From: Fistulifera solaris
Taxonomy: Eukaryota > Bacillariophyta > Bacillariophyceae > Naviculales > Stauroneidaceae
Direction: 5' to 3'
NCBI GenBank assembly: GCA_030295235.1
Contig: AP026138.1
Span: forward strand, 1 to 64,000
Length of the DNA: 64,000 bases
Of this stretch, positions 1 through 64,000 are shown piece after piece; position 1 is the first letter of the stretch; the number at the start of each line of letters is the position of its first letter. The position numbers were made by a program, and so were the translations under genes. Below the pieces are notes generated by a model. That model was not told the origin of the DNA. It ran no database searches and saw only the letters and a list, made by a program, of their open reading frames with translations.

Positions 1-311
1 AACCCTAACTCCTAACCCTAACCCTAACTCCTAACCCTAACCCTAACCCCTAACCCTAACCCTAACCCTAACCCTAACCCTAACCCTAACCCTAACCCTA
101 ACCCTAACCCTAACCCTAACCCTAACCCTAACCCTAACCCTAACCCTAACCCTAACCCTAACCCTAACCCTAACCCTAACCCTAACCCCTAACCCTAACC
201 CTAACCCTAACCCTAACCCTAACCCTAACCCTAACCCTAACCCTAACCCTAACCCTAACCCTAACCCTAACCCTAACCCTAACCCTAACCCTAACCCTAA
301 CCCTAACCCTA
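1..311 (+). repeat. Telomeric repeat, left chromosome end
   Basis: About 50 head-to-tail CCCTAA units run from the first base, so the window starts at a chromosome terminus and the G-rich TTAGGG strand points outward. A few units near the outer end are variant (CTCCTAA, CCCCTAA); the inner units are nearly perfect. The array stops abruptly at about 311, where unique subtelomeric sequence begins. Confidence 0.97.
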
Positions 312-3300
312 GTAAATCACTAAGTGCTTTCTTGCTTATTACGACTAATATAATTCACACTTCAATCTTCTCAGCTAGTTCAAGTTTTCAAAGCGTTGAA
401 CTGTAGTAATTGTTGTACATAATCCCGAAAGATATCCACAGTTGTTGCAGTCAATCGGCCATTATCTGTGCAGAATTTGTTATTTCTGGTCTTGAGAATT
501 TACTATAGCGATTGAGTTACCTAGACCCGTGGAATTCACTGATTTTCGCACTGTCGAAAATCATTTTATGTCGCAGGGTGTTTGATGACACGTGTCAGTC
601 TTGTCCGTATCGGAATTCTTTTTTCAAAACGACAACAATCAACCATGACATCGGAGGCCGTCATTTACTTCATTCGACATTTACTTTTGATAATATAAAG
701 ACACTGCTGTCAAATACTATTTATTCCTACGAGGCTCTACGATGAAGCGCGTGGATTCATGCGAAACCGATTGCGCAGCGGGCTTTCAAAGTACAAGTCG
801 TATTTTCCGTCGAAAACAACGGACGATCCAAGGCGTTTCGGTGCCATATCGAAGAACACTTGATAAACTCGGCTCATATGTAACTACAGCTATTTAAGGT
901 CGACTGCTGACTTGTTATGATTGATCAAAACAGTGCGTTTGAAAGTCAAAGAAAGAGAATCAAAGGTACGTTCGTTGACCAACCGAAAATTTCGATTCTT
1001 CAAATGCAAGCATTAGAGACGCGATTTCAGCACAGAAATTGTACAATAACTTTAACATGAATTTATTTAAAGCTGTGAATGGCAGTTTGCTTGTCAAATC
1101 GTAGCGGATTCGTAGATTTGGATATTCGAAAGTCGGTCGTCAAATTCAACAAAATCGATAAAGTCGAAAGCGTATCATTTTGCGCTCGCTTATCGTTCTC
1201 ATTGTATCGATAATCAAACGATTGTTCCAATACAATTGCGAAATAGTCAATTCACGCGTCGTAGCTACCGCTTTAGCTATTCGTATTTCGACTTTTCAAA
1301 AACTATTCATCACAAAATATAGACAAATTATCATCCTACTTCTTCTACTTTCGCTCCTAAGGCAATTACAAAAGCCGACACCTAACTGCACCTTTCGCCT
1401 TGTCAAAGGACCGTTCTACCGGGCCGTCCCCTTAGCAGCGGACGTGCGTAAGAAGAGGTGTTCCCCCATCCTTGACTCCTACCCGTTGCAAAACCTAACG
1501 ATTGCATCTAAGCTGCGTAGAACTAACCCTAGTACTAAGTTGGGGTTTGGGAGATCCTGCTGCTGCGCGGCTCTTTCCCCTCTCCCCAAACACCCAAGTT
1601 ACTATGGTTAGTAATTGCTCAAGGGGGTGAAAAGATGGAACCCGATGAAACAACACGCCGGGCGATTCTTTTACCAAGCAAACAATACAAACGATATAGA
1701 ATAGCTACTAACAAAGGAATAGAAGAACGGTTGCGTGAAAAGAAAGCTAAGTATGAATTAACAGCTATATTATTACTGGAATGCCGACGTCGAAAGACAC
1801 GGCCTTTCTTCTTTCGTGGCGCGGAATCGTGTCTATCAGTATTCGACGCCGCCCCGAGCTGATCATCGACAATAAATGTAATATAAGGTCGTGACATCAA
1901 TGCGGAGATACGAAGCTGTGGTAAGACAGTCTTGAGGTCGATTTCCTGCATCGCTGAAGCCGACGCAGCAGTCTCATTCTTCGATGGCGCGCACTGCTGC
2001 ACTGTTCGACTTAATAGTCTTCCCGCCGCCTATAAGTCCCTAACAAGAGTCAATTAAACACGTTAGTAAAAGGTTTAAAGTCGACTTTAAAAGAAGCGAG
2101 CTAGGCATCATTGTTGATGCCATTGCATCGCAGTCGACGACACTTCGAGGTCGAAAAAGAAAAATAATGTTCGTTGATTTTGCGCGTGCGGTGCGGCGAA
2201 CGGAGAGGGGGTCACTACATTAACTCTTACAGCACCTGTTGGTGGTCGGACACGGATCAAAGGGGGTCACTACACAAAAGCGGATAGCTTCAATCAGCGT
2301 GGTCCGACGTGGGAAATCTACTGAGGGGGTCATTACACAAATACTGATAGTGGATACGGGAGTCAGTCGCAAGAAAGGGGGGTCATGACGTCATCACTCT
2401 CAAAAACACGCGATACAAGAGAAAAAGAAGCAGCAAGATCGACCATGGCGGTCCACCGCGATGTCATCGTGTAAAAATGCAAAGTAGTCAAAAGTGCTTC
2501 TTTTTTCGCTAAACTTGACGTGTAACCTAATAATAAAATATGAATGATTGTGGCGGAAAGAAAAAGCGCTAAACAGGTTTAAAGACTACAATAATGAGAT
2601 ACGAAGTTGCGTCCGGAGCAAGCCCTCTTGTCGCCGAAAACTCTTATTTCTCGCTTTCAAATGATCCAATCGACAATATCAATGTAAATAACAATTATTT
2701 CTGATAAACGAAACAGTATCAGCGGCCTCAAATCCGCAAAAACACCGCAAGGAACCGAGAAAATAGCGTCCGCAGGTCAAAATCCGACACAAGAAAGAGC
2801 ATTGAAGTCTTTCATTCAATTTCGTTCGCTGAGTATTCCAACGGTGCCTGCGGCGCCCGTGGCACCTGCAATATAAAGAAACAAAGTAGTTAGAAAAAGA
2901 ACTATAGAAAAGATTAGAAACTCACCAAGTTATCGATGTCGACAACATTGCATTGCAATGGTGATTTTTTATTTTGTTGCAAAGCAAAAATGCGTCGAAA
3001 GTGCAGTTGTTGAGTGGAAGTCTTAGGGGGTCACTACTTTGAATTTGTATAGTGCAGAATTTTTGTTGCTGCGTCTGTTTTGGTCGGAGAAGACGGAAGG
3101 GGGTCAAAAACGTGAAGAAGGGGGTCAGAGAAGGGGGTCACCTACACTCTAGCCCATACAAAAGTCCTAATCCTTAGGCCGACGGCCGGAGGTAGTGTTT
3201 TGCACTTTGATTTACTATAGCCCCAAAGTGAAGGCGACCTTTTGTCATGACTGGATTGAGTCATGAGTCACTTCGTTTTCTTCTTTGCAAGGGATTTTAA

Positions 3301-3764
3301 GTTCTTGCATCCGCGATGAAAGCCCTCTTGCTACCGTAATTCTTTTGGAGTTAATTTGATTTAATGTTTCATCTACTTTGTTCCTCTCATGATCGAACGG
3401 ACCGATACTTATAGATCCACGAAGGAAAGACAGATGATGTCTGATGTCGTACCACCAATGTCGCGTGTGTGTGTGTCAACTAGGCTCCAACGGGCGATGC
3501 CAGACCCTCCGAAGAGTCGGGAGTCGGGAGCGGGCTTGTCCGATCGACTCACTTTTCCGCCGTCATCACAGGCGACAGCAACAGTCTACGATTTACTGTA
3601 AATGGAAGCGAAGCGACGCTACACATCAACTCATACTCCGTCTACTTTTGCGATCTCCCACCATAAAAAAAAAAGCAAACGACACTTCATTGCTTTTGAA
3701 ATAAGACATGCTTATCTTTTCTCCTTCGCAATCTTACATTTTACCACAAATATAACTCTAATTA
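312..3764. other. Subtelomeric region without a recognised gene
   Basis: This 3.4-kb stretch separates the telomere from the first convincing gene. Open frames here are short (up to 143 codons), begin at non-ATG codons or overlap each other on both strands, and show no domain I recognise. A 127-codon minus-strand frame at 1619-2002 begins with ATG and is the only one worth a protein search. The region holds a repeated GGGGGTCA motif between 2207 and 3148, a TGACGTCA palindrome near 2386, and at 3219-3275 a copy of the GACTG palindrome element that recurs near 60 and 63 kb. Confidence 0.7.
2207..3148 (+). repeat. Dispersed GGGGGTCACTACA motif, about eight copies
   Basis: Eight same-strand copies of a G5-6 TCA core are visible, at about 2207, 2262, 2325, 2377, 3026, 3099, 3120 and 3133. 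The first two continue as GGGGGTCACTACA, the third reads GGGGGTCATTACA, and the one at 3026 reads GGGGGTCACTACT. The first four are spaced 52-63 bp apart; the last three lie within 40 bp. Sequence between copies is not obviously repeated. No function is known to me. Confidence 0.8.
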
Positions 3765-5867
3765 ATGACAAGCTTAGCATCGGACCCTCCGGTGTGGGAA
3801 TTTGACGAAATTGCAGCGTCTACTTGGTTAATGAAAACGTTGCGCGAAGCTTACAAAGTCGTTGTAGGGGATGCCTCTGCAGAAACGGCGTCGAACGAAA
3901 ACCTTGATCTGTGGCATAAAAATATAGTATCTTCGGCTCAGGCAATTAAATTTTCAGCAGTGCATCAAGGAACTGATGGAGAAGATGACGATGATGCTCC
4001 ACCAGCAAAAAGAAGAAAGCAAATGTTTCTCGACGATCCCTGTCATGTCTGGTGGATATCAAAATACACGGAGAAACCGGCGGAACCAGAGGAAAACGAA
4101 GATGACTTACCCGCGGAGCTGGGTGGACGACTCGCTCAATTCACTCCTGGTGCATGGTTGAATGCAATGGCAGCAGCGCCAGTCGTTCGAAAATCACATC
4201 CGTCGTCGAAATTAGTTCAGGAAGGAGCAACGGCATCTGGTGTCTCTCTTGCCTTGCCTTCGAACAGACCGGCGGAAATTGAAAAATACATGTCGGAAAT
4301 CTGGGAAGTCGCGCAGGGGATTTATCGGTTGGTACAGGCAACGGTTCAAAAGACATTTGGCGTACAACGCCCTATCGAATTCAGCAACGTCTGGCTCCGG
4401 AAGTACCAGCTCAAGAGTTCGCGTCGATCCGAAAACGAATTTACGATACTGTTATTTTAGGAAAAGGGTTACACGTAAATGACGAAGAAGATGATACCGC
4501 CGTCGCTATCGGCTCGCAAGTTCACGAGAGCGAAAAGTATAAAAAGTGTCCGAATTGTGGAAATATGGATCAGTCGTCGTTTGCGTTGGACCAAAAAATG
4601 GCGATATTATCTGCTCGAATTGCGGAGTCGTCGTTTCGGAGTCATTGATGCATGAAGGGTCGGCGTACCGTAAATTTGAAGGCGAAGAAGATCGAAATCA
4701 CCATGGCGATGCACCCAATTCTCTTTTCTCAAATGCGCGCAATTTATCGACGAGTTTGTCCGGAATAGCTCCGACCAGCGGTATTGGGGGTTACAAAGGA
4801 GGCGGTGGGAGTCTTGAAACTATTTTACGCAATACGCATGCATATACAGAGCTCAATGTTAGTCAGTACGGAAAAACAGACCGTCGAACGCGTGAGGGAT
4901 ACAAAGATCGGCAAAAGAAGGAAGCTTTCAATCAAATGACTCATACTGGCGATGCTTTGAACTTGCACGAAGCTGTTGTTCGGCGTGCGAAAGAGTTATT
5001 TGCAGGATTTCGTGATGATCGTGAATTGGTGCAGCAATTCAAAGGCGTGTTGGCAGCTTGTTTGTGCGAAGCGTTCGAGCAACTAGCTGCCGAAGGTTCG
5101 AACGGTATGCTTGTGAAAGGTGTTGGTTCTTCCGCTGTTAATTTGGCAATCGACGAGCTCGATGAATCTCAGCTTACTGGTCGAGCAGCTAGACGAAATC
5201 AACTCCACAAAGTAACGCTAGCTGGAAAAGGTGGATTACAAGTTGATTTTAGCAGCATCGAAGAAAAGGAGCAACGATTGGGAAAACCGGTCGCGCAGTG
5301 GAATTTGGAAGATTGTCGATCGTGGCTTTTACAAGCTTCGAGAAAGATTGCACAACAATGGGTTGAAGAACGGCAAGCCGCTCCTGCTTCCAAGCGTAAT
5401 CAATGGCCCGAGGGTTCTCTGGAAGAGTTGGAAGGCCAACTTGTCGAGCACTCGATTACATTATGTGAGCACTTAGAAGAAGAACTTAAATCACGCAACA
5501 AAGGCGACGCAAAATGCGCACAGTTACACCTCGGATCAATGACATGTCCAAGCTGGGTATTAAATGGCAGCACAAGCACGAGCGCGGTTCTGGTGGAAAA
5601 GGTGGACTCGGAGGGAGCGGTCCGCAGGCAGCGAACGGGACTGGGTCGGAGCGGACGGCTGGCCAAACCTTGCTGCGACAAAATGCGAAAAAAATGGCAA
5701 TGATCATAAAAGACCAACGAGCAGCGGAAGCATTGCACAAAGAGCTTCGGTGGGAAGTAGGAAAGGAGGAAGAGCTGAAACGAAAACAGATTCATGAACA
5801 AGCATCTCGTCAAAGACTGAATCAAATGCAGCGTAAACGATGGTTGCAAGCCAAAGTACAAGGGTAA
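3765..5867 (+). CDS. TFIIB-like transcription factor with long N-terminal extension
   Basis: Members of this family bridge TBP and RNA polymerase in the nucleus. The frame starts MTSLASDPPVWEF. About 240 residues of unfamiliar sequence (a WEFDEIAASTW start and a PPAKRRK basic patch) precede a zinc ribbon with CPNC and CSNCG knuckles followed by VVVSESLMHEGSAYRKF, as in TFIIB and Brf1. A helical stretch near LHEAVVRRAKELFAGF fits the first cyclin fold. The tail is basic and probably coiled (ELKRKQIHEQASRQR). The protein is about 701 residues against roughly 310-350 for TFIIB. The frame is continuous only if one A is added at each of three runs (4348-4351, 4593-4598, 5511-5514), which may be assembly errors. 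Family membership is fairly sure; which polymerase it serves is not. Confidence 0.75.
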
Positions 5868-6022
5868 ACTGTTGATCCAATACATAGTATGAACGTTTGT
5901 CAAAGACAAAAAAAAGTATTACTGTAATGGGGGGAAATATCAAAATTTATAAAAATTCAAATTAAAAGGTTCCCCGAAAATACATCAAAATAGAAGTTCA
6001 CTATGTGGTCGCCTGAGTCCTT

Positions 6023-7596
6023 CTACGGTGCTCCTTCCTGTCCTAACCGCTTTTTGTGTCGGCGCTCTTCCAATTCCGCAAGCGCTTTCATGTCGATATC
6101 ATCATCGGGCGAAGCCACGAGTGCGTTAGCGTGATAGCTCATGTCCAAGCCCACGAGCTCTTCCAAACTATCGGATCGTAGCCATCCCATGTAATTGAGC
6201 CACAAAAAGAAGGGAGACATGACTCCGATTGGCCATCCGATAACAAAAAGCATCGCCAAAAGTTGATTGCCCAAAAGCGTAGCGTCGGCCTCCCCACGGC
6301 CGAGGGAGTAAAACCATCCGACGTGGTCCGAGGAACCAAACGCCGCTGACATGCGGGCCGGCGAAGTAAACAGACCCGTCGCGATCAAACCCCACACACC
6401 ATTAAACAAATGAACAGGAATAGCATCTACCGCATCATCAATCTTCCATCTTATGAGCAAAGCGGACCCACCAATGTAGATCCAACCGGCCGCCATTCCA
6501 ATTAGACACGCGGCCCACGGTTCAATCGTGGCACAGGGAGCTGTGATAGCTACAAGGCCACTCAATAGTCCATTCATGGCCATCGTGAGACTAAACGATA
6601 GATCGCCCGTTCGTCGTTCTTCCAAGTACAGGTTGGTGAACATCGCGGTGATAGCCCCCGAAGCTGCCGATAGAGATGTGTTGATGGCGGCAAGAGCCGC
6701 GATGGAACCAGCGTTCTCCACGCCCAACAATAACGCAGAACCCGGATTGAATCCATACCCTATCATTGGTAGCGATGAGAGTGTGTTAGTATAGGCGCAC
6801 GATACACATTGTATGTGAGAACTCTTGCAACTTACATCCGAACCACAACACCATAGTACCCATGAGCTGCAACGCGACCGAATGCCCGGGAAAATCCTTC
6901 GGAACAGCTAAGGGCGCTCCTTTGGCATCGTAAAAACGACCTTTGCGAGCCCCTAATATTTTTGCGGCAATAAGCGCCGTCATTCCTCCTGTTGCGTGCA
7001 CGACACCACTACCCGCAAAATCGATTACACCAACTCCTCCGATTGGATTGGGTTGGGTAGCACTGAGAAACCCGTAAGAGCTCCAGATAGCACGAGCAGA
7101 GACGGGATACACAAAACCTGTCAAAAACAAACTATACATCAAATATGCGGTCATCTGGCAACGTTCCGCTAAGGTGCCGGCCACAATTGTGACGGCTGTT
7201 GCCGAGAAAGCGAACTGAAAGAACCAAAAGCCGGATTGACATCACCCATGTACAAAAGCTGCCCGATCCGATGTACGACGTATCACCGGAACCAGGCTCA
7301 CCAAAGGTAAAAGCAAAGCCTGTGACATACCAAGCCAAAGCAGCTCCACACGCATCCAACAAGTTCTTGAGCATCGTGTTTTGCACGTTCTTTTTTCGCA
7401 CACAACCGGCGCAAAGCATCGCAAATCCGGCTTGCATAAAGAAGACTAGCGCACCGGTTAACACGAGCAGCCAGGAATGTGTATTGGAGATTGACGCTTG
7501 TGCCTCGGCCTGCAACTGGTCGGTGATGCACTGCAACACTGCATCCGTCTCGCCATCGTATTCGATAGCGCAGCTCTGATAAAGCGTGTGACTCAT
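6023..7596 (-). CDS. Ammonium transporter, Amt family (copy A)
   Basis: This is a plasma-membrane ammonium channel/transporter. Start ATG at 7596 (MSHTLYQSC). One intron, 6760-6835, splits the Trp codon of the conserved WYGFN motif after its first base (t|gg), the same place as in the other three copies here. Diagnostic motifs are FFMQAGFAMLCAG, DFAGSGVVHATGG and IPVHLFNGVWG; the last two carry the twin pore histidines. Expected product 499 residues with about 11 membrane helices. Two A runs, 7226-7229 and 7254-7257, each look one base short compared with copy B; adding both restores the frame and a total of exactly 500 codons including stop. It is in tandem with copy B, 1 kb upstream on the same strand. 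Confidence 0.9.
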
Positions 7597-8594
7597 GATT
7601 TCAAAGGCACGGAATGATTCGAATTGTTAGCAATGAGAGTGTCTCGCAAGCTATTTTCTTTTCGTCTTTCGGTGGGAGGGTTTCGCCGTTGTGAAGCAAT
7701 AAATAACAGAAAGAGAAAACGTCGCAAAGCCTCCGCCTTCCTCACATCGCATGATGATTGTGAAAGTGACTTTTTTCATCTTCTCGGAAAACGCTCGGAA
7801 GTTTGACAAGCATGGTCATTCGTTTTTATTGATTATTGTTTGGGCGTTTTCTCCTTTCGCAAACATGATGCATTACGTAATGTCGTATCGTCGTACCTGT
7901 ATCGTGTTGTTTCAACAAGTACATAGGGCCAGAATCGTTACATCATTCAGTACAGTACAGTAGTAGTTTTTTAATTATGACCTTACTTTCTCTCTATGTC
8001 CGCTGTGTACTTGAAAGGAGACATCATCATGAAAAACGTCCGACGTTACAAAACCACGATCAAAAATCAAAACCCGTGCGGGTGCGGAGTGCGGACGACG
8101 GTTTGGGACTCGGGACTCGGGACTCATGGCAACGCGCTCGATCATGCGTGTATCTCTCGTCGTCGCAATTTCGTTCAAAACAAATATTGTTGCAAAAGTA
8201 ATAAATAGTTTAAATAAGAATGTTGACCAATAGCATTATAATAGCACTGCCGTTGAAGCGCGATATCTCCGAGAAGCGACAGTGTGATGAGTTAAACATT
8301 ATACTAGCACATCAATGAGTTTCACACATGCCGTTCAGCGGACGAGATCATCGATCGATCACGAGCGAAAATAAAGAGAACTTTCGATCAGCTATAACCA
8401 GTACTGGACGGTACAACTCTTAGGAGGGGATATAATTACATCGGAATGTATTTACCGGTCGCTACTTCGTAATTTCGTATTTTCAATCCTTTCGTTCAAC
8501 GGTTTCTATATAGCTTAGTTTGCGTTTTCTATTCTTCGTTGTTTACCCCCGCCAAATTGCATTGCCGGGTATTATATCTTTATGTAGGTTCCAT
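7597..8594. other. Spacer between tandem ammonium transporters
   Basis: This 1-kb stretch lies upstream of copy A and downstream of copy B, so it should hold the copy A promoter. A perfect 12-bp palindrome CATTACGTAATG lies 275 bp upstream of the copy A start. Short runs of GGGACTCGGGACTCGGGACTC occur near 8105. I see no gene or RNA. Confidence 0.6.
7871..7882. promoter_or_regulatory. TTACGTAA palindrome upstream of ammonium transporter A
   Basis: CATTACGTAATG is a perfect 12-bp palindrome whose core TTACGTAA is a known binding sequence for bZIP proteins of the PAR and C/EBP type in other eukaryotes. It sits about 275 bp before the copy A start codon. A regulatory role is inference from position and shape only. 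Confidence 0.3.
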
Positions 8595-10262
8595 TTAGGG
8601 AGCTCCTTCTTGTCCGGTGCGCTTTTTGTGCTTTCGTTCCTCCAATTCCGCCAGCGCTTTCTCGTCAACATCGTCGTCACGCAGAACAGCTGGTGCGTTC
8701 ACATGATACGCCATATCCAGACCCACCAACTCTTCCAGCGTATCCGATCGTAACCATTTCATATAGTTCAACCAGAGGAAGAAAGGGGTAATTGTTCCTA
8801 TAGGCCATGCGAGCAGAAATAAAACAGCCAGGATCTGATTTCCCAAAAGTGTCGCGTCGAATTCTCCCCGTCCAAGCGAGTAAAACCAGCCGACATGATC
8901 CGAAGAACCAAATGCTGTGAGCATGCGAGTCGGGGCCGTCAATAACCCGGTGGCGATCATTCCCCAAATTCCATTAAATAGATGGACTGGAATCGCATCC
9001 ACAGCGTCATCAATTCTCCATCGGATGAGCAAAGACGACCCAGCAATGTAAATCCAGCCAGCTGTCATTCCGATCAGACCAGCCGCCCAGGGTTCAATAA
9101 TGGCACAAGAGGCTGTGACAGCTACGAGACCACTCAACAGACCGTTCATAGCCATGGTTAGGTTGAAGGACAAGCCCCCGGTTCGTCGCTCTTCAAGGTA
9201 CAATTCGGTGAACATTGCCGTGATGGCCCCCGAAGCACCCGAGATCGATGTATTGATGGCAGCCAGAGCGGCAATGGGACCAGAATTTTCCACTCCAAGC
9301 AGTAACGCAGATCCTGGATTAAATCCATACCCTTTGCAATGTAAACGTGTAAGAATCGGCACCCAAAAGGTTTGATGAAGTGGAGCGAACAAAGAAACTT
9401 ACAGCCGAACCACAGCATCATCGTCCCCATGAGTTGTAAAGCGATCGAATGTCCGGGGAAATCTTTTGGTTTAGACAATGGCGACCCTTTGGAGTCATAG
9501 AATCGACCTTTTCGAGCACCCAATATTTTCGCAGCAATCAGAGCTGTCATTCCTCCGGTAATATGAACGACACCGCTGCCAGCAAAATCAATGGCGCCGA
9601 CCCCTCCAACTGCGTCGGGCTGCTTGGCGCTCAGGAATCCATACGAGCTCCACATGGCACGCGCCGATATGGGATAGACGAACCCGGTCAAGAACAAGCT
9701 GTAGAGCAGATAAGCGGTCATCTGACAGCGTTCCGCCAATGTTCCGGCTACAATCGTAACAGCCGTTGCTGAAAAGGCGTATTGGAAAAACCAGTAGGCA
9801 GCATCGACATCTCCAATGTACAAAAAGCCGCCAGTGCCGATAAACGAAGTATCGCCTGACCCAGGTTGACCAAAGGCGAAAGCGTAACCGGTCGTATACC
9901 AAGCCAAAGCAGCTCCACAAGCGTCGAGTAAGTTCTTGAGCATTGTATTTTGTACGTTTTTCTTGCGCACACAACCTTAAAATGTGTTGAAGAGCAAAGG
10001 AGTCTTTGTGTGAGACGCTCCTATTGAAAGAGCAAAACGCTATTGGAATACTCATGACCGATTTTAACTTACCGGCACAGAGGACTGCAAAGCCAGCTTG
10101 CATGAAGAAAAGTAGCGCGCCCGACAAGACAAGAAGCCATGTATGAGTGTCTAAAGCGGCTTTTTGGGTCTCGGCCTGCAATTTATCGGTAATGCATTGT
10201 AGAACGGCATCGGTCTCGCCTTCGTAAAGGATGGCGCAGCTTGCGTAAAACGAATTGCTCAT
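8595..10262 (-). CDS. Ammonium transporter, Amt family (copy B)
   Basis: A paralogue of copy A with an intact frame. Start ATG at 10262 (MSNSFYASC). Two introns: 9976-10072 (97 bp, splitting the Gly codon of CAGC) and 9332-9402 (71 bp, inside the Trp codon of WYGFN). Exons total 1500 bp, giving 499 residues, the length predicted for copy A. Conserved elements are FFMQAGFAVLCAG, VRKKNVQNTMLKNLLDACG, DFAGSGVVHITGG and IPVHLFNGIWG. The first intron is missing from copy A, so the two duplicates have changed in structure since they arose. The C-terminus ends with a charged tail (ALAELEERKHKKR) shared with copy A. Confidence 0.93.
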
Positions 10263-11575
10263 TCTTTCTCTATAATCTATGTTATGAACAATGTTTCGTA
10301 ACAAGAAGCTCTCGACAGCTTTCAGAGGAAGTTGCAAATGAGAATGAAAATACAAAGCCAAATCCGACCAGACTTTATGAAAGCGGATCGATCAACGCAA
10401 TACGCAGTGCTGCGTTTGGGAAAAGGCGCGAGGCTTTTTGTCCTCCGATCTCCGATCTCGATCCTGGACCATCGGAAATGTTGCAATAAATGTCACGTAT
10501 GAAAATGACGAGAAAATGATGCATCATTTTATGTGGCTTGGTTGCGAAGTATTAAGATGTCCCTGCCGGACACTTGTTCTTCCGAATGTCTCCTTCGTAC
10601 AATCTTTCAAAGTGTACAATGACTTCTACTCCGTGCAGTTTTCGATTTGGGCCTATGGCAGTCGGATGTCTGACTTCTGGCTTTTCACTCTTTGTATGCT
10701 TTCAAATGAAGTCTGTTGCAGTTTAGTATTAAGTCGTTTAGTCTGTAATGACCGATGAAAATAATTATAGACTAAAAACTAGTTAAAGGGAACTCGGAAT
10801 TCATGATTCAGGATTCAGGACCCTCGACCCTCGACCCTCGAGCCTCAAGCCACAAGCAATCATCAACAATCATCATCCCTGGAGTATTCCATACCCGGCA
10901 GTTCGTGATTATAAATAATGAAAAACGCAAATGTTGTACCAATAAACCCCAATCAATTGATTTCGTGTACCTATTTACGCCTTTCGCTTTTCACTATCTT
11001 TTCGTGCAGCAAACTGACAACTGGAAAGCATCCAACCCTCTTAGTTTTTCGACTGATCTTCGTGTCGATTCCGATCCACATTTTTGCCTTTGTTCTAAGG
11101 CCAAAGCTGAGCCGGCTTAAAGCATTCTAGCCTTGCGACAAGTCCCTTACGATATTGTTTGCCGGCTAGGGCAGCTAACCATCAAAATACGTGGCCGGCC
11201 ACTGACCACTTCTATCGAACTTCGCAAACACGAACAAATGACAAATCAGGCCCAGATGTGAGAAGCCTACCTCAGACACAATAAAGCTATAAGTACTCGT
11301 TAAAAAACACTGATCGTTCGATGACGTTTTGGGTCACTGAAACATGTTAAGTACAGTACCAGTAGTCTACCCCGTACCCGTACAGTACAGCACGAGGCAC
11401 GGAGAAACAACGCGGTCATTTTCATGTCCAGTATCATTCAGCCTCACTCATCCTTCGAAAGAATCGAACATCGAACGCAACAATAAACCCATTACAACGC
11501 AAACACAAGCACTCCAAACACAGCATCAACGAAAACGTCCAGTGTAGAGGACTGCAGTTACTTTCAACAATAGTC
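10263..11575. other. Divergent intergenic region with simple repeats
   Basis: This 1.3-kb region separates the minus-strand transporter B from the plus-strand carbohydrate-binding protein and should hold both promoters. Around 10800-10860 there is a run of short direct repeats: ATTCAGG twice, then CCCTCGA three times, then a CATCAACAATCATC stretch. The ATTCAGGATTCAGGA piece recurs near 20670. Around 11350-11390 are several GTACAGTAC/GTACCAGTA stretches. No gene is convincing. Confidence 0.6.
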
Positions 11576-13319
11576 ATGAGCTTCCTTCGATTTTGCTCTG
11601 TTGCTCTTCTCATCCTGCTAAAAAGCAGCGTACTGAAAGCACTCGAAGTGATAGAAGTGCCGGCTGCCAATATGACGAAAAGTGACGGCACAAGTGTCGT
11701 CTTTACGACGGAACGCTTCGAAAGCTACGCTTTCATACGCACGGGTGATGAAATCCGATTCAGCATTACTACCAACACGAGTGGTATTTTTACTTTACAC
11801 GCCAGTATATCAAATCCTTCCGATTTAGGAGCCTTTGCGATTACGAATAGCGAAACGTCCCAGATTTACGGATCGGCCGTCAGTTTGCCCGTTTCGCAAA
11901 GCTGGGATGAATGGAATACCATTACAGTTGACAATATTCGTCTTACAGAAGGAACACATCCGCTGGAGTTGACAGTCATTGAAGGTGGCTGGAAAATACA
12001 GTACCTTTATCTCGTTCAAATGGAAGAGGTCACTGTCATCGGCCCTCACCACTACATGATTCCTGGAGTTGACCTGATGGACTTTTTTCGGTATCGAGTA
12101 TTATCCGTACGAGAAGATTGTAGCGAAGATTGAGCGAGGGGATTGGTTTGCTTACAATTTACCCATCAAGACCGCCGGTAATTACACCTTGCATTTTTGG
12201 GTCGCCAGTCCAGAGGGAGGTGGGAGCTTTCGCGTTTTGAATGGCGCCACCAAGAAACCATACGCCAGCATTCGAACATTACCCATGACGGGCGACTGGC
12301 TGGATTGGGCGATTGTCGATGTTCCGGATATACAACTCAATGCAGGAAATGTTCCCATCAATATATCGGTGACCAGCGACGGGTGGAATTTCTGCATGCT
12401 GTCGTACGAGTTATACGACCCAGCTCACGATCCCTTGAATACGGAAACCAACTGCGGCAAAAATCTTACAACTACGGATTTGGCGGTGGGAGATTCGATG
12501 ACGTTTGCAGCCGAGACAATCTGCGACAATGAAGGCATTTCCTTCGAGACGAGTTCCGAAGGTGGCCTTAATATTGGCTGGTTGGACGAAGGCAACTGGG
12601 TTGCTTACGATGTGAACCTTGCGAATGCGGGGATCTACGATGTGGGCGTTCGATATTCTTCGGTTGATGGCGACGGCGGGTTCATGCTATCGAATTTACT
12701 CACTGGTACAGTCTATCACGTGCAGCAAGAGCTCGAAACAACGGGAGATTGGCAGGCCTGGAGTACCCTTCAAAATGCTACAGTGTCGTTACCGAGTGGC
12801 GTAACTGTTATACAATTGAAATCACTCGGAGGTGGCTGGAACCTGCAATCCATTCAGCTGACGCGAAGGGGAGCAGGAACTCCAGTGTCGCCTCCAGTCG
12901 CTCCACCGGTGCTACGGCCGGTAGAGTCACCAGTTCAGGCTCCGTTAACTCTTGGTCAGGTACCAGTACCAGGTCTATCCCCTGTTGGTATCGCACCTGT
13001 GCAGAGTCCGCTTGTTCCCGTACCGGGCATGCCGGTACTAGCTCCAGTTCCGGTGCAAATTCCGGTAAGACCAATTGGTCAAGTCATGCCAATACCGTCT
13101 CCAGTGCAAGCACCGTTTCCAGCGAGACCCTTGAGTCCACTACCCATTTTAACTACACAAACTGAGGGTGCCCCTGTACAATCCCCAGTGCCTCTTTTGC
13201 CAGTGCAGGCGTCCATTCCTATACCAGCTCAATCAAAGCCTACAAATCTGTCTCCACTTCCACTGCAACCCGTTTCGGTACCCGCTCGAGCACCATTTAT
13301 GTCCCCTACTCTGCTGTAA
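11576..13319 (+). CDS. Secreted protein with three CBM6/35-like modules and proline-rich tail
   Basis: The start (MSFLRFCSVALLILL) is a signal peptide, so the product should be secreted or placed in the cell wall. Three related beta-sandwich-like modules follow, roughly residues 25-155, 170-290 and 300-425. Each carries the pattern of carbohydrate-binding module families 6/35: a GDWFAYNL or GNWVAYDV strand, then AGNYTLHFWVAS or AGIYDVGVRYSS, then a LxVxSxGWNxxxI strand. The last 150 residues are rich in P-V-x-x-P-V repeats, as in extended cell-wall linkers. No catalytic domain is seen. The T6 run at 12083-12088 appears one base too long; with five Ts the frame runs through to give 580 residues. 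A role in binding wall or mucilage polysaccharide is inferred. Confidence 0.75.
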
Positions 13320-13437
13320 TGGAAACCCGGAACTGATTGGTACTTTGCGTAGTCTTCGCTCAGCATCTACATTGTGCAAGCCTCAACGTTGCATACATCA
13401 TAACAGTAATTTAGAGCAAAATATAACAATTAATATC

Positions 13438-14677
13438 TCAATTTTCATCCGTGAACATCTTCACAATCCGTTGCAATCCGTTTTTGTATTTCCAAAGTCC
13501 CATGATTTGTTCCGAAGATATTATGTCATGCACTTGTTCATGACGAATTACATCATAAGTTGTTCCGAATGCAGCGTAAAAGGGCATGGTGTAGAATGTG
13601 GACACGCCTCCCGCGAAACTTTGATTTGCCATGATGAGTCGAGTGAATGCGAGCGCGACGCTTTCATCGGGAGAATTTCGTAGTTCAACTCGAGCTTTAG
13701 GAAATTTCTTTTTCAAGTAAGTTTGCAAGGCATTGACCAAGCGAGGACACCGACGCTTATTCGACCGGTCGACCTTGCGAGTCTGGCCACTGAAAGGCTG
13801 CGTGATAATACCGATGGACCGCGCTTCTGTAGTTATAATTTGGATGAAAGCGCCGTTCTATGATATCGCCACAACGGAAATGGATTGCTACGTCATCCAT
13901 CTCGGTATTCGGAAAAAGAGGCGAAGCATCCATTGGTATCTGCAATAGCTCTTCTCGCAACTCATCCTTCACAAAGTGCGCAGCCGGGTGACCCCCATAA
14001 GGAACTCCGACCAAACTCAAAGCCATGCGACGAAGTTCATACTTGATATCACCCATAATGATTGGTGCATTATCCGGTTGAAATTTCTCACAGGCATCCG
14101 CAATCACAGACACTTGCGTAGAATCAGCTGATGAGTTACTGGACGTAAAGGTTCCCATTAGCCACGGCAAGACCAAGCTGCTCCTTGTTTCTAGTGCATC
14201 TCCACACTCCATTTTCACTTCGACATTTCCGACTAAGCGCGCAACAATCCGAATATTGTAAAACGTACGGAGTACGTTTCCTGTACCAAACTTTTTCGAT
14301 TCGAACAAGTGAGCGCAATTCATTCGAAAAGAAGTGCGAACGGCGACATCGGGTGTCGAAGGAAGCTCATTGCTCGACTTATTTTCCAGCTTGGCTAAAT
14401 CGGAGCAAAGAACGTTGTGGTGCAGTATCATTGACTGATGAATAGCCGGTGTAATATCTTTCGGCGTGTGGTCGATAACAACAGCGGCAGCTTCTACATT
14501 GTTGAGTTCTTGCGAACCATCCTTAGCACGAGTCAGTGATGTGTAAAAGTCGGTGAAAGACAAAAGAGTTTGCAACAGAAGAATCCCCAAAACGCACACC
14601 AGAATTCGAATTACCCCAATAGTTCCTCGATATCGCTGTAGCTTCGGAACATCGGTAGAAGGAACTAAGCCGTTCAT
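13438..14677 (-). CDS. Putative type II membrane glycosyltransferase, fucosyltransferase-like
   Basis: Start ATG at 14677 (MNGLVPSTDVPKL); the frame opens further upstream but without an ATG. A single membrane anchor (IRILVCVLGILLLQTLLSF) near residue 30 gives the type II layout of Golgi glycosyltransferases. The motif VAIHFRCGDI resembles the HxRxGDY/GDI nucleotide-sugar motif of alpha-1,2 and alpha-1,6 fucosyltransferases, and DESVALAFTRLIMANQSF resembles the downstream motif of the same fold. The AAA run at 13793-13795 looks one base too long; with two the protein runs to 412 residues. It converges with the carbohydrate-binding gene. The donor sugar is not determinable. Confidence 0.55.
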
Positions 14678-14982
14678 CCTTGCTTTCCTCAAAGGTTCAT
14701 TAATGAGCGATGGATGCTATTAGGTCTACTTGAAAGGTTGAGAACGATGATGAATGATGAGCGTGAGAGTGAGAACCATTGCCTCAATAAAATAAATTGT
14801 CGTCGTTTTCATTGCCGCTGCCGCAGGAGTGATACACAAAAAACATAAAGCGACGACGTCCACGATACAAGATTCCGCGAAACTGCAACTCTTGTACAAT
14901 CTGTCCCAGACAGGGACCAGGGACATGTGCATAAATGAAAGAGAGTGCCACGTCTCGACGTGCCGTGTCACAACGAGCTAAA
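14678..14982. other. Short intergenic region, nothing seen
   Basis: About 305 bp lie between two minus-strand genes, probably 3' sequence of the ankyrin gene and the promoter of the glycosyltransferase gene. I see no repeat or RNA in it. Confidence 0.5.
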
Positions 14983-16595
14983 TCATCGATTCGTCGCTTT
15001 AGCTTCTTTTACTCTCTCTTTTTGCTGCAAGGCTAGCAACCGCGCAATACCGGCATAAGGTTCACATATCCGTGAACGACACGGCACAAACCCTCGCGAA
15101 AACCAGTCAGGATAATCGATTCCAAGGTCCATCAGTCGAAACGCATACACCTCTTCTTGATCCATCAAATATATAGCGAGTTCCTCAAATCCTTGCATTC
15201 CCGCAATATCGGACGGTAAACAGCCATCTTCATCCGGTCCTATCAGACGCCACTCAGATTCATGGAACATGACAAAGTTCACAAACCAAACACAAACATC
15301 GCGATTCCCCCGTTGCGCCGCCTTGTGCAATACGCCATGCTGTGCATAATTGACCACGTTCAAAGGACACTTCAAGTCTTGCAACAGACGAAACATACCA
15401 ACACCGGCAGCACCTTGTGCGGCCCACAACGCTGCATTACATCCGTACGAATTGGAATGCTGTACCAGTCTTTTAAATCATCGGTCGATTGAATCAACAA
15501 CTGGAGAATGTCCACGTGTCCTTGCCAAGCGGTCCAGTGAAATGCAGTAGTCCCGTCCTCCGTCTCTGCATATATATCGGCTCCTTGTTGCAGCAAATAC
15601 TGAACGAGCTCCATGTGACCGTTGCGCGCCGCCCAATGCAACGCCGTTCGACCCGCAAACGATCTCCTTCCGTGTTGTGCTTGCTGGACGCAACACTTAA
15701 TTTCTTCGACTAAATAACGAACCATTTCCAATTGCCCACTTCCGGCGGCCCACATGAGAATTGTGGCGCCATTCCGATCTCTCGCAGATTCGGGATGAAA
15801 TTGCGGATTGTTGATCAAATAGTGTTGCAGTTTGTGTAAATTTCCTTCTTTTGCGTACTCCCACGGATATTCGGATTGCTCGTTCAGCTTGATCTTTTTA
15901 TTCGTAGTCTTGCTATCGCTAGTAGTGTTGTTGATTGCAAAGAAAAGATGATTGAGAGGCGTTCTATTTTCCTGATAAACGACGAGAGCGAGTTCATTCT
16001 CCAGCGATGATTGCTGCAATGTGATATGAAAGTCTTGTTGATGCTGTTGCAAACAGTGCCAACGCAATCCTTTGACACCTTTCAGCCACTCGGCACATTC
16101 TGGACACGGTAACCAACCGTCACTTTCCAGTTGCAAGGCACGTTCGGGAGTTGTAATGCAGACAAAGCCGTGTTCGATACGCACAATCGGTTTCGTTTCA
16201 GAAGTAGCACGAAAGAAATCAAATGTACACGTTTCCAGTGACGGTAATAGCTCTTGGGCTGATTGTTGGGCCGAGTCAAACGTTCGCGAAACATTCCAAG
16301 GCGATACAGCCGTCCATTTCTTCGTTTTGTGATGACGAAATCGTTTTATGAGAGCCGGAAGCGTACGGATTACAACGTCGTAGTGCTTGTTGTAGACGAT
16401 AGAGACGGTCTTGTGACACATTTGAAGAAGTGTGTCTCTCCACTGCATGGTTGCTTCATCATTCGCGCTCGTAACATCGCTACACGTGTCGTCGCTTTCT
16501 TGTTCGACGGCGACTCCACCCGCAATTTGAAGTAGGACTGGGTAAACGACTTGTTCCGCTATTAAAGCACCCAAATCGTTACTTGTATTGGACAT
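14983..16595 (-). CDS. Ankyrin-repeat protein with a C2H2 zinc finger
   Basis: Start ATG at 16595 (MSNTSNDLGALIAEQ). Residues 1-150 are unfamiliar. A C2H2 finger follows (CPEC, 12 residues, H, 4 residues, H) within DGWLPCPECAEWLKGVKG. The second half has ankyrin repeats: NGATILMWAAGSGQLEMVRY, GRTALHWAARNGHMELVQYL and GTTAFHWTAWQGHVDILQLL, then CNAALWAAQGAAGV and HGVLHKAAQRGNRDVCVW. Ankyrins point to protein-protein contacts and the finger to DNA or protein binding. The T4 run at 15471-15474 appears one base short; adding one gives 537 residues and joins the repeats smoothly. Partner and location are unknown. Confidence 0.8.
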
Positions 16596-17247
16596 TGCGT
16601 ATTCTAAATATGAAGTAACATGGTGGAGTGCAGATTGTAGCTTTAGGAAATAAATCAATACGGAGTACCAGTACTTAATAGCGAGTTTATACCAACCAAC
16701 CGATGTGGACGATAAACGCAGCGAGAGTTTCTGTTCAGATTTTCTGTGAACTTGAAACCATCACTTGCCCAGATTATCCGGATTTTCCGAGTACATGAAA
16801 ACATCATTAACCCAGAATTTCTGGTAATTGTATTTCCAGATTTTTGTGTACTCGAAAACATCACATAGACCCAGATTATCCGGGCATGAGAAAATACACG
16901 TAAAGCAGATTTTCTGAGTACCTGAAAACACCAAACACCCCAATATGTTTGTGCAAGTGAAAAAAACTATAAACCCCCAGAATTCTCTCGAGTAGACCCA
17001 AAGTTAGTAGACGTCAGTTATACGTAATCAAGCCACCTTTATTCAGCTTTAAAAAAGGAATTTCCACGTCGGGAATCGAAAGAATAGGGAAACTTAATGA
17101 GTCCCGCTTGATAGAAACCAGTATAAACCGGCCAAACCTCGTCGTCACGCTTCCTGCTTGAACACCAAATACTAATCATCAATCATCAATCATTATCAAT
17201 GTCAAAGTATTTGGCAATACACCCGACGATGAGAGCGTAATACGACG
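16596..17247. other. Divergent intergenic region with palindrome-core array
   Basis: This 650-bp region lies between the minus-strand ankyrin gene and the plus-strand PPC-like gene, and its middle is filled by the repeat array at 16731-16995. A TACGGAGTA 9-mer is at 16659. Past the array there is a CATCAATCATCAATCATTATC stretch near 17177. Confidence 0.6.
16731..16995. repeat. Degenerate palindrome array 1 (CCAGATT/CCAGAATTTCTGG cores)
   Basis: Cores occur at about 16736 (CAGATTTTCTG), 16769 (CCCAGATTATCCGG), 16811 (CCCAGAATTTCTGG), 16836 (CCAGATTTTT), 16870 (CCCAGATTATCCGGG), 16905 (CAGATTTTCTGAG) and 16976 (CCAGAATTCTC). Between cores a GAGTACNTGAAAACATCA-like linker recurs about four times. 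The arms are imperfect, so this looks like an older or more worn relative of the arrays at 43.7 and 51.0 kb. Confidence 0.7.
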
Positions 17248-17751
17248 ATGCAACTCGACAATTTTCGCGTAGTCCCTGTTCTGGCTCTAATCGTGACAGT
17301 GGCGATATTGTTTCATTCAACGACCACGGACATCAAACTCAATCTGTTTGATTGACAATCCACAAGTCCAAGGACTCAGTTTCTATGCTTTGGCGACGAA
17401 ACCACTGACGTTGTTCAATTGAGATCTGGGTTGCCCGATGGCCCCAACGTTTTGATGCCCAACGACAACGACCGTTATTCCTTCCGTGTGTTGTTTGTTC
17501 TCAATCGTGCCACATGTGTAACAGAGGGCGTTGAGAAAACCTACATGGGTCACGTGAACATGTACGTTTGTTCCGACCCCGATCCTCAACTGTGCTTGAT
17601 AAACCCGGAGTATTCTTCCGTGAGTGGCACCAATGAGGAGGAGGTACAAACGGTGAATGGTCCGAATGTGTGGTACGTGATGGTGAAAGCAGTCGGGGGC
17701 GCGGCTTCCTGTACGATTCGATGTAATGAAAAGCGAGCGTTCTTTGACTGA
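17248..17751 (+). pseudogene. PPC-like small secreted protein (copy 1), in-frame TGA
   Basis: Start ATG at 17248 (MQLDNFRVVPVLALIV) opens a signal peptide, then TDIKLNLFD is followed by an in-frame TGA at 17353-17355. The same frame stays open for another 132 codons with all family marks: TQFLCFGDE, RYSFRV, GHVNMYVCSDP, WYVMVKA and a closing IRCNE. The rest of the family reads NLFGG or NLFEGG at the stop position. The copy is therefore either inactivated by one stop, a polymorphic null, or read through; the family-like remainder suggests a recent event. Related copies are at 20.0, 21.3 and 23.3 kb. Confidence 0.6.
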
Positions 17752-18377
17752 AAAATCCTTCCGCGTCGTTTCGTTACACTGTCTTTTCCGATATATTCCA
17801 TCAATTTTCCAACGTGTTGTCTTGGTAATACATTCACATCTTCTGTATCTATGTATCGTAAGAACTTGATTTTCGCATCCTGCGAAGCAATTATTTGACG
17901 ACGATTAGTCGGGACGCGGTGTCGCTTTATTTGCTAGTGGGCGCGATCGGCAGTTACGGCAAGTTAGTTAAAGCACATTTTTATAAGCTACGGTACCATT
18001 GAACCATTTAAATTCAACAATCTAGTAAAAATTTAAGTGAAATTGATTGATCCTTGATTGTCTCTTCTATGTTCTATGCAATTGACATTGAGCGAAACAG
18101 TCCGAACGCCAAGCAGGAGCCAGCAAAAATGCCACGTATGCATTAGCGGTAAGGTTTCTGTCTATCATCAGAAAAGGCTTTTTGTTCTGTACTCACTCGT
18201 TGATGCTATAGTCGCTGGATGAGCCTTCAACGTGGCTTACGTCATCCTTACAAAGTTTGCTACGTCACATTGACGAGGATTGTGATGAAGACAAGTTCCG
18301 TTTACGTCGCTATGCTTTCTCATTTCTTTCTTGCAATCTGTTTTTCATTCAAGCAAGAAGATTGTATTCTTTTCATC
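17752..18377. other. Intergenic region upstream of bestrophin gene
   Basis: About 625 bp lie between two plus-strand genes and should contain the bestrophin promoter and 5' leader. An in-frame ATG at 18219 would extend the bestrophin frame by 53 residues, but the later start makes a clean signal peptide. I see no repeat or RNA. Confidence 0.5.
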
Positions 18378-19818
18378 ATGCGAATTTCTTTGGCTTCTTT
18401 GTATTCCGTCCTCGTGTTGTTGCCGGCATGCATTGCGGCAAGTCCTCCGCAAGTTGCGGTCGCTTCGCCGGCAACTTCGACGACGACGATGACACCTCCG
18501 AAGAATTCTCCTTTGCAGAGAGATCAGGCGGTCGTCCCTCCTATCGGTACTACAGTCTCGTCGACCGAAAACACTCCCACTACGTATGCTTTCATGAAAC
18601 GTCCTTCTGCGGATTCTGGAATGCGTTACAGCAGTAACGACTGGTTCATTACGTTGCTTGCGACACCGACTTCGTACATTTTGCGTCGCATCGGAAGTCA
18701 CTTTCTCTTCAATTTGATGATCAGTATTGCCGTCGCGTACGCTTCAATTCGTTATCCGGATATCAATCTATCGATTCCCATGGTCGGACATAATCTCTTG
18801 GGTTCGTCGCTCGGTCTGCTGTTGTCATATCGCACGAACTCGGCGTATTCACGCTTTTGGGAGGCACGCGGATACTGGACGCAATGCAAATCGACTTGCC
18901 GCAACTTGGCTACCATGATGCAATCCTATATTTCGCATCATTCCCCAAAGTCTGCAGAAAAGTTCTTGGTCTATTTGGCTGCATATCCGCTCGCTCTTAT
19001 GGTACGACAAAACATTTGAGTGTATATTAATGAAGTCCGTTCACTTACTCACTTTTCATCTCAGCACCTCTGCCTTGGTGGCCACGCCATGCTATCGGAA
19101 CAAGTGCAAAAACTCATTCCACAGCCTGCGTATCCTGAACAATTCTACGACAGTCCTTCCTTGCCGGCAATCTTATTAGGCCGTGAATTGCACAACTTGT
19201 TGCGTCAGGCGGCCGACGAATCGCCCACCAGTCAACGACACTTGGTGGAAGCCAAGCACTTGTGTGAATGCAGTCACATGGTGGATAGTTTGATCAGTAG
19301 TATGTCGAGCTGTGAAAAGATCTTGCGTACGCCGGTGCCCTGGACGTATTCGCGACACACGTCGCGTTTCCTGACGCTTTGGATGGGCACTCTCCCCTTT
19401 GCTCTCGTCGGTACGGTCAAGCCTTTCATGATTGTAGCGGTGGTAGCCGCGACGTCCTTTGCATGTTCGGAATTGAAGGTAAGTACATAGACGTCGGGGA
19501 AGAATCACGTTAATTGGCGTTAACCAAATACCGGGACGACTTTTCTAACTTCTACGACTTTTTTGTTCATGGCGCGCAATCCAATATCCACGGCAAACAG
19601 AGCTAGGACACCTTATTGAGCAGCCCTTCCTCGGGGACCCGCTGGGCAGCGATGATATGTTTGTGGCGGGACGAATGGAAAATGGTAAATTGACGGACTT
19701 GATGGAGCGCGGTCAGAAGACGCGTCCGTACGATATTGGTATCCCGGTCTGTTCTCTGGCGGTACAAATACGCAAAGAAGTGCAGTTGATTGCTTCCATT
19801 GGAGGTAAGAAGCATTAG
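18378..19818 (+). CDS. Bestrophin-family anion channel (UPF0187 type)
   Basis: Bestrophins are pentameric chloride/bicarbonate channels; in algae some act in thylakoid or chloroplast membranes to supply inorganic carbon. Start ATG at 18378 gives a signal peptide (MRISLASLYSVLVLLPACIA). Introns are 19002-19064 (63 bp) and 19479-19602 (124 bp, ending CAGAG). The joined product is 417 residues. The family signature LLSYRTNSAYSRFWEARGYW follows the first membrane segments, and after the second intron LGHLIEQPFLGDP matches the conserved acidic region near the C-terminal fold. No Phe follows the likely signal cleavage site, so a standard diatom plastid transit signal is not evident. A GGTAAG at the 3' end could be another donor, so the last codons are uncertain. 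Confidence 0.85.
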
Positions 19819-19975
19819 AAAGAAGAAGGCTTTAATCACAAAATTATTTGATGGCAACAGGTTGCTAGGAGCAATGCTTAGATTTGAGAACCGGTGTGAC
19901 TAGGATTTTTTATGGAAGTTATGCAACCCTAACCTTACTGGTACGGATATAGTTTCATTCTTTTCCATCAGTCAT

Positions 19976-20455
19976 TTAGCCGAGGGCGGGCAAGTTCTCG
20001 TCGCATCGGACTGAGAACGAAGTCGGCGCCAAGCCCGCCTTGACGATCACATACCAGGTTTGCGCTCCTACAATCGTAGCAACAGATTCGCTGGTACCAC
20101 TTTCGGTCGAGGAATCGTGTGGGTTTTCCATGCAGGCGTCGGCATCGGAGGTATCGCAAATGAACAAATCGACATCGCCGTTGTCGCCTCCTGTAGTGAC
20201 GCATTCGGCGATGTTCGTTTCCGTGGTCACGGTGAACGAATAGCGTCGGAAAAGGTTTGCGCCCAACACAGAAGTTCTGGTGGCTCGGCCGTCGTTCAGT
20301 TTCACGATATCAAAGTCTTCTCCCAAACACAAAAACTGGTTCCGGCGCCCACCAAACAAATTCATGTTGATGGCTGAGCTTTGGCCTAAAGAAAGGGCCA
20401 AAGTTGACAGCATCAAAGCAAAGAAAGTGGAACCACAAGTCTTGTTGAAAGTCAT
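19976..20455 (-). CDS. PPC-like small secreted protein (copy 2), intact
   Basis: An intact 159-residue protein from ATG at 20455. A signal peptide (MTFNKTCGSTFFALMLSTLALSLGQ) is followed by NLFGGRRNQFLCLGED, a DIVKLNDG strand, LFRRYSFTV, NGDVDLFICDTSDADACMENP, SESVATIVGAQTWYVIVKA and SVRCDE. The order RRYSFTV / DVDLFIC / WYVIVKA / FSVRC resembles the pre-peptidase C-terminal (PPC) beta-sandwich found on secreted bacterial and algal proteins. Four conserved cysteines may form disulphides. This is the only one of the four local copies whose frame is whole as given. Its function is unknown. Confidence 0.8.
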   Translation of the reverse strand: MTFNKTCGSTFFALMLSTLALSLGQSSAINMNLFGGRRNQFLCLGEDFDIVKLNDGRATRTSVLGANLFRRYSFTVTTETNIAECVTTGGDNGDVDLFICDTSDADACMENPHDSSTESGTSESVATIVGAQTWYVIVKAGLAPTSFSVRCDENLPALG

Positions 20456-21253
20456 GGTCTCGGTTGAATGTTTTGGTAAAAGAATCGATGGCCTTTTTAT
20501 TGAGATTCAAAAGATCGACGAATTCTTCGGTCTCTGTCTCTGGTCTCCGATGCCGGCAAACGGCACGCATTTTTGTTTTCGGTGAAACTTACGTAAACGC
20601 CCAATGCGTTAGCTCGGTCATCGAGGATTGATGATTCGTTCTGTACAGACTACCCCTACCCGAGTTTCAGGATTCAGGATTCAGGATGCTTCATTTTTTT
20701 ACTCCGTATAAAATAAAAAAAAAACTCAACAGCATGCAGAACGCAGAACTTATCAATCTTCCCATAAAAGTTACTCCGTATGAGGGAGTCCGTATGACTT
20801 TTATTTTATTAAAATAAAAAGTTATGAGCTATGAGCTATGAGTTATGAGCTTATGAGGGAATCCGAATGACTTCAAAGTTTATTACGGAGTACAAGTACC
20901 GGAGTATTTTTTTTTCGTCACATGTCACAACGTCAATGTCAACGTTTTCAATCGTCAGACGTCCAGTCGTCAGTCGTCAGTCTTCATGATGGAGCAGGAG
21001 CGGATAGCAGTCACTACTTGTAGTCATTAATGTGGATACGGACCACGGAGCCAGGGGCATCGGCATGGCGCCTGGCCACATGGCCACCGAAGTGTGGCCC
21101 TAAGATGTTTCGTGGTTCATGATTCGAAATTAAAGAGTGTGCTGTAACAAATTGACGGCAAGCATCATGCTGTGTATGATACGAGAGCCATTTTAACTTA
21201 TATTTTCACGCAACTTGATTGTTTAAAATTAACCGTCATTACTCGTTAGTAAC
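20456..21253. other. Intergenic region with several simple repeats
   Basis: About 800 bp upstream of copy 2. It holds TTCAGGATTCAGGA near 20670, two TACTCCGTA 9-mers (20699, 20772) and one TACGGAGTA (20884), a GAGCTATGAGCTATGAG run near 20825-20860, and a CGTCAGTCGTCAGTC run near 20965-20985. AT-rich A/T tracts flank these. No gene is seen. Confidence 0.65.
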
Positions 21254-21705
21254 TTAGATGAAAGGAACCTCGTCACATGTGATAGTGTATTCAGAGTATT
21301 CAGGCTGTGCTTTCACAATGATGTACCAAGTGCGTTCTCCGCCCGCAGTGGTAACGGATTCAGAGCTAGACTGACCGGTAACCGACGAATAGTTGGGGTT
21401 TTGCATACACTCTTCTGCTTCGGGATCGTCACAAACGAAGAGATCAATGTCACCCGTTCCAGTGGTCGTGCATTCGGCTTTATTAAAGTTGCTCTGAACG
21501 TAGAAGGAGTAACGACGGAAGAGGTTTGCGGCGAGAATGCCGGTCTTAGGCACACCGTCATTCAACTTGACAATGTCAGAGTTTTTCCGAAGCACAAGAA
21601 CTGGTTTTCACGTCCACCGAAGAGGTTCGTGTCGACGCCGTAACTCTGATCCATGGAGAGGGCAAAGAGAGTCGCCATGAGCGCAAAGATGTTGAAGGAG
21701 GGCAT
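21254..21705 (-). CDS. PPC-like small secreted protein (copy 3)
   Basis: Start ATG at 21705 (MPSFNIFALMATLFALSMDQSYG) opens a signal peptide, then NLFGGRENQFLCFGK, DIVKLNDG, LFRRYSFYV, TGDIDLFVCDDPEAEECMQNP, SESVTTAGGERTWYIIVKA and a closing ITCDE. The A5 run (Ts at 21582-21586 on the plus strand) looks one base short; six As would read FGKNSDIVKLNDG, matching copies 2 and 4, and give 150 residues. Close to copy 2 in sequence and probably a local duplicate. Confidence 0.75.
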
Positions 21706-22663
21706 GATGAAAAGTTTGCTTTGGCGAAGATTTGATGAAGTTAATCGTTTTGACAAACCAGATGAATTATGAGAGAAGAATGGAGGAAATTAATTGCGAT
21801 GGATGCCGATGAACTCTGACACGATGACCGAAAAAGATGGCAAAAACGTAAAAAGTCCTTCACAAGTGGCACGAAGTCATTTTCGTGCGTGCGTTAGGCC
21901 CAGAGACAGTATAGGTAAATGTGTACGTCGATCAATTGGACGTAAATGCCAGCTATCTTCCTTGTAAGATTCATCATCTTTTCGAAGGCTAAAGATTTCT
22001 CGACACGGTTGATGCCTAAATAACTAAATAAATAGTCGTAAAGTCATCCTTGATATTGGACGTTTTTGGGGGGCGTGGTCGGTGGGCGTAATTTTATCTT
22101 CTCGTTTGGCATTGACACGTGGGAGCTGACAAGATCAAGAATCAAGAATGCATCAAGATCAGCGTGTTCTATACGCTCTACAATCTACAAGTGTATCCAA
22201 AATAACTTTATCATCACGGTTTGAGCTTTTCGTTGTATTTTTTATCCCGCTGAATGTACGTGATATCCGTGTCCAAAGTAGACTAAACTCACTGACTCAC
22301 GACTCCTCCTGATTCTGACTTATCACGGGTAAAGTCTGTACACTATTGTTTACTGTAATCGGCGAACGCTGCGTTAGCATTTATGTTCGACGATTATGAC
22401 TTCGTTTACATACTTTGTAGGTACCAGTACCGGTACATAAAATTTCTTATACTCCGTAGTCCTTACATGTGTGTCCAATGATGATGCAGAGAACGTCAGC
22501 GTTCACGACCGGGATTGTGTACATCAGACCCGGTTCGACGTGAACTTGATTTCTCATCTTCCTCGCTGATTATTTGAACGCATCACGCTGCACCATCACC
22601 ATGGCCCGCCGGCAAAAAAGCAAATGGGAGTGACTTCTCTGGTGCAATGATGAACACTCTGCC
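21706..22663. other. Divergent intergenic region, little seen
   Basis: This 960-bp region lies between a minus-strand PPC-like gene and a plus-strand unknown gene. One TACTCCGTA 9-mer is at 22450 next to a GTACCAGTACCGGTAC stretch. I see no gene or RNA. Confidence 0.5.
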
Positions 22664-23146
22664 ATGGGACGCCCATCCTCTTTCGTTCCTCAAGGCGTGT
22701 TGAGTATCTCCACACGTGTAGCTTTACGAACGATCAAACAACGATATCGCAAAGACGTTTTTTCCGTCGAAACCAAGGGCCACGAGGTTCGCTTACTCCG
22801 TCAGTCGCGGCCGTTGACAACTAATTTCTTTCTCGACTTGCATTACATGCCAGAGGATTATCTCGTTGTTGGGATTTTGATGCCTCCCGAGGACGATGGG
22901 ACCTGTGAGGCACAAATTCTTCTCGATCCGTACGGAAGATCGTTCAACGAACCGCGTTACGTCACAGTTACTTCCTACAAAGGACGATCGACTGCCGCAT
23001 CACTTTCTCAACAGTTTCGACAGCGACGGGAGGAACAAATAAAGGAAGAAGAAACGAAACAGTACGGATATTCGAGAGTTTGGGACCGATTTGTCGATTG
23101 CGCATACTGTAGCCTCTGTTGTGGAGGAAGTCGATGGGTTGCTTGA
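22664..23146 (+). CDS. Unknown 160-residue protein
   Basis: Start ATG at 22664 (MGRPSSFVPQGVL) and a single open exon. I do not recognise the family. The middle (FFLDLHYMPEDYLVVGILMPP) has alternating hydrophobic residues suggesting beta strands; a charged helix-like part (QQFRQRREEQIKEEETKQYG) follows, and the C-terminus is Cys-rich (DCAYCSLCCGG). There is no signal peptide or membrane segment. Codon choice looks like that of neighbouring genes. It lies between PPC-like copies 3 and 4, and nothing links it to them functionally. Confidence 0.55.
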   Translation: MGRPSSFVPQGVLSISTRVALRTIKQRYRKDVFSVETKGHEVRLLRQSRPLTTNFFLDLHYMPEDYLVVGILMPPEDDGTCEAQILLDPYGRSFNEPRYVTVTSYKGRSTAASLSQQFRQRREEQIKEEETKQYGYSRVWDRFVDCAYCSLCCGGSRWVA

Positions 23147-23271
23147 GAAGAAAAAACTATCAATGGCTGGTCTTAATCAATGAACGATGAGACTGTAAAA
23201 AAGAATGAAGACTGCAGAGTTCGGAATAGCAATGATTTCTTTACATCTTATCGAGGCGGATCGTGAATCGC

Positions 23272-23770
23272 TCAAAAGAAGTCCTTTTCGTCGCAACGAA
23301 CGGTGTACGTGACGGCGTCCACGTTGGCCTTTACAATCACATACCACGTCCGAGCACCGATTCCCGTCGTTATTTCCTCTTCGCTATCCGGAGAGATGGA
23401 AGAAAAAGCTGGGATTGGCAAAGCAGTCTTCCGCATCGGGATTCTTGCAGAGATACAAGTCGACATCGCCATTTTGATCATCGCCGACGCCTACGGTGAT
23501 GCACCGAGCTCGATTGAAGTCACCACGCACGGTGAATGAATAACGTCGAAAGAGGTTAAAACCCAAAACGTTGGGACCGTTCGGTTCACCATTGTTCAGT
23601 TTGATAATGTCCGTCGTCCCTCCAAAGCACAGAAATTGCGTTCCGCGGCCGCCTTCAAACAAGTTTGCGTGAATGTTGCTCGATCTACCTAAAGTGAAGC
23701 AAAGCACCGCCATGCTGATGAGAATAGCAATCGATGTTGCGGCGGCTCGTGTCTTGGTCGATTCGGTCAT
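23272..23770 (-). CDS. PPC-like small secreted protein (copy 4)
   Basis: Start ATG at 23770. The signal peptide region is longer than in other copies (MTESTKTRAAATSIAILISM). Then NLFEGGRGTQFLCFGG, DIIKLNNGEPNGPNVL, LFRRYSFTV, NGDVDLYLCKNPDAEDCF, a SISPDSEEE loop, ARTWYVIVKA and VRCDEKDFF. The GGG run at 23411-23413 seems one base too long; with two the frame is continuous for 165 residues. The GPNVL stretch is shared with copy 1 (DGPNVLM), suggesting copies 1 and 4 are closest to each other. Confidence 0.75.
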
Positions 23771-24422
23771 CTTGGCAATATGTTGCTGCTTCAGTTAATG
23801 AATGATATTGGAAAGGCTTGCCGCAAGAAGCATTCGTGTTTGTATGAAACAAAGACTAGACTTCCTTTTTAGAAATCTTTTTGCTAGACTTAGCGCGCGT
23901 GTCAACAACAACGAAGAAAGTTCCAGTCAAAGTTTTTGAGTAACAAAAAAGTACTTTCAGTCTTGCCAACTCATCCGTGATGCAACGAGACCCGACTGGA
24001 CCTAAGGCTGGCCGAAATTCAATTACCAGGTATTTATTTGGACGAGGGTGGAAAATGGGCTTGTGTCGGGGAAGTGGGCACTTCTTCAAACCAAGGCTTT
24101 AAGTGTCAATCATCAAAGCCTTTGGATCGCCAGCGATACAGATTGCTAAAACTTCGATCACTCCAATTCTTAACGGCGAAGTGCCAATACGGTGTTTTCA
24201 TGATTATTATAACTCAACATCTACTCCAGTCCATTCTGATTCTTTCTCCGCCACTGTTGGTGAAGGCTTTAAGTGTCAAACATCAATCATCAAAGGCTTT
24301 GGATCGCGAGCAATACAAATTGCTAAACCTTCGATCACTCCAATTTTATAAGTTATAAACGGCGAAGTGCCAATACGATGCATTCATCATTATTATTACT
24401 CAACATCTACTCCAGCCCCTTC
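23771..24422. other. Intergenic region with a 170-bp duplication
   Basis: The stretch upstream of PPC copy 4 and downstream of the carboxypeptidase gene. Its second half is the direct repeat described separately. No gene is seen. Confidence 0.6.
24094..24419. repeat. Imperfect 170-bp direct repeat at the 3' end of the carboxypeptidase gene
   Basis: Two copies start with AGGCTTTAAGTGTCAA at 24094 and 24264 and share, in order, a CATCAAAGCCTTTGGATCG-like block, a TTCGATCACTCCAATT block, GGCGAAGTGCCAATACG and CTCAACATCTACTCCAG. Copy 2 has a few small insertions and ends four bases before the carboxypeptidase stop codon, so it is probably the 3' untranslated region, with copy 1 as its duplicate. 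Confidence 0.85.
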
Positions 24423-25940
24423 TTATTCTTCCTTCGCTTGATCCTTTTTGTGAATTTCGTGCACATCCGAATAAAAGCGTCTATTCAATTGAATAAACTG
24501 GTCGTGCGGCATGGTTTCTTCCAGATGGCGATAATCATCGGTGGGTTCCACGTAACGATCTTCCAATGGCAACTGCGTCCAAAATTCCGTGTCATCCCGC
24601 AAATAAGGATGCACGTAAATGAATGCTTCCAGGACGCTAGCACCCAATTGTCGCGAACGAGCTGGACTCCATCCTCGTTCAGGATCTTTGTTAGTCCAGC
24701 AGTCCTTAAAAGGCATTTCCAACGTCATACCCAAGCAATTGAAGCGATTGCTAACTTGATTCGTCGCAACATTCATATATTGCGCAGCCTGTTCGGGCGA
24801 CTCGGGCGGCGGGTAACCGATTTCCAGTTGCATGTCCGAATTCGATCGCTCGTAGGCAGCACCAAAGGCCCCGTGCAACGCCTGCAAGCGCGGTCCCCAA
24901 GCTGGGGTCTGTTCCGCGCCACTTAGGAAATTGTAAGGAATTTCTTCATCCCCGTGTACATCCAAAAAGACGTCCACACCGGTCTCGTCCATGTGCCGCA
25001 GCACCCAATATACTTCCGGACTGCGTTCCAACGTGGGTGCCTCGTAATAGTGCTTGGTTGCCCATTCTCGATTCAAATTTGCTCCGGCCGCGTTGGTGCG
25101 CAAATGACCTCGCACCGCACCGTCCGGACACATGCAAGGCACGATATAGAACGTGTACATTTCGAGAACTTGTTGTACCACAGGATCGTTCGTCAAATCA
25201 TCACCATTGAGATTCAATAGACGACTCAACAATCCTTCGGCATAGAATTCCGCCATGGTTTCACCCGGGTGTTGTCGATGAATGATCCAGGCATTTCGTT
25301 CCCCGGTTCCTACTTTAACGCATTCGATTTCACGTCCCTCCAGCGACTGTCCCAACGAAATGACCGTGGTCTTTTGCTGACATTTGAAAATTAAGTCCAA
25401 GTGACGTTGATACGAGAAAGGAGGAAAGTAGGCAAAGTACATGGTCCCCGTGTGTTGCATATCCCAAACGAGCTTGCCATTTTCGTAACGCGTATTCAAG
25501 ACACGTTTCCAGCTATCCGGATCGTACAAATCGGAAGTGTAGCACACTGTCGCATCCTTCCAAGCTTCCGGATAGGAAGTCGTAGAGGCATTATCGAGAA
25601 TGTATCGACATTTGGTTGTGGAATCGTTGACCGTCGAACGAAAGGAAAAGTATTGCTTGTGCGCAATCTGCTCGAGTTCCGTGTATTCGTCTTGCTTTAC
25701 GACGACAATCACATCCGTAATCGTAGAATCCAGTTCATTGGGGCGCGTACTGCGAAACTGAATGTTTCCGCCATCATAAGCACAAGAAATACGAACCGCG
25801 TTGTGATTGCTGTTCATCATTTGAAGGCTGCTGCTGCTGATTGATGTTGTACGTGCAAGACACTGCGAAGTCGGCCACGAAAGAGCCCGAGAAGTCACAA
25901 GGGAATACGATTGTAGAAGGGGAATGCAGCGAAACCGCAT
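24423..25940 (-). CDS. M14-family zinc carboxypeptidase
   Basis: Intact 505-residue frame from ATG at 25940 (MRFRCIPLLQSYSLVTSRAL). The N-terminus is rich in Arg, Ser and hydrophobics and could be a mitochondrial or plastid presequence. A beta-sandwich-like domain (about residues 50-180) precedes the peptidase domain. Zinc ligands are seen in HPGET (H224, E227) and DVHGDEE (H329); the substrate-binding stretch is RTNAAGANLNREW and the catalytic Glu lies in TLEMPF. This layout of an N-terminal beta domain plus M14 domain matches the cytosolic carboxypeptidase-like subfamily, whose animal members trim Glu residues from tubulin; bacterial-type members have other substrates. The substrate here is unknown. 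Confidence 0.88.
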   Translation of the reverse strand: MRFRCIPLLQSYSLVTSRALSWPTSQCLARTTSISSSSLQMMNSNHNAVRISCAYDGGNIQFRSTRPNELDSTITDVIVVVKQDEYTELEQIAHKQYFSFRSTVNDSTTKCRYILDNASTTSYPEAWKDATVCYTSDLYDPDSWKRVLNTRYENGKLVWDMQHTGTMYFAYFPPFSYQRHLDLIFKCQQKTTVISLGQSLEGREIECVKVGTGERNAWIIHRQHPGETMAEFYAEGLLSRLLNLNGDDLTNDPVVQQVLEMYTFYIVPCMCPDGAVRGHLRTNAAGANLNREWATKHYYEAPTLERSPEVYWVLRHMDETGVDVFLDVHGDEEIPYNFLSGAEQTPAWGPRLQALHGAFGAAYERSNSDMQLEIGYPPPESPEQAAQYMNVATNQVSNRFNCLGMTLEMPFKDCWTNKDPERGWSPARSRQLGASVLEAFIYVHPYLRDDTEFWTQLPLEDRYVEPTDDYRHLEETMPHDQFIQLNRRFYSDVHEIHKKDQAKEE

Positions 25941-26629
25941 CCACAATTAAAAAGATCAGAAGAGATGAAAAGAATGAGTTACCAGCCACCGCTATGCAAG
26001 AAGTGCGATGTGTGCCTGGTATTATTTTGGCGTTGATGTTTTATTCTCGCTCTAAAATTTGGCGCGACGCTTCGACACCTCTGCCCCTGTACGTCGTCGG
26101 TTTCCACGACTGATTTTCAGTAACGAGTTCTACTTTTCCAATAAACTATGCTGAATCATCACTCCTTGCTCTACCAATGATGCGTGATCACCATGCATAG
26201 AAGGTTGGCAGAGCACTAGCAACGCAATACTTGGTGTAAATGTTCAGATTCCTTTCAGAACGTGCCGGCTCCGATTTACAATAAGCTTAAAGTGTAACCT
26301 CAACCATCCAAGTGTAACCTCAACCATCCAAGTCACAAACCATAGTTTTCCCATTTTAGGGAGTAGTCGTGCTGCAATTCTAGAATTTAATTGAAAGCCA
26401 ATTGTCGATATAGCAATCCAGTTACAGCTGAGAGTAGTTACAGGCACGTCTTGATGCAACCGGGCTAGACTGCGAGCAACGTGATCGATTGCTTTGATGT
26501 CGGATAGTATTCCGTATTACCTATTGTGTTTCCATCAAATGAGATTAATTGAAAATACTTTAGAATCCAGTAAGCTGATGATCAAAGGGTCTACCAGTGG
26601 AAAGCTATTATGTAGTGTACATGACACAT
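25941..26629. other. Intergenic region with a 20-bp tandem duplication
   Basis: About 690 bp between two minus-strand genes. It contains the two-copy repeat at 26291-26330 and is otherwise unremarkable. Confidence 0.5.
26291..26330. repeat. Two-copy 20-bp tandem repeat
   Basis: AGTGTAACCTCAACCATCCA occurs twice head to tail without mismatch. Perfect identity suggests a recent duplication. Confidence 0.9.
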
Positions 26630-29050
26630 TCACATATCTATGTTAAGACTCGGCTGTGGTTCCGTCAACCGAAGTCCAATCATGTTGCAATCCGCAGGCT
26701 TCTGCGCATTCTCCCGACGATCGGAAAAGGACGCGTACAGACTGCACAATCCACGGCGCGCGGCCGCTTGGCACCATCCCAAATGAGCCGGTCGAGGCTT
26801 GGTAATCGTCACGTCGTAATAGCTGCTTTTGCAGGTTTGCGGCCCAACCGAATGCTGATAATTCTTGGTCAAGACTTTGTCCCTTCCGCGAGCAGCTTTC
26901 AAGGTCGCATCCTTGTGAAACAATGCTGACGGATAAATCGTATAGTCGAACAAAGCACTTTCAATTTCTTCTTGTTCGTGCAGTTGCTTGCGTTCTTTCA
27001 CGCGCTTTCGTTCTTCTTCACGTTCTTTTCCACGGCTGTATCCAGGACGGCGGTCTTTGATGTGTTCTTTTCCCAAAGCTGTGTTGGGCGTAAAGTTGAT
27101 CAAAAATGATTCTAGATCACCCAGGGGCATGACAGCTTGAGGAAGCGGCGGACAATTGTCGGCGTGCGAGGAGTCCCTGTAGCGACATGTCAATGCCTGA
27201 ACCAACTGCAAGCGCTGTTGCTCCGATACCATCCAAACAAAGTTGGATCCTCCTTGCACGACGGCGGGGGTGATTTCGTTCGCAAATACTTCAGGGGAAA
27301 CGGGCATTTGCAACTCAGTAAAGTACACCCACCATTGACCGGCGGCATCGTCGGCGCTGTGACCAATCCAGGTCACGTCGAAGGAATCCTTGCAAATTTC
27401 CCAGGCGGCGGGGTGGAAAAAGTCACCATGCATACGCCACTTGGCAACCTTGGCGTTCTCTTCACTCACGTATGAGACACGAACAAAGGAAGGGACCAAA
27501 AATGGACTCGACGGTCCTTCAACGACCGCATCCGAGTTTTGTGCAGCATTGGTCAGGTCGGTGGAGGCTTGCAAAAGGCATGCACGGCACGAATGGTGAC
27601 CAAAGAAGACCACTTGGTCGCTACGTACAAGTCGTGATGATCACTGCTGACCAAATCCGGGTGCGTTGCCTTGTATAACGAACTTGCATTCTCATCCAAA
27701 TACGGGGGCGCCAAGACCAAATCTTGTTGTCTCTTTTCCATAAAGCCTGATTTCAGGTCATGACACGTATCGGCAGTGGTGGCACTAGCGGCTACCACAA
27801 TCTGCACCGGACTGGGACGTTCCTCCAAAGTCACTTCCTCTTCACCAAGTTTACGATGCAACTTCCAAGGCTTTCCACCACAGGCAGTCAATTTCGAGTC
27901 CATCCAATCGGTCCATCGGTGACTAATAGGTTCGCACACCATAATTTGGACTCGGGCCGCAATCAAGCCGGAAGCACACATTTGGTTGATTTCTTCCAAT
28001 TGTCGTTCTAAATGTGTAGCAGCGGTCTCTTGCTCTGACGTCCAAACAGCAGGACCCTCCGCATTCGGGAGTGGAGGAGCGGTTTCCCAGAGCATCGTAC
28101 TGCCGCGACCGACCCCGACGGTGTTGATATTGAAGAGAATGCGACAGCGATCGGGAGCTTCCGTCGATGCACCGCTGCTACCAAACCAATCGTTCCAGAG
28201 AGAACCCGTACCACGTGCCGGACGCGTCGAACTACCCAACGCCAAACACTGCTTCAGTAATGCTTGATTCTCGGCGTGGGGCGGAGGAGCATAAAAGTCG
28301 CGAAATTCTTGTGTACCTCCGGCATCCGCAATGAAGCGAGCCGAGACAACACCCGAATCGTCTCTTCCTTCAAAGTAATCGGCCTTACCACGGGATCGAG
28401 AGAAGCGATAGTAGTATTTCTTTATGTAAAAAAGCAAAGGATAAGGTGAGATGATTCCGAATCATTGGAGAGTGAAAAAATGCGTTTTTAGGATGCATGC
28501 GACAAGGATCTGAACATGTTGGGATGATAAACTGTCATTCAATGACGGAACACGCATGAAAAAGGATAACTTTAACGTGAGCATGCTCCCTTCAGATGAA
28601 CTATGCTTATAATATCAATGGTCTCTTCCTTTCCTTGTCGTCTAAGAATACTCAACGGCAACATCACAAAGCACGAAACCATCTTCACAAAGACACAAAT
28701 CAACGTACCTGCAAGGGCCCTGCATACTCAAACCAGTACTTGACTTCCTCCGGCGGTGTATTCGCAAACAATTGCTCTCGCTCGTGCAAATCTTGATACA
28801 AGGGCGCCAAGAAAGGAGCCAAAGGAGACGATTGTGCAGCGGCGGGCATGTGCGCTGTATCGACTTCTGTCAAGCGACGATGCTGTAGCGACGAAACAAT
28901 TGACGACCGGTTCGTTTCATTTGACGAGTAATACATGGTGTGCGCATTCCAGCACAAAAGAGCCGCCGCAATGAGCTTCGCACTCGTCCATCCCCAAGAA
29001 ACGCCTCGCGACGATTCGTCCTCGGTTGTTGTATTCGTTTCTATTGACAT
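26630..29050 (-). CDS. Unknown large membrane-anchored protein
   Basis: Start ATG at 29050 (MSIETNTTTEDESS). One hydrophobic segment (SAKLIAAALLCWNAHTMYY) near residue 25 is a likely signal anchor. An intron at 28420-28708 (289 bp, long for this window) falls after GPLQ and the next exon starts KYYYRFSRSRGKADYF. The TT run at 27614-27615 appears one base short; adding one gives DLYVATKVVFFGHHSCRACL and a total of 710 residues. The C-terminal half has a highly charged helix (GKEREEERKRVKERKQ). The long soluble part has scattered Cys and Trp (GQWWVYFTEL, CHDLKSGFMEKRQ) but no family I recognise. One N-terminal anchor suggests a luminal or single-pass protein of the secretory system. Confidence 0.65.
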
Positions 29051-29913
29051 GTTCTCGCCTTGCTCGTATCAAGCTGCTGCGATCCTCGGTATTTGTAAAG
29101 TTCTAGAGGTGTAAAGGAGAACGATACGAACGCAAAAGGAAATATTGCAAGCAACAGTTCCAGCAACAATCTATTACACCAATAAAGCAGCAGTCTTGCA
29201 AAGCGGTAAAATCACGGGGTGCGTTTATAACGCGGGGCAACACGTGTGTGAATGGACGCTTTCTCTCAACGGACACATTGCTGATACAAAAGAGTACACG
29301 CGGGGGCAACCGTGACTGACAATTTTATCCGTGGATGGCGGCGGTTGATAAGAAGCAACGCGACTGAATATCGATGCAGTCTTGTCCAGACTACATTCTG
29401 CGCATGAGTAATCTATTTCAAGCACAACTTTAGCATAGCTAGTCAATTGCTTCGCATCTACAAAATTATTTACCCAAATAACTAGCAAAATTTTTATGTT
29501 GGTATGAGATTTATGAAGCTAATGATGCACGGGGCGTCGTTGCATAGTCAAATAAGCGCGACAAGCGACAAGTCCAATGGTTCGCTTTTCATCGCATCTG
29601 TAAAAGCAAACGAAGTGTACGAATAGTCCTATATCTATCAGTTGCCAAGTATTATAGTTATCTTGTTTCTTCGTCTCAAACCGGCTCCCGTCGGCTCGTT
29701 AGATCGGAACTATTTTTCACTTAGTGCGGACTATAGGTGAATAATGTAGCAAACTTTTTCTTGTGACTGAACTTTTGGGACTCACAAAAAGGCGCCGCAG
29801 CGCGGCAACAATAACAACACGACAAAACGAAAAGAACAAAGGAATACAAAGTCAAGCGAGCAAATTAGTTTTATACGAAAAGAATCAAAACAAAACAGAA
29901 ATATTACACTATC
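29051..29913. other. Divergent intergenic region, nothing notable
   Basis: About 860 bp between divergent genes. The last 150 bp before the plus-strand start are A-rich (many AAAACGAAAAGAACAAAGG-like runs), as expected of a 5' leader. No palindrome array is present here, unlike three other divergent regions of the window. Confidence 0.5.
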
Positions 29914-30450
29914 ATGACAGCATCACGCAGCGGTGAATGTCGCAAAGACGCGCGAAGAACAGCAGCAACCAACAATAATAACGACTCGAACGACGACTCC
30001 CAGTCCGATATTCTCTTTTACGCTGGGGCCATTTTGGTTGTTTTGATTGCCGTGAAAGCAGTTTTACAAGCTCTATCGAGTTCTTTGATTGTGTTGCCTC
30101 TACTCTATTTCTATTTACTGTCTTCTTGTCCTCCTCTTGCGTCGTTTAATGCCAAACAAGAATTAAAACGAGTTTTACGAGGTCATCATTTGCCAGAACA
30201 ACATCCGAATAAACCGACGGGATTCTGGGAACAAACGATAGCACGCGTTACCGCGAGTGTCACGACCGAGCTAGCAACGACCGTGGCGGGCTATGAAGTC
30301 ACGTCTGTCTCCTTGGCGGGCGGTGCGGCTTGGTTTCAGACCGTCAAGCTAGGGCAACAAGAATTTTACTGGATCGGAGCTGCACAAAGATGGTGGTATT
30401 TGTTTTCTAGAGAGTTGTCGCCGTCGTCAAGCTCTGCAAAGAAAAAGTGA
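29914..30450 (+). CDS. Small two-helix membrane protein, unknown
   Basis: Start ATG at 29914 (MTASRSGECRKDARR), 178 residues, single exon. An Asn/Asp/Ser-rich N-terminal stretch is followed by two adjoining hydrophobic segments (ILFYAGAILVVLIAVKAVL and SSLIVLPLLYFYLL), which probably form a hairpin. The rest (TGFWEQTIARVTASVTTELATTVAGYEV, then AAWFQTVKLGQQEFYWIGAAQRWWYL) looks like a small mixed alpha/beta domain, and the end is Ser/Lys-rich. I do not recognise it. The ATG follows an A-rich leader and the codon use is normal, so I think it is real. Confidence 0.6.
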   Translation: MTASRSGECRKDARRTAATNNNNDSNDDSQSDILFYAGAILVVLIAVKAVLQALSSSLIVLPLLYFYLLSSCPPLASFNAKQELKRVLRGHHLPEQHPNKPTGFWEQTIARVTASVTTELATTVAGYEVTSVSLAGGAAWFQTVKLGQQEFYWIGAAQRWWYLFSRELSPSSSSAKKK

Positions 30451-30809
30451 TTTGGAATAAAAAGACGAAAAAGTAAATAAGAAGGGAACAATTAAACAAT
30501 CAAACGAGGAACAATTATAGTGTTTTGAAATTCATACATGCCGTAGTCGAGGCTCAGTTCATCTGTTCATCTCTTATATTCAACCTGATTTTGAGTGAGG
30601 GCTTACCAGCTTGATTCATGCGACAATCTTATCGCCAGCACATACGGGCACACCTCAGGAATAGACGCGAAATACACTAGATTGAGGACCAAGTAAGCTT
30701 GTTTGAACGATGATATTCACTCTGAGTGCTATTTTTATTTATTTTACTCTTCTAATTAATACGACGAACAATAACACAGACACGACGATATCACATAAGC
30801 TTTCTTCGT
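30451..30809. other. Convergent 3' intergenic region, nothing seen
   Basis: About 360 bp between converging genes. AT-rich stretches near 30730-30760 are probably 3' processing signals. No repeat or RNA is visible. Confidence 0.5.
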
Positions 30810-32949
30810 TTACGCATTAGCGTTTTCCACAGCTTTCACTTCCTTATTGGCGTCAATTTTACCATGTTTCGACGCTCGAACTTCCATCAGCTCATCCACA
30901 TCCTCTTTTCTGGGTCCGCTCATGTCGTACGCCGAACCGCGGTGACTCGAAATGTCCAGACCGACCTCTTCTTCCAAGGGGTCGACGCGGAACATACCAG
31001 CAGCGTTTAAAAGCATGAAAAAAGGGGTTGTGACACAACTGACCCATCCAATAATCCAAAAGATACAACAGATCTGTACCAACAAAAGATGACCGTCAAA
31101 ACCACCCTCCGAGTAAAACAAACCAGGATTGGCTGAGTTGTAACCGGCAAGGTCCATGAGTTCCGGCTTGGCAAACAAGCCGGCGGCGATGAGGCCCCAC
31201 ATGCCGTTGCCCAAATGCACGGGAATGCCGTCCACGGAATCATCAACCTTCAAAGCAACAAGTAGTTTCGACCAGGCAATGTAAACCCATCCTCCGACAA
31301 TTCCAATGATAATGGCAGCCCAGGGAGTAACACAAGCAGTTCCAGCAGTGACAGCCACAAGACCACCAAGACCTCCATTCATGGCCATGGTGAGGTCGTA
31401 ACTGGTTTCTCCAGTCACCATGGATTCCAAAATTGAATCGGTAAACAAGGCAGACACACAAGCGGATGCACCGGCTAAAGTCGTCGTCACGGCACTTAGG
31501 GAAGCAACGGCTGCCGAGTCCTCGTTTGCAATTGCGAGAGCCGACCCGGAATTGAATCCGTACCCTGGTGGAAGCAGCCAAGGTCAATGAATGAAAGGTC
31601 AGCGTTGGCTATTTGAGTAGCGCATGAATTCGACATTTGGTTCGCCATCAGCGGTACTTACATCCAAACCACAAAATCAATGTACCTAACACCTGAAGAG
31701 CCACACTGTGGGGCTGGAAGGTGACAGGTGTCTCCAAGGGGTTACCATCTTCGTCGTAGAAACGTCCCTTACGCGGTCCGAGAATAACAGCAGCAATCAA
31801 TGCCGTGAGACCACCCGTCATATGGACGACACCAGATCCCGCAAAATCGATGCATCCCACATCGCGAAAGTAACCGTCGTTATTGAAAGCCGACAGAAAG
31901 CCGTTGGAGCTCCACACGGAGTGTGCTACGACAGGGTACACAAAACCAGTCAAGAAGATCGAGTAGCACAGATACGCAGACATCTTGCATCGTTCGGCGA
32001 CAGTACCAGCGACGATCGTGGCGCAAGTGGCGGCGAAAGCAAACTGAAAGAAGAAACTAGACCAAGCGTTGAAGTCACGGAGTCCAAAGTAACTGTTCCC
32101 AATAAAGGTCGAGCCAATGTGGTCGGCTCCGCCGTACGCAAATCCGTAACCGACAGTGTAGAACCCAATTGATCCGGCACAAATGTCCAGAATGTTTTGA
32201 AGCATAATGTTTTTGACGTTCTTGGCGCGAATGCATCCGGCGCAGAGCATAGCGAAGCCCGCTTGCATCACAAAGACGAGCGATCCCTGTGGTTGCAGTG
32301 GTATGAAGAAGAAATGCGAGGTTGCAAGAATTATGTGTTCATTTCAAGAAGTGGTTTTGCATTTAATAAGAAGAAAAACCAAATTTTTGTAGAAAGGAGA
32401 TGCAAAAAGTGAGAGGCGCTGCTTTAATCGGAAGTTCCGATCAAAATTTCAGTATAGACGGGTGAAGTAGAAGGGGTGTCACCATCTACTTTCTGTATGA
32501 GACAACAAATCTTCACGAAATCGCAAAAAAAAAAGCATCGGCAACCATCGACGACGACATTGTTGCCTCATTATGAGCCGAAACATGAAAGAGAAACCGC
32601 CACATAAACAAAAGCGGAACAGAAGAGGGTGATGGCACGGGAAAGGCGGTGCGAAAGCGATTCGATGCGATAGGTAGCCCTTCCCAAGTGTCAAGAAAAA
32701 ATCGCATCAAGAGAGTAACAAATTCGGAACCGGCAAGGTTAATCTTCGTCTCAATCGACTTACAGAGGAACGAAACATCACAAAGCGACTCATTAGGGCG
32801 CATCACAGCGTAGCCTGACGACTTACCGCATAGATGAGATAAAAGGTATCCAAACCGGTGGTGAGGCCCATCGTAATGTCGTAAACATTACAAATTTGCG
32901 TCGCAAATTCTCCGTCTCGGGCGGAGCAGTAGGTTTCAATATCACTCAT
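30810..32949 (-). CDS. Ammonium transporter, Amt family (copy C)
   Basis: Start ATG at 32949 (MSDIETYCSARDGEF). Exon 1 is exactly 41 codons and is followed by a 540-bp intron (32287-32826), very long for this locus. A second intron (31565-31661, 97 bp) sits in the Trp codon of WYGFN as in the other copies. Exons total 1503 bp, 500 residues. Motifs are VFVMQAGFAMLCAG, DFAGSGVVHMTGG, IPVHLGNGMWG and TMAMNGGLGGLVAVTAG. It differs clearly from copies A and B in the N-terminus and in IRAKNVKNIML versus VRKKNVQNTML. It forms a tandem pair with copy D upstream. The long first intron is a candidate site for regulatory sequence. Confidence 0.95.
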
Positions 32950-33371
32950 TTTGAGGAATAAATTGCCAAGCAATAGTTTGACGATCAACAAGACCAATAA
33001 TAATGTTGAAGAAGTGAAAAATGAAAACGAAGTGGTTGTCATCCGCCACAAAAAATGTTTGGATTCGGGTTCGCGCGGTCACGCGCAAGGTACATTTAGC
33101 ATCATACAAAATAGCCACTCGATAAGATACAACGATTGAACTTTCGTCTGAGGTGTTTCAACTTCTTGCACCCTAAACGGCAACTAAAACTATGCACAGC
33201 CATTAAGAGCTAGAATGAAGTTTCTATATCAACGATAGAAAATGTCATGAACACAAACACTGAAATTGATAAAAGCCGTAAATTGATAAAACGCGCGTGA
33301 ATAACGACGGTTTCCAAAACGAACAAAAGAAACAAATAGCATCAGCCCATCCGAGAGGGTGATTCCCCAGT
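32950..33371. other. Spacer between ammonium transporters C and D
   Basis: Only 422 bp lie between the stop of copy D and the start of copy C, so the copy C promoter must be here or in the 540-bp first intron. I see no repeat or known element. Confidence 0.5.
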
Positions 33372-35468
33372 TTAGGCATCAGCGTCTTCCGCAGCCTGGG
33401 CAACTTCCTTGGGAACTTCGACCTTGCCGTGTTTGGAGGCGCGAACTTCCATGAGCTCATCGACATCTTCTTTCTTGGGACCGGTCAAATCATAAGCGGC
33501 ACCGCGGTGGTGCGAGATATCCAAACCGACTTCCTCCTCCAAGGCATCCACGCGGAACATACCAGCAGCATTCAACACCATGAAGAATGGTGTCATGGTA
33601 AAGGCGACCCATCCAAAGACCCAGCAAACAGAGCAGATTTGTACCAACAAGAGTTGACCGTCAAAACCACCCTCCGAGTAGAACAGACCAGGGTTGGCCG
33701 AGTTGTATCCGGCCAAATCCATAAGCTCGGGCTTGGCAAATAAGCCCGTGGCAATAACTCCCCACATGCCGTTGGCAAAATGCACAGGGACAGCATCGAC
33801 AGCGTCATCAATCTTCAAGGCGATCAAAGTCTTGGACATGGCAATGTACGCCCAGCCCCCGACGGCACCAATGAGGATCGCAGCCCAGGGCGTGATGACA
33901 GAACATCCGGCAGTGACGGCCACAAGACCACCAAGTGCACCGTTCATGGCCATGGTTAGGTCGTAGCTGGTTTCACCCGAAGCCATGCCTTCCAAAATGG
34001 AATCCGTAAACATGGCAGAAATGCAACCGGCAGCGGCACCCATGGTGGTAGTGACGGTGCACAAAGCAGCAACTTGAGCAGATCCGGCGTTAGCAATCAC
34101 AAGAGCAGAACCGGGGTTGAATCCGTACCCTAAATAAGATCAAGAGAGAAAATTCATAGTGAGGTACGAGTGGTGGCGAAATCAACACCTTTCGAGTTCA
34201 ATCCATGCAACTTACAGCCGACCCAAAGGATGAAGGTACCCAAAATCTGCAGCGCCACACTGTGGGGCTGGAAGGTGACGGGTGTTTCCAGTGGGTTACC
34301 ATCTTCGTCATAGAAGCGTCCCTTACGGGGTCCGAGCACAATCGCCGCAATGAGAGCGGTGACACCACCCGTCATGTGCACGACACCGGATCCGGCAAAG
34401 TCGATGACACCGATATCGCGGAACAAGCTTTCGTTGTTAAAAGCGGAAAGGAAACCATTCGAGCTCCACATCGAGTGCACGACGACGGGATATACAAAGC
34501 CGGTCAAGAAGATAGAGTAGCACAAGTAAGCCGCCATCTTGCATCGTTCGGCAACCGTACCGGCGACGATCGTGGCGGCAGTGGCCGCGAACGCAAATTG
34601 GAAGAAGAAACCAATCCAGGAATCGAATTCACGAAGACCAAAGTAGCTGTCACCAATAAAGGTGCTGCCAATGCGGTCGGATCCACCGTAGGCAAAACCG
34701 TATCCGACCGTGTAGAAACCAATGGCTCCACCACAGGCATCCAAGAGGTTCTTGAGCATGATATTCTTGACATTCTTGGCACGCACGGAACCAGCGCAAA
34801 GCATGGCGAAACCGGCTTGCATAAAGAACACGAGGGCTCCCTGTTGTGGTAAAGTTCCATTGAGAGACCACCGTTAAAACGCGTAATGGAAGATCGCGCA
34901 TTCGAGGAGAGGACGGAAGAGAGCGAAAGAATAACAGTAGAGTAAAAGAAAGAGAGAAAGATTGTGAGGCGATGTTATGAAAAGCAATGAAGGGAAGGCT
35001 TCTTCGACCGACAAACTGCAACGACCGACAAGAGACGACGAGCTTGTCTCCTTCAGAAACGAGTTGCAACACAAGCTGCATCTGACGACGGAAATTGTAT
35101 CGCTTCTGTCGCCCTATAACTTCAGTAGGAGGCTTCAGAGCGAGTCAATTGCATGCCGATGCAGCGGGACGGCTAGGAGCGATGCTGCCGTTCAACGACG
35201 ACCGAGGAGGAGTCTTCTTTTGCTTGCTATCGGAAGACAATCTTTGCAGGGCGTCTCTTCGTCTCAAACCCGCCGCACGAGGCAACATAGATCACAAAAA
35301 CACCAGCAATCGTGTCAAAACAGATGAGATCCGATACGAACTTACCGCAAATAGGAGAAAGAAAGTATCAACACCGGTGACAATGTCATTCGTAATATCG
35401 TAGACTCCGCAAATGTGAACGGCGACGTCTCCTTCCGGAGCGGCGCAATAAGCTTCAAAGTCCGCCAT
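33372..35468 (-). CDS. Ammonium transporter, Amt family (copy D)
   Basis: Start ATG at 35468 (MADFEAYCAAPEGDV). Exon 1 is again exactly 41 codons, then a 505-bp intron (34841-35345); the second intron is 34130-34215 (86 bp) in the WYGFN Trp codon. Exons total 1506 bp, 501 residues. Motifs are VFFMQAGFAMLCAG, DFAGSGVVHMTGG, VPVHFANGMWG and TMAMNGALGGLVAVTAG. It shares with copy C the exon-intron layout, the NSANPGLFYSEGGFDG loop and the C-terminal tail with VDELMEVRASKHGK, so the two arose by tandem duplication. Both frames are intact. Confidence 0.95.
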
Positions 35469-36541
35469 TGTTTTAGAATGAGGTGAATCGAAGTTGTAGA
35501 AGCAACAAGAAGGAAAGGAAATCTCAACAAGTCAAGCTCTTTTGAGTGACAACCAACGTCAAAAATGAGAAAAAGAGAAGATGTCGATCTTTGTTCGGCC
35601 TCATTGCGACGCGCGATCGCGCGGTGCGTACTCTACAGCGATAGTGAGTCAGTCCAGTCCAGCCGAACGTCAAACTTCCGTTCCTTCAACTGGAACTTTC
35701 TCAATTGGAACGATCGCCTTCGATTTCGGCATAAAACGCAGCGGTTGTACACTTATTGCTACAATGGGACTTTTTACACGGATTACCCTACTTACCGCTC
35801 ACCTACTGGAACCGTTTTTCACTGGCTTGTGTCGTTTCTTGTGCATCTTACACGTTTCTGTGTAGCAAATTGTGTGAGTGATAAGAATGACTCGTGACTG
35901 ACGTTATAACCGAATAAGACAACGCACGTGTCACACGAGATGGATGCATCATCTTGTTGCGGACAAGCAGGCGTGGAGTACTGCCACAGGCAGTCGTTGA
36001 GTAAACGACGTCATTTTCTGAATCAGGGAAACGACAGAAAAGGGCTAAACGAAATGCGGAACTTTTCCAAGTTCTCGATCGCTAAGGGGAACTTTGTCCT
36101 GGCGTATCCGACAAAAACCCTTCTCCTTGGGTTCCAGGAACTAGGTACAAGTCTGTCAAAACTACGTACTGCGCATCGGATCGCATGCTTGGTTGATGAT
36201 TATGCTGGTTGAATCTACTCACTCAGAGCTGTAGAAGCAATAAGCAATAAGCGAAAAGCAAGAGACCAGCGACAACATTGTACGAATGAGCGATTCTACG
36301 GCCTATGGCTGCTCTAGCGTGGACTTATCTGTTTGTATTTCTATCATTAGAAAAAGTAGTTTGAAGACAGTTGATCGCTGATCAGTATTCTTGTAGTCGG
36401 AAACCAGAGTAAAATGGTTGCGCTAGAAACAAGGCTCCCCAAAAGTTGAATCTAGTTCGACGTTGCGAAGCGTATTCTGTGATGCATTGTATGCTTTGAG
36501 CGAGAGCAACTGTGAGAGCAAACTCGAGTCGCATATGAAGC
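35469..36541. other. Intergenic region upstream of ammonium transporter D
   Basis: This 1.07-kb region should carry the copy D promoter. A GACGCGCGATCGCGCGGTGCG stretch near 35609 contains the palindrome CGCGATCGCG. No convincing gene or RNA is present. Confidence 0.5.
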
Positions 36542-37431
36542 TCATTCATGAAAACTCCACTGACAAATGCCGCAGTTCGAAACTTCATTTCGTGTGAAAT
36601 GATGTAGAACACCCCAGTGAGTCACGAGCACTACCGTCTTCCCGACAAATTCGCGCCGCAACCATTCCTCTAATACTTGCAATCGTTCTCGAAACACTTC
36701 CTCAGGTTCACCCGGAACAGCATAGTATTGTTGTTCGCCACAAGGACGCCATTCTTCCGGCGGCGTTTGCCCGTCGGATACTGTATACCACCACGATTCA
36801 TTTGCCGCGTGCGAGTCTTGCAATAGACTCCAGTCTAATCTTGCCGCAGCCTCATCTGTAAAAAGTTCACGACATTTGTTTTGTAAAATCCCCCAAGGCT
36901 GTCCCGTATCGCTCGCAGAATAGATTCGTTCTCGCAACAAGGGCACAATCATCGTAGGCACTGAAGGAAGCAACGGCTGCACACCGTAATACCAAGTTTG
37001 CAAGCACCTGGTTAACGGTGACACCAAAACAACTACATCATCCAGGTTCGTAGTATCGAGAATGCATTGCAACTGCTTCGGTAATTCATGTTGCGCTTGT
37101 GCGACTCCTTTTTCCGAGAGAGGCGAATCGACCAACTGAATATCATCGCAAAGGTGGGAGAAAACCAAGCATTCGATCCGGTCATCCATTCATTGGATAT
37201 ACTGCTGCCATGGCGAATAGCAATGATGTTGATTGTTGTTGTAGTAGATGATTCGCAGGTTAAATCGGATTGCGGCGGCATGTTTGCGTTTCGAATCGAA
37301 AAAGCGTGTCGACGCCGTAAAAGAGACGTCAACGGGCTTACAAAGGCGACGCAAAGGCTGCCCTTCCACCAAAGAAAACAAAAGATTTGATAGAAAGAGA
37401 AATAATAGAGATAATAAGATGTTGCGTCCAT
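36542..37431 (-). CDS. Histidine-phosphatase (phosphoglycerate mutase-like) protein
   Basis: Start ATG at 37431 (MDATSYYLYYFSFYQIF). A hydrophobic segment near the N-terminus (YFSFYQIFCFLWWKGSLCVAF) is a possible signal anchor. The phosphohistidine motif is IIAIRHGSSISNE; later come DSPLSEKGVAQAQ, VVLVSPLTRCLQT, and the second catalytic His in VVLVTHWGVLHHF. This is the pattern of the histidine phosphatase superfamily; members hydrolyse phosphate from sugars, phytate or proteins. The TT run at 37189-37190 appears one base short; adding one yields NEMDDRIECLVF and 296 residues. The substrate cannot be told from motifs. Confidence 0.8.
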
Positions 37432-38388
37432 GAATCAGCGGCTCTTTTTGTGTGTTGTCATTATTTTTGTCGTCATCCCCGCCCGTCAGCCGCGTGTTTG
37501 TTGCATTGTCACCATTCATGACTGAATTACGGTCGTGAGAGAAAAGGTACTATACACTCTGTCCCACACTGGGTGGCACCTTTATCTATTCAAACAAATG
37601 AAAAGATGTTAGCGCCAATGGTCGAAAAACAGAATTATCAATGTAGTTCAGAATAATAGGAAAGACTAAGCAATTGATTTGACCACCGACTTGCAAGCGA
37701 GAAAACGTCTATACAGTAAAATGCAACTTACAACACGGGACTGAAGTCCAGTCACGACAACTGGTCATTCACGATTCACGAGAGTATGCGGAGTGTTTTG
37801 CGTTTTGCGTCGTGGGTCGTGGCAACAAGTCGTTTATGAAGAACGATGATGACGAAACACGCTTTGAACGAAGCTTTGGGAACCTTCTTCCTCAAAGATT
37901 CGAGATCATTGATCAAGCAAAATGCAACTGAGTGTTAAATGTGACGATCTTCAGTTTCCAGTAACTAGCACATATCTGAAAAATAATTATCGAACACCAC
38001 TACTTCATTCATCATTCTCTTCACCAACCTATTTGCCATTTAGCGTTTTTTTCATCTCTTTTCTTTCTTGTTTATACAATTGAAAATCCAGTGGCCCTGC
38101 CGTTTCGGAATGATGAAGCAGGTTTTCTGATCTATTCCTTAATTCTTAAGTCTCAAACGTGGGTGGCAAGTGGTTTACAGTTGAAGGCTGCATACGTTCC
38201 AAACTTATTCTATGAAGGAACGAACAGCTTGTTGGAAACTTTTCAATTGACGGTGTTCTCACTTGCTTTTTTTTGGGTTGTTCGTGCCTTTTGTTGCAAT
38301 TGATCTTGCGAAAATATGCATGCGCGACAAAAACCAAAGTAGATTATAATTTTTCTTGAGCCATCATAGCCCTTTAAGAGCCATAAAA
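37432..38388. other. Divergent intergenic region with a GACTG palindrome
   Basis: About 960 bp. A GACTGAAGTCCAGTC palindrome is at 37739-37753, a member of the GACTG-N5-CAGTC set seen also at 50.7, 60 and 63 kb. Nothing else stands out. Confidence 0.55.
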
Positions 38389-38616
38389 ATGATATCCTCT
38401 CGTGAAGCCCCAAGTGCGTCGCTTAGTACATTGATTATTGGATCTCATCGGTCGCCTCCATCGATTGCGTCGCCGCCGAATGCAACTCGTAGGACGGATA
38501 AGACGAATGCGGCGAGAGAAAGGGAAACAAGATACCTTCTCGCAGAGATTCTTCGACAAGCGCTTGATCTACTGGACGACAATTCAGACCAAGATTCTCC
38601 AACTGCTGATTCATAA
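38389..38616 (+). CDS. Small protein of a local three-member family (member 1)
   Basis: Start ATG at 38389 (MISSREAPSASL), 75 residues. The N-terminal half is Ser/Pro-rich with no signal peptide. The C-terminal part RYLLAEILRQALDLLDDNSD is a short amphipathic helix ending in acidic residues. The same motif closes the two following small genes (LLNVLREALDLIDD and LRTILNQALALLEDD), which lie 1.2-1.4 kb apart on the same strand. Three same-strand frames sharing a C-terminal motif argue that each is a real gene. I do not know the family; the helix could be a protein-docking peptide. Confidence 0.5.
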   Translation: MISSREAPSASLSTLIIGSHRSPPSIASPPNATRRTDKTNAARERETRYLLAEILRQALDLLDDNSDQDSPTADS

Positions 38617-39812
38617 GATGCTGTCTCGAGGAATAGGAGCGCGTCAACCAAGTTTTGTCATTCCCATTGCATGAAGTAAATAGAATTTGATTGTGAAAAA
38701 ACGTCTGTTGACTTAACCCAAATATCTTGTCTTTTCTGAGTACATGCAGAGTCGTGCAAAGATCATGACTGTTATAACATCCAGCTTTTAATACCGATGC
38801 GGTTAAATTCTATCGAATGAATGTGAGTTTCAAAGAGAATTTTTTAGGCGAACGGCGTGAGCCGTAAAGCAGTCCTCGAGCGGAAAGCTACTCTTTGAAT
38901 GAGACGCACTTGATTTCAGATCAAAAGCATCCATTTCGCGCTTGAAGTGGCTATCGGCACTATTTTGTCGGGCTTCTCGTCATGCTCCATGCGAGAAAAA
39001 CAGAAAGCCGAAACCCATTTGTTATTGCCTCTGAAATGCATTTGATCCATGCGAGTGGCAGAAATCACGCATCTTGCTATCATTCAATGACTTCCAACTC
39101 ACAAAAGAAGCGAAACGGCTTATTGATTGGAAACCAGGGAGTCAATTATTTGAAAGGCAATCTGCGAAAAGAAGAATGAATAAAAAATCGACGGTCGACC
39201 GATGATGCCAGACGCCAGACGCCAGAAGAAATACAATTTCGGCCGGGCGGACAGACAGCACTGAGGTTTCGTGTTTCGTTCTTGTTTTTTTTTTATATAA
39301 AAAGTCCGCTAATTATCGATGTCGAGACAACTCATAAATCTTAAATCTTATAGTTGGTAGTTCAAAGCTTCAAGTTGGTATTGCCCCGAAGAACGCCGTC
39401 ATCATACAGTGTTGTATTGAGTTAAGTCATTGATTTCTGGGAAGAGGCGAAGAGGCCCAAGACCCACGACCCAAAGTGCCGAAAATTCTGAGAGATGTTT
39501 GCGGGATTTTGTCCTACACCGTGTATTTTCGTTGTCAGTTCTCAGTTCTGTCTGTAGCCCGTCAGCTACGTACGTATGACGTATGTACTTGTACCTGGTA
39601 CAATCTCCTTTGAAGTTTGAAGGTTCGCTTTTCGCTTTGGCTTGGCACTTTGCACCGATGTCGCAAAAAAGCCGTCACAAAGCACCAAGCACAAACAGCG
39701 GTAAACAATCAACCCTATCGGCCAAAACGCCAACAAGTAAATCATCATCTTAAAATCGGTCCGAAGAGCGATTTTCCGCTTCTTCGAAATAAAAGCTCTT
39801 ACAGAATCGAAG
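38617..39812. other. Intergenic region, short repeats only
   Basis: About 1.2 kb between two members of the small-protein family. A CCAGACGCCAGACGCCAGA run is near 39208 and a TTGTACCTGGTACAA palindrome near 39589. A short upstream open frame at 38982 has no support. Confidence 0.5.
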
Positions 39813-40052
39813 ATGGCGCCCAATGACCCAGAGAAGTACTCGCTTCCGGCTGTTTCACCAACACCATACGTTCTACAAATGGTTCCTCCGATGAATATGA
39901 CTTTTCTCTCGCTTCCCATCGCTAGAAGCCCCATTGAGCAACGACGGCGTTTACTAAATGTTCTACGTGAGGCCCTTGACCTCATCGATGATTGCCATGC
40001 AGACGATGACTCGCAGCAAAAGGAGAAGAAACTTGGCCGTTCAATTCAATGA
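39813..40052 (+). CDS. Small protein of a local three-member family (member 2)
   Basis: Start ATG at 39813 (MAPNDPEKYSLPAV), 79 residues. The N-terminal half is rich in Pro, Met and hydrophobics; the C-terminal half has IEQRRRLLNVLREALDLIDD followed by an acidic then lysine-rich tail. The 14-residue LLNVLREALDLIDD aligns without gaps to member 1 and member 3. Function unknown. Confidence 0.55.
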   Translation: MAPNDPEKYSLPAVSPTPYVLQMVPPMNMTFLSLPIARSPIEQRRRLLNVLREALDLIDDCHADDDSQQKEKKLGRSIQ

Positions 40053-40990
40053 CAAGATTTTGAATGCTCTAGGTCCTCTTTGCTTTCACCCAGTAATAAT
40101 TTTGCCTCTACATTTGTCTGCTTTCCCAGTCTAGAACAAAATAGTTTCAATTCCTCTAACAAAGTGATCATTACTCCGTATTTCGTTAGTCGAAACACTA
40201 AGGCAGAAAACTTGCACGTCGTGCCTCTTGAAACTCGAAGAGTTGCTTTGGTTCCGCTTCTTTCATTTCAGTCTTCAGCCTTCAGGTAGTCTAATCATGC
40301 TTGATGTCTTGCATTTCGTCTTGTGTTCTTTTGCCTTTTGTGTCTCGTGTCCCGCTACCATTTGCAATGACTCCTCCAAAACCGACTGGTGTAATATGGA
40401 CATTTCCATGATGACTCAAAGGACCTTAAAGATTGAACTAAGAAATCGAAGAACAGTAGTTCATAAAGCGGACTCCGAACGTGACTTGAAAACAGAATTT
40501 TTCACTTGATAATTTTGAAACTAAAAAAAAATTAAAGCAAGCAAACTACAGTAGTCTAGGAAAGGAATCCTATGACTGTCTTCGTAAGTCCAATCTGTAG
40601 TGATTTTAGGCCTTTATTCACGGTGTGCGGACGAGTGCGGAGTTAAGAGCTGTTTCTAAGAATTCGCTTGAACGGGGGCTGTTGAAAAGTGCACAGCGCG
40701 TGCATTTCATAAGATCCCGACAGTTGAATCTGGAATTGAATACCTTCCTTTACACAAACACATTATACTCGATATTCGTTGGATTTGCTGATTAGTAACC
40801 TCAATAAAGACATTAGATAGCATGTTCGTGGAACTGTAACCGCCGAAACGCATTCGAAGTCTTCGCAACTATTTTCCCGCACAACAATCGTTTGACTACT
40901 TTTTGACCCAAGTCGAAAATCTATCTTTAGCAAAGAGACAACGCAAGTCCGTAAGGCATTGCGTACAAGGCAAAACGAAAGCAAAGAACC
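40053..40990. other. Intergenic region, nothing supported
   Basis: About 940 bp. One TACTCCGTA 9-mer is at 40172. A possible short frame starting at ATG 40297 has a hydrophobic N-terminus (MLDVLHFVLCSFAFCVSC) but no other support. Confidence 0.5.
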
Positions 40991-41293
40991 ATGAAGGCCT
41001 CCGACAAGTCGAATCCTCAATTACAAAGAGAAGAGCTGCGTCTGTCTACCTTGTCGTCACTGCCAGTCGTGCAGTCTGACCCAAATAACCTTTCCTTTCA
41101 ATTTGGTGAAGTGTCAGACAGCAAGCTTTCAAGTGAAAGGTTGAGAACGATCCTCAACCAGGCTCTCGCTCTGCTAGAGGACGACAGGAGAAGCGGCTTC
41201 AGTGACCGTTTTAAGACTTTCATCATAATCACCGAACCGAAGTCCCATGATTACGTCCGCGGGTCATTGTTCCAGTTAGCAGGTGTTTCATAG
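40991..41293 (+). CDS. Small protein of a local three-member family (member 3)
   Basis: Start ATG at 40991 (MKASDKSNPQLQREEL), 100 residues, the longest of the three. LSSERLRTILNQALALLEDD matches the helix motif of members 1 and 2, but here about 30 further residues follow. It converges tail to tail with the K+ channel gene 95 bp away. Function unknown. Confidence 0.5.
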   Translation: MKASDKSNPQLQREELRLSTLSSLPVVQSDPNNLSFQFGEVSDSKLSSERLRTILNQALALLEDDRRSGFSDRFKTFIIITEPKSHDYVRGSLFQLAGVS

Positions 41294-41388
41294 CAAACAC
41301 CAATTGTAACGTATTAGAAACCTTTTTGAAATGGATGCTTTTCTCGGTATATCTCGTGCAGCTGTATGCGATCGGCTTCTTTCGTAGT

Positions 41389-43446
41389 CTACATCTTCAT
41401 TTGCGCCACTCCCACTGCCAATCGCGCTGTCTTGGTTTGCGGCGCCACGGCCACTGCGGATCGAATACGGTCCATGTCCAAGGGCCGTCCTGTCTGGGAA
41501 AGAGACGAAAGAGAAGGCTGCAAGTCCACATCTGCCAAGACTTGTGTTCGTACCAACCATGATTCCATCCAGGGAGCATCTCCCATCGCCGCCAACAAGG
41601 GTGCGAACAACGAAGAAAAAACCAGCGGCGGTAAATCAAACAAGGCTTCCGCACCCCTGGTCACGAGACCAAATTCGCCGACAAAGAAGAGCACTTCGAA
41701 AGCAACTGCTCGAAACGCTTTGCGGGCTCGTTTGGGTACCTTCCAACGATCCGCAGTTTGTTTCAGCGACTGAATCGACATGGATAAAGTTCTATCCTGA
41801 ATTTCAATCGAGTCTTGATACCCCGCCACGTCGATTGCAATGATAGCTGCCAATCGCTCTTGCACTAGCGCCCGGAGAGCAAACGACGGTTTTTGAATCA
41901 CCATGAGAGTATCAGCCCCCGAAGGATCCGATGCATTCGCTTTGACAAACTCAGAGGTAGCCAGAGTAACGTTACCAGCACCATCATCCGATTGAGCCAA
42001 GTCCGCATGGACTGCTTGCAATACCTGTCGCATGGTGGTCATGGACGAAGTAGCCTCCTGTGTGGTTGTACTACTGGCCGTCGAGGCGATAGAAGCATCG
42101 TCAGAAGGCGTTGTTGTTTCGACGGAAAACGACGACAGCGGTTGCTGTTCAACGGTTTGCAAAATCCGTTCGCGACGATGTTTGGCCGAACCTAACGTCC
42201 CAAACAGTCGTCGCACTGCATGTCGCCGCTTCCTGCGTTGTTGTTGTCGTGATTTCTCGTGACGAGGAATATTTTCAAAGCCATCGCCATCCTGACTTCG
42301 AGTGCTCTTTCTACTGACTCCCTCCATTTCACCACCTGACGACTCGGGGTCCGTTTCGTCATCATCGTCGTCGTCGTTCAACTCGCTGCCGTTTGTATCA
42401 TTCGGATCAGCACTATCATGATGACGGGATTCTACTCCACTTTCGTCCCACTGCCGTTTCCGTTGCAATATTTGTGCTTTGCGCAATTGCTGTTCAATGC
42501 GCAAAATATTCGCATCCGACAATCGAATATAAAAGGCTGCCACATTCGTCAAATACAGCGACATGAATCCGACACTGAAGGGCAACCAAATGACACAGAA
42601 CCAAATACTCGCAGATTGTGTCGGATAATAATCCCCAAATCCGACGGTCGTTAATGAAACAACACTGAAATACAAGGCCTCCACAATCGTCCATCCTTCC
42701 AAAAACCCTACGACCAATGCACCACAACCAATCAAACCAACAAACGGAAACAATACCGACAATCCTCGTCCTACTTCATCTTCTTTAAAGAAGGTTTGCA
42801 ATTGATCCATGATTTGAAAGAATCGATCCATCGTATGCGTCGGAACATGCAAGAAATCTCCCAATTGCGTAACCGATTGTCGTGTCATGGTCGTCCGACG
42901 ATGATGTTGCGCCAGGGGCGACGTGAAAGGTTGTTCGCGTTCCGATTGCGCCCGACTCGCTTCGAGTGCGATGCATTGATAGACTTGTGCGACAAGAATG
43001 GTCAATGTCGCAATCCCCATGAGAATAAAGAATATCGTGTACAATTGAAAGGCTGGTGTATCCGGACTGTGCAAATGTCCGTATCCGACGGTTGTCATCG
43101 CGTAGACACTAAACAGCAAGGCATCCTTCGTATCCCAGTCTTCGGTTTGTTGCACAAAAAAGATAACACTGATGGTCATGAAAACGGTCATGAACGTAAC
43201 GGCACAACAAGCGGATTGTCGAACGGATTGATAACGAGCGTGATAGGCGACGTCTCGTTCTTCCAATGCCCATTCGTACTCTTGATCTAGTTGTTGTGTT
43301 AATTGTGTATCGACAATACGTCGTGTAGGTAGAGGAGAAGAGATGATCGAAGGACTTTCTGCATGAGGAGGATCCTTCGGAGACGATTGAGGAGAATCCC
43401 TGGAGGATTTCTCTGTGCGCGACAATTCGACAATCCCGCTTGTCAT
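41389..43446 (-). CDS. Two-pore-domain potassium channel
   Basis: Intact 685-residue frame from ATG at 43446. Two K+ selectivity filters are seen, TTVGYGHLHS (about residue 118) and TTVGFGDYYP (about 266), each with flanking membrane helices: CAVTFMTVFMTISVIFFV, FQLYTIFFILMGIATLTILV, FPFVGLIGCGALVVGFLEGW and FCVIWLPFSVGFMSLYLTNV. The TM-P-TM-TM-P-TM layout is that of TPK/KCO channels of plant vacuoles. The long cytosolic C-terminus (residues 310-685) has a Ser/Thr- and Asp-rich linker and ends in a helical region, with no EF-hand visible. It probably carries background K+ current. It is divergent with the UTP15 gene across the palindrome array at 43.7-44.2 kb. Confidence 0.93.
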   Translation of the reverse strand: MTSGIVELSRTEKSSRDSPQSSPKDPPHAESPSIISSPLPTRRIVDTQLTQQLDQEYEWALEERDVAYHARYQSVRQSACCAVTFMTVFMTISVIFFVQQTEDWDTKDALLFSVYAMTTVGYGHLHSPDTPAFQLYTIFFILMGIATLTILVAQVYQCIALEASRAQSEREQPFTSPLAQHHRRTTMTRQSVTQLGDFLHVPTHTMDRFFQIMDQLQTFFKEDEVGRGLSVLFPFVGLIGCGALVVGFLEGWTIVEALYFSVVSLTTVGFGDYYPTQSASIWFCVIWLPFSVGFMSLYLTNVAAFYIRLSDANILRIEQQLRKAQILQRKRQWDESGVESRHHDSADPNDTNGSELNDDDDDDETDPESSGGEMEGVSRKSTRSQDGDGFENIPRHEKSRQQQRRKRRHAVRRLFGTLGSAKHRRERILQTVEQQPLSSFSVETTTPSDDASIASTASSTTTQEATSSMTTMRQVLQAVHADLAQSDDGAGNVTLATSEFVKANASDPSGADTLMVIQKPSFALRALVQERLAAIIAIDVAGYQDSIEIQDRTLSMSIQSLKQTADRWKVPKRARKAFRAVAFEVLFFVGEFGLVTRGAEALFDLPPLVFSSLFAPLLAAMGDAPWMESWLVRTQVLADVDLQPSLSSLSQTGRPLDMDRIRSAVAVAPQTKTARLAVGVAQMKM

Positions 43447-44415
43447 TCTTCTTCTCTTACAAGAAATAACAAGAGGTTGTTTTTAACAAAGAGAAGAGAC
43501 GAGATGTATCACTAAAGTGGAACTAAAAAAGGGGGGCAACAATGATCTATTTTTTCGCTCGTTGCGTCGCGTTGGTAAATTTGTGTTTACAAGCACGACA
43601 CGATCGCGAGAGACGTTGGGGATTGCGTGCGGTGAGAGAAACAAAACCCCTCGGTATGAGAAATCACACAGAATTTCCGTGTGACTGACTCAAAATTATT
43701 TGGTCCAGATTTTCTGGACCCAACAACAAAATCACTCAGAATTTCTGAGTGATTCAGAAGTTTTCGGTCCAGATTTTCAGGACCAAAGAACAACAATATC
43801 ATACAGAATTTCCGTAGGACTCAAAAATTCATCGCCCAGATTTTCTGGACCAAACAAGAACAACATCTCATAGCATTTCCATGCATCTCAAAATTATTTG
43901 GTCCAGATTTTCTAAAAACAAAAAAAATAACAACATCACACAGAATTTCCATGTATCTCGAAATTATTTGGTCCAGATTTTCTGAAACAAATAATTACAA
44001 CATCACACAGAATTTCCGTGTATCTCGAAATTGTTTGGTCCAGATTTTCTGGACCAAACAATAACAGCTATACTCAGAATATCCGTGTGTTTCAAAATTC
44101 ATGGTCCAGATTTTCTGGACCAAACAATAAAACCTCATACAGAATTTCGTGTATTTGGTCCAGATTTTCTGGACCAAATAATAACAACATCACACAGAAT
44201 TTCCGTTATGAACTTCGGGACATACAATACCAACGCTAAACTGTCGGTCGGTCAGACCACCACCATCACCACGAAAAGATGAAAGCAAACACTCTTTCAC
44301 ATTCTTTTGTTCCAAGGATCCTCTCTTTGTTATCGTTCCTTTCCTTCGAAACCATCCTAATTATTATTACCTCTTCCAGTCTCTCTCTTCAATAGAATAT
44401 CGACTTGAAGGCATC
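43447..44415. other. Divergent promoter region between K+ channel and UTP15
   Basis: About 970 bp shared upstream by the two divergent genes. More than half is the palindrome array at 43665-44215, leaving 220 bp on the channel side and 200 bp on the UTP15 side for ordinary promoter sequence. The UTP15-side leader is pyrimidine-rich. Confidence 0.7.
43665..44215. repeat. Palindrome array 2, two alternating palindromes per 66-bp unit
   Basis: Eight copies of GGTCCAGATTTTCTGGACC or decayed forms start near 43702, 43766, 43834, 43900, 43970, 44037, 44103 and 44157. Between them is a second palindrome, CACACAGAATTTCCGTGTG, with copies near 43668, 43732, 43801, 43869, 43938, 44005, 44070, 44137 and 44192. 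The two alternate every 31-34 bp, about three helical turns. One copy reads CACTCAGAATTTCTGAGTG, with both arms changed together. Linkers read CAAAATTATTT and ACAATAACAACAT. Confidence 0.92.
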
Positions 44416-46236
44416 ATGACGACTACGGCTACTTTAACGACAACGACAACCAATACCAGTTCTACGACAACACCCTTTCAATCCTCCCAGGATTTGCGGA
44501 CACTCATCACCAGCAAGCGATCGCTGTTACCGCCCTCCGAAGACTATCATCCTCGGGAAGAACGCTACTGGAACAACAGTCAAACGCATTATCAGCCATT
44601 GCAACACACGGTAACACTCGGAATTCAACAATTGGCCTTGTCGCCGCATCGCACTCTGGCGGCCACGGGAGGACCCCGGATTTCCTTTTGGACGTCGCCC
44701 CTCGACAAGTCGTTGCATCACACGCAACAGCGTTATACTTCAGCACAAATCAAAGCGAAACAGATTTCGACATCGGGTCAAGTGACCACAGCCGTCGCGT
44801 TTCGTCACGATGGGCAATTAATGGCAGTTGGGAACCTCCAAGGACAAGTGCAAATCATTCAATGTGCAACACGGGCAGTCTTGACGACGTGGTCGTGTTC
44901 GACTTTGCCGATTCGGGCGGTCGTTTGGCAAGACGATCAAACGGTGTGGGTCGGTGGAGATGATGCGCGTTTGTCGAAATGGTCTTTGCAATCGACGAAA
45001 CAGACACCGATCACCTTTTCGGGACACGGCGATGGTATCAACTGCATTCGGTTGCAAGACGAATATGTTGTCACGGCGAGTGCGGATCATACTGTTCGTT
45101 TGTGGATGAAATCACCAGAGGCGAATGATGAGGTACAAAGTAATGATGTTGATAACAAAGAAGCCGTCGCGGTGTGGAGACACGCCGGACCGGTGCAAGA
45201 TATGGTGTGGGTACCCGGTTCCGTCCAAGACACGAATGCGAAAAGTAGTGCGTGCTGCATTACTGCCTCGGGTACCGAATTGACGGTATGGAGTCCCAAT
45301 CACGTCCAAGCGTTGCAACAAGTGCCGACACGACATGTCAAGACCATTACTTCATTGTGTTACATACTCCGACGTCGTCGCAAGACGAATGCGAGTAGCG
45401 GTAACAAAAAGGATGATGAAGAAGACGACTTACAGCACTGTGTGTTTACCGCATCCTTGGACGGCGCATTGCGATTGCATGAATGGAATCCGCAGACCCG
45501 ACAGCTCGTTTCATTAATTCGATTGTCACTTCCTTCGCAGCAGCCCGAAACAAGTACGCCTAGTAACATGCAACACGCAATTACCGCGTTGACGGTGTTC
45601 TCGCATCGTGGATGTATTGTCTTGGCGTGTGGTTTCAGTCACGGCCAAGTGCTGTTGCGAACGACGGCTCCACCACCGACGATCATGAAACGACGTGTTC
45701 AGGAACCACCCGCGGGGACCTATGCGTACTTTATGCGAGGCCCACGTGTGCCGTTGACAACGACGACCGAAGACCTCGATACCACTGTGGTGGCTGCCAC
45801 CGGGAATAAAAAACGAAAGTACAAGTCGTACGATTTGTGTTTGAAACAATTTAGGTATGCGGACGCCTTGGACGAGGCCTTGGCGACCCGTAATGCACAA
45901 ACTGTATTGAATGTACTGGAGGCGTTGGGGCAGCGCCCGAATGGATTGGATACGGCCTTATCAAATGCATCGACGCTGGAGCCTCTACTGAGTTTCTGTT
46001 TGTCGTTTCTCCGCAAGCAGCATACCCAGCATCAACATGCGACAACCTGTGTGCTGGGTGTCTTGAACGAATGCTGGCGTCGACGAGCAAATAACGAAGG
46101 AGATGAGTTGTGGTGGAAGATTCGGCAAGCTGTGCAACAGGAAGTGCAAACGCAAACATGTTTGTTGCGGACGTTGGGACAAATTGATGGATTGCTGGGG
46201 GCTCGTTCTTTGGAAGGCAATCAAACTGATGATTAG
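44416..46236 (+). CDS. UTP15: UTP15-like WD40 protein of the small-subunit processome
   Basis: Intact 606-residue frame. UTP15 acts in the nucleolus as part of the t-UTP subcomplex that binds nascent pre-rRNA and supports 18S rRNA processing. After a Thr-rich start, the N-terminal region has several WD40 repeats, seen as VTTAVAFRHDGQLMAVGNLQ, IRAVVWQDDQTVWVGGDD, GINCIRLQDEYVVTASADHT followed by VRLW, and ITSLCYILRR with a lysine/acid-rich insert. The C-terminal region, SYDLCLKQFRYADALDEAL with VLNVLEALGQRPNGLDTAL, matches the UTP15 C-terminal helical domain (adjacent 'yadALDxxL' and 'LxxRxGLxxAL' patterns). The K-K-R-K just before it may be a nuclear signal. Confidence 0.85.
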   Translation: MTTTATLTTTTTNTSSTTTPFQSSQDLRTLITSKRSLLPPSEDYHPREERYWNNSQTHYQPLQHTVTLGIQQLALSPHRTLAATGGPRISFWTSPLDKSLHHTQQRYTSAQIKAKQISTSGQVTTAVAFRHDGQLMAVGNLQGQVQIIQCATRAVLTTWSCSTLPIRAVVWQDDQTVWVGGDDARLSKWSLQSTKQTPITFSGHGDGINCIRLQDEYVVTASADHTVRLWMKSPEANDEVQSNDVDNKEAVAVWRHAGPVQDMVWVPGSVQDTNAKSSACCITASGTELTVWSPNHVQALQQVPTRHVKTITSLCYILRRRRKTNASSGNKKDDEEDDLQHCVFTASLDGALRLHEWNPQTRQLVSLIRLSLPSQQPETSTPSNMQHAITALTVFSHRGCIVLACGFSHGQVLLRTTAPPPTIMKRRVQEPPAGTYAYFMRGPRVPLTTTTEDLDTTVVAATGNKKRKYKSYDLCLKQFRYADALDEALATRNAQTVLNVLEALGQRPNGLDTALSNASTLEPLLSFCLSFLRKQHTQHQHATTCVLGVLNECWRRRANNEGDELWWKIRQAVQQEVQTQTCLLRTLGQIDGLLGARSLEGNQTDD

Positions 46237-46363
46237 TTGAAATATGTCGTGGCATAGAAAGTTAACTTATACTCCATTACAAGGTACAATTTTGTTAACG
46301 GTAGCATTTCGTGCAAAAGTTATGAACATTATGATAAATTGTTTGTTTGTGCTCGCGGCATAG

Positions 46364-48319
46364 TTACAACTGTGAATCAATAGACTTTTCACGTGTTGTA
46401 GACAAACTCAAACGTCGAGTCGTTGGTTTCCACCATCGATTCTTGGAAGATTGTGTTGTCGTACCAGACGGCGAAGGGCCCATAGTGACAACTTCTCGTT
46501 CAGATAAATCGCGACCCAAAGGAGCCACGAGGGACGAGGCAGCGGACAAGGAAGAAACAGTAGAACCAGCCGTTGAAACCGTTCGCAAAGTAGATGCAGT
46601 GCTCGTCATCGACCATCGTCTGGAACGATGCAGCGATGCCTTGCGTTGCAACGGCGAAGTCTGATTAGAGTCTGCGTGCGATGATTTCCAATGAGTGTAC
46701 AACATGTGATTCAATGAACCACGTCGGGGCAACTTCGAATCACTCCTTGTTTTGGACCAAATGTCTTTCACATCATCATCGATCGACGGCTGAGAGTGGT
46801 TACTTAACGACAATCGTTTCCAAGCGCGTCGGAGTACGTTCGGTTTCGTTGTAGAAGAATCTGGTACTTCACAGCAACTCTCATTCTCGAATGTACTCGA
46901 CGTGACATCTCGCTTTTCGACTTCGTCTTGATAGTACTTCTTGTATTCTTCTTCGTCGTTATGGCTTTCGTCCACGTCGATGCTAAAGTCCTCTTCGTGT
47001 TTCTCAGAATCTAACGGTTCCTCTTTGATGATGTCTACCTCCGAGCTTGAGTCCGACGATTCATTCAACATTTCTTCAGTAGACTCGTCTTCAATTTCTT
47101 CGAAATCAGAGTCGGACGACGCGAACGATTCATTTCTCAGCATCCTTTCTACGCTCGACTCGGATGACGATGCAAAAGATGCGTTGGTTGTAATCTCTCC
47201 GTCCAAACTACTCGAATTGGACGACGCGAAAGAATTTTTTCGCTGAAAAATGTCTTCTTCTCTTTCTCCCAAACCAAAATCAAATGCCGCAGCTCGTATT
47301 CTAGCTTGTTCTTCCGCATACGATTCATAACTACTCGTGCGGTGTGTTCGTTTTTGCTGTTGTTGTTGTTGTTGTGACAATGAGTTCTTCGCAGTATTCT
47401 TAGGGCTGCTGGAATCTCCGTGCAAACTAGACCGCCGAACTGGCATGGTAAGAACCTGCCGAAAAGCTTCAAAGCCACTTCGACGCTTGAATGAACTAGC
47501 TTCCGAAGGAGGAGAAGAGGATAACGTAGAATGTAGCTCACTCTTTTCTAGTTGTTGTTCATCTTCTTGTTCAAAACTGGAGTTTCGCTCCGGTTTCGAA
47601 ATGGATTTCGCGGAACGGATCGAGGTTTCATCTTCAAAATAAGACTGACAGCTGCTATTGCGTTGAAAGGAAGATTTCAGAGAAGATCTTCGAACGGGCA
47701 TGCGTAGTGCAGTGCTCACTGAGTGAGAAGGAAAGGAGGATGTGTGACTCTGAATTTTACCCGTCGCGGAAGTGCTTCTCTTTCTCTGTGCGGGTTGAAG
47801 CATACCCGTTGAAAATGTACAGGGAGCAACAAAGGGGCGGCGCAAGGGCATTTTCAATTCACTTTGCGGAGTTGATTGATTTGTTTCAAGAATATCTATC
47901 GGTGCTATGTAATCTTTGATCGATTCAGCTTTAACGGAAGACCGCCGTATCGGCTTATTCGGAGAAGAAGATTGTTCGGATCCTAAAGATCCTAAAGGAG
48001 ATAAAGGTGACGGGGAAGGTGCTGCGGATAAGGATGCTAATGATGATTGTTGCATAGGATGCACAATTCGTTGTTTGGGGATTGCAGGTATAGGAGAATC
48101 TCTCGATATCACAGGAGGCGTAGCTGTCGACCAGCGGTTCGGCAAAGTTATCCCGCGACGTTGCGAACTCCTTTTCCTTCTTAATTTACTTATTCGCTGC
48201 AACGGCACCATTTGTTGCCGCTCAGAAACAGAAAAAGGTGGCGTTTTCGCGTTGTCGACATGAATGACAACGTCTCCCTCATACCGTGCTATTAACGAAT
48301 GCACGACTGCGGGAAGCAT
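46364..48319 (-). CDS. Serine-rich protein with repeated RRxS motifs
   Basis: The first ATG, 48319, gives 651 residues (MLPAVVHSLIARYEGD). The same frame is open for 24 codons upstream without an ATG and encodes a strongly hydrophobic run (LLCVFSLFVVILIV) that would complete a membrane anchor, so a first exon or non-ATG start may be missing. The rest is low-complexity Ser/Glu-rich sequence. Basophilic kinase sites recur: PIRRSSVK, PVRRSSLK, PVRRSSLH, PRRGSLN, QRKASLH, SRRWSMT and TRRLSLS. Acidic stretches (DSDFEEIEDESTEEM) alternate with these. It is probably a membrane-tethered scaffold regulated by PKA-like or other AGC kinases; that is inference from the motifs. Confidence 0.65.
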   Translation of the reverse strand: MLPAVVHSLIARYEGDVVIHVDNAKTPPFSVSERQQMVPLQRISKLRRKRSSQRRGITLPNRWSTATPPVISRDSPIPAIPKQRIVHPMQQSSLASLSAAPSPSPLSPLGSLGSEQSSSPNKPIRRSSVKAESIKDYIAPIDILETNQSTPQSELKMPLRRPFVAPCTFSTGMLQPAQRKRSTSATGKIQSHTSSFPSHSVSTALRMPVRRSSLKSSFQRNSSCQSYFEDETSIRSAKSISKPERNSSFEQEDEQQLEKSELHSTLSSSPPSEASSFKRRSGFEAFRQVLTMPVRRSSLHGDSSSPKNTAKNSLSQQQQQQQKRTHRTSSYESYAEEQARIRAAAFDFGLGEREEDIFQRKNSFASSNSSSLDGEITTNASFASSSESSVERMLRNESFASSDSDFEEIEDESTEEMLNESSDSSSEVDIIKEEPLDSEKHEEDFSIDVDESHNDEEEYKKYYQDEVEKRDVTSSTFENESCCEVPDSSTTKPNVLRRAWKRLSLSNHSQPSIDDDVKDIWSKTRSDSKLPRRGSLNHMLYTHWKSSHADSNQTSPLQRKASLHRSRRWSMTSTASTLRTVSTAGSTVSSLSAASSLVAPLGRDLSEREVVTMGPSPSGTTTQSSKNRWWKPTTRRLSLSTTREKSIDSQL

Positions 48320-49457
48320 TACAATGAGAATTACAACAAAGAGAGAGAAAACACACAAGAGAGGCTTGCAGCAAGAGAACTCGAGCAACACCTCTTTCGA
48401 TCAATCGTCCTTTGCTATCGTGCTTCTCTTCGCTGGTTGCCGCACCTACATTTTTTCGTTGGAAGGGCCAAGGATCTCATTCACGTCCGTGCGTCCGTGC
48501 CGACGTAACGTCTCGATCTTCTATGTACGGAGTATACTATATGAGCCACTGCCATCGCGTGGAGCGTTAAATTATTTAACTCGACCAAGATACAAATACT
48601 CCGAATTGTACTAGCAGGCTCGCAATAGAGAACGATTGAATCTTCTACCGGTACTCAGAGATGTTTTGGAAAACATTTCCGAACTCCGAACAGCGAATAG
48701 AACAATAGAACGAGGCACAAGGCATTCAACATTCAACATACAAGCGCAACTCGCGGTTCCGTGGCTCGCGCGTCCGTAATTCCGTTTTCAAAATTTTCTC
48801 ACTTGAAGAAGAGTATGAAGCGGAGTGTTCTAAACGTTCTAAGTAAGGATTGACGTCGACTAAGTAAATGTCCAACGGATCGAAAGAATTGTGTTTCATG
48901 TTTCATCGGAATTATTTGAACAACCCCCATTTAAACGTTTAACCCTGTTGGGGTTCGCCGAATTTTGAGTTTTGAGTTTAAGAGACGTCGAAGTGAATTG
49001 CAGTTAAACGTCAACTGTGACACTCACGTTTCCCTTTCAATAGCCCCAGGCCTTCGAAAAACGGAGTAATGGAATGCAGCAAACTCTATGACCTGGATAC
49101 TATCATGGACCACCAACAATTGCCCACTCCGGTTTGCCGGTTTGCCTCTCGTCTCTCATCTCTCATCTTCCGTTTACTTAGTCGAAATGTCAGCGTTATC
49201 ACGAATTAAGCAGCTCAAACAAATAGGCAGCTCAAACAAATAGTGGTCTTGCTAGTTGATACCCGATAGCTCAGAGCCTCCTCAGAAGTACCAGTAATAA
49301 CGCTCGTCTTAGCAGGGTATAATCCAGAAGTAAATTATTATTCTTTTGTTCATGATAGTGATGCCCTACTTTCATTGATAGATACATTGCGAAACAAGTG
49401 AGGCTCAAGTAGCGGTGGCGGCGGTAGCTGTGTTGTAAAGTGATAATCCTGCTAATG
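48320..49457. other. Intergenic region, nothing notable
   Basis: About 1.1 kb upstream of the Ser-rich gene and downstream of the next minus-strand gene. A TACGGAGTA 9-mer lies near 48525. The first 100 bp may include a missing first exon of the Ser-rich protein. No RNA gene is seen. Confidence 0.5.
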
Positions 49458-50219
49458 TCATGCAGCTTCTGCCGCTCGTCGTCCCATGTCCAATATGATG
49501 GAGGAATTGATGATAAGCTCTTCGATGATCGCTCTGGGAAAGCCGTGTTTGGGCTGCAAAACACCCATTGTTAAAATATCCACCAAGCGTTCCGCGGTAT
49601 CGTGCTCTGCAGCAATATCGCAAAGCTCGTAGTGACAGTTGGCCTTGTTGTTGAGCACCAGTGCTTCGACCATGAGTGCAGCCGGACTTGGACGTGCATC
49701 GGAATCCGCCAATAACTGCAGAGTAAACATGTAAAGGTTCAAAGCTTGTTGAATCAACTTTGAGTGACCTTTGATTCCTCGTTTGTGAAAGCATAGTGCC
49801 AAATTGAAGAGAACGATCGAGCTGTAAAAGGAAAGCTCCCTTTCGCCGAACAATACTCGTTCTTGAAGAAGAAACGGCACGCTGTACATGAATGTCGATC
49901 CGTCCCAATTTCCAAAGCTCAACTTTTCCGGAAAGGCGACGGCCTCGAGCAAAGTGAATCCAAGAGACGATTCCTCATCAAACTTGCTTCGGTTGTGACT
50001 CACGACGGATAGTTGAGCCGCCATTTGCTTCAAGACGACGAGCGATTCTTGGAAATACTTGGCCGCTGTTCGGCAGTCGCCGTCAATGAAAAGTTGAACA
50101 CCGGCGTTGTTCAATGAAAGATACGATTGGTCCACTGGGATGACCATGTTGTTGTGTTTGATGCAGTTGTGAGCAGGAGGCGTTTGTGTCTTTTGTGTGT
50201 TTTTGTTTGCATGTTTCAT
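49458..50219 (-). CDS. Helical-repeat (TPR-like) protein, unknown
   Basis: The first ATG is at 50219 (MKHANKNTQKTQT); a second at 50147 (MVIPVDQSYLSLNNAG) may be the true start, since the residues between look like leader sequence. About 253 or 229 residues. Paired helices have TPR-like spacing: SLNNAGVQLFIDGDCRTAAKYF, then SIVLFNLALCFHKRGIKGHS, then LVLNNKANCHYELCDIAAEHD, each with the small/large residue pattern of a tetratricopeptide. Such proteins act as binding scaffolds. I do not know its partner. It is divergent with the membrane protein gene at 51.8 kb across palindrome array 3. Confidence 0.6.
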   Translation of the reverse strand: MKHANKNTQKTQTPPAHNCIKHNNMVIPVDQSYLSLNNAGVQLFIDGDCRTAAKYFQESLVVLKQMAAQLSVVSHNRSKFDEESSLGFTLLEAVAFPEKLSFGNWDGSTFMYSVPFLLQERVLFGERELSFYSSIVLFNLALCFHKRGIKGHSKLIQQALNLYMFTLQLLADSDARPSPAALMVEALVLNNKANCHYELCDIAAEHDTAERLVDILTMGVLQPKHGFPRAIIEELIINSSIILDMGRRAAEAA

Positions 50220-51777
50220 TTGTGTTTTGGCTTTTGACAACACTTTGGGCAAGTGGAATTGCCCACTTGATGATGAAGAAGCACGAAGTGGGAGGCTAGA
50301 CTAGCTGCAAGCTACCTGGTACTGTATTTTCTTATTTTCGTTTCCGTAGTCCCTCGTCCAAAGTCTGTTGCCCAAAAATCCCAAAAAGATCAAAACAGAC
50401 AGAAGCCAAGTGTCTGCGCACTACTTTCGAGGCTACACTCTCCAAGGGACATTGAAGTTTGAAGTCCTTCGATCCTTCGATTTTTCAAATGTTAAGTAAT
50501 TTTCGGAAAGGGCATTATGAACTAGACACGATATGTTAAGAGTTTTTGACAAGGGTCATTCTATGGCTTTTAATGTAAGCCTCTTTGTTCTTTTAGGCAA
50601 ACGTCATCGACGTGCGAGATTTAACTTGAAGTTGAAGGAAAACACATAAAGATATTTTGTTGACAATGAACAATGAAGAAATACGACGAATAGGAAATAA
50701 TATTATAACGTACTCCGTAGTTTAAACAGTACCACGACTGCAGTTCAGTCACGAACTAGAACATTTTCCTAGCCATGGTGCTTTGCTAAGATGTGTTTCT
50801 TTTGCTTGTCTTGTAACCTCCAACTACGGATATCAAGCTGCATGCTGCCTAGCAAATAATGCCTCGACTAACTGCCGCGATATTATTGCGGATCGTGCTT
50901 TGGATTATTGACTATACCCCCGAAATGTTGTCTTGTCTTATTAACAATGCCACGGCTACAAGGTCGAAAAAACTGGTCCAGAATTTCTGGACCACCACAG
51001 GGTTTCTGTATGATGAGAAATAATAACGTTTCCAGAATTTTTGAAACGTGCAATTCTTTCGTTATAATCCAAACCACACTTTCCAGAATTTCTGGAACGC
51101 GCACTTTCTGTCGTTATGATTCAAAATACAGTTTTCTGAATTTCTGGAACCTGCACAGCATTTCGTTGGGCTCGAAAAAACTGGTCCAGAATTTCTGGAC
51201 CACCACAGAATTATTGTATGAACTGAAATAAAGCATCCAGAATTTCTGGATCGTGCAATTCTTTCGTTATGATCCAAAACACATTTTCCAGAATTTCTGG
51301 AACACGTACTTTCTGTCGTTATGATCACAAACACCGTGTCCAGAATTTTCCACGAACTACAAGTACAGGTACTAGCTAGAACGATGGGATGTTTGCTGTT
51401 GTCATAAAAGACGCATCGGTACTGTTTTCTCCCGCGTGAAATGACTCAACAAGCGTGCCGCACGTCGGTTGGTTGTTGGTTCTCGTCGTTTCCGAAAACA
51501 TCAAACACACGCCACGGCAGAAAAAAGGCTTCGATTGCGTTGCATTTTCGTCTTTCGTTCGTTTGGATGATAGTTCATGACAAGAAAGACCTCACAGATA
51601 AAGTCGATTCGAAATACATTCACATATTACCAAGAAATCGATATATTAAGTGAGCGAGACAGCACCCGAAAGGCTTGTCAACGAACAACTCACTCCTTTT
51701 CTCCCATTTGTCACGCCCTTTCTCAATCGAGAACACAACCAAGACTCTTCTATACGCGCTCATAAACAATAACGAAC
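50220..51777. other. Divergent intergenic region with palindrome array 3
   Basis: A 1.56-kb region between divergent genes. It holds a TACTCCGTA 9-mer at 50711, a GACTGCAGTTCAGTC palindrome at 50736-50750 and the array at 50974-51354. Otherwise ordinary AT-rich sequence. Confidence 0.65.
50974..51354. repeat. Palindrome array 3, eight copies at about 52-bp spacing
   Basis: Copies start near 50974, 51028, 51081, 51133, 51182, 51235, 51286 and 51337, spaced 49-54 bp, close to five helical turns. The core is CCAGAATTTCTGG. Arms differ but stay paired: GGTCC/GGACC at 50974 and 51182, TTCC/GGAA at 51081 and 51286, ATCC/GGAT at 51235. Copies 1-4 and 5-8 are themselves a duplicated block of about 208 bp, with shared linkers such as GTGCAATTCTTTCGTTAT and CTTTCTGTCGTTATGAT. 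Confidence 0.92.
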
Positions 51778-53252
51778 ATGCCTCGAAGGAACCGCGCATT
51801 CACAATTCGCACAACATTCTTTTTATTACTACTATCGGTCGCACAATGTTATCAAATACCGAAACCTTTGGCGGCGTCTTTACAACCGGCTTTATTCGAA
51901 GCACCCCCACGACGTTTGCAACAACCCGTCCCCATCATTCCGGCACGCGCGCAACAAGACATTCAAATTATGACAGAAAATATGAGAGCCATGACAAGGG
52001 TCGAAATGGTGGCCATGACATCGACGGGTGCGGCCTTGTTATTGGGAATCATTGCACTGTTGGCGAGTTCGATGGAAACACCGTCCGTCGAACAAGCGCC
52101 GATTCAGGCGCTCGAAGAAGTTGTGGCGAATGTCGTCGATGCGGCCGTGCCCTTGACTGCCACCGATGTCGTGTCGGTGTCGATGGGAGAAGGGTTGGCG
52201 GGTTTGTTGAGTGCGGGCTTTACCTATTCCTTGAGTCAATTGCGGACACTCGCAATGCAACAAATGTCAACCACCAATCGAAAACGCGCGACCACATTGA
52301 CGACGCCTCCTTCCCAAGTGGCACCCACGTTTTCGGATGCCGTAGCCGATGGTGACTTTTTATTGACACGAGCCGCCGCGACGCCCTTCTTGGCGGCGGC
52401 GGGTGTGTCTCCGGTATTGGCCGCTACATTGAGTGTAGCCTTTGCCATTGTACCGTCGGAATCCATTCGACTGAAAGCACGAGCTCGGCAACGGCGATTG
52501 GAAGAAGATCGATTGTTACAGAAACTGTTGCAACAACAGTTAGAAGAAGAAAAAACAGAATGCATCCGTCCTGCAAAAAGTTCAAAGTGTCATTCAAATT
52601 CGAGACCCATCACAGCAACAACAAATCGTCGATCCCGAAAGTCTGAAACCCATTGTTTCGGAAAAGTCAGCGAAAGGTTTGAACTTTGTCGAAATCTTTT
52701 GTGATATTACACGATGGCTGGAATATTCGGTTCTCATGAATGATTACAAGGGCATGTTTCCCTTTCTCGACCCCGCGATGGAAAGTGCCGTCTTTGGGGC
52801 ACTTGCCAGTCTCTCCGCACTCCTCTATGCCGATGTCTTTAATGCCTACTTTGGCTTGGGAGGATCCGAAGTCCGACGAGCACTGGAACAGCGGACGGTG
52901 GCGGAATGGTCTTCGGCCTATTTAACGCGTATGTTTTACGGAGCCGTCCTGTTTGGGGTGTACGAAGGAGCGCAAGGCCCGGTGACAGAGCTGGTCGAAT
53001 CCTTCTTGTCGGGTGGTGTCGATGGTTGCGTAGGATCCGATTTTTGTAAGTAGAGTCCCGTATCGTGCAGTGGTATAAGGATCTTATCCGGATGCTGACA
53101 ACCTTTCGTCTTTCTTAGATCAACAATGTGTGGATACGTACGTCACCGAAAATCCTACCGGCTCAACACTGGAAACGCAGGCGCACGACGTAATGGTCAA
53201 CATGGCCAGCTTTGTGGACCGTTTAATGAGTCAATTTAGCAACGGTTCATGA
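51778..53252 (+). CDS. Secretory or plastid membrane protein, unknown
   Basis: Start ATG at 51778 (MPRRNRAFTIRTTFFLLLLSVAQC) gives a signal peptide. An intron at 53046-53118 (73 bp) splits a Tyr codon near the end; the last exon ends DRLMSQFSNGS. The A6 run at 52550-52555 looks one base too long; with five the frame reads EEKQNASVLQKVQSVIQIRD and continues through 466 residues. Hydrophobic segments include GAALLLGIIALLASS, SVFGALASLSALLYA (approximate) and MFYGAVLFGVYEG, with an Ala-rich stretch (TRAAATPFLAAAGVSPVLAATL) between. A charged coiled-coil-like helix (RARQRRLEEDRLLQKLLQQQ) lies in the middle. I do not recognise the family; several helices suggest an integral membrane protein. Confidence 0.65.
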
Positions 53253-53477
53253 ATTTCTGCGCTTTTCGTGGGAATTTCACGGTGCACTGCACTAATTTCT
53301 TTTTGTACATAACTCTCTACGATAACGTAAAATAATACGGAGTAGTATAATTTTTCATTGAAACGATTGCTTCTCTTCATACCAACGCCTAGTTGCGCAA
53401 TTACATCGCAACTAATGGTGAAAACATAATATGTAATATAAAACAAGGGAGCTATGTAATTGTGCTACAATGACCAC

Positions 53478-54798
53478 TTAATCTTGTTGCGGCCTTTGCA
53501 AAATTGTCGCCACCTTCTTGCATTCCGTTTCGAGTTTGAGATGCGTTCGGACTCCGACATCCAAGGCGGTTTGCACAACTTGCTTCGCGCCCAACTCTTG
53601 GGCACGCTTACGAGCTTCTTCGGAAGCACGGAGCAGCGATCCTATGCACTTGGCGGACAGTGTGGCATTGTGGGTTTGGCCTCGGCCTTGCCGAGTTCCG
53701 CCACCAGCGTCTTGAGAATATCGCGCTGCGAATGTTCGCCCGCTTGATGCAAAAACTCCTCCGCGACTTCGTTGGAGGATGTTGTTCGTAGACGAGCGCG
53801 TGGCTTGGTGTCTTCAGGTTCGTTATCGTCCATGTCGTTGAATCGATCCGACTGCTCAATCACGTCGAGCGAATTGGCCAAGACCGCGAGCGCCAGATTG
53901 TGCAGCACTTTATGGTGTTCTTCATCAATCGATTCTTCTACCTCATCCGCGGCTTCTTCCATGTCGACAATCTTATTGAACTGCACCAGGTTCAAAATAT
54001 GCTCTCGAATTTCTTGAAACGGACTTTCATCTAACATGACATCGGATGGAGTTTCACCCAACTCTTCAATCGAAATTCCTTGAATGCTGCCCAACAGCAC
54101 CACATGTGCCGCAAGTACTGCCGTAACGTGTCCTGTTTTGCGAGGATCGGTCAACAAACACAGACTCTCCAGACCGAGCAAGGTCGCATCCAAACGATCC
54201 TTCTTGAGCAAACTGTGCGCAATTTCAATGGCAATAATCGCATTCTCCTGCTCCTTGAGATCACGGTTGTTCATTTCAATCGACAACATCCGCTCGACTT
54301 TCTTGTATTTGGCCGCGGAAAAGTCGTCAAGCGGCGTGTAATCACTATCCATGACGGCCGCATCCAAAATACTTCTCGAATACCGATGAAAGGCAATTGA
54401 ATCACCCTTGCGCCGTTGCAATTCAACCATGATCCCCTGCGGATGATACTCTGCAGGTGTTTGCCACAAACACAGATGCAATTCGACATTTTCGTCCGTC
54501 AAAGGTTGGCGGTCGCCGCTTCATCGTTGTATTGCGCATGCACCGACAGTGTGCGCAAACAATCCGAAATTCGTTTCGCAATCTCCGTGGCGGTCGCTCC
54601 TTCAATGACGCGGGTTGACTTTTCGAGCGGATAAAAGGCGGGAGGAGGTCGTAATTGCTGGGGATTCCAATTGCTCGTGGATGCGGGTTTCGGAGGTAAT
54701 TTCGCCGGACGATAGTCGTCCATGTCAATGACTTCGGAAGGAGGGGATTTCAATTGTGCGTGTTCGATCAAAGTAACATCATTTCGGGCTCCTCCCAT
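53478..54798 (-). CDS. Unknown acidic helical protein, 5' end incomplete
   Basis: The first ATG is at 54798 (MGGARNDVTLIEHAQ). Just upstream is a strong 3' splice site (pyrimidine-rich, then CTGCAG at 54809-54814), so at least one more exon, coding or not, probably precedes. Two runs appear one base short: 54506-54507 and 53675-53677. Adding one base at each joins IEGATATEIAKRISDCLRTL, KPLTDENVELHLCLWQTPAE and KTHNATLSAKCIGSLLRASE in one frame of about 440 residues. A helix-rich acidic middle (MEEAADEVEESIDEEHHKVL) and a basic C-terminus (CKKVATILQRPQQD) are seen. No known domain is recognised. Confidence 0.6.
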
Positions 54799-55077
54799 GT
54801 GCACGGATCTGCAGAGAACAAAAGTGGTTGAATTGGCAACAAGTTAGTTAGAACTCTTTCGACAAGAAGAGAGTATTACAACGCTTATAAAGCAAGTTCT
54901 TTCGCTCGTGTGCAGCAACATTGACAAATGCATCTTCTCTCGTTAATTCCCGCACACACATCACGATACGCGTAGCCTCTCGACTCTTTGTAACAGAACA
55001 CGCTTTCACTGCAGATTGTTTTTACGTACTGGAATTGAGGACCCTTGGAGGGAAACGATCGTTGTGTATTGTTGTCG

Positions 55078-55124
<47 letters not shown>

Positions 55125-56197
55125 CATTGTAGTTATACAATTTGTTATTTGACGCAATGCTTCCGTTTATGAGCGGAACACAAACAGTCTTTTGCTTCTT
55201 GGTCTTAAAGAACTTTTACTTCTTCGGAAGCAAAACGAATTGTGTGTATCGTCAAAGGTGTCAAATCGTACTTTCAACCATGCAACACGTTGTTTGTTGG
55301 TTGTTGCGCTGCAATCACAGCTCCAACCGATCGTTTTGCGCCACGCCACGACTGGAGCGCCGGTTTCGGCCAGTTCCATTCGTCCTCTTCGTTGGTAGGA
55401 GTATCAATCCGGTACTGGCAAGTACTTTGTTTACTAGGACACAAAACAACATTGGCGTAACGTGGTCTTGAAAGGAACGCCCTTCGGGTTGGATCATTGC
55501 CAAATCTACAGACCTGTAGAATGCATTTCCGAGTCGTACTTGATTTCACATACGGAACGGCCCGCGGGTTTCACTACTTAGAAAACGAATGGGATTGCTT
55601 CTTCAGTATACTCGTAAAGAGTAGTGGCACGTCCACAGGAGAACTGGATGAAAAGTTGCGTGATGGATTCTGAATTCCGTATTCCCTGGAGGAGAATGAC
55701 TTTGCGGAGCCGAAAAAGTCGCTGAAAATGACCCTCCGTGTCAGTGGAACAGTACTCTCGCATGGATTGTGGAAGCAACAATAAAAATTGCACCGAGCGG
55801 TGGCGAGGACGGAGGCGTATCCAAGCGTGTCGTAAGTTTTTGAGAGGATGCCTTTTGGCCCATTCGATTGTATTTATTACGAAAATAGTCTATAGTTTCA
55901 AATTAATCTTCTCTTTAATTCATCTATTGAACGAGGAAGATTAGCGCTGGCTTTGCGGGAAGATTTCTACGGAAGATATCACGCCATTTGTCGACTACAA
56001 AAAGTCGACGCAGTCATCCTTTGATCAACAACATCGGTGACAGTGGAAAGACCGCTTCCTTTGATTGCAAGAGAGAGAACAGCTGACAGCAGCAGACTAT
56101 TTAGAATCATTCAGATTGTAAAGGAGACAAATTCAGATCTTACAGCGAACGTATTATTGCTTTTATAACTCTATCGAATCAGCGGTGTCCTCCGATT
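54799..56197. other. Divergent intergenic region with a GTT microsatellite
   Basis: About 1.4 kb. The probable upstream exon of the minus-strand gene must lie here. Two minus-strand open stretches look partly coding: 55578-55793 (MQFLLLLPQSMREYCSTDTE and onward) and 55274-55549 (ending WPKPALQSWRGAKRSVGA and onward), but I could not join them into a credible model. The microsatellite is at 55077-55124. Confidence 0.5.
55077..55124. repeat. (TTG)n microsatellite
   Basis: About 16 uninterrupted TTG units follow a slightly broken GTTGTCGTTG start. On the minus strand this reads as AAC repeats, which in one frame would encode poly-Asn. Typical slippage-prone simple repeat. Confidence 0.95.
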
Positions 56198-57994
56198 ATG
56201 GCGCGCAACAACTCTCCGGCACCTCCTCCGCCGGAATCTCCGGCCGTTTATATGACACCTTTGCTTTCCAAACGAAAAGATGGAGTCTTTCCCAGTCTCC
56301 TCGATCTCAGTGATCCGTCGCGAACCATCAAACCTGTTGGAGGCCTCAACAAAGCCTACCGAACGAATGCGAAATTGTTGCTGCAGTTGCGAGAAAAAAC
56401 ACCAATGAAGTGAACAGTGAAGGAGAAGAATTACAAGCACTCAAAGATGCGATCGATGAAACAATATTGGAAATTATGGAAGATAGTGATGATGTCGTGG
56501 ATGTCAAGTTTCAAGCGGCCGGATGTTGTTGGACGATGTATTTCAATGACGATATGAATGACGCGCACGAGAACTTTTGTGTCGAAATCGTCTTGCTGGC
56601 CAATGAAATTGCCGGCACACTCAATTATGTGGCAGACGTCATGTTGCAGCCTCTGGTGGAAGTCGATCCGGATCCATTGGCGCCGCCGCTCCGAGGATTT
56701 CGGGAGGCGAAAGGGGCGTTTGAAAGTATCGCACTCGCTATAAGGAAGTGTATAGTACGACTGGAATTTCCAGAGTTTCCGGAAGGTTGCAAGGGGCGAG
56801 CTTTTCGTGAAGTCTATCAGTTGAATGCTAGGGTAAGTAGAAGCTACAAGTTCATCAGGGAGGCGCGCTGCTTCGGACATGCAACTACTTCTCAGTGAGG
56901 TTTGACTCACTTTTTCGTGTTGATCGTTACTTTCACAGCTCAAATCAGGTTCGTTTGCTACAGTGTGTCGAGGAACGCACCGAGCGACCGGACGCAAAGT
57001 CGCCATCAAGTGTGTACTACGCAAAGACTTGCCACCAGCGGACGATGCCGCCATCTACGATGAAGTAGCCATTCTATCGAGTCTCAATCACCCACACATT
57101 GTTCCGCTCATCGACTTTTTTGATGAGAAAGATTGCTACTTTATTGTCATGGAACTGATGAGCGGAGGTGATCTCTTTGATCGAATCGGTAAAAAGAAAT
57201 CCTACAGTGAGGCCGATGCGCGCGATCTGGTGGTGAAAATGCTCAAGTCGGTGGCCTACTGTCACCAGCGCAAGATCGCGCATTGCGATATGAAACCCAA
57301 AAACTTGCTACTCATGTCCGAAGAAAACGACTCATTCATCAAACTGGCCGATTTCGGTTTCGCCGCCCGGGTCCACGCGCCCAAGACGTTGACCAAACAA
57401 TGCGGAACTCCATTCTTTGTGGCACCTGAAATTCTAATGCGAAAACCGTACGATCATCAATCGGATATGTGGAGTGTGGGATGTATCATTTTCCTCTTAT
57501 TATCAGGAAACCTACCTTTCATGGGGAGAAGTCAGAAAGAGCTGTTTCGAAAGATTGTAGCTGGAAAATTCGAATTCAGTGGCGACGACTGGGCCAATGT
57601 ATCTGATGATGCTAAAGATCTGGTGAAGAGAATGCTGGTTCTTGACCCAGATGAGCGCATTACATCAGCGGAAGCGATCCGACATTCCTGGCTCAAGACA
57701 TCTCGAGATCGTCTGAACTTGGTCAGTTTGGAGGGGACATCGCAGAGATTGAAGACATTCAACGCGCGAATGAAGCTAAGAAGTGCAATGATTGCCATCG
57801 ACTGGGTTCACAGCATTCAGCGTGTATCGTGGATTTCGAAGAGAGGTTTGAATACAGGATTGAATGGAAAGTCACCATCACCCTCACCTAAAGTGACCAA
57901 TAACCGCAAGTCTATGAAATCGGATGTCACTAACGACATGTCGAAGCTTTCCATCAAGGCGAAGGAAAAGAAGAAGCACACGCTTGAAATTTAA
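56198..57994 (+). CDS. CaMK-like serine/threonine protein kinase
   Basis: Start ATG at 56198 (MARNNSPAPPPPESPAV). One intron, 56833-56938 (106 bp). The A6 run at 56394-56399 looks one base short; seven As give LREKNTNEVNSEGEE and a total of 563 residues. About 212 residues precede the kinase domain and resemble no domain I know. The kinase has a Gly-poor nucleotide loop (LKSGSFATVCRG), VAIK with K236, the catalytic loop HCDMKPKN (Asp329), DFGFA (Asp350) and GTPFFVAPEI, then WSVGCIIFLLLSGNLPF. The HRD Arg is replaced by Cys, so this is a non-RD kinase that may not need activation-loop phosphorylation. The C-terminal tail is basic and may be autoinhibitory; no EF-hands are seen. Confidence 0.85.
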
Positions 57995-58295
57995 GATTAG
58001 ATGGAATGCGCATATATCGGTTGCTATTGCCCCAGTTGCAAAATGTTTACACCGGGATGGTGACGTATAACTTTGCAGAAGATCAAAAGCAGCAAAATTT
58101 AAATTCCGAAATAAATACTGTTAAGTTCTATGTTCGTATGTGGTCATTAATGTTGCGTTGAACGAGAATCTCGCCTTTTGAGGGCGGTAGGAATGAAGTG
58201 CTTGCATCGGAAGACTCTACGGCCATAGATTGCAATGGTGATAAAGTGTGTGGACTATTAACACATCTTACGCGCGTGACTATTCCTTGTTCTTT
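57995..58295. other. Convergent 3' region, nothing seen
   Basis: About 300 bp between converging genes, AT-rich, with no repeat or RNA that I can see. Confidence 0.5.
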
Positions 58296-59861
58296 TTATC
58301 CTTCTTTTTCTTCTTGTCTTTCTTGTCTTTTTTTCTTTTTGGGCGCGTCTTCATTGCTACCTTTGCTACCATCATCGGCGGGACGTTTCTTGTCATCGCC
58401 GTCGTCATCGACTTCCATGCCTTCCGCCGGTGTCTCAACGATCGCTTCACTACTGCCACTTAGAGCCGGAGGATTGGATTTGGAGAAATCCTTGTACGAC
58501 GTCAAAAAATCCGAAGGAGTTTGATCGTTCGGCTTTCCGTGCTTGTCCAGTTTTCCTTCCTTGATCAAGTTCTTTTTACGTTGTGCCATGGGACCCAATC
58601 CCCATCGTCGCGGGTAGACATCCCGTTCCATAATCACACGTTTGATCTTAGCCACGACACCGTGATCGCACGTCGCCATGACCGCCGTCGTCATTTGCGC
58701 AATGGCTACGGCAATAGCTTCACCCTTGGTGGTCATCAAGACAACTTCGGTCCCCATTTCAATGCCATCGGCAAAGCGCAAAAGACCGGGAATCATAAAC
58801 TTGGCTCCGTAACAAATAGCATTCACACAACTATCTTTCACGACCAAACGCTTGTAATTGGTCAAAAGAACTTCGAGTGGCATGACGACACGACGCAAGT
58901 ACGTTTCATCCCTGGTCTGATCGTAGACATGTTGTGCATCGAGAACGTCGTGCATGGTGACCATATTGTCAGCTTCACCCAAGACTCCACTCTTGACACG
59001 ACGGAGTTCCTGCATGTGTCCACCGGTTCCTACCAACAGCCCGGCATGGACGCAGAGTGTTCGTACGTACGTCCCCGCCTCACATTGGACCCAAAAGACT
59101 CCCAAACGACGTTCGGCATCGAATTCCAACAATTTGGAGTCGTAAATCGTACGAATCCGCAATTGACGCTTGACGGCCGAAATCAAGGGCGGTCGCTGAA
59201 ACAGCGCACCCCGCAACGTCGTTTCCATGGCGCGTTGCAGTACTTTGGTATCTTCCAGAGCATCGTGCAAGCGCAAGACGCCAATGTATTCTTTACCGGC
59301 ACTTTGTTGTGCCTTGACGAGACGCGTGGCGCGATCCAAGCAGACGATGAGACAGCCGGTGACCTTTGGATCCAAAGTACCGGAATGTCCCGTCTTTTCG
59401 ACGCGGAGAATGCGTTTGATCCAGCTCACCACTTCGTGCGAGCTGGGATTGGCTGGTTTATCGAGATTGATGACACCGTACGACAAGTGTTGCGGCAATG
59501 TACGGGCCAACGGCGAAGAACCAGTAGGTAGAGGCGTGTAATGAGCCGTACGAATGTGTAGTTCGTGATAGTTCTTGAGCAACAAGGGCCACTGGGAAGT
59601 ATCGAGCTTGGGTGTATGCGAAGCCGGTTGAATCATCGCTCCTACCGATGTTTCGACGATCGCACCGCCATCCGAGGCTTTGCGTTTCTTGGCTTTCGAG
59701 TCTGTATGTCACAACGACACATTGAATAAAAAAATTAACAAGAAAGACTGGTGAGTGTATTGTTTTCAAAGAGACCTTACGATAACAATTTTGAGGACGG
59801 ATTAAAAGCTTGCGTGCCGGGTAATTCCTATTTAGCCAGCTTTCGACTTACCGGATCCCAT
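58296..59861 (-). CDS. CBF5: Dyskerin/Cbf5, H/ACA pseudouridine synthase
   Basis: The catalytic subunit of H/ACA ribonucleoproteins, which convert uridine to pseudouridine in rRNA and other RNAs in the nucleolus. A 10-bp first exon (ATG at 59861, MGS) is followed by a 150-bp intron (59702-59851); exon 2 begins [13 protein letters not shown]. Total 471 residues. The TruB-type catalytic loop is [19 protein letters not shown] with the catalytic Asp at about residue 114. The [18 protein letters not shown] and [20 protein letters not shown] blocks are classic Cbf5. A PUA domain follows ([20 protein letters not shown] and onward), with an Asp/Lys-rich nucleolar tail. The frame is intact. Confidence 0.97.
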
Positions 59862-61024
59862 TTTGATTACAGTTTGCTGTTCTATTGGAAGTGAAATGAA
59901 AGACAGACTTAAACAAGAGATTAGATTAGATGAATAGTACAAAGGCAAGAAGCGGTGGAACAACAAAAAAAAAAAGATCAGGTTTTGCGTCCTTCCGATC
60001 TTCTTCCGATTGGATGGTGTATGCGGTGTCGAGAAACGAGTGTCAACGAACAGACCGTCAGTCGGTATAGCCCCAAAGTGTAGCAGACATTCCGAACGAC
60101 TAAGTTTCAGTCACGACCTGTAAGTTGGATATGCCATGTCATTCTTAGCGTCCGCTGATGATGTGTGATGGCATGAAACGTTACCTCCAAAAGAGTGACA
60201 TACGATTTTAAAGCTAACTCGAGTTGATGTATGCAATAATGGACGCCGGTTATCCGTCCGTACCAGGTAATTTGCCAAGGAAACATTACTATCGTTCAAA
60301 GTGTCTGTATTTCACCATGACTGGATTTCAGTCATGAGTCGAGATATTCACTTTGCTTTAGGGCCTAGCAAAGATAGCAACTTGTTTTCCGATAATCATA
60401 GATCAATGAACACCGATATCAAATCATATATTGTAGTTTCATTTGCAATACAAGTTGCGATTTATTCAGCCAAATAACTCTCCGAACCGCATCGCTTGTT
60501 CGTTTTTTGCCACGACTGGATTCCAGTCATCAATCTGCGATTTCACTTTACCATTTTGTGTACTAGAACGGTACGCAATGGCTAAAACCAGAAAGTCTTC
60601 TTGTCGTTGGACCCTTTTGTGGAACCAATGCGGAAGATTGGCTCTTAATTGTGACTACCGCTTTGCGCGTCCGCCGGTACTTTCGCGCCAATGCACCAAG
60701 GAATAGAAAAGCCTCACTTTCGTACGAACCCTCCTCGTGCCTCGTCGTCAGGCAAGACGCATAGAGTGCATTGCTTATTGTTGCAAAATTTTCAGACCCA
60801 GCCGAATTCTCTCATTCATTCTCTTATTTATCCTCGTCTCTTTGCATTCTCATTTATTTTTCACCTAAACGAGTGGTTATTATCAGAGTTGAAAAAGAGT
60901 AGAGGAAGTCGCACAAGAGGCTTGACAAAAGGATTAATTGTAAAGCTGCCAAGCAGACCCTTGGGAATATCGAACAAAGTGCGAACGAGTGCGAATTCTT
61001 CTTGTAATTCAACAATATACGACA
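59862..61024. other. Divergent intergenic region with GACTG palindrome elements
   Basis: About 1.16 kb between Cbf5 and the PDZ gene. It holds copies of the GACTG palindrome element near 60066-60108, 60317-60335 and 60514-60528, noted separately. Apart from these I see no gene or RNA; a few short frames have no support. Confidence 0.6.
60060..60535. repeat. GACTG-N5-CAGTC palindrome elements
   Basis: A near-perfect ATGACTGGATTTCAGTCAT is at 60317-60335 followed by GAGTC, and GACTGGATTCCAGTC is at 60514-60528. A weaker relative ends with CAGTCACGA near 60108, preceded by TATAGCCCCAAAGTG at 60066. The same pair of blocks (TATAGYCCMAAAGTG, then GACTGNNNNNCAGTCATGAGTC) occurs at 3219-3275 and three times between 63288 and 63775, so it is a dispersed element. 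Confidence 0.75.
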
Positions 61025-63127
61025 ATGGGTTTCTTTTCCAAAATATTTCGACGCAACAAAGAGACGACTGGAAAGCGTGCGAATAAAGTACGATTGGGTC
61101 GACGCAACAACAAGTATTCGAATAATACACAAGACGAGGAACGCGATGATTCTCCGACGGATTTGGAAGACTTGCATGCCTTTGTTCCCATTACACGGGG
61201 ACCAGACTTTTCGGACGGATCGCATCGACCTTCGCCCCGCGAATATAGCGGAGGACCGGTGGATTTGGATGAAGTCGAGGCCAGTACGGTGGGAGGAGGA
61301 GACGAAGATGCTCCGATGCCCACCCATCATCAACGTCCGGAAATGCGATTGAGTTCGGAACGCTTGGCCGAATTCACACAGCAGATCCAACAACAACAAC
61401 AAGAACCGCACTCGTCACCGCGATCGCCGAACAATTATCGAACGTTTACCATGGATCCGGAACCCGTTACGAAATCGACGAATAGTGGTAGCGGTAGCAA
61501 GAAAATGTATACTCCAGGGCAAATGGCGGTGGCTGTTGATGATTACTCGGAGAGCAGTTCTTTCAACTTGAGCACCGACGCCGAAGATACGGAATATGAA
61601 GATTTGAAGAAACACGGTATTGTACGCAAGAATACGAAAGCAGCCTTCCAAAGCAAGAATCAGCTGTCGGCAGAGGCTTCTGTCACATCCTTCCGCTCTT
61701 CTCCATCTCATCAAGACGGTACGGTATTCCCGAATCTGCTTACCGACGACGAAGGCAATTCCGTCCGTTCCAGTCCTTCCCTGTTGCTGCACTCTCCGCA
61801 AGAAAACAGTACGACCGGACGATCGGCATCGAGTCCCATGGCCAACAACTCGTTACTCAGTGGATCGTACCGAGAAGCCGCTGCTTCCCCCAAGTCGAGT
61901 CAAGACGATTTTGCCAACTTTGCCGATTTCTCGAGTTTCGGCAATGATGCTTTCTTTTCCAAGACGCCCGCTGTTGTAGAAGACGAGGATCACCCCAGTC
62001 CGTCTCCTCGAGCTCATCAGCGCAGTAGCAGTTTTACACGTCATACTCCATCGGTCGGTTCCGACTCGTCCATTTCGGAACTCTTGGCACAAGCGAAAAG
62101 CCACACCAGTCGCCACCAGCGCTCGGGCAATTCGGTCAACTCGGCTCCGGCCATGACGGCCGCTCAGATTCGCGCTCATCACGGTATCCAGCCCCGTACG
62201 AACGATGGTACGTCGGTTTCCGACATCATCAAAAGTTTGGAAGCCGACAATGCAAGTCGTATGCGACAATCGGGTAGCAAACGTCATTCGGACGCGTACT
62301 CGACGCTGAGTCGTGATGCATCGGTGCGTTCTGCCAAGGAGCGGTTGCGTCGACGACGGGAAAATGAACGTCGGCGCACTAGTCATCCGGATGATGCTTC
62401 GACCGAATCGGACGAAGATGCCGAGTCGTGGTTGATGGATGAAGTGACGGGCGCCTTGGGACCGAGAGGCATCGCTGCCGATTTGGAATCGTTAAGCGGT
62501 CGATCGCACAAATCTCACCGGAGTCATCATTCCCGAAAATCACGACCCTCCACCCGACGCCGCAACCCCAACAGTGGAGAATCGGTGGACAGTCACGGCA
62601 GTAAACGCAGTTCGGGTAGTCGTCGCAGTCGTTATTCGCATCGTTCGACGAAATCGTACATGTCCCAAATGTCCGAACAAAGCCGCAGCGTTGCCAACGA
62701 CTTGTTGCGTCTTGAAATGCAACTGGCCATGGTGAATCCCAGCAGTGTCTTGAATCCTGATTCGACCCGCTCTGCTCGCAGCCGCCGTAGCAGTAGTGGC
62801 AGCACCGCACCCCGCCGCACTCGTATCAGTGTGGTGGCTCCCCCCGGTAAATTGGGTATCATATTGGCCAACAAAGCCGATTCTCGGGGTACTGTCGTGT
62901 CCGGCGTCCGCACCAGCAGTGTATTGGCTGATCGTATCAGTCCCGGTGACCGTATTGTCGCCATCGATGGGGAAGACGTGAGTCTCATGACCGTCTCGGA
63001 AATAACGACAATTATGGCCCGCAAGAGTGAGTATGATCGGACCTTGACGGTGCTCACGACACCGAAACCGACGTCGCCCGAATCATCATCGGCCGCTTCG
63101 CCACGGGACAATCGTTCACGTGGATGA
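61025..63127 (+). CDS. Serine-rich scaffold protein with a C-terminal PDZ domain
   Basis: Intact 700-residue frame from ATG at 61025 (MGFFSKIFRRNKETTGKR). The basic N-terminus could contact membranes, although Phe at position 3 does not fit a myristoylation site. Residues 40-590 are Ser/Arg/Asp-rich and probably disordered, with QQQQQ, DDFANFADFSSFGNDAFF and many HRSxxS stretches. The last 110 residues hold one PDZ domain: ISVVAPPGKLGIILANK (carboxylate-binding loop), GTVVSGVRTSSVLADRISP, GDRIVAIDGEDVSLMTVSE and a closing TLTVLTT. PDZ domains bind C-terminal peptides of partner proteins. The NFADFSSFGNDAFF repeat resembles EH- or adaptor-binding motifs, so a trafficking or signalling role is possible. 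Confidence 0.85.
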   Translation: MGFFSKIFRRNKETTGKRANKVRLGRRNNKYSNNTQDEERDDSPTDLEDLHAFVPITRGPDFSDGSHRPSPREYSGGPVDLDEVEASTVGGGDEDAPMPTHHQRPEMRLSSERLAEFTQQIQQQQQEPHSSPRSPNNYRTFTMDPEPVTKSTNSGSGSKKMYTPGQMAVAVDDYSESSSFNLSTDAEDTEYEDLKKHGIVRKNTKAAFQSKNQLSAEASVTSFRSSPSHQDGTVFPNLLTDDEGNSVRSSPSLLLHSPQENSTTGRSASSPMANNSLLSGSYREAAASPKSSQDDFANFADFSSFGNDAFFSKTPAVVEDEDHPSPSPRAHQRSSSFTRHTPSVGSDSSISELLAQAKSHTSRHQRSGNSVNSAPAMTAAQIRAHHGIQPRTNDGTSVSDIIKSLEADNASRMRQSGSKRHSDAYSTLSRDASVRSAKERLRRRRENERRRTSHPDDASTESDEDAESWLMDEVTGALGPRGIAADLESLSGRSHKSHRSHHSRKSRPSTRRRNPNSGESVDSHGSKRSSGSRRSRYSHRSTKSYMSQMSEQSRSVANDLLRLEMQLAMVNPSSVLNPDSTRSARSRRSSSGSTAPRRTRISVVAPPGKLGIILANKADSRGTVVSGVRTSSVLADRISPGDRIVAIDGEDVSLMTVSEITTIMARKSEYDRTLTVLTTPKPTSPESSSAASPRDNRSRG

Positions 63128-64000
63128 AATGTTATCGAGAACAATCAAAGTAAAAAGAAAGAAATAAAGCAAGCAAGTTATGATAATAACGAATAAGCAA
63201 AGAATTTGTCCTATCTTCGTGACTTTGTGACATATCAGTTCAGGAATTCCGTCTGACTCAAAATACAGTAAGAAAAGCCGAATTTTACTATAGTCCACAG
63301 TGTTGGCCGTATGTCGCCACGACTGCAAGTCAGTCATGAGTCTAATTTCTCTCGAGCAAAACTTCTGCCTACAGTTCGTTCATTCGTCAAAACGTCTTGA
63401 GCCACACTTATCGTTGTTGCGAGGAGATAGTCGTTAGCAGCATTTGCATTACATTCTTTTTATTTAACGTCGAAAAGCCAGCGGAACGCTGTCTTCCGTA
63501 TTTACTATGGACCAAAGTGTTGGTTTTACGAGACCACGATTGCATTTCAGTCATGAGTCAAATTTCTCTCGAGCAAAACTTCTGCCTACAGTTCGTTCAT
63601 TCGTCAAAACGTCTTGAGCCTCGATCGTAGTTACTGCAATGAAATAGTCGTTAGCAGCATTTGCATTACATTCTTTTTATTTTACGTCGAAAAGCCAGCG
63701 GAACGCTGTCTTCCGTATTTACTATCGACCAAAGTGTTGGTTTTACGAGACCACGATTGCGTTTCTGTCATGAGTCATGAATCGATACTATGGTGTTTAT
63801 CCCTTGACCGAGCCAGATAGTCATTTCATCAACATTTTTCTTCTTTTAGCAATATTTACTATTAAGATGATTGACCTGTTCTACAACATTCAATGTTACA
63901 GCCAACACTTTTTCCGCCTCCTGAAAGGCGCTCTAGCTTAACAACCCATCGCAGACAACACATTATGCTATAGTCCGTCCCTCCGTCGACCCGGTTCTCG
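63128..64000. other. Intergenic region with a 217-bp tandem repeat
   Basis: The last 870 bp of the window. Most is the tandem repeat at 63288-63775. Beyond it is AT-rich unique sequence with no gene seen before the window ends. Confidence 0.6.
63288..63775. repeat. 217-bp tandem repeat containing the GACTG element
   Basis: Two full direct copies begin AATTTCTCTCGAGCAAAACT at 63344 and 63561. They share CTTCTGCCTACAGTTCGTTC, ATAGTCGTTAGCAGCATTTG, GTCGAAAAGCCAGCGGAACG, ACCAAAGTGTTGGTTTTACG and a closing GTCATGAGTC. A partial copy precedes (from 63288, with ACTATAGTCCACAGTG and GACTGCAAGTCAGTC). The most divergent part is a 30-bp block near 63405-63430 and 63620-63645. Confidence 0.9.

Follow-up and report, generated by a model that had tools for sequence, protein, structure and literature searches.

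Introduction

Minisatellite-type repeats can carry a conserved protein-binding box, as is the case for the CENP-B boxes in alpha satellite. The palindrome arrays of the oil-producing, allodiploid diatom Fistulifera solaris described here are alike in that a short motif is conserved within diverging tandem units; they differ in being short, dispersed and promoter-linked instead of forming centromeric blocks. Bacterial REP/BIME elements, which are GTAG- and CGTC-tagged palindromes, share with these arrays their short, high-copy, intergenic and often grouped nature, and roles in supercoiling or as RNA have been hypothesised for them; in the parts of PMC3733652 drawn on here, they are described as lying mainly in tandem and convergent gaps, downstream of ORFs, whereas the F. 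solaris arrays are eukaryotic and nuclear, tandem at ~34 bp and situated in divergent gaps. LIMP, in the mitochondrion of the alga Lobosphaera incisa, is likewise a repeated palindrome peculiar to one genome and has a conserved loop; it is present in 19 copies with pentanucleotide-built stems, and a cruciform or an RNA role has been proposed for it (PMC4524435, as far as drawn on here). LIMP is mitochondrial; in contrast, the F. solaris family is nuclear and comprises thousands of core copies, with ~19-bp units in tandem arrays. Being nuclear and promoter-linked also sets it apart from the otherwise similar algal mitochondrial palindrome families, as these are portrayed in the consulted parts of PMC4524435 and PMC5910586.

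In F. solaris itself, homoeolog expression bias was reported for ~61% of pairs, and differences in promoter motifs between homoeologs, the motif being TABASTA, were proposed to bias expression (PMC5935921). This is another, 7-bp motif, alongside which no palindrome or array is mentioned in the parts of that source used here. Palindromic minisatellites are known as a kind; what appears to be new, judged by the open-access literature searched, is a nuclear family of them in F. solaris that is linked to divergent promoters.

The array between the ion-channel gene and UTP15

The window, i.e. the whole 64,000-nucleotide stretch that was analysed, opens with an AACCCT telomere-type repeat (1-311). 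Several minus-strand ORFs in this subtelomeric region (6000-10300 and 30800-34900) resemble, by eye, ammonium transporters (putative), and at 63317-63777 a 217-bp unit is repeated in tandem (2.1 copies, 92% matches). The features of the locus under study are the following:

41389-43446, minus strand: flanking ion-channel gene (Pfam Ion_trans_2)
43663-44206, plus strand: palindromic tandem array, period ~67 bp, 17 sites at ~33-34 bp
43665-43683, plus strand: CACAC-type site, 7/8 arm pairs
43702-43720, plus strand: GGTCC-type site, 8/8 arm pairs
43733-43751, plus strand: CACAC-type site, swapped arm pair CACTC/GAGTG, 8/8 arm pairs
43766-43784, plus strand: GGTCC-type site, 7/8 arm pairs
43800-43818, plus strand: CACAC-type site, 6/8 arm pairs
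43833-43851, plus strand: GGTCC-type site, 6/8 arm pairs
43867-43885, plus strand: CACAC-type site, degenerate core, 4/8 arm pairs, by eye
43900-43918, plus strand: GGTCC-type site, 3' arm broken, 4/8 arm pairs
43937-43955, plus strand: CACAC-type site, 5/8 arm pairs
43970-43988, plus strand: GGTCC-type site, 6/8 arm pairs
44004-44022, plus strand: CACAC-type site, 6/8 arm pairs
44037-44055, plus strand: GGTCC-type site, 8/8 arm pairs
44071-44089, plus strand: CACAC-type site, degenerate core, 5/8 arm pairs, by eye
44103-44121, plus strand: GGTCC-type site, 8/8 arm pairs
44136-44154, plus strand: CACAC-type site, 2/8 arm pairs
44157-44175, plus strand: GGTCC-type site, 8/8 arm pairs
44191-44209, plus strand: CACAC-type site, array edge, 4/8 arm pairs
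44416-46236, plus strand: flanking UTP15 gene (Pfam UTP15_C)

Tandem Repeats Finder delimits the array at 43663-44206 (period 67, 8.3 copies, 76% matches); with head-to-tail units in the range of ~10-100 bp, it is a minisatellite. Within each ~67-bp unit, a GGTCC-armed palindrome is joined by a CACAC-armed one, both of them odd-centred, and the resulting 17 sites (eight and nine, respectively) alternate with their centres ~33-34 bp apart; all but one of the 16 steps measure 31-37 bp, the exception being 21 bp. The sites centred at 43876 and 44080, whose core is degenerate, were located by eye. The first-pass annotation had described two different palindromes in alternation. The alternation is real, but the CACAC-type palindrome is mostly decayed, because all eight arm positions (offsets 2-9) pair in only one of nine sites and seven of eight in one further site. 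Neither are the two types unrelated, as the core AGAWTTTC is common to most sites of both. All eight positions pair in four of the eight GGTCC-type sites; altogether, 12 of the 17 sites are imperfect at offsets 2-9, and an A.C mismatch is retained in most copies of the CACAC-type class. The copy in which both arms were said to have changed together (CACTC/GAGTG) is indeed present at 43733-43751 (CACTCAGAATTTCTGAGTG): relative to the consensus of its neighbours, a single base pair is exchanged in both arms, a compensated change, and an A.C mismatch has been restored to a pair.

The array takes up 544 of the 969 bp (56%) between the two start codons and thus, as had been noted, more than half of this divergent promoter. 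Folding of each strand, computed for the 544-nt array, bears out the proposed potential for hairpins, with z-scores against shuffles of -11.9 for DNA and of -14.1 (plus strand) and -13.4 (minus strand) for RNA. The core CCAGAWTTTCTGG occurs 11 times in the window, five times inside this array, whereas none of 100 dinucleotide-shuffled versions of the window contains it.

A dispersed palindromic minisatellite family

The search was extended to the F. solaris assembly (51.7 Mb, 61 contigs), in which the core CCAGAWTTTCTGG has 3,673 copies, as opposed to 3 for the pattern read backwards, and the exact 19-mer of the first palindrome, GGTCCAGATTTTCTGGACC, has 247 copies versus 0 for the reversed control. 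A DNA search of the genome with the array itself gave matches, 66 of them reported, on many contigs. Within the F. solaris nuclear genome, the array is a degenerate representative of a dispersed family of palindromic minisatellites. A unique, designed lattice is ruled out by the 3,673 core copies, and the genome-wide spread of the 247 exact copies speaks against anything special to the pair of K+ channel and UTP15.

Array loci were collected via the GGTCC palindrome (among the matches listed) or via similarity to the 43663-44206 array, hence the sample leans to the GGTCC subtype. The only count free of this lean is a profile scan of the 64-kb window: a profile built from other loci detected three multi-site arrays (16734-16918, 43667-44207 and 50977-51301), while the same profile on the reversed window gave 2 single matches and no cluster. 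The two further arrays of the window are:

16734-16918, plus strand: third family array, decayed, in a divergent gap; by eye it extends to ~16990
50977-51348, plus strand: second family array, period 51-52 bp, with GGTCC, TTCC and ATCC arms on the core AGAATTTCT, in a divergent gap

The second array is flanked by ORFs on the minus strand (49458-50219) and on the plus strand (51778-52704), both lacking a Pfam match; flanking the third (16734-16990) are a minus-strand ankyrin-repeat gene and, on the plus strand, a bestrophin-like ORF.

From 38 arrays, ~0.2-1.9 kb in length, 476 units with a GANTTTC core were gathered. Both arms are GGTCC/GGACC in only 188 of them. Where neighbouring units are 28-40 bp apart, a unit of the GGTCC class adjoins one of a different class in 160 of 191 cases; alternation is thus a family-wide rule. 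The steps cluster at 33-35, 52 and 67-71 bp, the commonest being 34, 35 and 33 bp, followed by 68 and 69. These distances do not agree with the spacing of every three helical turns that the first-pass annotation had read into the array: ~34 bp corresponds to 3.2 turns of 10.5 bp, and the 68-69 bp between sites of the same type to ~6.5 turns. A helically phased protein lattice, with steps in whole multiples of 10.5 bp, is likewise at odds with commonest steps of 34 and 35 bp; for the family, the vector strength of the array steps is 0.35 at 10.5 bp and 0.71 at 17.3 bp.

Other identities were considered for the arrays. Heat-shock elements consist of alternating GAA and TTC blocks two bases apart. 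The GAATTTC core places GAA and TTC one base apart, its commonest form GATTTTC has no GAA, and TTCnnGAA is found only in TTCC-armed units, e.g. those of the second array (50977-51348); an array of heat-shock elements was rejected on these grounds. A larger transposon that carries the arrays would leave flanks in common among loci. In an all-against-all comparison of ~36 loci with the cores masked, no enclosing element was seen: flanks matched between homoeologs and, as two minor cases, for L055-L061 and L050-L052, and the remaining matches were leftover array units. A coding origin was also dismissed. The first coding-potential run, which had placed 5 of 38 arrays in coding sequence, was trained on unmasked arrays, and the calls retreated to the flanks after masking.

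Outside the F. solaris genome, the matches comprised a lone one in a viral contig, one on a Neobacillus stretch and five on Tannerella-type MAG stretches. Among these five, a Tannerellaceae MAG contig (L078:2150-2570) has a bacterial array built of 41-42-bp units, with TTCCAGAATTTCTGGAG and variants of the CCGGAATTTCCGG type, whose core is nearly that of the F. solaris palindromes, with symmetric changes; the other four Tannerella-type stretches, which come from the same series of samples, give similar matches. This likeness is likely due to convergence. In the open-access literature searched, the palindrome family is undescribed, and searches of that literature with the core sequences returned only unrelated papers.

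Arrays are concentrated between divergent genes

Coding-potential gene calls with the arrays masked assigned 39 array sites to 28 divergent, 8 tandem and 0 convergent gaps, with 3 unclassifiable. After removal of the homoeologous partners (L036, L058, L059, L072) and of the sites lacking a gene call on one side (L023, L029, L040), 32 distinct sites remained: 25 in divergent, 7 in tandem and 0 in convergent gaps. Compared with the 36% share of divergent gaps in the intergenic length of the window, this is an excess (binomial p 1.6e-6); the length share was taken as the baseline because gaps adjoining a divergent gap cannot be divergent themselves. The trend is the same with stricter gene-call thresholds (24 divergent, 6 tandem, 9 unclassified of 39) and with plain ORF calls (25 divergent, 11 tandem, 1 convergent (L029), 1 unclassified of 38), and the non-array gaps in the same sequences divide into 18 divergent, 20 tandem and 21 convergent ones. 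In the window, scanned with a profile from which its two main arrays had been left out, 3/7 divergent, 0/7 tandem and 0/7 convergent gaps carry arrays. The arrays are thus concentrated between divergent genes, and the placement of bacterial-type REP/BIME elements in tandem or convergent gaps near 3' ends is not what the 25 divergent, 7 tandem and 0 convergent sites display.

The palindromes are conserved, the spacers diverge

At the sequence level, the palindrome is far better conserved across arrays than the spacers. Pairwise comparison of 32 arrays gave a consensus identity of 0.98 at palindrome offsets 4-9, a figure inflated by the admission of its units at <=3/10 arm mismatches, versus 0.56 at spacer offsets 11-17. 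In 237 distinct units taken without arm selection, the information content amounts to 0.89-1.66 bits at offsets 4-6 and to <=0.65 bit at offsets 11-17. The two arms covary above 1000 shuffles at offsets 6-9 (z 8.0, 4.7, 6.4 and 4.3), and the fraction of complementary cells at offsets 4-9 is 0.634, compared to 0.24-0.33 when one arm is slid by 1-2 bases. Once the GGTCC/GGACC-armed units are taken out, clear covariation is left at offset 6 only (z 7.3); offset 8 retains a weak signal (z 2.7), and offsets 7 (z 1.7) and 9 (z -0.4) show none. The consensus of array L041 has a symmetric change, GTTCC/GGAAC. The centre measures 3 nt in 198 of 199 intact GGTCCAGA/TCTGGACC pairs and reads TTT in 160 of these. 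Perfect palindromes number 7.5 per kb inside the arrays, which were chosen by their core, versus 0.08 per kb outside. Since the copies share descent, sequence conservation alone is no proof of binding.

Turnover between the two subgenomes

UTP15 of contig C24 is identical in 605 of 606 residues to a protein named UTP15 of Fistulifera solaris, and the UTP15 of the window is 93% identical to it. The genes on both sides of the array align at 87-91% with the homoeologous region of C24 and with a near-duplicate on C53, and neither the C24 promoter nor its C53 counterpart contains a core site. A conserved function at the promoter of K+ channel and UTP15, as implied by the first-pass annotation, is thereby left unsupported. 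That annotation had named an orthologous region that lacks the array while expression is unchanged as evidence against its proposal; the first half of this, absence of the array, applies to the homoeologous region. In the C24 gap between UTP15 and the channel gene (L045), an unrelated, insert-like stretch is bounded by GGGGATTGGGGATT and its near reverse complement. The near-duplicate (L046, C53:38000-46932) has an interrupted UTP15 frame, and may be either a decaying copy or a duplicate contig of poor quality. The second array of the window (50977-51348) also has no core site in the homoeologous C24 stretch (L047).

In the partner search, 29 loci were entered, 11 gave an anchored homoeolog and 40 of 56 candidates were scored, an array being called absent when there was no CAGANTTTCTG core. 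Of 16 homoeologous pairs, 12 carry the array on one side and 4 on both, the one-sided share being inflated because sites were chosen on the array-bearing side; conversely, three of the four two-sided pairs were found because both sides carry an array, which leaves 1/13 shared and 12/13 one-sided. Arrays come and go between the subgenomes, and no given promoter needs one, because the array is absent from the homoeologous promoter at UTP15 and at 11 other pairs. At two of the four shared sites, 14-mer sharing with the homoeolog is only 0.088 and 0.066, whereas it reaches 0.299 and 0.200 with other arrays. Neither a target-site duplication nor a sharp empty site was recognised in the homoeologous gaps that were read, the edges being too diverged to align.

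The assembly has homoeologous contig pairs, in keeping with allodiploidy. Odd and even contigs were read as subgenomes on the basis of nine pairs (C1-C2, C3-C4, C5-C6, C9-C10, C13-C14, C15-C16, C17-C18, C23-C24 and C32-C33). The subtype TGGTCCAGATTTTCTGGACCACG has expanded almost only in one subgenome: within C1-C24, 53 copies are on odd contigs and 1 on an even one, and 10 more are on C27 and C32 (64 in total). Exact copies of the 19-mer GGTCCAGATTTTCTGGACC number 43 on C1, 14 on C2, whose two sites are shared with C1, 24 on C3 and 0 on C4, 8 on C5 and 0 on C6. The TTCC-armed form is spread more evenly, its 19 copies comprising 12 odd and 4 even ones in C1-C24 and 3 beyond, which suggests an older layer common to both subgenomes and a younger layer in one progenitor, the order of the two being inferred. 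As the family is commoner in one parental genome and is missing at the matching place of the other, it may be a young kind of promoter repeat.

How the arrays may work

The reading placed first, tentatively and at somewhat less than an even chance, is that of a promoter minisatellite family whose palindromes are kept as dyad-symmetric sites of a putative DNA-binding protein. Arrays would grow by tandem duplication and unequal exchange in open promoter DNA; each palindrome would be retained as a dyad-symmetric site for a sequence-specific, probably dimeric, putative DNA-binding protein; and the array as a whole would act as a putative binding-site cluster, modulating one of the flanking genes or both. 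What ranks such sites first is that conservation falls on a specific sequence whose centre is fixed, and not on pairing alone. To our knowledge, no protein family is recognised for the palindrome motif. A minisatellite that favours its own spread is ranked next because turnover is fast and no paired promoter keeps its array reliably; as an account of the whole family, it is a serious rival, though clearly the less probable of the two. It would have no promoter function: hairpins in nucleosome-poor DNA would drive duplication and hairpin-templated correction, and arrays with intact palindromes would spread. This would fit the high turnover between subgenomes, with 12 of 16 pairs one-sided, the two shared sites that resemble arrays elsewhere more than their homoeolog, the excess of perfect palindromes in the core-chosen arrays and the strong hairpin folding; active maintenance of inverted repeats has been proposed for nematodes (PMC1803023, in the part drawn on here). 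Templated correction should, however, perfect all palindromes, yet the CACAC-type class keeps its A.C mismatch in most copies and only 188 of 476 units have both arms GGTCC/GGACC; it also leaves the recurrence of GGTCC across arrays with unrelated spacers unexplained. Rather doubtful is a broader proposal, in which a self-amplifying chain of nuclear palindromes, a divergent-promoter counterpart of the bacterial extragenic palindromes, spread in one progenitor after the split, would have provided one homoeolog of many gene pairs with a new shared cis-element and would contribute to the known homoeolog expression bias.

That the arrays serve as torsional buffers is unlikely. Extrusion of cruciforms would absorb negative supercoiling, which is highest between divergent promoters, and keep both promoters open, in line with the preference for divergent gaps and the lack of convergent ones (25 and 0 of 32), the uniform 3-nt centre between 8-bp arms and the low single-strand folding energy. 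Arms of eight base pairs are short for cruciform extrusion, though; moreover, such a structure requires pairing and not the strict sequence CCAGAWTTTCTGG, so that the conservation exceeds what a cruciform demands, and 7 of the 32 sites lie between tandem genes. A cruciform role under supercoiling has been proposed, as a hypothesis, for the palindromes of one green-alga mitochondrion (PMC4524435, in the part consulted). Quite unlikely, in turn, is a REP/BIME- or MITE-like mobile palindromic element, whose units or arrays a transposase would move in trans with a preference for promoters. Wide dispersal, arrays of alternating palindromes, expansion in one subgenome and the lack of a larger element around the arrays in the core-masked search of ~36 loci would agree with mobility; against it stand the diverged homoeologous gaps, in which neither a target-site duplication nor a sharp empty site was recognised, and the predominance of bacterial REPs in tandem and convergent gaps (PMC3733652, in the parts drawn on), the opposite of the F. 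solaris arrays. Least of all would one expect the transcribed array to act as RNA, be it as a processing signal, a source of small RNA or a long hairpin, which is very improbable. RNA folding lies well beyond shuffles on both strands, and the plus strand has an excess of A.C over G.T mismatches (0.74 versus 0.69 in shuffles, sd 0.015), equivalent to G.U pairs on the other strand; this excess is small and mostly a matter of base composition, and the arrays are located upstream of genes and not at 3' ends. A known structured RNA was rejected, as no Rfam match at E <=0.1 was found within 43400-51500.

Implications for F. solaris

The subtype TGGTCCAGATTTTCTGGACCACG, nearly confined to one subgenome, is a marker for assigning contigs to progenitors. 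The allodiploid genome also provides a built-in control, as the same gene pair is present with and without an array in one nucleus. If the arrays act on transcription, the one-sided pairs in published F. solaris RNA-seq data could reveal the effect at once. If they do not, the family is still a naturally occurring system in which to study why promoter DNA acquires palindromic repeats and why the palindromes outlast the spacers.
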